The notes beneath the pieces are model-generated. The model was not told where the DNA came from, did not search any database, and worked only from the letters and a program-made list of their open reading frames with translations. A stretch of 38,697 nucleotides of DNA from assembly GCA_027315385.1 (NCBI GenBank), contig DAHUYD010000032.1:1-38697 (forward strand). The letters run 5' to 3'. This document shows, piece by piece, positions 1-38,697 of this stretch. The position numbers and the translations under genes are program-made. Numbering within the stretch: position 1 is the stretch's first letter; each line of letters begins with the position of its first letter. This DNA is from Acidobacterium sp. Its GTDB lineage: Bacteria > Acidobacteriota > Terriglobia > Terriglobales > Acidobacteriaceae.

Positions 1-64
1 GGAAGAGTTAGCGTTCTACAACTACGGTTAAGCCTATGGAATCAGGGGGGTTGGGAGTGGCCAT

Positions 65-1351
65 TCAAGCGGACGCCTTCGGCACGTCGGACGCTCGTGG
101 CTGGGCGGGCTCGCCGGGAGTTGTTTGGGCGGCTCGCCAGACACGGGAGATGCAGCGCAAAACGGCTCGGGCAGGGATCCTGCCGTCGTCGTCCGCGAAG
201 ACGATTTCACCGGTGCGTTTACTCAGAGGGCGGTAATACCAGCGCGCGAAGAGGCAGAGAAAATCGGCGAGCTCGGCGGAAGACGGTCGGCGCGCAGCGT
301 GACCTTTGGCGGGCGGAGTCAGCTCAGCGAGCGCGCGGTCCAGGCGTTGCTCCAATTCATCGCGGGAGGCCAGAGTTACCGCGGGAGCGTCGAGGGGAAC
401 GGCTTCGAAGACCGGAACGGGCTGGGCGAAGAGCGAGGTGGAACCGGCGGTTTCGTTGGGGTGCCTCATGCCGGCGACTGAATAGAGAACGGGGCTGCAA
501 AGTGCTCCTTTCGCGAGTCGGAATAGCGCGACGTGGTCGGGATCGTGGGCGGGCTGAATGATGACCGCATCGAGATGCGCGAGCGGGCGCACGGTTTCCG
601 GGAGGTCGGCGGCAACGACCTCGGCGCGGGCGAGATGCGCGTGCAGATCGGCGGCCTTCTCGAATTCGAGCAGGGCCGAGGCGGATTCGCGTTCCTGGCG
701 GAGGGAGTCGACCAGGCTCGCGCCGCGGGTGCGCAGAAAGGCGCGTACGGATGCCGATTCTTCGGAGTAGCGACGGTCGGTGCAGCCCTGGAAGCAGGGG
801 GCCAGGCACTTCTTCATCTCGGAGTAGACGCAGCCTGGGAAGGCAGGATCGGGGTGAAGATCCTCGTGGCAGCGGCGGAGTTTGAAGAGATTGAGCATGT
901 CGTCGAGGAACTTTTCCGCAACCGCACGCGAGGGGAACGGGCCGTAGAGGTCGTCGAGCGCGGATTTGGTGATGTGGTGCGTGACGTAGACGCGCGGCCA
1001 AGCGTTCTCGAAGGTCATGCGCAGCAGGAAGGGCGCGCGCAGGTGGAGGCGCTTGCGGGTGCGCTCGCCGAAAAAATGGCGCGTGACCAGATAGAGGCGG
1101 AGCAGCGATTCGAAATTCGATCCTGTGATGGCGAACTCGATGCGAGCGACGCTTCCGGCGAGTTGAAGGCGCTTGCCCTGGTCGGCCCGGGGATCGAGGA
1201 GGCGGCGCAGGCGCCGGCGCAGGTTCGGCGTGCGGCTGACGTAAGGCTCAGCGTTTGGATCGGTGCCGGAGAGGGCGAACACGGCGGCGGAGGAGGGAAT
1301 TTGATCCCACGCGGGATGGGCGGCATCGAACGGGATGGAATGGGGCAACAT
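65..1351 (-). CDS. UvrC-like protein with degenerate GIY-YIG domain
   Basis: 428 residues, related to the N-terminal half of excinuclease subunit UvrC, which nicks damaged DNA with UvrA and UvrB. Residues about 20-130 align with the GIY-YIG nuclease domain: the PYVSRTPNLRRRLRRLL stretch (36-52) matches the 'YVGKARNLRRRL' region. The GIY triad reads AVF, and the usual catalytic Glu in 'LLLEN' is missing at SLLRLYL (82-88). Cys161, Cys174, Cys182 and Cys186 have close to the spacing of UvrC's iron-sulfur cluster ligands. A UVR-type helix for UvrB contact covers about 213-244. Full UvrC is about 600 residues; the RNase H-like nuclease and helix-hairpin-helix regions are absent. It is last in a minus-strand run after tldD and pmbA, 42 bases past pmbA. 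Family membership is fairly sure; nuclease activity is doubtful and the role is unknown. Confidence 0.72.
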   Translation of the reverse strand: MLPHSIPFDAAHPAWDQIPSSAAVFALSGTDPNAEPYVSRTPNLRRRLRRLLDPRADQGKRLQLAGSVARIEFAITGSNFESLLRLYLVTRHFFGERTRKRLHLRAPFLLRMTFENAWPRVYVTHHITKSALDDLYGPFPSRAVAEKFLDDMLNLFKLRRCHEDLHPDPAFPGCVYSEMKKCLAPCFQGCTDRRYSEESASVRAFLRTRGASLVDSLRQERESASALLEFEKAADLHAHLARAEVVAADLPETVRPLAHLDAVIIQPAHDPDHVALFRLAKGALCSPVLYSVAGMRHPNETAGSTSLFAQPVPVFEAVPLDAPAVTLASRDELEQRLDRALAELTPPAKGHAARRPSSAELADFLCLFARWYYRPLSKRTGEIVFADDDGRIPARAVLRCISRVWRAAQTTPGEPAQPRASDVPKASA

Positions 1352-1393
1352 TTGCTGTTCCCGCAGGCTTCAGGTTCTGATCTTAACTGGAAG

Positions 1394-2767
1394 CTACTCG
1401 CCGGCGACGGTCATACCGTCGATGCGCAGCGTGGGCGCGGCGGTAGCGGAGCGAAATTTGAGATCGCTGCCGATGGCGGAGATGTTGCGCAGCATGTCTT
1501 TCAGGTTGCCGGCGATGGTGATCTCCTGGACGGGGAAGGCGAATTCGCCGTTCTCGATCCAGAGGCCGGCGGCGCCGCGCGAGTAGTCGCCGGTGACGAG
1601 GTTGACGCCCTGACCCATGAGGCGCGTGACGTATAGGCCGCGATCGACACCGTGGAGAATCTCTTCGGCCGATGGCGCGCCGGCTTCGAGGAAAAGATTG
1701 CCGGAATCGAGAAAGGGATTACCGGCGAGGCCACGTCCGGCGTTGGCGGTGCTTTTCATGCCCAGTTTGCGCGCGGCGTAGGTGTTGAGGATGTAACTGC
1801 GCAAGACGCCATGCTCGACGATGACGGTGCGTCGGCTGGGCAGCCCTTCGGCGTCGAAGGGCGACGTGCCGAAGCCGCCGGGGATTGTGCCGTCGTCAAT
1901 GACGGTAACCGAAGGTGCGGCGACGGTTTCGCCGAGCTTGCCGGCGAAGATGGAGGCGCCGCGGTATATGGCGTCTCCGGCGGCCGCGTCGAAGATGGCA
2001 CCGACGATCCCGCGGGCGACTTCGGGGGCAAAGACGATGGGCGCTTGCTGGGTTGCGACGCGGCGCGCGCCGAGCAGACGCAGCGTGCGGCGGGCGGCTT
2101 CCTGGCCGACGGATTCGGGGGACTCCAGATCGCGAAAGGCCCGGGCCTGCGACCACCAGTAATCGCGCTGCATCTCGCCGCTCACGTCCCTGGCGATGGG
2201 GCTGGCAGCGATGGAGCAGTACGAGGAGCGGTACTCGCCGAGAAAGCCGCGAGAATTAGCGAAGATGCGGCGGCCAGTGGCGGCGTCGAAGCCGGCTCCA
2301 TCACTGTTGACGAGGCGGGGATCCGCGGCCATGGCGGCAGCTTCAGCGCGGCGCGCCCAGGCGATGCGCTCCTCGGTGGGCAGGGAGTAGACGTCGTCAT
2401 GACAGAGGCGGAGATCGCCGGAGATCTGGCCAAATTCGCCGGGCTCGGCGAGGCCAGCAAAGGGATCGACGGAGGCGATGTGCGCGAGGGCGATCGCGCC
2501 ACGGATCAGGCGCTCGATTCCATCGGGCGCAAGGTCGCTGGAGGAGGTGCTGGCCACGCGATAGCCGTTGTCGGCGCGGAGCAGAACGCGGAGGCCGACG
2601 CCGCGCGAGCCGGACTGCTTGAGGGTTTCGACTTCGCCGAGGCGGACGGAGGTGGAGAACTCGTCGCCTTCGCGGATGGTCACTTCGGCATCGGAGGCGC
2701 CGGCTTGAAGGGACTGGGCGACGAGGCCGGAGGCAAGATCCCGCAAGTCGATAGAGGTTTCTGCCAT
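1394..2767 (-). CDS. pmbA: PmbA/TldE metalloprotease-family subunit
   Basis: 457 residues and colinear with TldE/PmbA, the partner of TldD. In Escherichia coli the TldD-TldE heterodimer degrades unfolded peptides, matures microcin B17 and acts on the antitoxin CcdA; TldE itself lacks the zinc motif. The C-terminal block with MGQGVNLVTGDYSRGAAGLW is the family signature, and no HExxxH motif is present, as expected for TldE. A GTG start at 2776 is also possible; ATG 2767 was chosen because it begins the conserved part, but neither start has a strong ribosome binding site. It lies 61 bases after tldD on the same strand, so the two are probably co-transcribed. Cytoplasmic. Confidence 0.9.
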   Translation of the reverse strand: MAETSIDLRDLASGLVAQSLQAGASDAEVTIREGDEFSTSVRLGEVETLKQSGSRGVGLRVLLRADNGYRVASTSSSDLAPDGIERLIRGAIALAHIASVDPFAGLAEPGEFGQISGDLRLCHDDVYSLPTEERIAWARRAEAAAMAADPRLVNSDGAGFDAATGRRIFANSRGFLGEYRSSYCSIAASPIARDVSGEMQRDYWWSQARAFRDLESPESVGQEAARRTLRLLGARRVATQQAPIVFAPEVARGIVGAIFDAAAGDAIYRGASIFAGKLGETVAAPSVTVIDDGTIPGGFGTSPFDAEGLPSRRTVIVEHGVLRSYILNTYAARKLGMKSTANAGRGLAGNPFLDSGNLFLEAGAPSAEEILHGVDRGLYVTRLMGQGVNLVTGDYSRGAAGLWIENGEFAFPVQEITIAGNLKDMLRNISAIGSDLKFRSATAAPTLRIDGMTVAGE

Positions 2768-2828
2768 GGTGGCCACGTCTTCGTTACGGCTCCTGATTGA
2801 AATGCGAGCATCGCGGCTCGGCGAGCTC

Positions 2829-4253
2829 CTAGCGCGTGCCGCCTACGGTCATGCGGTCGAGCTTGACGGTGGGCATGCCGACGGCTACGGGGACGCTCTG
2901 GCCTTCTTTGCCGCAGGTGCCGATGCCCTCGTCGAGGGCGAGGTCGTTGCCCACCATAGAAACGTGCTTGAGCGCCTCGGGACCGTTGCCGATGAGGGTG
3001 GCATCGCGCACCGGAGCTGTGACTTTGCCGTCCTCGATGAGATAGGCCTCGGATGCGGAGAAGACGAATTTACCGCTGGTGATGTCGACGGAGCCGCCGC
3101 CGAAGTTGACGGCGTAGAGGCCGCGCTTCACGCTGCGCAGGATGTCCTCGGGCGAGTCTTCGCCGGGGAGCATGTAGGTGTTGGTCATGCGCGGCATGGG
3201 AATCTGCTGATAGCTTTCGCGCCGGCCGTTGCCGGTGGAAGGGATGCCCATGAGGCGTGCGGAGAGCTTGTCGCTGAGGTAGCCCTTGAGGATACCGCCT
3301 TCGATGAGTATGGTCTCCTGCGTAGAGGAGCCTTCGTCATCCACGTTGAGCGAACCACGACGCAGAGCCATGCGGCCATTGTCGACTACAGTGACTTTGG
3401 AACTGGCGACCTGGCGGCCGATGAGGCCGGCAAAGGCGGAGGTTTTCTTGCGGTTGAAATCGGCTTCCAAGCCATGGCCGACGGCTTCGTGGAGCAGGAC
3501 GCCAGGCCATCCGGGGCCGAGGACGACTTCCATTTCGCCTGCGGGAGCGGGGACGGCGGCGAGCTGGAGGATCGCGGTGCGGGCGGCTTCCGCGGCAAAG
3601 AACTCAGGGCCTTTGGCGCCGGTGAAATAGCCGATCTCGACGCGGCCGCCGCCGCCGGAGCTGCCGCGCGCGATGCGGTCGCCGTCTTTGGCAACGACGA
3701 AGACGCTCATGCGGGCAAGGGGCTGGGCATCGCTGGCGAAGGTGCCGTCGGAGGCGGCAATGAGGATGCGGCGCAGCTCGTCGGCGTAGCTGCTCCGGAC
3801 CTGGGTGACGCGCTGATCGTAGCGGCGGGCGGCATGATCGGCGCGGGTGATGAGGTCCAGCCTTGCGGAGAGATCGGTGTCGAGGTCGGCGGCCGGCGCG
3901 GGGTAGAGGCTGGGAGAACTAGTCTCAGTGAATGCGTGGACAGGCTGCTGTGCAGGGCCACTGGCAATGAGAGCCGCGGTGCGCGCGGCGCGGAGAAGAC
4001 GGTCGGCGCTGAGGTCGTCGGTATAGGCATAACCGGTGCGTTCGCCGCTGACGACGCGGATACCGCATCCGGCGCTGACGCCCTGGCTGGCTGATTTGAC
4101 GATAGATTCGTCGAGGCCGAGGGAAGTGGAGGCGACGGACTCGAAGTAGAGGTCGGAGTAGTCGCCGCCCGCGGAAAGAGCCTCGCCGAGGCATCGCTCC
4201 AGGAGGCGCTCTGTAATGCCAAATTTTTCAAAGAAATACCGCTTATGATCCAC
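2829..4253 (-). CDS. tldD: TldD zinc metallopeptidase subunit
   Basis: 474 residues, full length for TldD. HEAVGH at 255-260 is the zinc-binding HExxxH motif, followed by GLEAD as in other TldD proteins. Near the C terminus, GTCGKEGQSVPVAVGMP (about 448-464) is the second hallmark block, whose Cys is generally conserved as a metal ligand. With PmbA it should form the cytosolic TldD-TldE peptidase, which trims small or unfolded peptides. First gene of the tldD-pmbA-uvrC-like run. Its upstream region (4254-4347) is shared with a divergent gene for a small basic secreted protein. Confidence 0.95.
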   Translation of the reverse strand: MDHKRYFFEKFGITERLLERCLGEALSAGGDYSDLYFESVASTSLGLDESIVKSASQGVSAGCGIRVVSGERTGYAYTDDLSADRLLRAARTAALIASGPAQQPVHAFTETSSPSLYPAPAADLDTDLSARLDLITRADHAARRYDQRVTQVRSSYADELRRILIAASDGTFASDAQPLARMSVFVVAKDGDRIARGSSGGGGRVEIGYFTGAKGPEFFAAEAARTAILQLAAVPAPAGEMEVVLGPGWPGVLLHEAVGHGLEADFNRKKTSAFAGLIGRQVASSKVTVVDNGRMALRRGSLNVDDEGSSTQETILIEGGILKGYLSDKLSARLMGIPSTGNGRRESYQQIPMPRMTNTYMLPGEDSPEDILRSVKRGLYAVNFGGGSVDITSGKFVFSASEAYLIEDGKVTAPVRDATLIGNGPEALKHVSMVGNDLALDEGIGTCGKEGQSVPVAVGMPTVKLDRMTVGGTR

Positions 4254-4347
4254 GCAACTCTCCTGGCTGAGGTGACCCCGAAGTGTTAGATGACGCTCAC
4301 CAGAATTCTAGATCGTTGAGGCGGAAAGTGTGGCAGTATCGGGGTGG

Positions 4348-4602
4348 ATGAGACGGATCCTCCTGTTGCTGACGATTTTGCTGCTGGCCGCTCCGGTATT
4401 TGGCGGGAGGAGGCCGAAGCATCATCCGCATCCGGCGGTCCGGCACTCGAAGAACCGGCAGTACGCAAAAAAGCGGCTGAAGAATACGCATTTTCAGCAG
4501 ACGCGCGTGCGCAGGCAGCGCCATAAACTGGCGGAGAGTCACCCGAAGAACCCGAATTTGCCAAAACAGCGGAAGCCGAAGCGCAGCAAGAAGAAGGGCT
4601 GA
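4348..4602 (+). CDS. Small, very basic secreted protein, unknown function
   Basis: 84 residues. The first 19 form a textbook signal peptide (MRRILLLLTILLLAAPVFG), so export through Sec is expected. The mature part of about 65 residues is rich in Lys, Arg and His (GRRPKHHPHP, then QRKPKRSKKKG at the end) with almost no acidic residues and no Cys. The frame also opens at GTG 4330; ATG 4348 was preferred because it puts the charged n-region directly before the hydrophobic core. It is divergent from tldD, about 95 bases away. No family recognised. It could be a nucleic-acid- or envelope-binding peptide, or a peptidase substrate; this is inference only. Confidence 0.6.
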   Translation: MRRILLLLTILLLAAPVFGGRRPKHHPHPAVRHSKNRQYAKKRLKNTHFQQTRVRRQRHKLAESHPKNPNLPKQRKPKRSKKKG

Positions 4603-4804
4603 GACGAACCTCAGTCATGCATCTCGTCTGCGGCGAGCGCTGACAGACGCCTGATACCTTTGGTCAGGCATGGCGCGAATTATACGGCCATCTGGCGCTG
4701 TCGAGTCTCATCCCAGGCGGATTGTCCATCGTAGGGAGACTGCTCGGCGGTCCATGTTCGCTCAGGCCTTGACCGGGGATGGCGGTTTGGGTATCCCTTA
4801 AGAC

Positions 4805-5350
4805 ATGAGCGCATCCGCGAATTCAGAGATTGATCTGCGCTATCCGATCGGCAAGTTCCGCTGGGCGGAAGCGAACCTGACCGACCATGCAGCGGCAATC
4901 GCCACAATCGCCGCGCTGCCGGAGAATCTGGGGACGGCCGTAGAAGGCCTAAGCGCATCGCAGCTCGACACGCCGTACCGCGAGGGTGGCTGGACGGTGC
5001 GGCAACTGGTGCATCACGTGGCGGACAGCCACATGAACGCGGTGATCCGGGTGCGGCTGGCGCTGACGGAAGAGTGGCCGACGATCAGGCCTTACGACGA
5101 GAAGCTGTGGGCGCAGCTTGCCGACGCGAGCACCGCGCCGGTGGAGATTTCGCTGAACCTGCTGACGGCGCTGCATGGACGGTGGGTGCTGCTGCTGCGC
5201 TCGCTGACAGAAGATCAGTGGCAGCGAGGCTACACGCATCCTGAAAGCGGCGGTCGCCAGACGGTGGCCGAGGCGACCGCGCTGTATGCGTGGCACTCGC
5301 GCCACCACGTGGCGCACATCGCCGAGTTACGAAAGCGTAGCGTCTGGTAG
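4805..5350 (+). CDS. DinB/YfiT-family putative metal-dependent transferase or hydrolase
   Basis: 181 residues, matching the YfiT/BstA branch of the DinB four-helix-bundle superfamily, whose known members include thiol S-transferases. The metal-site signatures are visible: WTVRQLVHHVADSHMNA at 63-79 with His70/His71, and WHSRHHVAHI at 163-172 with His164 and His168. Length is normal for the family (about 175). Cytosolic. No strong Shine-Dalgarno sequence precedes ATG 4805; the 202 bases upstream hold no gene. The substrate cannot be told from sequence. Acidobacteriota are not known for bacillithiol, so bacillithiol transfer should not be assumed. Confidence 0.85.
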   Translation: MSASANSEIDLRYPIGKFRWAEANLTDHAAAIATIAALPENLGTAVEGLSASQLDTPYREGGWTVRQLVHHVADSHMNAVIRVRLALTEEWPTIRPYDEKLWAQLADASTAPVEISLNLLTALHGRWVLLLRSLTEDQWQRGYTHPESGGRQTVAEATALYAWHSRHHVAHIAELRKRSVW

Positions 5351-5396
5351 GGTTTTTATTGCTCCTGGACGGGGCGGGCGCGGAAGATCGAGGCAG

Positions 5397-6956
5397 ATGC
5401 CCCCGGTTTCAGGATCTGCGGAGCCCGCCGCGCTGGCGCGCGCGCTGGAGGAATTCTTCGCCGCGTGGCCGGGCGCAGCTGTTTTTGAGGATGGACGGCT
5501 GCTGTTCGATCTGCGGCTGGCACGCTGTTCAGTGACAGCCGAGCATGGGCGGTGCCTGCTGCATCTTTGGTCGGACGAGCGGAACATAGTGCGCACCGTG
5601 ACGGCGATTGTGCGGAGGCGGGAGACGCTGCGCCTGGAAACTCGCCGGTTTGGGCAGAGCCAACCACAGACGCTGACGATACAGCCCGATCAAGGCTGCC
5701 GGACGCCGACCGCTCGGGATACGGCGCGAAGGAAATATCAGCGAGGGCTGGAGCGGGCGTTGGCCGCGGGGTTCCCGGAGTGGAACGTGCAGGGCTTCCG
5801 TTCGGCGATGGACCTTGAGAACAGCTTTGGGCCGGCGTATGCACGCGGCATGCTGGTGCGGGGGCTGTCGGCGTGGGCTGTGCTTGGTGTTGGGCCAGAA
5901 GAGCCATCCGCGACCATCGAAGGCGCGCTGACGCTGGGAATTTTGTGGCTGGCGCATTGCCGGGAGCATGGCGCTGGGCGGAGGGTGTTCCAGGGGCTGC
6001 GGCTGGTATTGCCGCGCGGGTGCGCGGCCGTGGCGCGGAGCCGCATGAGCTGGCTGGACGGCGCCGCGGCGCAGTGGGAGCTGTATGAGCTGGATCCCGC
6101 AAGTGGAGATCTGGCGGGCTGCTCGGTTCAGGACACGGGAAATGTTGCGATCGATCTGGCCCATGCGTTCGATCCGCGGGCGGCGCTGGAGCGATGCGGC
6201 GTGGGCGTGGAGCAACTGCGGGCGATGCTGCCAGTGGAACTGCTGGCGGCGACAGAAATTCGGCCGCGCAGCGCGGCGGAGGTTTCATTTGCGCTGCATG
6301 GGCTGGAATATGCGCGGGTGAGGCACGGATTGGCGGCAGGATCGTTCGCACGGCGGGATGAGATTGTTTTTGGAGCGGGGCCGAGCGAGACGGTGCTGGA
6401 CGGGACAAGCGAAGAGCGGTTTCTCGACCTGGTCGATGGGCTGTTTTGCGGGCGCAGCACAGAAGGATCGGCAAGCGATCCGTTGTACCGGTTACAGCCG
6501 GAGCGGTGGCTGGAATCCAGGCTGCGGCAGGACTTGTCAGTGCTCGATCCGGCACTCGGCGGAGGGCCAGTGTACTCGCAGGTTCCGGCTTTCGCGTCGG
6601 GGAGCCGGACGCTGCTGGATCTGCTGACGGTCACGCGCCACGGCCGGTTGACGGTGCTGGAACTGAAGGCGGACGACGATCTGCACCTGCCGCTGCAGGC
6701 ACTGGACTACTGGGCGCGGGTGCGGCAACTGCATCGGTCAGGAGACCTGGCGCGGCAGGGGTATTTCGCCGGCATCGAGGTGGGGAGCGACGACCCAGTG
6801 CTGTTGCTGGTGGCGCCCGCGCTGCATATTCATCCCGCGAATGAAACGGTGCTGCGGCATTTTGCGCCCGCGGTGCCGTGGGAACTGATCGCGCTGGACG
6901 AGCGCTGGCGCGAGCAGTGCCGTGCGATCATGCGCAAACGTGCGGCGATCCGGTAG
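5397..6956 (+). CDS. Unknown protein with C-terminal PD-(D/E)XK-like nuclease domain
   Basis: 519 residues from ATG 5397, which has GAGG just upstream; the frame stays open back to 5286 inside the DinB gene, but that stretch looks non-coding. Residues 1-350 resemble nothing I recognise. Residues about 370-440 read like the PD-(D/E)XK nuclease core: Glu373 in WLESRL, Asp408 in TLLDLL, Glu422-Leu-Lys424 in LTVLELKAD, then Gln434 followed by LDYW, as in nucleases where Gln and Tyr follow the ExK strand. It sits 46 bases after the DinB gene and 17 bases before the CPBP protease gene, so the three may be co-transcribed. No signal peptide; probably cytosolic. The nuclease call is pattern-based. Confidence 0.6.
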   Translation: MPPVSGSAEPAALARALEEFFAAWPGAAVFEDGRLLFDLRLARCSVTAEHGRCLLHLWSDERNIVRTVTAIVRRRETLRLETRRFGQSQPQTLTIQPDQGCRTPTARDTARRKYQRGLERALAAGFPEWNVQGFRSAMDLENSFGPAYARGMLVRGLSAWAVLGVGPEEPSATIEGALTLGILWLAHCREHGAGRRVFQGLRLVLPRGCAAVARSRMSWLDGAAAQWELYELDPASGDLAGCSVQDTGNVAIDLAHAFDPRAALERCGVGVEQLRAMLPVELLAATEIRPRSAAEVSFALHGLEYARVRHGLAAGSFARRDEIVFGAGPSETVLDGTSEERFLDLVDGLFCGRSTEGSASDPLYRLQPERWLESRLRQDLSVLDPALGGGPVYSQVPAFASGSRTLLDLLTVTRHGRLTVLELKADDDLHLPLQALDYWARVRQLHRSGDLARQGYFAGIEVGSDDPVLLLVAPALHIHPANETVLRHFAPAVPWELIALDERWREQCRAIMRKRAAIR

Positions 6957-6973
6957 GATGACGGTATTTCCCT

Positions 6974-7732
6974 ATGCCGATTTCCGCTGTTCTCCTTGCA
7001 CTCTGCCTCGGGACGCTCGTCTGGCTTGTCCGGAATGACCGCAGAGATTATCGCGCCTTTAAGCTGCTGACTGAAACGGGAGACCGGCAGAAGCGGTACC
7101 GGGCATGGCTGACTCAGTCCGTTCTGCTGATTACCTGTACCGCGGTGGCGGCGCTGGCCATTCTGGGCCGGTTACGGGCGCTGGCGATTCTGCCGGGGGA
7201 GTTTCGGCCGCTCCGCGATGCGCTGCACGCGAGCGGCGCTTCGACCGGGGTTTTCACCAGGGGGCTGATTGCAGGGGGGCTCGGCGCTGTGGCCGGAGGG
7301 ATCCTCCTGGGATTTTTCGCGGGGCGTTTCTTTCGCAGGAAGACCAAGCCTGTCTACGCCGGCGACGTCGCGGCTCTGATGCCGCGCAATACTGCGGAAA
7401 CCGTCTGGGCGGCGCTTCTGTCGGTGAATGCCGGAATCGGAGAGGAGATTTACTTTCGGCTTTTGCTGCCGCTCCTGCTGGTGACACTCTGTCATCAGGC
7501 CCTGGCGGCGTTTGCGATCGCCTGCCTCATCTTTGGCGCGGTGCACCTGTACCAGGGAGCCGCCGGGATATTCGCCACCACGGTGATCGGCGGCTTCATG
7601 GCCGGCCTGTATCTGCTGAGTGGCAACCTCTGGGTTCCGATGGCAGCGCATGCGCTGCTGGATCTGGTGGGGCTGGTGATCCGGCCGACATTGCAGCGGA
7701 TGACGGGGCGGCGCAGGGCCGCCGAGGCATAA
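6974..7732 (+). CDS. CPBP-family intramembrane metalloprotease
   Basis: 252 residues, with about six to eight hydrophobic segments. The three CPBP (Rce1/Abi) motifs are present: EExxxR as Glu157-Glu158...Arg162 in GEEIYFRLLL, FxxxH as FGAVHLYQ with His191, and the third motif as AAHALLD with His226 and Asp230. Members are membrane glutamic or metal-dependent proteases, some of which process bacteriocins or prenylated proteins. Starts 17 bases after the preceding gene. A strong hairpin lies just downstream, between it and the convergent HtrA gene. Substrate unknown. Confidence 0.85.
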   Translation: MPISAVLLALCLGTLVWLVRNDRRDYRAFKLLTETGDRQKRYRAWLTQSVLLITCTAVAALAILGRLRALAILPGEFRPLRDALHASGASTGVFTRGLIAGGLGAVAGGILLGFFAGRFFRRKTKPVYAGDVAALMPRNTAETVWAALLSVNAGIGEEIYFRLLLPLLLVTLCHQALAAFAIACLIFGAVHLYQGAAGIFATTVIGGFMAGLYLLSGNLWVPMAAHALLDLVGLVIRPTLQRMTGRRRAAEA

Positions 7733-7745
7733 TCCACAAAGGAAG

Positions 7746-7775
7746 AGCGGGACGCGGAAGAATCCGCGCCCCGCT
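7746..7775. terminator. Hairpin between convergent genes, probable bidirectional terminator
   Basis: AGCGGG-A-CGCGGA, loop AGAA, then TCCGCG-C-CCCGCT: a 13-position stem with one A-C mismatch and a four-base loop. It fills the 57-base gap between the CPBP gene (plus) and the HtrA gene (minus). On the minus strand it is followed by a moderately T-rich stretch (CTTCCTTTG); on the plus strand no T-run follows. Confidence 0.6.
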
Positions 7776-7789
7776 GTGCGTACCCTGGC

Positions 7790-9295
7790 TTACTGCGGCT
7801 GAACGACCAGGTAGACCGTCATGCCGTTGCGATAGACGAGCACCAGGACCGGCTGATTGCCAATGCCGGAGGCAGCGGCCTGGTACTCATCCATGTTGTG
7901 CACGGGTTTGTGGTTGATTTCCTCAATTACATCGCCCTGCTGGATACCGGCGACAGCGGCTGGGCTGTTGGGATCGACGTTGCTGACCACGATGCCCTGA
8001 ACGTCCGCCGGCAGATTGAGCTGCTGCCGGATATCGGGCGTAAGCGACTGCACTTCGAGTCCCTGGAGTGCCGCGCCCGGACCGGCGCCGGGAGCAGACT
8101 CGCCCTTGCCTATGGTCGGCAGAGTGCCGAGGGTTACGTCTTTCTGGAGGGTCTGGCCGTTGCGGAAGACGGTGAGGTGAGCGACCGAGCCGGGAGCCAT
8201 TTGCGAGATCTCGACGCTCAGTTCTTCGCTGTCGAGAACGGTCTGACCGTTGAGATCTTCGATGATGTCGCCGCGCTGGAGGCCGGCTTTCGCGGCCGGA
8301 CCATCGGGACTGACATCAGCAACCAGCGCGCCTCCTCCGTGGCTGAGTCCAAACGTTTTGGCCATAGCCGGCGTTACAGGCTGAACATGGACTCCCAAAT
8401 AGCCGCGGACGACCTTACCGTGCTCGACGATCTGGTTCATGATGTTGACGGCCATGTTGATGGGAATGGCGAAACCGATGCCTTCATTGCCGCCGCCCTG
8501 CTGGCCGGCGATGATAGCGGTGTTGATGCCGATGACGTCGCCATGCAGATCGATGAGTGCTCCGCCGGAGTTGCCGGGGTTGATGGAGGCGTCGGTCTGG
8601 ATGAAGTTCTCGTAGTGCTCGATCTGACCTTCCATGGCGCGCCTGGTGGCGCTGACGATGCCCATGGTGGCGGTTTCGCCGATGCCGAAGGGATCGCCAA
8701 TCGCGAAGACTACATCGCCGACCTTCAGACTGTCGGAATCGCCGAGGGTGAGAGTGGGCAGGTTGGTCGCGTCGATCTTGAGCACTGCGATGTCGGTCTG
8801 TGGATCGGTGCCGATGAGCTTAGCGGTGTATTCCTGCCGCTTCGAGGTGAAGACCTGAATGTTCTGAGCGCCGGCAATCACATGGTTGTTGGTGATGATG
8901 TAGCCATTGGGATTGACGATGACGCCGGAGCCGAGGCTCTCCTCGCGCTCCGACTGGGGCTGCTGCGGCTGCATCTGCTGGCCGAAGAACTGCTGGAAGA
9001 ATGGCTGGCTGAAGAAGCCAGGGAAGTTATTCTGCTGCTTGACGACCTTGGTGGATTCGATATTCACGACCGCGGGCAGGGCGGGGTCAATGACCGAGGA
9101 ATAGCCGTTCTGGAAATTGCCGAGGTTCACCGGGGCCGGGTTGTGATCGAACTTCAGCGGAACGCTGTGACCGGTGTCCGTGCCTCCGGGCAGCGGAAGG
9201 ATGCCCGCGCGCATGACGCCGCCCAGGGTGAGCAGGGCGATGGCGGTGGCGGCGAAGATGCCCCAGCGTGTTTTCCGAACCGATTGACTTGTCAT
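7790..9295 (-). CDS. DegQ/HtrA-type periplasmic serine protease with two PDZ domains
   Basis: 501 residues from ATG 9295, which follows a strong ribosome binding site (GAGGAGAG); the frame stays open upstream but reads as non-coding there. An N-terminal hydrophobic segment (about 11-30) acts as signal or anchor. A Gln- and Phe-rich linker follows (about 88-115). The trypsin-like domain carries the triad His138 (ITNNHVIAGA), Asp168 (TDIAVLKID) and Ser243 (GNSGGALID). PDZ1 covers about 295-388 and PDZ2 about 408-497. This is the DegP/DegQ layout for envelope protein quality control. It lies 94 bases downstream of the site-2 protease gene on the same strand, suggesting a shared envelope-stress role. 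Confidence 0.93.
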   Translation of the reverse strand: MTSQSVRKTRWGIFAATAIALLTLGGVMRAGILPLPGGTDTGHSVPLKFDHNPAPVNLGNFQNGYSSVIDPALPAVVNIESTKVVKQQNNFPGFFSQPFFQQFFGQQMQPQQPQSEREESLGSGVIVNPNGYIITNNHVIAGAQNIQVFTSKRQEYTAKLIGTDPQTDIAVLKIDATNLPTLTLGDSDSLKVGDVVFAIGDPFGIGETATMGIVSATRRAMEGQIEHYENFIQTDASINPGNSGGALIDLHGDVIGINTAIIAGQQGGGNEGIGFAIPINMAVNIMNQIVEHGKVVRGYLGVHVQPVTPAMAKTFGLSHGGGALVADVSPDGPAAKAGLQRGDIIEDLNGQTVLDSEELSVEISQMAPGSVAHLTVFRNGQTLQKDVTLGTLPTIGKGESAPGAGPGAALQGLEVQSLTPDIRQQLNLPADVQGIVVSNVDPNSPAAVAGIQQGDVIEEINHKPVHNMDEYQAAASGIGNQPVLVLVYRNGMTVYLVVQPQ

Positions 9296-9389
9296 TCTCT
9301 CTCCTCTTGTATCGCCGGGGGCGCGCCTGCGCACTGGCGAGTCGTTCTGTTGGGAAGCCTTCGAAGCTGCCCCGTGGCTTTTGCCCTGG

Positions 9390-10598
9390 TCAGGGCAAAT
9401 GTGTGTGGCTTTTGCGTGCCGGGAATCCCCGGTTTGGGCCACGCTGATAATCCGGCGCGTTTCCGGCGCCGGTTGCGAAAGTTTGGAGGACCCGCAGGTG
9501 CTGGAGGACGTCCTCGCGCGAAAGGATGCCGATGATCTGAGCCCCCTCGACGACGGGGAGCTGGTTGACGCCGTCGCGGCCCATTTTTTCGAGCGCGGCC
9601 CACAAGCCGGCGCCGGGCGTGGTGGTATCCAGCCTGGCGGGGGAGATCATCACCTGAGCCGCCGTCGTCACGGGCCACGCCTCGCGCGGCACGGTACGGA
9701 TGGTGGACATCGTAATAAGGCCATCACCTGCAATTCCCCCACTAACAACAAAATAGCGGTTGCTCTGGGAAGGCACAAAGTGATCGACGAGCGCCTGGAG
9801 GGTGATGTCACCAGGGATACGAGGAAAATCCCGGCGCATGGCGTCGGCGGCGCGGTGCTCGCCGATGATGGTGCGGGCGGATTCCATCTGGAGCTGGCCG
9901 CCGGCGGCGCTCTCCAGATACCAGCCGATGAAGGCGATCCAGATGCCGTCGATGAGGGCGCCGCGGAAGATCTCCCAAATGCCGAGGGCGATGAGGAGAA
10001 AGCCGACAAAGCGGCCGGTGAGGGCGGCGGCGATCGTGGCGCGCCGGTAAGCTCCGGTGGCGCGCCAGATTACGGCGCGCAGGACACGGCCGCCATCGAG
10101 TGGGAAGCCCGGGATCAGATTGAAGATTCCCAGGGCCAGGTTCATGAGGGACAGGGAGGCAGCGACCCCGTTCCAGGGAGAGACCCAGGCGAGGAGCGGC
10201 TCGATTTCCCAGAAGAGAGCGGCGAGGGCGAAGCTGACAATGGGGCCGATGGCGGCGATCCAGAATTCCTGGCCGGGGCTGCCTGGCTCGGCCGCGATCC
10301 GGGAGACGCCTCCGAAGAGGAACAGGGTGATGCTGGGGACGCGGATGCCATAGAGCTGCGCGGCGACGGAGTGGCCCAGTTCGTGGATCAAAACGCACAC
10401 GAAGAGCAGGACGGCGGCGACAAACCCAAGTGCCCAGTCCTGGCCGCGGCTGGCGGCCGGAAAGTCAGCCGGGAAATAGCCGACGGCGAGCATCCACGTG
10501 AAGAGAGCGACGATGAAAAACCAGGAATAATCCAGATCGATGGATATGCCGAAGATGCGCCCGATCGGGATGGTGTGGCGAAACACGAAGCCTCCCAT
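9390..10598 (-). CDS. Site-2 protease family (M50) zinc protease with CBS domains
   Basis: 402 residues. The HELGH zinc motif is at 72-76 inside a transmembrane helix, and the NLIPGFPLDGGR block (160-171) with Asp168 is the third zinc ligand motif. About six membrane segments lie in the first 230 residues. The C-terminal 170 residues look like a pair of CBS domains (about 245-305 and 320-375, the second with QLPVVEGAQIIGILSREDVL). This is the SpoIVFB-like M50 group with CBS domains, which often sense adenosine nucleotides. No PDZ domain is present, unlike RseP. It cleaves substrates within the inner membrane; target unknown. It precedes the HtrA gene on the same strand. Confidence 0.9.
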   Translation of the reverse strand: MGGFVFRHTIPIGRIFGISIDLDYSWFFIVALFTWMLAVGYFPADFPAASRGQDWALGFVAAVLLFVCVLIHELGHSVAAQLYGIRVPSITLFLFGGVSRIAAEPGSPGQEFWIAAIGPIVSFALAALFWEIEPLLAWVSPWNGVAASLSLMNLALGIFNLIPGFPLDGGRVLRAVIWRATGAYRRATIAAALTGRFVGFLLIALGIWEIFRGALIDGIWIAFIGWYLESAAGGQLQMESARTIIGEHRAADAMRRDFPRIPGDITLQALVDHFVPSQSNRYFVVSGGIAGDGLITMSTIRTVPREAWPVTTAAQVMISPARLDTTTPGAGLWAALEKMGRDGVNQLPVVEGAQIIGILSREDVLQHLRVLQTFATGAGNAPDYQRGPNRGFPARKSHTHLP

Positions 10599-10815
10599 GA
10601 CTTAGACGTATTTCCGAGAGGGCGTCACAGGGCACCCGGGGGAAATGTGACAGACAGTAGGATGCGAAGCGCTGTGGAGCGCGTCAGGTGGGGCGGACAG
10701 GAGGTGGAATCGCGCGGATTTTGCGGTGGCGGGACGGTTACGCGTACGGGACGCGGAGCGGATTCGGCCCGCGTTCCACACCCATCCGTCGTATCCTGCG
10801 TGTGGTGGCGCGCGA

Positions 10816-11742
10816 ATGATGCGGATGACGGTGCTAGCCAGCGGCTCGAAGGGGAACAGCACAATAATCGCAAGCTCCAGAACGCGAATTCTGGTTGATG
10901 CCGGGCTGTCGTGCCGCGAGCTGATGAAGCGGATGAAGGCTACCGGTGAGGATAGCGGGGGACTGGATGCAGTCCTGATCACGCACGAGCATCAGGATCA
11001 CGTGCAGGGGCTGGCCGTGCTTGCGCGGAAGCTGGGCGTCCCGGTGTATTTCACCGAGCCTACGCACCGCGCGTGGGTGCGATGGCTAACTCCAAGAAAA
11101 AGAACTACCTATGCGGAGTGGCTGGAGCAGCGGAAAGCGCAGGCGGCGGCCATGATGGAGCAGGATCAGGAGGAGAATGAGGCGGCGGAAGAGGCTCTGA
11201 GCGAGTCGGGGACGACGGTGGCACGCGATCCCGCCTGGATCCCCGCGATTGAATACTTCCAGTCCGGGAATCGCTTTCGGGTCGGCGATATAGCGGTGAC
11301 GCCATTTACCATCCCGCACGATGCGATTGATCCTGTTGGCTTTGTATTTGAGGCCGACGGCGTTCGCGCAGGTCTGGCCACGGACCTGGGATATATGCCA
11401 TCTAACCTAAATATGCACCTGAGGGGATGCGACGTTCTGATGCTGGAGTCGAATCACGACGTGGACATGCTGCGGGATGGCCCGTACCCGTGGTCGGTGA
11501 AACAGCGGGTGATGTCCCGGGTGGGGCATCTGTCGAATGACGCCGCAGCCGAGTTTCTGGCGAAGAACTACGACGGCCATGCGACTTATGTGATTCTGGC
11601 GCATCTTTCAGAAAGCAATAACCTTCCCGAGTTGGCACGGATGGCCGCGGAAGGCGCGCTGAAGGGTCGAATGAACCTGATGGCGAACAAGGTTTTACTC
11701 GCCACGCAGAATTCACCGATGGAAACGCTTGTACTTGAATGA
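10816..11742 (+). CDS. YycJ/WalJ-type metallo-beta-lactamase-fold hydrolase with charged insertion
   Basis: 308 residues from ATG 10816; in-frame sequence upstream is not conserved-looking, and ATG 10819 or 10825 are alternatives. The fold signature is THEHQDH at 56-62 (ligands His57, His59, Asp61, His62), with further ligands likely at His168 (IPHDAIDP), Asp190 (ATDLGYMP) and in VILAHLSESNN. This is the YycJ group, implicated in DNA processing and in coordinating replication with cell-wall synthesis. YycJ is usually about 260 residues; here residues about 92-143 are an extra hydrophilic, Glu- and Gln-rich helix (for example AAMMEQDQEENEAAEEAL). Cytosolic. Divergent from the site-2 protease gene. 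Confidence 0.85.
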   Translation: MMRMTVLASGSKGNSTIIASSRTRILVDAGLSCRELMKRMKATGEDSGGLDAVLITHEHQDHVQGLAVLARKLGVPVYFTEPTHRAWVRWLTPRKRTTYAEWLEQRKAQAAAMMEQDQEENEAAEEALSESGTTVARDPAWIPAIEYFQSGNRFRVGDIAVTPFTIPHDAIDPVGFVFEADGVRAGLATDLGYMPSNLNMHLRGCDVLMLESNHDVDMLRDGPYPWSVKQRVMSRVGHLSNDAAAEFLAKNYDGHATYVILAHLSESNNLPELARMAAEGALKGRMNLMANKVLLATQNSPMETLVLE

Positions 11743-11842
11743 AACATGCCATAATAGCTTTGTCACTCCCTGCATCGATTTCTCGCTCTCAGGCTGTGCG
11801 ATGGTGGCATTCGACGAGGGCGGGAGGAAAGTGGGGACCTGA

Positions 11843-12298
11843 ATGATGAGCCGATGCACAGACTCCGTCGTCGGGGACATACTGTCAAGCTGGCGCTATG
11901 ACATTTCGGGAATTTCCCCCGAGATGCGTGTCGATTACGAGGAGCATCTGTCGACTTGCCCGTATTGCCGGGCGCGCCAAAGGCTGCACCGCGCGATTGA
12001 TGTGACCCTGATCGGGCTGAGTACCTTGTCGATTGCGGTGTTTCTGCTGGCCCTGGCGGTGATTCACCACATCGAGCCTTTGCGGACGGCCGCGGTGGTG
12101 ATGCACCTGGAGCATACGCAGCTGGTGCTGACGCTGCAGGCGGCGGCGGTTCTGGGGCTGCTTGCCTCGCTGGTGGCGTGGATCCTGGTTGCGGTCGCAA
12201 CGCCGGCTCCTATGTACCTGACGGGAGTGGCTATCGAGCAGGCGCGCGTGCTTCAGGACCGAATTCCGGAGGAACTGCGCAGCCGTCTGCGAGCCTGA
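11843..12298 (+). CDS. Membrane protein with zinc-finger-like (anti-sigma type) N terminus
   Basis: 151 residues. The N terminus holds His35-x3-Cys39-x2-Cys42 in EEHLSTCPYCRAR, the HxxxCxxC pattern of zinc-binding anti-sigma domains (putative zinc-finger/HC2 type). Two long hydrophobic segments follow (about 53-73 and 97-122), then a short charged tail. No sigma factor gene is adjacent, so an anti-sigma role is only suggested by the motif. ATG 11843 is directly followed by a second ATG. Lies 100 bases after the YycJ-type gene and ends about 40 bases before a hairpin terminator. Confidence 0.7.
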   Translation: MMSRCTDSVVGDILSSWRYDISGISPEMRVDYEEHLSTCPYCRARQRLHRAIDVTLIGLSTLSIAVFLLALAVIHHIEPLRTAAVVMHLEHTQLVLTLQAAAVLGLLASLVAWILVAVATPAPMYLTGVAIEQARVLQDRIPEELRSRLRA

Positions 12299-12337
12299 GA
12301 ACAAGCGAACTCCCTGCGAACTCACTAAGAGCAAGTC

Positions 12338-12360
12338 AAAGCCCCCGTTCCGGGGGCTTT
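12338..12360 (+). terminator. Rho-independent-like terminator
   Basis: Perfect 9-base-pair stem AAAGCCCCC / GGGGGCTTT with a five-base loop (GTTCC). It follows the zinc-finger membrane protein gene by 39 bases. The T-tract is short (three T in the stem end, then GGCGCTTTG), but the A/T ends of the stem give U pairing. Confidence 0.75.
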
Positions 12361-12490
12361 GGCGCTTTGTGGCGTGGGTGCCGCCCTCCGGTGAAACAAC
12401 CGCGGGTGATTCTTGTCACATCCATCACGCTGAATCGTTTGCGACGATTTCATCTGTCCCGACGCGAAGGGCAGAGTGGAGGAGCGGAAA

Positions 12491-12706
12491 ATGACGACAC
12501 CCGTGGATGCGGTTCGTAGTGGGATGGGATTCGATAAGGCGGGGCATTGGCACCGGGCGAAACCGCGCGTGATCCGCCTCTCTGGGAAGTATGGCGATGC
12601 CGACCCGCTGGCACCGGTGCGCGGTGCACTTTACGGGTTGTTAGGCGGTGCGATTCTCTGGATTGGGCTGATCCTTGCCGCGAAAGCGCTCCTGCGCCTG
12701 ATCTGA
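12491..12706 (+). CDS. Small single-helix membrane protein, unknown
   Basis: 71 residues from ATG 12491, chosen over an in-frame GTG at 12476 because a perfect GGAGG sits eight bases before it. The first 45 residues are soluble and basic, the last 25 form one hydrophobic helix (GALYGLLGGAILWIGLILAA) ending in a short basic tail, so the protein is probably tail-anchored in the inner membrane. It stands alone between a terminator and the convergent porin gene, with a 36-base gap to the porin stop. Family not recognised. Confidence 0.65.
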   Translation: MTTPVDAVRSGMGFDKAGHWHRAKPRVIRLSGKYGDADPLAPVRGALYGLLGGAILWIGLILAAKALLRLI

Positions 12707-12742
12707 AATCCGAAAGTCAGGCGAAAACCGGGGCGAACTCCA

Positions 12743-14233
12743 TCAGAAATCAACGTGCAGGCGACCTGAGGAGATGGCAACCGGGCCGCGAGCCTGGTTG
12801 TAACCGGGATCGACGATCCGCTGAAAGTCGTACGACGCGAACAGGCCGCGCCAGAGATGCGCGGTGTAGAAGCTCTCCACAATCTTCTCGTGGCCATAGG
12901 TGAGATGGCCATCGCCCAAAAGAAAGCCTAAACCGCCAAGCGCCAGATAGCGTTGGTGCGCGCCGGCAATGCCGTTCATGACGAATGCAACGCCGGCGCG
13001 GTCGGCGGGACGATGCCAGGAAGCGCCGGGAGCAAAGGCTCCCAGCTCAATCGTGCGATCGTCTTCGGTATAGCAGAAGGACTCGTTCCGGCCGTCGCTC
13101 CATCCAAGACGACCGAAGGCGCCCAGGCGCGGCGTGATGGCCTGCTCGAAATTCAGACCAAAGCCGTACCGGTGGCGGCCCTGGCGTCGCGTGGCGACGA
13201 TGTTCGGCGTCGGAGTTCTGGCGGCGAGATATGCGTTGATTGCGTCCTGGTAATTTCCCATATCGGCGTGGTTGAGATAACCGAGCACGCGGAGGACGCC
13301 GGAGCGGTGGCCGATGAGATTGCCACGGTCCACGAACTCGAGGTTGTCGGCCCGCGCCCGCGCCAGATCCGCGTCGAGGAATCGGCCGTTGGCAGCTTTC
13401 GGCATCAGGGCTTCGGCAAAGCGCACCGTCCATGCCCGGGCATCGTAAGAGACGATGGCGCCGTCGGTGTAGCCGCGCGTGTCAGCGGCGTAGTCGTAGG
13501 CTCCGTTATTGTCGACGGTCCAGTTCATGAACTGCAGATGGCTGTCGGAGCCCCAGGTGTTGACGTCGAAGAAATCGGCAAGCGAGAACTTGCCGACGCG
13601 CAGTTCGATCCGGCGTGCGGGCAGCCTGGTGGCGAGATGCAGTTCGTCGCGATCGGCGTCGACGCGATCATGGCTCAATGGAATGACCTGGCGCAGCATG
13701 AAGCGGGCCACGTAAGGGGCCCTGGAAAGCACCACGCCCTGGGCGGTGCGCACGGCATCGAGATTGGAGTAGCCGGCGAGGCCATTTCCATTGCCGATGC
13801 CGTCCCCTGTAGCATTCTCGAGATCCAGGAATATTTCGGTGGTGGGGGTGAGTTCGTAGCCGGTGTAGAGCGTAAGGACGTGCGTAGTCGCGCTTTGGGC
13901 CCAGTCGGTGAGGCTGTTGGGGCCGCTGTACTTTGCCGGAAATGCGAGATGGCCCTGCAGGATGACGTTCGCCTGGCCGGAGATCCAGTAGCGGGCGGTC
14001 ATGCTGTGGGGAAACATGGTGAGGATGGGTTGAGAAGGTGACAAGGCAGGGGCCGGCGGCTCCTGAACCGGCGGCTCCTGAGCCGGCCGCGGGCGCGGGT
14101 TGGAGAGCGGATCGGCAAAGGCCGACGGCCCGGGCGTCCATGCGGGGGGTGGGGCACTGGGAAGCTTTTGACCCGTGGCCGCGAGACAGGCGGCCGCGAG
14201 AGCAAGTGCCGGGAACAGACGAAGGTGACGCAA
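12743..14233 (-). CDS. OprB-family carbohydrate-selective porin
   Basis: 496 residues from a TTG at 14233, chosen because GGAGG lies four bases before it and it gives a clean signal peptide (MRHLRLFPALALAAACLAA); TTG 14254 is the upstream alternative. After a Pro-rich linker (about 25-70), residues 75-496 show alternating beta-strand patterns. The last stretch, with YDFQRIVDPGYN, RGPV and a final SSGRLHVDF ending in Phe, matches the OprB C terminus recognised by the outer-membrane assembly machinery. OprB porins pass sugars and small solutes. It lies 101 bases downstream of the 74-aa gene and NRAMP transporter on the same strand, so it may share their transcript; solute unknown. Confidence 0.85.
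   Translation of the reverse strand: MRHLRLFPALALAAACLAATGQKLPSAPPPAWTPGPSAFADPLSNPRPRPAQEPPVQEPPAPALSPSQPILTMFPHSMTARYWISGQANVILQGHLAFPAKYSGPNSLTDWAQSATTHVLTLYTGYELTPTTEIFLDLENATGDGIGNGNGLAGYSNLDAVRTAQGVVLSRAPYVARFMLRQVIPLSHDRVDADRDELHLATRLPARRIELRVGKFSLADFFDVNTWGSDSHLQFMNWTVDNNGAYDYAADTRGYTDGAIVSYDARAWTVRFAEALMPKAANGRFLDADLARARADNLEFVDRGNLIGHRSGVLRVLGYLNHADMGNYQDAINAYLAARTPTPNIVATRRQGRHRYGFGLNFEQAITPRLGAFGRLGWSDGRNESFCYTEDDRTIELGAFAPGASWHRPADRAGVAFVMNGIAGAHQRYLALGGLGFLLGDGHLTYGHEKIVESFYTAHLWRGLFASYDFQRIVDPGYNQARGPVAISSGRLHVDF
14053..14082. repeat. Tandem 15-base repeat in the porin linker
   Basis: Two copies of CCGGCGGCTCCTGAA/G in tandem, encoding the EPPVQEPPA-type Pro-rich linker after the porin signal peptide. 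Likely a slippage-prone spacer that can vary in copy number without breaking the frame. Confidence 0.7.
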
Positions 14234-14334
14234 GGAGCCTCCAAAGGCGCGCAACGGAGCACCGATAACTGCAGAGCCGGTAATCGAGGGGTGAGATAGT
14301 TAACTCTAATTACCTACCACGTAAAAGCTGTGGT

Positions 14335-14559
14335 TTACTTGCTGCCGTGGAGCAAGCCTGCCAATTCGAGAACGCGCCAGCCGAGCATCGCGGTCATCAA
14401 AACCAGATATCCGCGCAGCACGATCAGAGATATGCGAACGCCGGGAGTGATGGCGATGGGGCCAATCCCGTCGGTGGCGCATTTCTGTTCGGGCGTATCG
14501 TTCAGCGGATGCACGACCCGAAAGCCTTCGCATGCATATGAATTGTGAAGCGTTGCCAT
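14335..14559 (-). CDS. Small one-helix membrane protein downstream of NRAMP gene
   Basis: 74 residues. The soluble N-terminal 35 residues hold Cys9 (NSYACEGF) and Cys27 (EQKCATDG) plus His5 and His17; a hydrophobic helix follows (about 42-68, with LIVLRGYLVLMTAMLGW), then HGSK. ATG 14559 has GAGG six bases upstream, and the gene starts 15 bases after the NRAMP stop, so co-transcription is very likely. A longer frame in another register at 14306-14572 was dismissed. Family not recognised; the tight linkage suggests an accessory or regulatory subunit of the transporter (inference). Confidence 0.72.
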   Translation of the reverse strand: MATLHNSYACEGFRVVHPLNDTPEQKCATDGIGPIAITPGVRISLIVLRGYLVLMTAMLGWRVLELAGLLHGSK

Positions 14560-14574
14560 GAAAACCTCGCAAAT

Positions 14575-15891
14575 TCAGGAAAATAATCGGGGCAGAGCGA
14601 CCTGCGCGGCGAGCAGAAGGGACAGGGCAAAAAGGACGACGATGATCGTCCAGTTAATCCAGTTGTTCCAGGGGCGGTTAACCCACCGTTCGCCGAGCAG
14701 CGCCCGATCGTTAAGCAGGAGCTGAAGAAAAACGATGGCTGAGGGCAGGATGATGCCGGCAAAGACCTGCACGCTGACGATGACCAGTTGCAGCGGCATG
14801 TGGGGAACGAGGACGATGGCGGCGGCGAGAGCCACGCAGGCGATGTAAATGGAGTAAAAACCGGGAGCCTCCCACATCTTCTTATGCAGGGAGTGGGGCC
14901 AGCCGCGCACCTCGCCGTAAGCCCACGCGCTGGCGAGGGAGATGGCTGTGGTTCCAAGCACGGCGGCATTGACCATCAGGAGCAGTATCCCGTTGCGCAC
15001 GAAGTGTCCGGCGATGGGAACCAGGGCCTGGGCCACCTGCGCCGGATCCTGGAACGGAATCGCATGCCGAAAACCGCAGTTCCCGACGATCATCATGGCC
15101 GCCGCGACCAGAACCGTGAACGTCGCGCCGATAAGGGTGTCGAGACGGGCCCATTTGAGATCGGAAAAGCGCAGGCGCTTCTCGGCGACGCAGCTCTGCT
15201 GAAAGAAGAGCTGCCAGGGGGCGATGGTCGTTCCAACGATGGCGATGATGAGGAAGATCAAATCGCCGGTGATGGGCCCGGCGGGGAGGTTCGGAAAGAA
15301 GCTGTTGTGCGCCACGGCGCTCCAGCGAGGATGAACGACGAAGGCCAGCGCAAACCACACGACATCAAGAAGGCAGAGAACGATGACGGTCCGCTCCCAG
15401 CGCAGGTAGCTGCCTGTGACAACGAGAGCGATGAGACCTGCCGCGGAAATGGGAACGGCGATCCAGGGCGAGACGCCCATTTCGCTCAAGGCCAGAGAAA
15501 TGGCCGCAAACTCGGTGATCAGAGTGAGGAAGTTGACCAGGAGGAGGTCGAAGAGAGAGAAGTGGCCCCACCACTTGCCGAAGCGCTCGTAGATCATTGC
15601 CGCGTGGCCCTTGCCCGTGGCGATGCCGAGGCGTGCCACCATCTCCTGGACGAAGTACGTGATGGGCAGAAGGAGCAGGAGGATCCAGAGCAGGTGGAGG
15701 CCATACTGCCCTCCGGCTTGGACGTAAGTGGAGACGGCACCGGCATCGTTGTCAGCTTCCATGACAATGAGACCCGGTCCGAAAACCATCAGGAAGGTGA
15801 GCAGGTGCTGCTGCCAGCGCCTGCGGACCACAAGACCTGGCTGGATTGCGCGCTCGGCGATCGCTGTGCCTGACTGAATGGGGTTTGTCAT
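14575..15891 (-). CDS. NRAMP-family metal transporter with atypical metal-site motifs
   Basis: 438 residues with about 11 membrane helices, full length for NRAMP. TM1 starts with PGLIVMEADNDAGAVSTYV: aligned on the following QxGG/QAG, the usual DPGN metal-binding motif is Asp49-Ala-Gly-Ala52, keeping Asp but losing Asn. In TM6, GTTIAPWQLFFQQS (220-233) replaces 'G..MPHNLYLHS', so the selectivity Met becomes Ala224 and His becomes Trp226. In known NRAMPs the Met favours Mn/Fe/Co over Mg/Ca, and related magnesium transporters lack it; the substrate may therefore be Mg2+ or a wider set of divalent ions. ATG 15891 has GAGG five bases upstream. It lies between two small genes in one cluster. Confidence 0.88.
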   Translation of the reverse strand: MTNPIQSGTAIAERAIQPGLVVRRRWQQHLLTFLMVFGPGLIVMEADNDAGAVSTYVQAGGQYGLHLLWILLLLLPITYFVQEMVARLGIATGKGHAAMIYERFGKWWGHFSLFDLLLVNFLTLITEFAAISLALSEMGVSPWIAVPISAAGLIALVVTGSYLRWERTVIVLCLLDVVWFALAFVVHPRWSAVAHNSFFPNLPAGPITGDLIFLIIAIVGTTIAPWQLFFQQSCVAEKRLRFSDLKWARLDTLIGATFTVLVAAAMMIVGNCGFRHAIPFQDPAQVAQALVPIAGHFVRNGILLLMVNAAVLGTTAISLASAWAYGEVRGWPHSLHKKMWEAPGFYSIYIACVALAAAIVLVPHMPLQLVIVSVQVFAGIILPSAIVFLQLLLNDRALLGERWVNRPWNNWINWTIIVVLFALSLLLAAQVALPRLFS

Positions 15892-15907
15892 AATCCCTCG
15901 CCAGCTA

Positions 15908-16096
15908 TCAGGCGCATACCAGCCGGGAACGAGGTTCCGGATCGGCTTCGCGGTGGTCAGCGGAAGCCGCGGCGGTTTTGAGGTCGACCCAGGCGCGGGT
16001 CAGGGGATAACGCGGGTTGCCGGTAGCGGTCCAGACGCAGGCGAGCCCAGGGCGCGGCCGCGTGGAGCGAGGGACGAGAAAAAGAGCGCGAGTCAT
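15908..16096 (-). CDS. 62-aa small protein leading the NRAMP cluster
   Basis: 62 residues starting MTRALFLVPRS. ATG 16096 has an excellent AAGGAGG six bases upstream, better than any other start nearby, and the stop is 16 bases before the NRAMP ATG, which argues for real translation. Visible features are one Cys in LACVWTATGNPRYPL (19-33), a related TRAWVD (33-38), and an acidic/basic tail ending in CA. No membrane segment, no known domain. It could be a translated leader controlling the transporter gene or a small partner protein; neither can be settled from sequence. Confidence 0.62.
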   Translation of the reverse strand: MTRALFLVPRSTRPRPGLACVWTATGNPRYPLTRAWVDLKTAAASADHREADPEPRSRLVCA

Positions 16097-16129
16097 GACA
16101 TCCTCCTTTCGGCGCGCGAGCTCGTTCGC

Positions 16130-16144
16130 ACGGGTGAATCCCGT
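16130..16144. promoter_or_regulatory. Inverted repeat upstream of the 62-aa gene
   Basis: ACGGG-TGAAT-CCCGT, centred about 40 bases before the 62-aa ATG. It could be an operator or, in RNA, a small hairpin next to a second hairpin (CGTGCGA / TCGCGCG on the minus strand) that overlaps it, so that only one forms at a time. Suggestive only. Confidence 0.35.
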
Positions 16145-16335
16145 TCCCGCGCGGGCGAGGAGGCAGAGAAACTCCGGGCCGCGGATCGGTGCGCCGAATG
16201 CAATTAAGATTCAGGAGGGGTGGGTAGAACCGCCAATTCGGCGGCCTGCTCACTCACTCAACGTTTTGTCGTGCGCGGTGAGGAGCGAGCGAGGCGATCA
16301 ACGGAGGCTAATCGGCCCGGCCGGTCTCACAGCGC

Positions 16336-16368
16336 AGGAGAGCCGACGTGTATCGCGGAGGCTCTCCT
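16336..16368. repeat. Nine-base-pair inverted repeat in the divergent region
   Basis: AGGAGAGCC (16336-16344) and GGCTCTCCT (16360-16368) are perfect complements around a 15-base loop. It could serve as a transcription stop between the two divergent units or as part of a leader RNA. No T-run is adjacent on either strand. Confidence 0.45.
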
Positions 16369-16454
16369 AAGGCGGTTTCTGTGGTTTCCGGTGTCATAAA
16401 GTGACAGCAGGACCTTCCAATAAGCGGGAACTTCGCTGCTTCTGCTTTTATACC

Positions 16455-16471
16455 ATATCCCGGTGGGATAT
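16455..16471. promoter_or_regulatory. Palindrome before the FrmR/RcnR-type gene, candidate operator
   Basis: ATATCCC-GGT-GGGATAT is a perfect 7-base inverted repeat centred about 58 bases before the regulator's ATG, beside a TATA-rich stretch (TTTTATACC at 16446-16454) that may be the promoter -10 region. CsoR/RcnR/FrmR proteins typically bind sites of this build: A/T-rich inverted arms around a G/C core, and they usually repress their own operon. Assignment as the regulator's own operator is inference. Confidence 0.5.
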
Positions 16472-16520
16472 AAGCAAGCGGAAAATCCGAAATTTGGGAA
16501 ACTTTCGTAAGGGGAGAACG

Positions 16521-16796
16521 ATGCCCGTCGATTCGAGAGAGCAACAGAAACTAATCGCCAGGATCAGAAGGATTCGCGGTCAGGTGGACGCGATTGAGCG
16601 GTCCCTGACGGATAAAGAGCACTGTGCAGATGTGCTGATGCTGCTGGCGAATGTGCGCGGCGGCATCAACAGCCTGATGGCGGAAGTGCTGGAGGACCAC
16701 ATCCGGCTGCATATGCTTTCTCCGGAAAAGCGCGGGGCCGACACGACAGAACTGGCGGAAGACCTGATCGAACTTGTGCGCGCCTACCTGAAATGA
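16521..16796 (+). CDS. FrmR/RcnR-type transcriptional repressor (CsoR superfamily)
   Basis: 91 residues from ATG 16521, preceded by AAGGGGAG; the open frame upstream is not conserved-looking. The all-helical DUF156 fold is clear: LIARIRRIRGQVDAIERSL (11-29), then LLANVRGGINSLMAEVLEDH. Ligand positions by family numbering are Pro2, Cys35, His60 and His64. Pro2, Cys35 and His60 are as in FrmR, the formaldehyde sensor; FrmR normally has Glu at 64, while His64 is typical of the Ni/Co sensor RcnR. The closest overall resemblance is FrmR (same ELVRAYLK-type end). Inducer is therefore uncertain: formaldehyde or a metal. No frmA-like dehydrogenase is nearby. A CoA-binding protein gene follows 44 bases later. 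Confidence 0.88.
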   Translation: MPVDSREQQKLIARIRRIRGQVDAIERSLTDKEHCADVLMLLANVRGGINSLMAEVLEDHIRLHMLSPEKRGADTTELAEDLIELVRAYLK

Positions 16797-16840
16797 AAGG
16801 GCCAATCCGCCGCAGATTCAGAGCATCCAACGGGGTATCA

Positions 16841-17269
16841 ATGAACGAGCCGGAAATAATTCAGGAGATTCTCGATCTCACGCGCACCATCGCGGTGGTG
16901 GGCATGAGCGATCGCGAGGGACGCGCGAGTTATGGCGTGTCGCGCTTCATGCAGAGCCGGGGATACCGGATCGTGCCGGTGAATCCGCTGATCGAACGTG
17001 CGCTGGGGGAGCAGGCGTATCCGGATCTGGCTGCGGCGCATGAGGCGCTGGGAGGGGAGATCGAGCTGGTGGACGTGTTTCGCGCGCCGGAGTATGTGCC
17101 GGAGGTGGTGAAAGAGACGATGCGGCTGCGGATTCCGTATCTGTGGCTGCAGGAAGGCGTGGTGCATGAGGAAGCCGCAAAATGGGCGGAGGACGCGGGG
17201 ATCAGAGTCGTAATGGACCGGTGCCTTCTGAAGGAGCGCATGGCGGCGGGATGGAAACAGCGGGGCTGA
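16841..17269 (+). CDS. CoA-binding domain protein (YccU family)
   Basis: 142 residues from ATG 16841; an upstream in-frame ATG at 16793 overlaps the regulator's stop and was not used. It is a single Rossmann-like CoA_binding_2 domain: IAVVGMSDREGRASYGV (17-33) holds the nucleotide loop and YRIVPVNP follows at 42-49. The family has no firmly established enzymatic role; it resembles the CoA-binding part of succinyl-CoA synthetase. It probably shares a transcript with the repressor. The last 129 bases recur in inverted orientation at 31081-31209 with 121 of 129 bases identical by my count. Confidence 0.9.
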   Translation: MNEPEIIQEILDLTRTIAVVGMSDREGRASYGVSRFMQSRGYRIVPVNPLIERALGEQAYPDLAAAHEALGGEIELVDVFRAPEYVPEVVKETMRLRIPYLWLQEGVVHEEAAKWAEDAGIRVVMDRCLLKERMAAGWKQRG

Positions 17270-17357
17270 GGGGGCGTGGGCGGCGGGATTGGGGAGGCTT
17301 CAGTGCGTGAGCCAGCCGCCGGCGCGAACCGTGAGCAGGGCCCAGGGAAAGATCCCA
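17141..17357. repeat. Left copy of an inverted junction repeat
   Basis: Contains the 3' end of the CoA-binding gene, a short spacer, and a glycosyltransferase-like 3' end on the opposite strand. Its reverse complement recurs at 30985-31209. The CoA-binding part (17141-17269) differs at 8 of 129 positions, including a run of about 40 identical bases; the glycosyltransferase tail part (about 17300-17357) differs at about 9 of 58; the spacer between them does not align. Further into the CoA-binding gene identity falls to roughly 82 percent over the next 51 bases. Confidence 0.85.
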
Positions 17358-17485
17358 GGTGCAGCGGGCGATTCGGTGTCGAGCGCAATGGCGTGCGCAA
17401 GCGAATACCAGCGATAGTAGCCTGGCCGGAAATGGAGCCCATCAGCCTGCCAGTCCCTGTCCTCCCGCGCGATGCGCGTCCGCCT
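17300..17485 (-). pseudogene. Glycosyltransferase-like C-terminal fragment
   Basis: A headless fragment with no start codon of its own. Its last residues, IFPWALLTVRAGGWLTH, nearly repeat the end of the intact membrane glycosyltransferase (IFPWALLTVRARGWLTR). The upstream part, with GLHFRPGYYRWYSLAHAIA, is unlike that protein, so this may be the tail of a second, different glycosyltransferase. It is in the same frame as the serine hydrolase gene and begins right after that gene's TAG stop (17492-17494). It faces the intact CoA-binding gene tail to tail, as the intact glycosyltransferase faces the CoA-binding remnant at 31 kb. Confidence 0.5.
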
Positions 17486-17491
17486 GAAAAT

Positions 17492-18946
17492 CTACCCCGC
17501 CGGCATCACCAGATACTGCTCCAGCTTCCCGTCCGGTTCCGTGTAGGTGGTCACCGTCAGCACCCGGCTGCTGTTCGGGAAAGTCACCCGGAACACCCGG
17601 AACGTCATCCCGCCGCGCAGGCTTTGCTCCGTCTGATCCATGCTCGCGGGCTTGCCCAGCGGCCCGAGGCTCGACTCGTAATCCGCGAGAGCCTGCTGAT
17701 CGAAATACGCATTGCACCACGGAGTGAACAGCGAGCGAGCGATCTTCCCATGCTGCAGGCCCTCGAAAACCCGCAATGCCTGCGTCTGCGCCTCTGTTGC
17801 CGTCTGCCTCGTCACCCCCAGCAGCAGTGGAGCCAGATCCCGCGCGATGCCGCCCGCGGCGCGGCTCGCGTCCTCATTAGTCAGCACTACTATCGCGACC
17901 TTGTCCTGCGGAAACACCATGTTCTCGTCCACGAAGCCTGACACCTCGCCCGAGTGCGCCAGATACGCGTGCCCATCCAGGCCGCTCACCTCCAGCCCCA
18001 GCGCGTAATGCGAATTCGCGCCATCCTTCAGCAGCACCGGCTTCTCCAACTCGTCATACGACTTCACCGTCAACAGCGTCCTGTCCATCACGCTGATGTC
18101 CCACTGCGCCAGGTCGTAGGCCGGCATGGCCAGCTCTCCCGCCGCGAACATCCATCCCCGGCCTTCCTTCGGCGCCGGCCGCGGCGCTGCCAAGGCGTAC
18201 CGAATCGTTCCCTGCGCGTCCTGCGGACCAAGCCGGTTCGCGTCCGAATCCCACACCTGGTCCATGTGCAGCGGCTGGAAGATGTGCTCTCTCAGAAACT
18301 GCATTAGCGGCTCGCCGCTCGCCAACTCCGCGACTCGCCCCGCGATCACGTAGTTCGTGTTCGAGTACTGCCACTGCGTCCCGGGAGGGAAATCCAGCGG
18401 CTTCTTCGCCCATTTGTCCAGAATGTGCTGCGCCGTGGTCGGGTTCAGCATCGGCGGCATCGCGTAGTCTTCCGGCCAGAAATCCTGATAGCCAGACGTG
18501 TGCGACAGCACCTCCTGGATCGTCACGTCCTGCGCGTCGGTCAGGTCCGGCAGCCACTTGCTCACCGGATCGTCCAGCGTGAGCTTGCCCTCCTGCTGCA
18601 GTATCAGGATCGCCGCCGCCGTGAACTGTTTCGAGATCGACCCAATCGAGTAGCGCATGGCGGGCGTCGCCATCACCGCCGGTTGCGAGCCCATCGCAAG
18701 ACGCGCCTCACCATAAGCCTGGGTATATTCGATCTTGCCATCGCGCACAATCGCCACCGACGCGCTCGGCACTCCCGTTCGCGCCAGCACCTGCCGCGCG
18801 GTCGCGTCGATCTGCTGCCGCAGATCCGCTGGAATGGAATTCACCCTCAGCCCCGCGGGACTCGCCTGCGCCCGCAGCGCCGGGCCCGCAGACGCCATCC
18901 ACGCCAGCGCGGCCCCGATCCCCACCCCCCGGACTCTTCCCGTCAT
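17492..18946 (-). CDS. Secreted beta-lactamase-family serine hydrolase
   Basis: 484 residues from ATG 18946, with AAGG six bases upstream; ATG 18985 is an alternative lacking such a site. Signal peptide ends near ALRAQA (about 27). The class C / serine hydrolase motifs are Ser103-Ile-Ser-Lys106 (SxxK), Tyr194-Ser-Asn196 (YxN) and His331-Ser-Gly333 in place of KTG. HxG is common in esterase or peptidase members rather than true beta-lactamases, so drug resistance should not be inferred. The catalytic domain spans about 40-370; the C-terminal 110 residues form an extra domain. Periplasmic. An esterase gene precedes it by 60 bases on the same strand. Confidence 0.88.
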   Translation of the reverse strand: MTGRVRGVGIGAALAWMASAGPALRAQASPAGLRVNSIPADLRQQIDATARQVLARTGVPSASVAIVRDGKIEYTQAYGEARLAMGSQPAVMATPAMRYSIGSISKQFTAAAILILQQEGKLTLDDPVSKWLPDLTDAQDVTIQEVLSHTSGYQDFWPEDYAMPPMLNPTTAQHILDKWAKKPLDFPPGTQWQYSNTNYVIAGRVAELASGEPLMQFLREHIFQPLHMDQVWDSDANRLGPQDAQGTIRYALAAPRPAPKEGRGWMFAAGELAMPAYDLAQWDISVMDRTLLTVKSYDELEKPVLLKDGANSHYALGLEVSGLDGHAYLAHSGEVSGFVDENMVFPQDKVAIVVLTNEDASRAAGGIARDLAPLLLGVTRQTATEAQTQALRVFEGLQHGKIARSLFTPWCNAYFDQQALADYESSLGPLGKPASMDQTEQSLRGGMTFRVFRVTFPNSSRVLTVTTYTEPDGKLEQYLVMPAG

Positions 18947-19006
18947 CACAAGCCTTGTCCTCCGGCATTCACCATAATCTTTCATCGCGCCCGAACACAA
19001 TTTGGC

Positions 19007-19927
19007 TCACCGCCCCAGCAGCCCAATTGTGTGCAGCCACGTCTCCGCAAGATCCGGCCAGCCCGTAATCGGCAGGTCCGTGCGCCGCAGCCCGTAGCCA
19101 TGTCCCCCGTGGGTGTAGACGTGCAGCTCCGCCGGCACTCCGGCTTGCTTCAGCTTCATGAAGTAATCGATCGCATTCTCCACGTGCACCGGATCGTCCT
19201 CCGCCTGCACAAGAAAAGTCGGCGGCACAGCGGAGCTGACGGGAATCGCCGGATTGAACTCGAAATTCTTCTCCGCGACCGAGAGATACCCGGGATAGAT
19301 AACCATCTCGAAATCCGGCCGGCAGCTCACTCCATCGGCGGCATCCACCGCCCGATACAAGCGCTCCCGCGCATGTGTGCTGAGCGCTGCCGCTAGGTAC
19401 CCGCCCGCTGAAAACCCCAGTACCCCGATCCGGTGCGCGTCGATATGCCAGGCCTCAGCATGTTCCCTCACCATTCCCATGGCCCGCTGCGCGTCCTCGA
19501 GCGCCTCAGCGGATTTGGGATACGGGCCGGTATGCGGTACGCGATATTTCAACAGCACGCAGTTCACCCCAATCGAGTTCAGCCATCCGCAGACTTCTGT
19601 GCCCTCCAGATCGATGGCCAGATAGTCGTAGCCGCCTCCCGGGAACACCAAGACCGCCGCGCCGCTGTTGTTTGTATGGGGAGCCGCGTAGAACGTGATC
19701 GTTGGCGCCGTGACATCGGCCAGCCGCGTCACCGGCCGTTTCGCCACCTCGTGGTATTCCGGGCCGGTCAGAAGGTGCTCCGGTCCGGCGGCAGTATCGG
19801 GACCGGGCGCGCCCCCGAGCCAGAGCTTCAGCGTCGGATGCCCCGGAGCCGGATGCCAGTCGGCTTGTGCGGAAACGGCCGGCGCCATCAGAGCCAGGGT
19901 GGCCAGAGTGAACAGGAATCTACGCAT
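19007..19927 (-). CDS. Secreted alpha/beta-hydrolase, BD-FAE-like carbohydrate esterase
   Basis: 306 residues with a signal peptide (MRRFLFTLATLALMAPAVSA, cut before QADW). The oxyanion region is VLVFPGGGYDYLA (92-104), the nucleophile Ser173 in GFSAGG, acid Asp245 in QAEDDPVHVEN and His276 in THGGHGYG: a complete triad in the usual order. Closest to the acetyl-xylan or feruloyl esterase-like group found in polysaccharide degraders; the exact ester is unknown. GGAGAGG eight bases upstream supports ATG 19927. Likely in one operon with the serine hydrolase downstream. Confidence 0.88.
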   Translation of the reverse strand: MRRFLFTLATLALMAPAVSAQADWHPAPGHPTLKLWLGGAPGPDTAAGPEHLLTGPEYHEVAKRPVTRLADVTAPTITFYAAPHTNNSGAAVLVFPGGGYDYLAIDLEGTEVCGWLNSIGVNCVLLKYRVPHTGPYPKSAEALEDAQRAMGMVREHAEAWHIDAHRIGVLGFSAGGYLAAALSTHARERLYRAVDAADGVSCRPDFEMVIYPGYLSVAEKNFEFNPAIPVSSAVPPTFLVQAEDDPVHVENAIDYFMKLKQAGVPAELHVYTHGGHGYGLRRTDLPITGWPDLAETWLHTIGLLGR

Positions 19928-19980
19928 GCCGGATCCTCTCCGGCCACCATATCACCCGGCACTGGCTTGGAGACGTCGCG

Positions 19981-21330
19981 CTAGTAAAGCGGGCGGGCCG
20001 CCCGCTGGGAAGAGGAGACAAATTGCTGCGGCGGGTTTGCGGGAGGATTCGCCGGCTGTGCCCCGGCTGTCGATGGACTCGCCGTGCTCCCCTTCTGGGT
20101 TGTCCCCTTTTCGCCGGCCTGCGCCTGGGTCGCGGCAGGCTGGCCGCTCGCAGCACCACCCCCCGTCACACTCGCCGAATCCGTCCGGGACTGGCCGCGC
20201 GCCGAACTTCCGGATGGCGGGGGCGTGTACCCAGGGTCGCCCGGCCGCTGCATCTCCGGGGGGAACTTCACCGGCTTCATCACCTGAGTTTGGCTGTTCG
20301 GCAGCTTCTCGCCGGGTTTGCTGAGCGTTGGCGCAGTCCCCGGAGCACTCTGTTCGGCGGTATCCTGCGCGGCGCGGTCGCCCAGTTCCACGGTGTTCAC
20401 GTTATGCACCTCGGCCGGCGGTTGCTTGCCCCAGTAATCTCCCATTTGGTTCTGGTCGCTTACCACAAGCGACTCGCCGACCTTGCCGATCTCCACCCGC
20501 ACGACAAAATCGCCGTCGAAGCGCACAAACTCCACCGGATCCGGCGCCTGTCCGTAAATCCAGATCACGAACGGCTTGCCATCCTGCTGCTCCCGGTCCT
20601 TTTGATCCGGTTCGCCCTTGGCATACAGAACCATCTGGCGGTCCATGCCTACCAGCACGCGATGCTCGAGTATCGCCGCGCGCAGGAAATCGGGCAGCGT
20701 CTCCGCGTATGCTTCCGCCGGAGACCGCACGCCGAAGTCGATCATCGGCTTCAGAAGCTGCTCCACCTGCTCGCCGGTCACATCCGGAACCCGCGACGGA
20801 AAAACCAGCACGATGCGCGATCCCGTCGGCGCAGGGTCCATCATCATCGGATTCTCGTCGTCGTATGGGTCCATCCCGATCGAGATGTGCCGCAAGATTC
20901 GATGCCTGTGAAACGGCCCGTTGTTCAGGTCGAGAACGATCCGGTTGCCCTCGACTTTAATGTCGGTAACCTGCACGCGCTGGCCGGGATGGGCTGCGAC
21001 TCCCTTCGTCTGCAACTCGTTAATGTATTTGTCGCCGGCCGGTTCCATGCCCCCGTTTGCGCGCAGTGTGATCACCGCAACCGGCAGCGGCCGCATCGCG
21101 AAGCCCTGCTCCGCCTGCAGCGACCGGATCAGCTCCTCGCGCCCCACCGTATTCAGCGGCGCGGCCGGGAGTTTCACCTCCGTGGGCTGAAAGTGCGCGT
21201 AGTGCGGGCTGATGTGTTGCGCCTGAACAATAAACACCTGACCCTGCGCGGCTGCCGAAATCAGCACCGCCAGGAGGGCGCAACCTGCGATCTGCGGAAA
21301 CATTTGGCCAGCGGATTTGGACCCCTGCAT
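19981..21330 (-). CDS. Secreted protein of unknown function with low-complexity tail
   Basis: 449 residues from ATG 21330, which has a GGGGG run just upstream; in-frame sequence before it looks non-coding. A signal peptide covers about residues 1-30 (core AGCALLAVLISAAAQGQ). Residues about 40-320 look folded and mixed alpha/beta, with no motif I recognise. The last 120 residues are a Pro/Ser/Gly/Ala/Thr/Gln-rich tail typical of disordered or wall-associated segments. No lipobox. Between it and pyruvate kinase lie 261 bases containing a terminator hairpin, so it probably has its own promoter. Possibly an Acidobacteria-specific family. Confidence 0.7.
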   Translation of the reverse strand: MQGSKSAGQMFPQIAGCALLAVLISAAAQGQVFIVQAQHISPHYAHFQPTEVKLPAAPLNTVGREELIRSLQAEQGFAMRPLPVAVITLRANGGMEPAGDKYINELQTKGVAAHPGQRVQVTDIKVEGNRIVLDLNNGPFHRHRILRHISIGMDPYDDENPMMMDPAPTGSRIVLVFPSRVPDVTGEQVEQLLKPMIDFGVRSPAEAYAETLPDFLRAAILEHRVLVGMDRQMVLYAKGEPDQKDREQQDGKPFVIWIYGQAPDPVEFVRFDGDFVVRVEIGKVGESLVVSDQNQMGDYWGKQPPAEVHNVNTVELGDRAAQDTAEQSAPGTAPTLSKPGEKLPNSQTQVMKPVKFPPEMQRPGDPGYTPPPSGSSARGQSRTDSASVTGGGAASGQPAATQAQAGEKGTTQKGSTASPSTAGAQPANPPANPPQQFVSSSQRAARPLY

Positions 21331-21561
21331 AAGGCCCCCTTCAGCGCGTGCAGCCAGGATTTCAACAGCATGGCCCCCTTCCCGCCAAATTTCAAGGACC
21401 ACTTCGTCGCAGGGAAGGCAAAACCGGGCAGCCAGCGCTTCGCCGGGACGGTCTTCGCCCTGGCGTATGTTGGTTGGAGCGAACAGGGGTCAAAACCGTT
21501 GCCGAACCCCTTTATGGCGCTGACGGCAGGTTGCGCCAGCCCCGTGGGAGGCCGGTGGCAT

Positions 21562-21581
21562 CCGGGAAGGGGCCTTCCCGG
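21562..21581 (-). terminator. Hairpin after pyruvate kinase, probable terminator
   Basis: CCGGGAAGG and CCTTCCCGG form a perfect 9-base-pair stem with only two bases between them in the written form, so a four-base loop with eight pairs is realistic. It lies ten bases beyond the pyruvate kinase stop on the minus strand. No T-run follows. Confidence 0.55.
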
Positions 21582-21591
21582 CTCACTCCGT

Positions 21592-23151
21592 TTACCTGGA
21601 GCGCTTGCCGGGATTGCCGGTTTTGCGCCCCGCGGCCCGGCGCGAAGTCCGGGCCGGTTTCTCCTGCCGCGTCTGCGGAGTCTCTGTCATCCGGTCGCCC
21701 AGAACGTGCAGCCGCAGGAAGTTGGTGGACCCTGATCGCGTCTGGGTACCGGCTACAATCCCCAAAATTTCCTTCGGCTTGACGAAACCACCCTGTTCCA
21801 GCGCGGTTTCGGCCTGCTCCACCATTTGCTCCGCCGTCAGCAGCTTCGGACATTTGATTGGGTGAACGCCCCACAGCAACCCCATGCGGTGAATCACCGA
21901 ATCAATGCTGGAGAGCGCAAAGATCGGCGGCTTCGGACGGTATTTTGAAAGTTGGCGCGCAGTCGTGCCGGTTTCCGTGAAGACGGCAATCGCGCTCACG
22001 TCCAGGTCTTCCGCGGCGTGGGCCGCCGACTCGCAGATGGTCTCGGCGATGGACAGCCTCACCCGGTTTGGCCGCGAATCCCACGAGCTGGTTTCGCGCA
22101 GATGCGATTCCGTCTCGCTGACGATCTTGGCCATCATCTTCACCGCTTCCACCGGATACTTTCCGGCCGCCGTTTCCGCCGACAGCATGACCGCATCCGT
22201 TCCGTCGTAAATGGCATTGGCCACGTCGGAGGCCTCGGCGCGCGTCGGGCGCGGATTCTCGATCATGGACTCCAGCATCTGCGTCGCCGTAATCACGGGC
22301 TTGCGATACTCCGCCGCGCAGCGGATCACGTGCTTTTGAATGGCCGGAACCTTTTCCGGCGGCATCTCCACGCCCAAATCCCCGCGCGCGACCATGATGC
22401 CGTCGGCGTTCTCCAGAATCGCCTCCAGGTTCTCAATTGCCTGCGGCTTCTCCAGCTTGGCTATGACCCAGGTCTCCAGACCCAGCGCCGCCACCCGGAA
22501 TCTCACGTGCCGCACGTCTTCCGCCGTGCGCACAAACGACACGGCGATGGCATCGACCTCGTGCTTCATCCCGAATTCCAGGTCTTCTTCGTCCTTCTCT
22601 GTCAGCGAAGGCACTCTCACCGCGATACCGGGGAGGTTGATGCCCTTATGCTCGCCCAGCATCCCGCCGTTGATCACCTCGCAGTCCACGTCTTCGCCGG
22701 GAATATCGATCACCCGCAACTCGATCAGGCCGTCCGACAGCAGAATTCGCGCTCCCGGCTCAAGGTTCTCCGCCAGGGTGGGAAACGTCGTCGCAATCAC
22801 GGCGGAGGTCCCTGGAATATCGCGAGGTGTGATTGTCAGCCGCTGCCCTGCCTTCAGCTGCACCGGAATTCGGTTCTTCAGCCGCCCCGTGCGGATCTTC
22901 GGCCCCTGTAAATCGCCGAGGATGCAAACGTTTTTCCCTTCCTCGCGCGCCAGCTTGCGCACCATCTCGATGAGCTTCAGTTTTTCCGGATGCGTGCCAT
23001 GCGAAAAGTTCAGCCGCGCCACGTCCAGCCCGGCGCGCAGCAACTCGCGAAACGTCCCTTCCTGTGCAGAGGCAGGTCCCAGTGTGGCAACGATTTTGGC
23101 GCGGCGCGGGTATTCTCCCGATAGGCCGGGCCCTGGCATAGAGAAGTTCAT
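21592..23151 (-). CDS. pyk: Pyruvate kinase
   Basis: 519 residues. Converts phosphoenolpyruvate and ADP to pyruvate and ATP, the last step of glycolysis, in the cytosol. Landmarks: KIVATLGPAS (19-28), Arg46 in ARLNFSHGTH, GDLQGPKIR (79-87), catalytic Lys232 with metal-binding Glu234 in AKLEKPQAIENL, and the ARGDLGVE signature at 255-262. The C-terminal allosteric-type domain extends to about 490. The last 25 residues are an unusual basic tail rich in Arg, Lys and Gln. A GGGGG run precedes ATG 23151. The 102 bases upstream include an A/T-rich patch (23226-23238 region) that may hold the promoter. Confidence 0.97.
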   Translation of the reverse strand: MNFSMPGPGLSGEYPRRAKIVATLGPASAQEGTFRELLRAGLDVARLNFSHGTHPEKLKLIEMVRKLAREEGKNVCILGDLQGPKIRTGRLKNRIPVQLKAGQRLTITPRDIPGTSAVIATTFPTLAENLEPGARILLSDGLIELRVIDIPGEDVDCEVINGGMLGEHKGINLPGIAVRVPSLTEKDEEDLEFGMKHEVDAIAVSFVRTAEDVRHVRFRVAALGLETWVIAKLEKPQAIENLEAILENADGIMVARGDLGVEMPPEKVPAIQKHVIRCAAEYRKPVITATQMLESMIENPRPTRAEASDVANAIYDGTDAVMLSAETAAGKYPVEAVKMMAKIVSETESHLRETSSWDSRPNRVRLSIAETICESAAHAAEDLDVSAIAVFTETGTTARQLSKYRPKPPIFALSSIDSVIHRMGLLWGVHPIKCPKLLTAEQMVEQAETALEQGGFVKPKEILGIVAGTQTRSGSTNFLRLHVLGDRMTETPQTRQEKPARTSRRAAGRKTGNPGKRSR

Positions 23152-23253
23152 CCAACCCCCAGTGTTTTCCAGTTCGGTGTTTTAGTTGTGTCCGTTATCT
23201 TCGGCGCGCGGGTCGTCGCGAATACTTTTATTTTATCGTGTGTTGAATCGTGC

Positions 23254-24186
23254 TCACACAGCGGCGGAATGCGCCGCCATATTCTCTTCCCCGCCGCCCG
23301 GCTGCGCCGTCTCTCCTGTCTGCGGCAGAGGAAACATGTACGCGTTGAATTCCGCCCCGATCAGGATGTTCAGCGACACCATATACAGCCACACCAGCGT
23401 CGCGATGCCGGCGCCCAGCGAACCGTAAACAATCGAGTAGTCAGAGAATCGGCTGAGATACCATCCGTAAATCAGGGTGGTAATGAACCAAGTCGCCGTA
23501 GCGATGGTGGCTCCGGGGAGCGTTTCGCGCCAGCGCCCGCGCACCAGACGGAATCTTCCCGAACCCGTCTTCAGCTTCTGCCGCGGCACCGCATAGTGAT
23601 AGACCAGCGCCAGAGAAAAGATGGTGGCGAAGACCGCGATAATCCATCGGGTCAGCCGCCAAAGCAGGATCAGGTAGAAGTGCAGTTCCAGATTTGTGTT
23701 CTCGATCATCCATCGCTCGATGCTGTGCCCAAAGGCCAGAAACAGCGTGGCTACTGCCATTGGGATCATCGCTCCCGGGACGAGAGCCAGCGCAACGAGG
23801 CGCTCCTTCCAGAATCCCCACAGGCCATGCGGCACGCGGTAGGCCCGCCGGAATCCCTCCATGAGCGACAGCAACATACCCATCGCGCCGTAAACCGTGA
23901 TCATTGCGGATCCGGTGACGATCCGGATGGACCGCGCGGGGTTGTAGACAAAGTAGCTCTGCACCAGATGCATAGTCTCCGGCGGCAGAATCTGCTGGAA
24001 ATCGGTCCGCAGATCCCCCCGCATGTCGCTGCCCGCCGGCATCGTCGCGAAAATCGTCGTCACCACCAGCACAGCGGGAAATATGCTCAGAATCGCGGAA
24101 TAGGCCGCGGCCTTCGCCATCGAGAAGGCCCCATGCCCGAAAGCCGACCACACAGCCCTGCGCAGGTTGTCGAACACGCGCACCAT
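23254..24186 (-). CDS. YihY/BrkB-family inner membrane protein
   Basis: 310 residues with about six transmembrane segments. The family-typical features are the AAYSAILSIFPAVLVV stretch near residue 27, RLTRWIIAVFATIFSLALVY in the middle and IATLVWLYMVSLNILIGAEF near 280. YihY/BrkB proteins were once annotated as ribonuclease BN in error; their transport or envelope role is unsettled. Length is normal. It lies 102 bases before pyruvate kinase and 124 bases after the thioredoxin-like gene, all on the minus strand. Confidence 0.9.
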   Translation of the reverse strand: MVRVFDNLRRAVWSAFGHGAFSMAKAAAYSAILSIFPAVLVVTTIFATMPAGSDMRGDLRTDFQQILPPETMHLVQSYFVYNPARSIRIVTGSAMITVYGAMGMLLSLMEGFRRAYRVPHGLWGFWKERLVALALVPGAMIPMAVATLFLAFGHSIERWMIENTNLELHFYLILLWRLTRWIIAVFATIFSLALVYHYAVPRQKLKTGSGRFRLVRGRWRETLPGATIATATWFITTLIYGWYLSRFSDYSIVYGSLGAGIATLVWLYMVSLNILIGAEFNAYMFPLPQTGETAQPGGGEENMAAHSAAV

Positions 24187-24229
24187 AAGCGTTCACAGTG
24201 TACCTGGGTCCCCGTCGGCCATGCGCCCA

Positions 24230-24248
24230 GGGGGTGGAGCGTACCCCC
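24230..24248. terminator. GC-rich hairpin between thioredoxin-like and YihY genes
   Basis: GGGGGT, seven-base loop, ACCCCC, with outer CATGC / GCATG arms at 24220-24224 and 24253-24257. Lies downstream of the thioredoxin-like gene on the minus strand. No T-run, so termination is possible but not certain. Confidence 0.35.
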
Positions 24249-24310
24249 ACCGGCATGTCCGAAGGCTGCGGATTCGCGCTGAAAACGCGGCGCGGGCTGA
24301 GTCGAGCGAA

Positions 24311-24835
24311 CTACCCTTTCCAGCGCTGTAGAAACTGTGTCACCAGCGCCGGGTCGACCCGCCCCATATCGGAAAACTCCCCTCCAGTCTGGCTGACGAG
24401 CACGCGGCCCTGGCCATCCAGCACCGCCAGCGCCGGTACGCCGTGCTTCAGCGGCATGCCGTACTGCGCCGCGATGTTCATATTGCGATCCATCTGCCCC
24501 ACATCCACATCCACCAGGATGTAGCCCCCTGCAATCAGGGCCGCGTTCGGCTGCTGATGAAAGTAGTAGTCGAGAATCTGGCAATCGCCGCACCAGTTCC
24601 CGCCGAAATCCAGCAGCACGTGCTTATGCTGCTGCGCCGCCTGGGCCACGGCCTCGTGGATCTCCGCAGCCGCGTCAGCGCCCGGATCAAAGATCCGGTG
24701 CACGCGAAAGGGTTGCGGCGCCGAGGTTTCCGGCGCCTCCGACGAGTTGCACGCCGTCAGCAGCGCGGCTGCGACAAGCATACAGGCGGCCAGAACATGC
24801 GGACGCGGAACACGATGCGACAATTGGCGGACCAT
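24311..24835 (-). CDS. Thioredoxin-like lipoprotein
   Basis: 174 residues from ATG 24835. A long open stretch upstream in this frame overlaps the Kdo hydroxylase gene on the same strand in another register and is not coding. The lipobox LLTAC puts Cys29 as the lipidated residue. The thioredoxin domain has NWCGDC (Cys82, Cys85) after HVLLDFGGN and a cis-Pro region at KHGVPALAVLD. The fold resembles DsbD-gamma/thioredoxin_7 proteins that pass or receive electrons at the periplasmic face. Redox partner unknown. It follows the Kdo hydroxylase gene by 95 bases. Confidence 0.85.
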   Translation of the reverse strand: MVRQLSHRVPRPHVLAACMLVAAALLTACNSSEAPETSAPQPFRVHRIFDPGADAAAEIHEAVAQAAQQHKHVLLDFGGNWCGDCQILDYYFHQQPNAALIAGGYILVDVDVGQMDRNMNIAAQYGMPLKHGVPALAVLDGQGRVLVSQTGGEFSDMGRVDPALVTQFLQRWKG

Positions 24836-24930
24836 AACTTGGAAACCAGGCGGCCCTGTTCGTGCCGACGCTATCAGAATGCCACGGAGAACGCCTTCGC
24901 CGCAGTCCGCATGCAACGCCGGCCGTGTTT

Positions 24931-25839
24931 TCAGGCCAGCCGCGACCTGGCCATCTCCTCCAGAATCCGCAGCGGTGAAACCTCGGGCCGCACCATTGCC
25001 TGCGGCCTCACCAGAAACGTCTGCTCCAATGCATACTGGCCGGCCAGCACCGCGTGCGGCACCGTGTCCGTATAGACCATCCAGCTCGATCCCGGCGGAA
25101 ACTGGAAAGCATATTTGGGACAGTGGGCCTGCCACTGCGGATCCTCTTTCAGAAAATTATGGAACCGCATCATGAAGTCGTCGTAGGGCGATCGTTTCAG
25201 CGATGGAATCGCCGCCCCGAGTCCCACCGCCCGCGCAGCCGCTTTGCCCGCCCGCGACAGCGCGTTGCCGGGATCGGGCGCAATGCGCCCTGGGGCAAAC
25301 TGCCTCACCATCTCAGCAAACGGGTCGCTTACCACCCAGTCGCGCGTACGCGCCGGATGAACGTTGCTGAAGAAGCGCAGAATGCGTGAGCCATGCGTGG
25401 GTCGCGTCGGGAATGCATCGGTATGCAGCAAATCGTTGCGCCTGCGCAGTGTCAGGTCCCGGCCCTGCTCCTCCTGCGGGCGGAAGCTGGCGTAATCCAG
25501 TTGCCAGTTCGCCTGATATGGCGCGAGAAACTCGGTCAGGAAGGCTGCCACGGATTGTGAATACCGCCGCATCGCGTCACGGAGCCGCTCGACCGCCGCC
25601 GGACTCGCCGCCTTCGCATCGAATCCGCTCAGCCGGTCGATGTTTGGCTTGTAGGCGATGTTCTTGTGCAGCGAGCTGTCCGTCTGCTGCTGCCCCAGCA
25701 GAAAACTGGCATCATCCTTGCTCAACGGCACAGGGCTCTTCGGAAAGTAGAGAATGTCTCCGGCTTCCAGCTGCGCGCACCACGCCCGCGACTGCTCCGG
25801 CGAAGCGGATGGCACCATCGCAATCGTGACGACCGCCAT
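24931..25839 (-). CDS. Kdo hydroxylase (KdoO-like, Fe(II)/2-oxoglutarate dioxygenase)
   Basis: 302 residues from ATG 25839. The iron site reads His139-Thr-Asp141 in LLHTDAFPTRPTHGSRILRF with the second His likely at His262 in TDTVPHAVLAG. The conserved FPKSPVPLSKDDASFLL N-terminal region and length fit Kdo 3-hydroxylases, which convert the inner lipopolysaccharide sugar Kdo to Ko, a change that strengthens the outer membrane. ATG overlaps the stop of the preceding 95-aa gene (TGATG, shared A) with GGAGGAG in front, so translation is coupled. The very long in-frame extension up to 26157 lies inside that gene in another register and was discarded. Confidence 0.85.
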   Translation of the reverse strand: MAVVTIAMVPSASPEQSRAWCAQLEAGDILYFPKSPVPLSKDDASFLLGQQQTDSSLHKNIAYKPNIDRLSGFDAKAASPAAVERLRDAMRRYSQSVAAFLTEFLAPYQANWQLDYASFRPQEEQGRDLTLRRRNDLLHTDAFPTRPTHGSRILRFFSNVHPARTRDWVVSDPFAEMVRQFAPGRIAPDPGNALSRAGKAAARAVGLGAAIPSLKRSPYDDFMMRFHNFLKEDPQWQAHCPKYAFQFPPGSSWMVYTDTVPHAVLAGQYALEQTFLVRPQAMVRPEVSPLRILEEMARSRLA

Positions 25840-26126
25840 CAGTCTCCTCCGGCGAGTTTCCTTCGGACCCAGCTTCCCGTCACCAGCACCATGCCTGTCG
25901 CCATCACGGCCACGCCTGTGGGCAGCGCCACGTAGCGGTAGGTGTCCTCGTAGCTGATATGCCCATGCGTTGCCGTGTTCCACACCAGCAGCGACATGAT
26001 CGCCAGAAAACAGCTCGCGAAGAAAGCGATGAATCCAGAGGCCAGCGCGAGGAAGAGGCTGGGAAACAGTCCGAGATCGCCGAGAGGAATGCCGAGCACC
26101 CGAGCCGGCTGCGCGTTGGCGCTCAT
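25839..26126 (-). CDS. Two-helix membrane protein coupled to the Kdo hydroxylase gene
   Basis: 95 residues with two hydrophobic segments (about 22-49, LFLALASGFIAFFASCFLAI included, and 67-86) and short soluble ends; a His/Tyr-rich loop (HGHISYEDTYRYV) lies between them. Its TGA shares one base with the hydroxylase ATG, so the two are translationally coupled and likely work together. No family recognised. Only 35 bases separate its ATG from that of a divergent gene. Confidence 0.78.
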   Translation of the reverse strand: MSANAQPARVLGIPLGDLGLFPSLFLALASGFIAFFASCFLAIMSLLVWNTATHGHISYEDTYRYVALPTGVAVMATGMVLVTGSWVRRKLAGGD

Positions 26127-26161
26127 AGGGGAAACTCCTTCGTCCAGTAGAATACATACTG

Positions 26162-26908
26162 ATGGCCGGTACCGCCCAGATCCCGCTGTTTCCCGCGTCG
26201 AAGGTTGCCCAGGAAGCCGCCGTGCGCCAGGCGGAAAACGGCCTCTGTTACGCCACTTTCGGGCAGACCAATCTCGATCAGACGGATCTGGAGCGGATCA
26301 TTCAGGCTGTTCCCTCGGTCGTGGCGGTCGCTCTGCGCCAGCGCGCCTGGTATTTCGTTCCGCTGGCGATCGGCGAAGACGAGGGCACCAGCGTTGCCCC
26401 GGATTACTCCGTGGACCTGAGCGACCGCGCCACCTGTCATCGCAATGTCCGGTTCGGCAATTCAGAGTGCATCTTCATCTCCACCCGCCTGATGCAGGAT
26501 CGTTTCGCGCTCGCCTTCGAATTCCTGATCAATGTCGGCCACCAGTTCGTCGACGCCATCGGCGTTCCGCAGAGCTTTGCCGATCTTGTCTGGTCGCAGG
26601 CGAATGCCGATGTCCGCGGCGAAACCAGCCACGACGCCTGGGAGAATCGCCGCCGCGCCCAGGATCGCAGCCGGGGACGAGAGGGCGACGAAAAAGCCAG
26701 GTCCGGCTTCTTCGAGACCGCCTTCGCCGACGCTCTAGCCATCTACATGCTTTCGCTCACGCTCGATTTCGACTACGCCGATCTGCGCGAGCGGGAATAC
26801 CCCCTCCTCGCCCCCGCCGCGCTCGCCGAGCGCCTGCGACACATTGCCGAGCTCTTCCCGCCCAATGCCGGCTATGAATTCGACATCCGGTACCGTCGCC
26901 GCGGCTAA
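26162..26908 (+). CDS. Conserved-looking soluble protein of unknown function
   Basis: 248 residues, no signal peptide or membrane segment. Visible features: FGQTNLDQTDLERIIQAVPS near 33, a His in LINVGHQFVDAIG (about 124), a charged insertion (NRRRAQDRSRGREGDEKARS) near 165, and a hydrophobic helix FADALAIYMLSLTLDFDY. Codon use and composition look coding throughout. It is divergent from the Kdo hydroxylase unit with only 35 bases between start codons, so the two promoters must overlap. No strong ribosome binding site is seen. I cannot assign a family. Confidence 0.72.
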   Translation: MAGTAQIPLFPASKVAQEAAVRQAENGLCYATFGQTNLDQTDLERIIQAVPSVVAVALRQRAWYFVPLAIGEDEGTSVAPDYSVDLSDRATCHRNVRFGNSECIFISTRLMQDRFALAFEFLINVGHQFVDAIGVPQSFADLVWSQANADVRGETSHDAWENRRRAQDRSRGREGDEKARSGFFETAFADALAIYMLSLTLDFDYADLREREYPLLAPAALAERLRHIAELFPPNAGYEFDIRYRRRG

Positions 26909-26949
26909 AGTTCTCTTTCATCGCGTCAGCTTTGTACTACGCTGACCCT

Positions 26950-27501
26950 ATGCGCATCCGCAAGCCGGCCCCGCCTCTCGACGAACCCGCTCTCTACGGC
27001 CTGGCGGTGAAGCTCCTGGGCCAGCAGATGCGCACCGTCGCTGAACTCAAACGCCTGCTGCGCCGCCGCCTCCAGCCGGGTCCGGCCGGGGAAGCGGCGC
27101 TTTCCGCCGTCATCGGCCGCCTCGGCGAGTACAAGTTCCTCGACGACGCTGGCTACGCCCGCGATTACGCGAAGCTGCGCCAGGAAAACTCCAGCTTCGG
27201 CGCTCGCCGCGTGCGGCAGGATCTCATCCGCAAAGGTATTCATGCCGGAGTGATCGCGGAAACGCTGGATGCCGCCTACGAAGGAGTCCCTGAGGAGGCG
27301 CTGGCGCGCCGTCATCTGGAACGGAAGCGCGTTACAAAGCCGGTCAATGATAAGGAAACTGCCCGTGTCGTGCGCCTGCTGATCCGCGCCGGCTTTGCCC
27401 CCGCCACCATCTTTCGGATACTCAGGCAGTGGAACGTGGACTACGCTGCCCTTGCCTCAATCGAATCCATGGATGAAGACGAGCACCCACCCGAGGAGTG
27501 A
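26950..27501 (+). CDS. recX: RecX regulatory protein
   Basis: 183 residues from ATG 26950; a TTG at 26932 is an alternative in-frame start. RecX binds RecA filaments and restrains recombinase activity. The three-helix repeats are visible: LLGQQMRTVAELKRLLRRRL, then GEYKFLDDAGYARDYAKLR with FGARRVRQDLIRKGI, and a final repeat ending around FRILRQW. The typical 'LDD..YA......R......G..RI...L...GI' pattern is clear. An acidic tail (MDEDEHPPEE) closes the protein. No recA is in the window. Confidence 0.9.
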   Translation: MRIRKPAPPLDEPALYGLAVKLLGQQMRTVAELKRLLRRRLQPGPAGEAALSAVIGRLGEYKFLDDAGYARDYAKLRQENSSFGARRVRQDLIRKGIHAGVIAETLDAAYEGVPEEALARRHLERKRVTKPVNDKETARVVRLLIRAGFAPATIFRILRQWNVDYAALASIESMDEDEHPPEE

Positions 27502-27614
27502 CCCGCGGCCGCTCCCGAAGGTTGCGCGGCTGTTAGGATGACCCAAAGCCGCACCGGTGGCACTGCGCCGGCGCCGGAGTTCCTCCGCTCCGGCCAACTC
27601 CACCGAAATCCGCC

Positions 27615-28865
27615 ATGCCCGTCTTTGGTCTCCTCAGCACGCTCGTCTGCCTGGCTGCGGCCTTCAGCCTGCTCAGCCACCGGTTCCTGCGCCTTCCGCG
27701 CGCTGTGGGAGTCATGCTGCTCTCGCTCGGCTGTTCGCTTGTGGTGGCCATCGCGGGACGCGCCGTACCCGGCCTGCACGCGGGCGCCGCGGCCCTCGTC
27801 AGCCACATCGACTTCTCCGCCGTGGTGCTCCACGGAATGCTGGCGTTCCTGCTGTTCGCCGGCGCCATGCAGCTCGATGTCAGCGCGCTCCGTCGCCAGA
27901 AGGCCCCCGTCCTTTCCCTGGCTGCCTTTGGCACATTGCTTTCCACGCTCACTGTCGCCGCTCTCCTCAAAGGTGTCCTGCACATTACCGGCCTGCGTGC
28001 GGGATGGGTTCTCTGTCTCCTTTTCGGCGCGCTGATTTCGCCCACCGATCCCATTGCGGTGCTGGAGATGCTGCGCCGCGTCGGCGCGCCGTCCACTCTC
28101 GAAGCCCAGCTCAGCGGAGAATCCCTCTTCAACGACGGGGTCGGCGCCGTGCTCTTCGTCACCCTGCTCACCTCCTTCTCGAACGGCCGCACTCCGACCC
28201 TCGGGAGCTTTACCTGGCAACTGCTCATCAGATCCGGCGGCGGAATCGCTCTGGGCCTGGCCCTCGGCTACTTCGCTTACCGCCTGCTGCGAACCGTCGA
28301 CAGCTACCGCGTGGAGGAACTGCTCACGCTGGGCCTCGCCATGGGCGGCTACGCGCTGGCCGACGCTCTCCACCTTTCCGCCCCGCTGGAGGTCGTCGCG
28401 GCGGGCCTCCTGGCCAGCACCCAGGCGCGCCCCCATGCCATGTCGGAGGAAACCCGCATCCGCGTCGACCAGTTCTGGGATATCATCGACGATCTCATGA
28501 ACGTTATCCTCTTTCTCCTGATTGGTCTTGAAATGCTGGTCATGCCCTGGAACTCCCACTACGTCTATGCCGGATTGCTCGCCATCCCGGTGGCTCTGGC
28601 CGCGCGCTGGCTCAGCGTGCGCGCCTCGCTGCTTCTCGTGCGCCCCTGGCATAAGCCGCTGCGGGGAGCCGTTCCGGCGCTCACCTGGGGCGGCCTTCGT
28701 GGCGGCCTGGCCGTCGCGCTCGCGCTCTCCATCTCACCCGGCCCTTTCCACGATCGCATCCTTGCCATCACCTACATCGTGGTCATCTTCGCTATCGTCG
28801 TCCAAGGACTCACCATGGGCAAACTCCTGCGCCGGCTCGGCCTTGCTTCTGGAGCCTGTTATTAA
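27615..28865 (+). CDS. NhaP-type Na+/H+ antiporter (CPA1 family)
   Basis: 416 residues with about 12 transmembrane helices. Exchanges Na+ (or K+) for protons across the inner membrane. Motifs: GALISPTDPIAVLEMLRRVG (138-157) and GESLFNDGVGAVLF (168-181), whose Glu169, Asn173 and Asp174 form the ion site of CPA1 proteins; LTWGGLRGGLAVALALS near 355-370 is the third conserved block. No long cytosolic tail, unlike KefC/RosB types. Starts 113 bases after recX; next gene is 319 bases away. Confidence 0.92.
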   Translation: MPVFGLLSTLVCLAAAFSLLSHRFLRLPRAVGVMLLSLGCSLVVAIAGRAVPGLHAGAAALVSHIDFSAVVLHGMLAFLLFAGAMQLDVSALRRQKAPVLSLAAFGTLLSTLTVAALLKGVLHITGLRAGWVLCLLFGALISPTDPIAVLEMLRRVGAPSTLEAQLSGESLFNDGVGAVLFVTLLTSFSNGRTPTLGSFTWQLLIRSGGGIALGLALGYFAYRLLRTVDSYRVEELLTLGLAMGGYALADALHLSAPLEVVAAGLLASTQARPHAMSEETRIRVDQFWDIIDDLMNVILFLLIGLEMLVMPWNSHYVYAGLLAIPVALAARWLSVRASLLLVRPWHKPLRGAVPALTWGGLRGGLAVALALSISPGPFHDRILAITYIVVIFAIVVQGLTMGKLLRRLGLASGACY

Positions 28866-29184
28866 CTTTTGCGTGAGCAGCGTTGCGGACGAACATCGGT
28901 CCAGACGAGGCGGAATCCGAAGGCTGTGGCGGGTCCACAGTCGAGGATGACAACGAAAGTATGGACCGGTTTGCGCCGCAACCCGAAGGGCTGGGGCCGA
29001 TTTCCCTCATTTCTTCGTCGCTCGTCGCTCGAAGCTGATATTCATCGCTCCTCGCTCCTCGAACTGAGAAAGATTGGCTCCCAGCGCCGCCCGCGGGAAA
29101 GTGAATAACAGAAGGCCCTAAGGCGCGAGCGGATACCCGCGCCTGACGACTGCATCCTCCGCTGTGCTATTCTTCAGCGTTCGT
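28866..29184. other. Intergenic stretch without a recognisable gene
   Basis: 319 bases between the antiporter and the B12-binding gene. It holds an imperfect simple-sequence patch (repeats of CGTCGCT and CGCTCCT, about 29013-29062) and an inverted repeat AGGCGCG / CGCGCCT (29121-29127 and 29138-29144) about 40 bases before the next start, which could be a leader hairpin. No coding signal convinced me. Confidence 0.5.
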
Positions 29185-29604
29185 ATGCCTCAGCGAACCG
29201 CTCCCATCCGCGTCCTCGTCGCCAAGCCCGGTCTGGACGGACATGACCGCGGCGCCAAGGTTATCGCCCGCGCCCTGCGCGATGCCGGCATGGAGGTCAT
29301 CTACACCGGGCTGCGCCAGACCCCGGAAATGATCGTCAATGCCGCCATTCAGGAAGACGTGGACTGCGTCGGCCTCAGCATCCTTTCCGGCGCTCACAAT
29401 GCCATCGTTCCCCGCATAACCGCGTTGCTCCGGGAACGCAATGCCGCCGATATTCTGGTCGTCCTCGGCGGCACCATACCTGGTCAGGATGCGCAGTTTC
29501 TGAAAGATCGCGGCGTCGCCGCCATTTTTGGCCCCGGCACTTCGCTCGACGCGGTGGTCCGGTTCATCCGTGAAAACGCCCCATCCAAAAGTACTGCGAT
29601 CTAA
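29185..29604 (+). CDS. Cobalamin-binding subunit of methylmalonyl-CoA mutase type
   Basis: 139 residues from ATG 29185; the open frame starts seven codons earlier but ATG 29185 gives the usual short N terminus. The B12-binding fold is shown by [17 protein letters not shown], where His in DGHDRG is the lower axial cobalt ligand (DxHxxG), with [10 protein letters not shown] and [11 protein letters not shown] as the other two signature strands. It matches the stand-alone small subunit that pairs with a separate catalytic mutase chain, which is not in this window. Pathway: rearrangement between methylmalonyl-CoA and succinyl-CoA, or a related acyl-CoA mutase. Confidence 0.92.
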
Positions 29605-29692
29605 GGCCTGATCCGCCCAACCCTCCATTTTTGTTCTCTTCCGCGGCCGACCGTGCGCATACAATCAGGGTGACCGCCCCCGGTACGCAATT

Positions 29693-31045
29693 ATGCAGGC
29701 CATCGAGCACCAACCCCAGGCTTCCCCGTTCCCTCCGGTTGCTGCCCCCGACATCTGGGACCTTCCACTGAAAGTGACTATCCTCGCAGGTTTGTGCGTC
29801 CTCATCTTCTTCAGCCTGCAGGCTCAGACGTTTCAGCCCCTCGTCACGGTGGCGGAAAGCCGCGGCATTCGCGCCGATTTCCTCCGGCCCAGCTTCCTCT
29901 GGTTCACCATGGGGTCCATGCTGCTGCTCTTCCGCACGCTGCTCTGGTTCACCTACCGGCCGCACCCTCTGGCCTCGCGCGAGGACGCCCCGCGCATGAC
30001 GGTCGTCATCCCCGCTTATAACGAGGGAGCCATGGTAGCCAAGGCCATCGACTCCGTAGCCGCGGCCAGCTACCCCCCCGATCGCCTCGAGATTTTTGTC
30101 GTAGACGATGGCAGCCGCGACGACACTTGGCAGCACATCAAGAAGGCTGCGACTCGCCATCCTGGCCGGGTTCAGACTTTGCGCCTCGATCAAAACAGCG
30201 GTAAGCGCGTTGCCCTCGCCGCCGCATTTCGACGCGCCAGCGGCGAAGTCTTCGTCACCGTCGACTCCGATAGCGTCGTCTCGCCCAATGCCCTGCTGGC
30301 GCTGGCCGGACCGTTCGCCTCGCAGCGCATCGGCGTGGTCGCCGGCAAGGTGCTGGTGTACAACCGCGCGGCCGGCATCATCCCCCGCATGCTGTACGTG
30401 CGCTTCACCCTGGCTTTCGACTTTATTCGTGCTTACCAGTCCACTTTCGGCACCGTCTACTGCAGCCCCGGAGCACTTTCCGCCTATCGCGCCAGCGCCG
30501 TGCTCGCCGTGCTCGACCGCTGGGTGAATCAGCGCTTCCTCGGTTGCCGGGCGACCATCGGCGAAGACCGCGCCCTCACCAACGATATTATGCGCCAGGG
30601 CTATGACAGCATCTACCAGCGCAATGCCGTGGTCCTGACCGTGGTGCCGACAAAATACCGCCAGCTCTGCCGCATGTTTCTGCGCTGGAACCGCAGCTAC
30701 ATTCGCGAGGAGGCCCGGCTTGCTCTCGTGCTCCCGCACCGGCCGCTTCTCCCCCGCATCATTGCCTGCTGCGACTCCCTGATCACAAACCTGCGCTTCC
30801 CCATCCTCTTCGTCACAATACTTCTGATGGGAACCCAGTTCCTCTATCACCCACTGATGTTTCCCCGCATGTTCGCTGCGATCGCCGCCGTTTCTCTCCT
30901 GTATTCGCTCTATTACCTCCGCAGCGAGCGCTCCCTCAGCTTCGTCTACGGCATCGTCTTCGAGTACTACTCGTTCTTTTTCATGTTCTGGATCTTCCCC
31001 TGGGCGCTGCTCACGGTTCGCGCCCGAGGGTGGCTCACCCGCTGA
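29693..31045 (+). CDS. Membrane-bound family 2 glycosyltransferase
   Basis: 450 residues. Two N-terminal membrane segments (about 27-43 and 68-87), a cytosolic GT-A domain, then three to four C-terminal segments, as in cellulose or hyaluronan synthase-like processive enzymes. Motifs: TVVIPAYNEG (103-112), VVDDGSRDDT (136-145), DSD at 191-193, GEDRALT with Glu291-Asp292, and FLRWNRS (329-335) standing for QxxRW. It probably polymerises or exports a surface polysaccharide; sugar unknown. The last 60 bases are part of an inverted junction repeat shared with 17.3 kb. No strong ribosome binding site precedes ATG 29693. Confidence 0.9.
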   Translation: MQAIEHQPQASPFPPVAAPDIWDLPLKVTILAGLCVLIFFSLQAQTFQPLVTVAESRGIRADFLRPSFLWFTMGSMLLLFRTLLWFTYRPHPLASREDAPRMTVVIPAYNEGAMVAKAIDSVAAASYPPDRLEIFVVDDGSRDDTWQHIKKAATRHPGRVQTLRLDQNSGKRVALAAAFRRASGEVFVTVDSDSVVSPNALLALAGPFASQRIGVVAGKVLVYNRAAGIIPRMLYVRFTLAFDFIRAYQSTFGTVYCSPGALSAYRASAVLAVLDRWVNQRFLGCRATIGEDRALTNDIMRQGYDSIYQRNAVVLTVVPTKYRQLCRMFLRWNRSYIREEARLALVLPHRPLLPRIIACCDSLITNLRFPILFVTILLMGTQFLYHPLMFPRMFAAIAAVSLLYSLYYLRSERSLSFVYGIVFEYYSFFFMFWIFPWALLTVRARGWLTR

Positions 31046-31209
31046 GACCTTCCGGATACGCAGTTGCAGCGATTCTCGGCTCAGCCCCGCTTCTTCCATC
31101 CCGCCGACATGCGCTCCTTCAGAGGGCACCGGTCCATTACGACTCTGATCCCCGCGTCCTCCGCCGATTTTGCGGCTTCCTCATGCACCACGCGTTCCTG
31201 CATCCAGAG
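30985..31209. repeat. Right copy of an inverted junction repeat
   Basis: Contains the 3' end of the glycosyltransferase gene, a 35-base spacer, and the 3' end of a CoA-binding gene remnant on the opposite strand. It is the inverted counterpart of 17141-17357. Identity is highest over 31081-31209 (121 of 129 bases), lower in the glycosyltransferase tail, and absent in the spacer. Confidence 0.85.
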
Positions 31210-31284
31210 ATACGGAATCTTCAGCCATATCGCCTCTTGCACCACCTGCGGCACGAACTCCGGCGCGCGCTGATCCTGCGGCAT
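31081..31284 (-). pseudogene. Truncated CoA-binding protein (YccU family) remnant
   Basis: About 60 C-terminal residues of the CoA-binding protein survive: RAPEFVPQVVQEAI, KIPYLWMQERVVHEEAAKSA and EDAGIRVVMDRC align with residues 81-142 of the intact copy at 16841-17269. The Rossmann nucleotide loop is missing and the sequence before RAPEF is unrelated. An internal ATG gives a 67-residue frame, but without the nucleotide loop it should not bind CoA. It faces the glycosyltransferase tail to tail with 35 bases between stops. Confidence 0.85.
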
Positions 31285-31756
31285 CTGGAATGTGGGCTTG
31301 GCGCCGAAGACGGTGCGGGCGATGGCGCGACGGGAGAAGATCCGTGGTCCTGACCGCGGATTTCCAGAAGCCCCTCAGAGCTTTTTGGCGCATTTTTTTG
31401 CTCTGCATCATGAGGGCATGGAACGGGCTCCTCACACCTTCCAGGCCCCCGGACCCGAATTACTCAACTTCAATATGCCTGAGAAACACTTTTTCAGGGT
31501 CGACTATCTCGCGTTTCCGGCGGCGGTGGCTTTTTCTGCACAGCATTCTGACCGATCCGAACCTGAAGAACGGACATCCCGACCTGCCGGATGGCGGCAA
31601 GAAATTCATCCAAGCTGTGCACTTCCCGGCAATGTGGCCACGGCGGTTCGCTGGCGCCCGCGTGGCGGGGGATTGCTCCCGCGCCGCGCCTGGGCGGTGG
31701 AAACATCTACTCTGGCGGCGCGGGAACCGACTGCCTGAAAGCTGAATGCGCCGGAT
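31285..31756. other. Gene-poor stretch beside the CoA-binding remnant
   Basis: 472 bases with no gene I can support. Both strands have short open frames (for example plus 31418-31738 and minus 31494-31706) without start signals or family resemblance. It lies where the strand composition changes back from C-rich to G-rich on the plus strand, as expected near a rearrangement breakpoint. It may hold decayed remains of genes. Confidence 0.5.
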
Positions 31757-32104
31757 TTACGGCTGTGGCTCCGGGGGCGTGAGATGGAACCAGCGGCGGG
31801 CGGCGGCGCTGAAGAGAATCCAGGCAAAGATGGCAAGAAGCGCGCTGTGCACGGCGAGTCGACGCGGTTCGTGGACGCTGATGGCGACGTGGAAGGCGAT
31901 CCAGACGAGGGCCAGCCACCGCGCCCAGTTGTGCCGACGGAGGAGGAAGATGCCGATGATGACAGCGAGGAATTCCATCGATTCGACCCAGACGGCGTCC
32001 GGCTGATGGACGAGGAGGCCGCGGAAGTGTGCGGCAAAGCCGATGAACCCAACCGCCAGATACAAACAGGCGAGCAGAGTGACCGAGATTGGGCGTCGGC
32101 GCAT
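31757..32104 (-). CDS. Small four-helix integral membrane protein
   Basis: 115 residues with four hydrophobic segments: about 7-27 (VTLLACLYLAVGFIGFAA), 40-56 (SMEFLAVIIGIFLL), 61-77 (RWLALVWIAFHVAI) and 86-101 (HSALLAIFAWILFSAA), then a Pro-rich tail. Short Arg/His-rich loops join them. ATG 32104 is preceded by TTGGA, a modest ribosome binding site. No family recognised; it stands alone between a gene-poor stretch and the phoU upstream region. Confidence 0.7.
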   Translation of the reverse strand: MRRRPISVTLLACLYLAVGFIGFAAHFRGLLVHQPDAVWVESMEFLAVIIGIFLLRRHNWARWLALVWIAFHVAISVHEPRRLAVHSALLAIFAWILFSAAARRWFHLTPPEPQP

Positions 32105-32490
32105 GTGTCCAAGATGCTACAACGCTCAGGCCGCGGGGGTCCAGGCGTGTGCGGGAGCGCGGTTCTGGGTGCCCCCGGTGTATATTTCCTTCTTCGCCGT
32201 GGAGATTAACGTGGCGTTCAAGCGGGCGGGGTAGGGTAGTTCGAGCCTCTGCGCAGCATGGGCAAGGGAAGCAGGACAGGGACGCGGGGGCGGCGTTGAC
32301 GTCGACCCTCTGAAGGCGTCGCATGGATGCAACCTCATGATCGAGGAAAGCGCGCCGCGGATTCGGGCCAATAGGTGGGCGGCGTTGACTGGGTGCTCGA
32401 TCGGACGGCTTATCGAGTTCGATTCGACCGCCGGATTTTTCACAGAATTCAGCGGCGGCGGGCGGAAGATTACATTACGGGTAGGTTCGG
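32105..32490. other. Upstream region of phoU, no gene seen
   Basis: 386 bases between two divergent genes. It should carry the promoters for phoU and for the small membrane protein. I looked for a Pho-box-like direct repeat before phoU and found nothing clear. A short plus-strand frame (32337-32564) overlaps phoU and looks spurious. Confidence 0.5.
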
Positions 32491-33198
32491 ATGACAAGAA
32501 TCCGGTTTCAGCAAAACCTCGACGATCTGAAAGAGAAGCTGCTGGTGATGGCGGGCATGGCTGAGCAGTCGATCCAGCGCGCTGTGGAAGCTTTCAGGGT
32601 GCGGGATATCTCGATCTGCGATCTGGTGGACCGGGGCGAGATGGCGATCAACCGGCTGGAACGGGAGATCGACCAGATGGCGCTGGATCTGCTGGCGATG
32701 GAGCAGCCGATGGCCATCGACCTGCGGTTTATTTTGTCCGTGATCAAGATCAACGCGGATCTGGAGCGGGTGGGGGACTCGGCGCGGACGATCAGCGACC
32801 GGGTGCGGGATTTACAGGCGTTTCCCATGGCCGAGCTGCCGATCGATATTCCGAAAACGGCGAGCCTGGCGGGCGCAATGGTACGTAAGGCGCTGCAGGC
32901 GTTCATTGAGGGCAACGCGGAGATGGCGGAAAGCGTGCTGAAGATGGACGACAGTGTGGACAAGCTGAACGGAGCCGCGCACGGCACGCTTTTGAATCTG
33001 ATGAAGAAGGAGCCGGCGGTGGCGCCGCAGGCGCTGAACGCGCTGATGATCTCCCGGGCTCTGGAGCGGGTGGCGGACCACGCGACGAACATCGCGGAGG
33101 ACGTGATCTTCTGGGTGCGGGGCGCGGACGTGCGGCACCACATGGGACAGGCGGCTGGAGGGCAGCCTGCGGGTCAGGCCGGTCCGGGATCCCAGTAA
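32491..33198 (+). CDS. phoU: PhoU phosphate-signalling protein
   Basis: 235 residues of two PhoU three-helix bundles. Each carries the metal-binding motif ExxxD: LERVGDS (91-97) and LERVADH (191-197). PhoU links the Pst phosphate transporter to the PhoR sensor kinase and dampens the phosphate-starvation response; it is cytosolic or membrane-associated. No pst, phoB or phoR gene is nearby, so this copy is an orphan. The last ten or so residues are a Gly/Gln-rich extension (GGQPAGQAGPGSQ) that overlaps the 3' end of the convergent addA by 25 bases. Confidence 0.94.
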   Translation: MTRIRFQQNLDDLKEKLLVMAGMAEQSIQRAVEAFRVRDISICDLVDRGEMAINRLEREIDQMALDLLAMEQPMAIDLRFILSVIKINADLERVGDSARTISDRVRDLQAFPMAELPIDIPKTASLAGAMVRKALQAFIEGNAEMAESVLKMDDSVDKLNGAAHGTLLNLMKKEPAVAPQALNALMISRALERVADHATNIAEDVIFWVRGADVRHHMGQAAGGQPAGQAGPGSQ

Positions 33199-36100
33199 TC
33201 GAGAGCGGCGATCGCCGGATAATAGAGGCCGAGACGCAGCGAGGCAAGCGAGCCGTGCAAGGTTCGGAGGGCCTGCGCGTAAGCGAGGAGCTGAGGCGCG
33301 TAGAGAGAACGCTCGGAGTGGAGAAAGGCCTCGCGGTTCGCGGAGGGCGGAGCGCCCGTTTTGTAGTCGATGATCCACCAATAGTCGGAGCCTTCGGCGA
33401 GGGGCGCTGAGCCTGCCCGGAAGATGCGATCGGCGCGCAGGGTACGGAGGCGCGCGGCGGGGGTGCCGGCCAAACCGGTCCACGAAGCCTCGGCCTGAGC
33501 GCCCGGGTGCGGCGCGAGGATCCACCGGCAAACGGGATCGGAGGCGCAGGCGACGAGCAGATGGATGACCGCGTCAGTGGCGGATTTCAGGGCTTCACCC
33601 TGGAGAGCATAGGCTCGCAGCAGCGAGACGGCACCGCGGCGGAGCTGGTGCTCGCCGAGAGAGGCGAGGCCTGAGCCGAAGCGCTGGAGAAGTTCGTGGA
33701 GGACTGAGCCGACCGCCCGTGCATGGCGCGTTCCCTGGCTCCGGCGAAACTCAGGCGCAGCGGAGAGTGCGAAGCTGGCCAGGTCCGCAGCGAGGACATC
33801 ATGACCCGGCGCGGGCTCAAAACCGGCCGGCAGGCGATGCGGATATGGGGCGATTGCCTGCGATTCGGCGACTGCGGCGAGCTCGCGAACGACGGCGGGC
33901 TCTGGAAACCGAAGGACGCGGGCACCCGGAGATTCGGCCGAGGGTTCGCGCAGGAGGGCTTCAAATTCCGGGCGCAATGCAGGCCATGCGGCGGCGAGCA
34001 GGCTTCCGGAGTGGCCCGCCTTGAGGCCCGTGGCTGAATGGACGGCCGTGCCGAGGAGGTGCAACTCGGCTCGCGCACGGGTGCAGGCGACGTAGAAGAG
34101 GCGCTTACGCTCCTCGTCGAAGCGAATCTGCCGCTGGCGGCGGACCCAATCGTACAGGGGATCCTTTTCGCGTTGCAGTCCGATGGGCGCGACGAGGAAT
34201 TCTGTTTCCCCGTGTTCGAAGGGGCTGACGCGCTCCAAGGAGAGTATCAGCGGCCTTGGGTCGCCCGCGGGCCTGCGGTCAAGGGCAGGGACGATGACGA
34301 CGTCGAATCCAAGCCCTTTGGCCTTGTGGATGGTCATGAGCTGGATTCCGCATCGATCACTGACGGTGGGATCGGGCTGAGCGAAGAGGCGGTTGAGCTC
34401 AGCATCGAACGAGGGGGTGAGCGGCGCCAGGCCGTCGGGGGTGACGGCGTCGAGAAGCGAGAAGAAGACCTCGGCATTTTCGTAGCCCGTGGAATCGACG
34501 CAGGCGGGGCCGCCGAGCGTGCTCCAGGTGCGCTCGACCCAGGAGGACAGGGAGGGCGATTCGGAAAGATGCCAGCGGAGATCGAGTGCACGCTGCAGGA
34601 TCTGCGCCGTGCGAGCGAGGCGGCCACGGCCGTCGGGGGAAAGCAGCGACTCGTTGCGGTCGATCAGTTCGGTGACGGAGAGGTGGCGGCAGGCGGGATC
34701 GTCGGAGCCGGTGAGGTGGTGCAGATCGGCGAGCGTGAGGCCGCACCAGGGAGCGCGCAGGACGGCGAGCCATGCGATGCGGTCCATGGGGTGGAGCAGA
34801 GCGCGGGTGAGGGCGAGGAGATCGATGATTTCCTGGCGCTTTGCAAGGGGATCGATTTCGACGGCGCGGAAGGGGATTCCGGCGCCGCGCAGCAGCATGA
34901 TGATCTCGGCGAGGTGGGGCCGAGCGCGGACGAGTACAGCAACGCGATACTCGGCGCCAGCTTCGCGGGCGCGTGCGATTTCGGAGCTGTGTCCCTGGAG
35001 GATGCCGAGCACGTTGCGTGCTTCCTGCCGGCGGGCCTCGTGGATCTCCGAAGGGGAAGGGCGCCGGTCGTGGCTGCCGACAATCTGCGGGTAAATGTGC
35101 ACGGATTTTCCGGAGCGGGCGGGAGACGACGCGGTTGCCGGCGAGAATGAGACGGCGGCGGAGCCGGCGGGGGAAGCATCCGCGCCGATGGCGGTGAAAA
35201 ATTCATTGAGTGGATCGGTGAGACCGGCGTGGGAGCGGAAGTTGACGCTGAGCTGAACGGGCCGGCAGTGAATGCGGCTTTCCTCGGGGCCGATGCCGTG
35301 GTCGCGAACATGTGTAAACAACTCCACTTCGGCCTGACGGAACATGTAGACGGATTGCATGGGGTCGCCGACGAGGAAGACGGTGCGATGCTCGCCGGTT
35401 TCCCAGGCGTGAAGAAGCGCGGAGACGAGCTCATGCTGGCGGCGCGAGGTGTCCTGGAACTCGTCGACAAGGAGGTGGCGGACACCGTCTGCGAGATCGA
35501 GGATGCGGTCGGGATTATTACGCAGCAGATCGACAGCGAGCACAGAAATCTGGGTGAAGTCGACGATGTTCTGTTCGGCGAACACGACGTGAAGCTCGGC
35601 GATGGCCTGGCGCAGGACGATGAGGAAGTGGCGGAGGGAGATCCACTGGGCCTCGGAGTAGCCCGCGGGGGGCAGGCCGCGAATGGAGGAGAGAGCTTCC
35701 AGGAGGCGCGGCATCTGGCGAAGGCGACCGAGGATGAACACCATGTCATCCTTCCGCTTTTTGGTATCGGGCCGGTTGCGATCCAGGGGAAAACCTTGCC
35801 GTTTGTCCACCGTCCTGCGCCACTCGTTGTCTTCGGTGAGGAGCAAATCGCAGAGGCAGCGCCAGTGCTCGACCGGCATGTTGGGCGAAAGAGACTGCAC
35901 ACCGACGAGCAGGGCGACCTTGTTGTTGTCTTCAGAGCACGCGAAGTGGGCGAGTTCGAGTAATCTCTGACGCAGATGCGGTTCCGGTTCGATGAGCCGC
36001 CAAGCCTCGGCGATGACGCGGTTCGTCTCCTGCCGGAAGGGTTTCTGGAGGCGTGCGCGGGCAATTTCCCAGTCTTCCTCGGACATACCGCCGGAAAGCG

Positions 36101-36719
36101 GAAGGATGTGCTGCCATTGATCGCGGGCGCTGAGCATCTCGGCGAGCAGGGATTCGCAGTCGTCGAGGCGGTTGTCGCGGAGGTCGAGAAAGTGGGCGAG
36201 GGCTTCGTCGAGGGCCGGGTTACGACCGCCGAGATGGTCGAGAGTGCGGTGCGCGGCGAGGGCATAGACGGGATCGGCGTTCTCGGTGGGCTGCAGGCGG
36301 CCACCCAGGCCGGCCAGGAGAGGGCGATTGTGGGCAATACGGAGGCAGAGCGAGTCGATGGTTTCGATGGAGAGGCGCTGCGGCAGGTCGAGAATCCGCC
36401 AGCCGCGGCTCTCCGAGCGGGCGAGGGCTTCTCGTGCCAAATTAATGCGGGGTAACTCCTCGGGACGGAACCAGCGACGGTTCGCAGCAGCTTCAAGATC
36501 ACTGAGAATGCGCGCGCGCATTTCCGCGGTGGCGGCGCGCGTGAAGGTGATAGCGAGAATCTCCTCCGGTTCGTCGACGACAGCGAGGAGGCTGAGGAAA
36601 CGGCGAGTGAGCAGGTCGGTTTTTCCGGAGCCGGCAGGGGCCTGGACGATTATGGAGTCGCGAATGTCGAGGGCGGCTGCGCGCGCGTGAGCATCAGCTG
36701 GAATGGGAAGGTCAGACAT
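33174..36719 (-). CDS. addA: AddA-like UvrD-family helicase with RecB-type nuclease domain
   Basis: 1181 residues from ATG 36719; the open frame continues far upstream but lies inside the next gene in another register. Walker A is APAGSGKT (27-34), followed by LAITFTRAATAEMRARI (motif Ia). Walker B reads LLVDEFQDTSRRQ, and VGDPMQSVYMFRQAE is motif III. IQLMTIHKAKGLGFDVV is motif V. The C-terminal nuclease is intact: GSVLHELLQ, LRADRIFR, IIDYKTG (Asp1118, Lys1120) and Gln in YAPQLLAYAQAL. With the AddB-like partner it should resect double-strand breaks for recombination. Its ATG overlaps the addB stop in ATGTCTGA, so the two are translationally coupled. Confidence 0.93.
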   Translation of the reverse strand: MSDLPIPADAHARAAALDIRDSIIVQAPAGSGKTDLLTRRFLSLLAVVDEPEEILAITFTRAATAEMRARILSDLEAAANRRWFRPEELPRINLAREALARSESRGWRILDLPQRLSIETIDSLCLRIAHNRPLLAGLGGRLQPTENADPVYALAAHRTLDHLGGRNPALDEALAHFLDLRDNRLDDCESLLAEMLSARDQWQHILPLSGGMSEEDWEIARARLQKPFRQETNRVIAEAWRLIEPEPHLRQRLLELAHFACSEDNNKVALLVGVQSLSPNMPVEHWRCLCDLLLTEDNEWRRTVDKRQGFPLDRNRPDTKKRKDDMVFILGRLRQMPRLLEALSSIRGLPPAGYSEAQWISLRHFLIVLRQAIAELHVVFAEQNIVDFTQISVLAVDLLRNNPDRILDLADGVRHLLVDEFQDTSRRQHELVSALLHAWETGEHRTVFLVGDPMQSVYMFRQAEVELFTHVRDHGIGPEESRIHCRPVQLSVNFRSHAGLTDPLNEFFTAIGADASPAGSAAVSFSPATASSPARSGKSVHIYPQIVGSHDRRPSPSEIHEARRQEARNVLGILQGHSSEIARAREAGAEYRVAVLVRARPHLAEIIMLLRGAGIPFRAVEIDPLAKRQEIIDLLALTRALLHPMDRIAWLAVLRAPWCGLTLADLHHLTGSDDPACRHLSVTELIDRNESLLSPDGRGRLARTAQILQRALDLRWHLSESPSLSSWVERTWSTLGGPACVDSTGYENAEVFFSLLDAVTPDGLAPLTPSFDAELNRLFAQPDPTVSDRCGIQLMTIHKAKGLGFDVVIVPALDRRPAGDPRPLILSLERVSPFEHGETEFLVAPIGLQREKDPLYDWVRRQRQIRFDEERKRLFYVACTRARAELHLLGTAVHSATGLKAGHSGSLLAAAWPALRPEFEALLREPSAESPGARVLRFPEPAVVRELAAVAESQAIAPYPHRLPAGFEPAPGHDVLAADLASFALSAAPEFRRSQGTRHARAVGSVLHELLQRFGSGLASLGEHQLRRGAVSLLRAYALQGEALKSATDAVIHLLVACASDPVCRWILAPHPGAQAEASWTGLAGTPAARLRTLRADRIFRAGSAPLAEGSDYWWIIDYKTGAPPSANREAFLHSERSLYAPQLLAYAQALRTLHGSLASLRLGLYYPAIAALDYWDPGPA

Positions 36720-38697
36720 CGAGGGCGTCCTCTTCGCCATCGCCGGCGTCGGCGAGGTTGAGCTCCTCCTTACGGCAAAGGGAGGGGAGCGGACAATTTC
36801 GGCAGACATCGGGGTCGCGGGGTGAGACGGCGGAAACGCCCTGGAGAAACTCCTGCGCAAGGACCTGCAGGGCACGGGACCACTGTTCGCGCATGGCGGG
36901 AGTGAAGGGATCGGTGACGAGCTTCTTTCTGGAACTGAGGCCGGCAAGAAGCTGAGAACGGGCATCGCGGACCCGGCCGTCGAAGCCGGTTTCGCCGGGA
37001 CGGATTTTGGCAAGCAGGACGCCGCTGAGATTTTCCACGTTGCCGCAGACGGCGTAGAGGGGAAGTTGCGGCTCGTCGGGACGGTCACCGCTCCAGGCCG
37101 CGGACGAGATGACGCCGGTTTTGTAATCGATGAGGAGGCGCGAACCATCGGGGAGAAGATCGATGCGATCTGCGCGCAGGTCGAGGAGAAGATCGCCTAG
37201 GCGGACGCCAGGAATTTTGTGCTCGGTGGCCTCGACGGTGAAGGGCTGGCGCTCGGCTTCGCAGGCGAGCCATTCCCGGAGGCACCTGCGGAGCCGGCGC
37301 TTTTCGGCGGCGAGGCAGGCGTCCTGCCAGGAATCGGAAGCCGGAGCAAGATCGGCGAAGACAGCGTCGATGTGAAGATTGAGCAGAGCGGGGAGTTCCT
37401 GGGTTGCAAGCGCCGCGTGGAGTTGATCGCGAGAGTGGAGGCTCTGCGAGAAAAGGCGCTCCAGCACTTTGTGCAGCAACACACCGCGGTCGGCGAGTGA
37501 GAATCCCCATTCGGCGGGTTGGAGCGGTTCAGCCGAAAGGCGTTTGGTGGCGAAGGACTGGAAGGGGCAGGCGGCCTGGCGTTTCAGGACATCCGATCCA
37601 CCAGCGTGGCGTTCGCGTGGCCAGGGGAGCGGAACATCGCCATCCGGGATTGCTTCGGAAGCCGGCGACGGGCGCGGTTCGGATGAGGGAAAGAGATTTG
37701 CGGCGGATTCCGGTTTCGCATCCCGCGGGAAGATAGCGGCGATTGGCGGTGAGGGGCGAAGCTCAGCATCCTCGTCGTGGCGCGCGTAGCTGAAGGCAAT
37801 TCGCGGCGCGCTGCGGAGAAGGCGCGCAGTGACAGAGCAGGCGAGGTCCCAGTCGTGCTGCGGCGTGGAATGCGGCATGCCGTGCTGGCGTTGAACCGCG
37901 GGGGGCAGCAGTGGATGCGGGCGGCCGGTGACGGGCCAGTGCGCATCGTCGGTAGAGAGGAGCCAGATGGCATCGAAGCTCTGGCCGGCGGATTCGAGCG
38001 GGCCGAGGATCTGGACAGGAGCGTCGGCGGACTCCGGCGCGAAGATGGTTTCGCGCGCGTGAAGGCCGAGCAGGTGGAGGAACTCCGCGAAGAGCAGCGA
38101 CGATCCATCGAAGTCGAGCAGGGCGAGCTCATCGAGCAGGCGCTGCCAGCGCTGGAGGGCCTGGAACTGGAAGGAATCGGACGGACGGCCGCCGGGCCAG
38201 CCGACCGTGTCAAGAACAAGATCGATCAACTCAGTCCAGGCTGAGGGCTGCCGGGGCTGGTCAAGGATGCGATTGGCGTCGACGGTGTGAAGAAGAGACT
38301 CGATCCGGCTGGACAATGTCCCCAGCGCGGGCGTCGCTTCGATTGAGGTGCGGAAGCTGGACAGCGAGCGCGCGGGGACCCGTAGTGCGGTTTCGCGGCG
38401 GCGGGCATCGCGGCGGGCCAGGTCAAAGCGATGGGCTGCGGTATCGGCAAGAAATCCAGAGAGAAGAACCCAGGAGATTTCTTCGTCGGGCAGCGGACGC
38501 GCGATCCAGTGGAGGAGAAGGAGCGCCGCGCGCACGGGGGGGATGTCGGCGAGGGACTGGCCGAGGGAGAACTCGAATGGGGGGGCGGACGGGGGGTGGC
38601 GAATGTCGTCCGCAGATGGCAAAAGGGCGTGGCGCAGGGCGCGCTCCAGTTCGCCGCGCGAGGAGGCGATGGCGGGAGCGATGATGCCGATGCGGGC
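36712..38697 (-). CDS. addB: AddB-like PD-(D/E)XK nuclease subunit (partial, cut by window edge)
   Basis: 661 codons are visible and the frame is open to the last base, so the start lies outside the window; the TTG at 38622 is not the real start. The visible N-terminal part resembles the inactivated helicase body of the 'probable DNA repair protein' AddB group. Numbering from that TTG, Cys352 in ACPFQSFA with Cys607, Cys610 and Cys616 in CRNCPLPSLC are the four ligands of the iron-sulfur cluster seen in AddB nucleases. Nuclease residues are His384 (LLHKVLERL), Asp485 (LRADRID), Asp499-Tyr-Lys501 and Gln519. Both subunits thus keep active nuclease sites, as in Bacillus AddAB. Confidence 0.88.
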   Translation of the reverse strand, partial: ARIGIIAPAIASSRGELERALRHALLPSADDIRHPPSAPPFEFSLGQSLADIPPVRAALLLLHWIARPLPDEEISWVLLSGFLADTAAHRFDLARRDARRRETALRVPARSLSSFRTSIEATPALGTLSSRIESLLHTVDANRILDQPRQPSAWTELIDLVLDTVGWPGGRPSDSFQFQALQRWQRLLDELALLDFDGSSLLFAEFLHLLGLHARETIFAPESADAPVQILGPLESAGQSFDAIWLLSTDDAHWPVTGRPHPLLPPAVQRQHGMPHSTPQHDWDLACSVTARLLRSAPRIAFSYARHDEDAELRPSPPIAAIFPRDAKPESAANLFPSSEPRPSPASEAIPDGDVPLPWPRERHAGGSDVLKRQAACPFQSFATKRLSAEPLQPAEWGFSLADRGVLLHKVLERLFSQSLHSRDQLHAALATQELPALLNLHIDAVFADLAPASDSWQDACLAAEKRRLRRCLREWLACEAERQPFTVEATEHKIPGVRLGDLLLDLRADRIDLLPDGSRLLIDYKTGVISSAAWSGDRPDEPQLPLYAVCGNVENLSGVLLAKIRPGETGFDGRVRDARSQLLAGLSSRKKLVTDPFTPAMREQWSRALQVLAQEFLQGVSAVSPRDPDVCRNCPLPSLCRKEELNLADAGDGEEDALDV

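Follow-up and report, generated by a model that had tools for sequence, protein, structure and literature searches.

What has reversed the strand composition of some 14 kb in the middle of this contig, and can the reversal be dated? The window, i.e. the whole stretch of 38,697 nucleotides analysed here, is a complete contig (G000:C77) from an assembly of 194 contigs that is 91.4% complete and comes from an uncultured relative of Acidobacteriaceae. In 1-kb windows, the GC skew of the plus strand is positive up to about 17 kb, negative for window starts 17501–30501, close to zero at 31001–32000 and positive again thereafter, with means of +0.146 for positions 1–17080, −0.107 for 17356–30989 and +0.200 from 31271 to the end. 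The cumulative G−C count has its maximum at 17437 and its next minimum at 31627. An earlier note, made from the letters alone, had proposed an inverted 14-kb segment with a change of composition at both edges, and the full skew computation bears this out with sign changes at about 17.4 and 31.6 kb; the G:C counts that the note had made by hand in sample rows (93:66 outside, 100:127 inside) proved exact on recounting. With the two boundary blocks excluded, 26 of the 27 inner 500-bp blocks have a negative skew, against 0 of 49 outer ones, and a sustained drop as large as the observed one arose in none of 20000 permutations of 500-bp blocks. The sign is also independent of gene orientation, as the note had held, since nine segment genes keep the sign of the coding-strand GC3 skew of their orthologues in the relatives G003 and G006.

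Twelve genes are predicted in the segment, namely those for a serine hydrolase/beta-lactamase-like protein, an alpha/beta hydrolase, orf473, pyruvate kinase, a BrkB-like protein, orf210, a Kdo hydroxylase, orf248, RecX, a Na/H exchanger, a B12-binding protein and a family 2 glycosyltransferase. By our own gene choice six lie on each strand, so that the flip is neutral in the number of head-on genes. The G-rich strand is generally the leading strand, and if this holds for the present locus, pyruvate kinase was turned head-on by the flip. No tRNA or Rfam RNA was found within the window, and a Pfam scan of the 30 window proteins, with shorter ORFs outside the scan, found no site-specific recombinase family, of the kind expected close to a phase-variable segment that is inverted by site-specific recombination.

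For gene order, the 30 window proteins were set against 20 stretches from the 11 genus relatives offered by the search. In every one of the 11 the CoA-binding and B12-binding genes are convergent, no more than about 2 kb from each other; the window has both on one strand, about 12 kb apart. In G003:C7 and G006:C341 the genes stand in the order that is obtained by flipping the segment back, beginning with the CoA-binding gene, the glycosyltransferase, the B12-binding gene, the Na/H exchanger and RecX, and continuing with orf248, Kdo hydroxylase, BrkB, pyruvate kinase and orf473 (ten shared genes in total). In both relatives the glycosyltransferase and the CoA-binding gene, each intact, are tail to tail, exactly as the earlier note had reconstructed, and the possibility it had raised against itself, that the relatives all share the order of the window and lack the repeats, does not apply, G003 and G006 being ordered differently. 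With the skew reversed at both edges and the flipped-back order in these two genomes, the 14-kb inversion is almost certainly real, and the segment was inverted in the G000 lineage after its split from the closest relatives examined.

Skew in the relatives is positive in all 23 2-kb bins of G003:C7 and in all 6 of G006:C341. When the stretches of the other relatives are oriented with the CoA-binding gene on the plus strand, the skew is negative in all bins of the measured stretch in G004, G005, G007 and G010 (L087, L091, L094 and L092, respectively) and in 8 of 10 bins of G001, positive in 9 of 10 bins of G002, and weak or mixed in G008, G009 and G011. The sign of the whole neighbourhood thus varies among lineages, and a flip limited to the segment was seen only in the window. 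The opposite neighbourhood skew of G004, G005, G007 and G010 compared with G003 and G006 hints at larger rearrangements within the genus. A glycosyltransferase at the CoA-binding locus was found only in G000, G003 and G006 (by a search of seven of the 11 genus relatives, the other four being represented by their fetched stretches only), and the next relatives of the gene, 65–68% identical, lie in other Acidobacteria MAGs (L101, L103); the gene may be a recent gain.

The other end of the segment is less uniform among the relatives. G003 and G006 are without the two hydrolase genes after orf473, and beyond orf473 G003 carries the membrane gene, pstB, phoU and two helicase/nuclease genes, which we take to be AddAB-like. 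The earlier note had expected that the serine hydrolase would adjoin the membrane gene at 31.7 kb in close relatives, an adjacency present in no relative among the stretches examined. Instead, what comes after the serine hydrolase is PstC, PstA, PstB and phoU in G002, PstS with more pst-type genes and then phoU in G005, and a PstS-like gene (Pfam binding-protein match) in G004; NCBIfam cut-offs were passed by PstC, PstA and PstB of G002, PstS of G005 and PstB of G003. In G002 and G005 the serine hydrolase thus stands upstream of phoU, which fits the other end of the inversion. Judged from these gene orders, the second breakpoint falls where the relatives differ among themselves, and its exact ancestral form is preserved at none of the fetched loci. 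Between the membrane gene and phoU (32105–32490) G000 has pst relics only, while G003 retains pstB and G002 retains pstC, pstA and pstB, and the phosphate-uptake genes seem to erode in this clade.

The two edges of the segment carry inverted copies of one and the same convergent junction, an interval of 275–280 bp made up of the tails of the CoA-binding gene and the glycosyltransferase (Table 1). Two pairs of inverted repeats, 17081–17270/31080–31269 (190 nt, 91% identity) and 17292–17355/30990–31053 (64 nt, 84% identity), are parts of this single interval, which aligns over 281 columns with 87% identity and a longest identical run of 41 bp. Both the inverted copies and the complementary losses described in the earlier note are there: the left joint keeps the whole CoA-binding gene and the right joint the whole glycosyltransferase, and the partner is a relic each time. 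The CoA-binding relic of the right joint has its own reading frame without an internal stop. A DNA search of the same genome with 17060–17495 gave matches at the two joint places only. G003 and G006 have a single CoA-binding match each, so that a second joint copy was not found there (G006 is 88% complete). The two joint copies cluster together against G003 and G006 (FastTree support 0.993), indicating that the duplication postdates that split.

Table 1. Features of the inverted segment, its two joints and their neighbours.
Feature	Coordinates	Strand	Remarks
CoA-binding gene (PF13380)	16841..17269	+	Intact; left flank
Left joint copy	17081..17355	+	CoA-binding tail, short intergenic part, glycosyltransferase relic (last 56 nt, 17300–17355)
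Inverted segment	17356..30989	.	Skew sign and gene order vs G003/G006
Serine hydrolase gene (PF00144)	17492..19000	-	Segment end opposite the glycosyltransferase
Glycosyltransferase family 2 gene	29693..31045	+	Intact; right segment end; faces the CoA-binding gene in G003 and G006
Right joint copy, inverted	30990..31269	-	Glycosyltransferase tail, intergenic part, CoA-binding relic (last 189 nt)
IS630-family transposase fragment	31261..31340	+	N-terminal part with internal deletion; overlaps the end of the CoA-binding relic by up to 9 bp
Ferric-reductase-like gene (PF01794)	31503..31686	+	Decayed fragment
Small membrane protein gene	31757..32104	-	Weak, sub-threshold ASTER match; nearest gene on the right of the segment; followed by pstB and phoU in G003
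Two relic stretches (~32179–32281, ~32399–32490)	32179..32490	+	Ahead of phoU; match the PstS-PstC-type intergene region and the pstB end of relatives

The differences between the joint copies are unevenly spread, with 17 of 186 sites in the CoA-binding part, 7 of 53 in the glycosyltransferase part and 16 of 36 in the intergenic middle. Changes in the CoA-binding part comprise 10 specific to the right relic, 4 specific to the functional left copy, 3 that are ambiguous and 17 that are shared. The intergenic stretch of the left joint (17270–17302) diverges from the right copy far more than its flanks do, and, judged by eye, the right copy of this middle part resembles G006 more. Such a divergence would run counter to a copy made in one piece and decaying evenly. 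The 136 bp between the left relic and the stop of the serine hydrolase (17356–17491) had no match among the fetched loci, and one frame from this stretch had no Pfam match.

The age of the inversion was estimated from strand-specific substitutions at four-fold sites common to G000, G003 and G006, 1313 in eight flank genes and 1443 in nine segment genes. In the flanks, the four-fold skew has risen to 0.509 in G000 from the level of G003 and G006 (0.449 and 0.430), and in the segment it has fallen to 0.333 (0.382 and 0.356 in G003 and G006). The difference in differences for G000 is −0.106 (95% interval −0.179 to −0.033), which excludes zero; by itself, the fall in the segment does not reach significance (−0.036, −0.088 to 0.016). 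When the segment substitutions are modelled as drawn partly from the flank spectrum and partly from its complement, with the flank rates taken as known and 536 of the 1313 flank sites coming from one gene, the inverted fraction of the G000 branch is 0.24 (site bootstrap 0.14–0.34, gene bootstrap 0.11–0.37; 2ΔlnL of 26.9 vs zero). The same estimate for the control lineages is −0.08 in G003 (2ΔlnL 1.0; gene bootstrap −0.21 to 0.45) and 0.08 in G006 (2ΔlnL 0.3; site bootstrap −0.22 to 0.60), the bootstrap ranges of both being so wide that they span the value for G000. A simple count of skew-lowering to skew-raising changes shows no difference between segment and flank in G000 (149:92 vs 117:73, p = 1), and gives p = 0.057 and p = 0.067 in the two control lineages. 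The full spectrum does tell segment and flank apart in G000, as does the difference in differences.

The decay of the CoA-binding relic provides a second clock. It has 10–13 changes of its own in 186 sites, and the length of the G000 branch, derived from the distances, is about 0.29 substitutions per site in the flank and 0.34 in the segment, which places the duplication at 0.17–0.26 of the branch. This range and the value of about 0.24 from the substitution spectrum agree, though with wide error, so that inversion and duplication look like a single event.

We propose that one break would have fallen in the convergent junction of the CoA-binding gene and the glycosyltransferase, and a second one in the space that separates the serine hydrolase from the small membrane gene. 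A stagger of about 275 bp in the former break, or a copying of the interval during repair, would have provided each new joint with its own copy of the interval on rejoining of the reversed segment, such that the CoA-binding gene and the glycosyltransferase could stay whole, each facing a relic of its partner. One event of inversion with joint duplication, by a staggered break or by copying during repair, is the probable course, and it is likewise likely that the duplication was made in the same event as the inversion. G000 has Ku and the LigD polymerase domain, as have all 12 of the genus genomes searched, so that a joining of filled-in staggered ends would be possible; the ends would presumably have been filled in and joined without homology, and we give end joining as the route a little less than an even chance.

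The same final state would have been reached in two steps, if an inverted copy of the joint had first arisen near the membrane gene and homologous recombination between the copies, now 87% identical with a 41-bp identical run, had later flipped the segment, possibly repeatedly. However, the two ages agree, within their wide error, which speaks against a late recombination between old repeats, only one CoA-binding match is present in each of G003 and G006, and the segment was seen in one orientation only (single contig, single assembly); a two-step history is therefore considered unlikely.

The right joint raises the further question of a mobile element, since the transposase fragment starts where the CoA-binding relic ends. 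Up to 9 bp are shared at this join, 8 of the 9 with the copy of G003 and fewer with that of G008. Relatives of the fragment in G008:C16 and G003:C25 bear a transposase-type helix-turn-helix sequence. In two frames the G008 gene gives sub-threshold matches to an IS630-family transposase model (71.4 and 49 bits; cut-off 100), and in Pfam it matches DDE_3. Excision of an IS630-family element, or its attack at the second site, might thus have caused the break behind the inversion. Yet only an N-terminal fragment is present, at one end only, the left joint gave no transposase match among the fetched loci, and the site also holds ferric reductase and pst relics, such that debris may simply accumulate there; we rate this route as rather unlikely. 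Inversion between IS copies at both ends was rejected, as among the fetched loci a transposase match came up for the right end only.

The right joint could also be a patchwork of replication repair, with the inversion brought about in this free-living bacterium by template switching among several loci, primed by short matches, and not by a simple staggered cut. Pieces of the CoA-binding, IS630-family transposase and ferric reductase genes are crowded into some 600 bp there, and the unlike stretch of about 30 bp and the 136 bp without a match among the fetched loci lie at the left joint; nevertheless, we hold such an origin to be quite improbable. The ferric-reductase-like fragment is the sole trace of this gene in the G000 assembly; a far longer match is present elsewhere in 8 of the 11 genus relatives. 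Its capture by copying is not favoured, because no parent copy was found in G000, the assembly of which is incomplete. For 31340–31502, nothing convincing as a source was found among the fetched loci, and one frame from 31503 onward had no Pfam match.

An assembler might have crossed the inverted joint copies wrongly, and the inverted order does rest on one contig of one assembly. Against a wrong join, the longest identical run between the copies is 41 bp, and the strand bias of the segment's own substitutions is reversed over roughly a quarter of the branch, which would not be expected of an artefact; the agreement of the two ages speaks against misassembly as well, which makes it very improbable. 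Two skew sign changes within 14 kb might bring to mind a foreign island or a replication origin or terminus, a reading with practically no chance that was rejected, given that G003 and G006 both keep synteny over ten segment and joint genes and show no skew sign change there.

The one-event reading has a known counterpart in DNA duplication associated with inversion (DDAI), reportedly described in Helicobacter pylori by Furuta in 2011, and DDAI is the best reading of the present pattern. As in DDAI, the segment is inverted relative to close relatives, the DNA of one breakpoint reappears in inverted form at the other, gene remnants result, and the interval is single-copy in the uninverted G003 and G006 (one CoA-binding match each, with G006 88% complete). 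DDAI is also described as arising without pre-existing repeats or an IS; on this point the agreement of the two ages stands beside the transposase fragment at one joint. For Thermus tengchongensis 15W, DDAI is claimed too (PMC8963470). Unlike the cases in Helicobacter pylori and Thermus, the host here is a relative of Acidobacteriaceae, the interval of 275 bp lies across two converging gene tails, both genes are whole, and the event has aged enough for decay and strand bias to date it. A duplicated break interval can in this way let an inversion cross two gene tails with neither gene lost.

Breakpoint duplications in Drosophila are attributed to staggered breaks. There, inversions carry inverted duplications at their breakpoints (PMC7584159). 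The likeness to these staggered-break inversions lies in the inverted duplications at the inversion breakpoints; in contrast to Drosophila, the present case is bacterial, and a duplication was found from only one of the two breakpoints. That a local reversal of GC skew marks an inverted fragment, and that the skew recovers slowly, is stated in an article on gene inversions detected by skew (Merrikh and Merrikh, 2018; PMC6220195). A literature search for an inversion with skew in Acidobacteria gave no paper. Compared with detection by skew, the inversion is shown here independently by gene order and by the relic joints. The type of rearrangement is already known, and the G000 segment is a clean, datable example of it, a natural inversion backed jointly by gene order, joint relics, strand bias and two agreeing ages. 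Inversions dated in this way could calibrate the rate of GC-skew recovery, on which inferring past gene inversions from skew depends.
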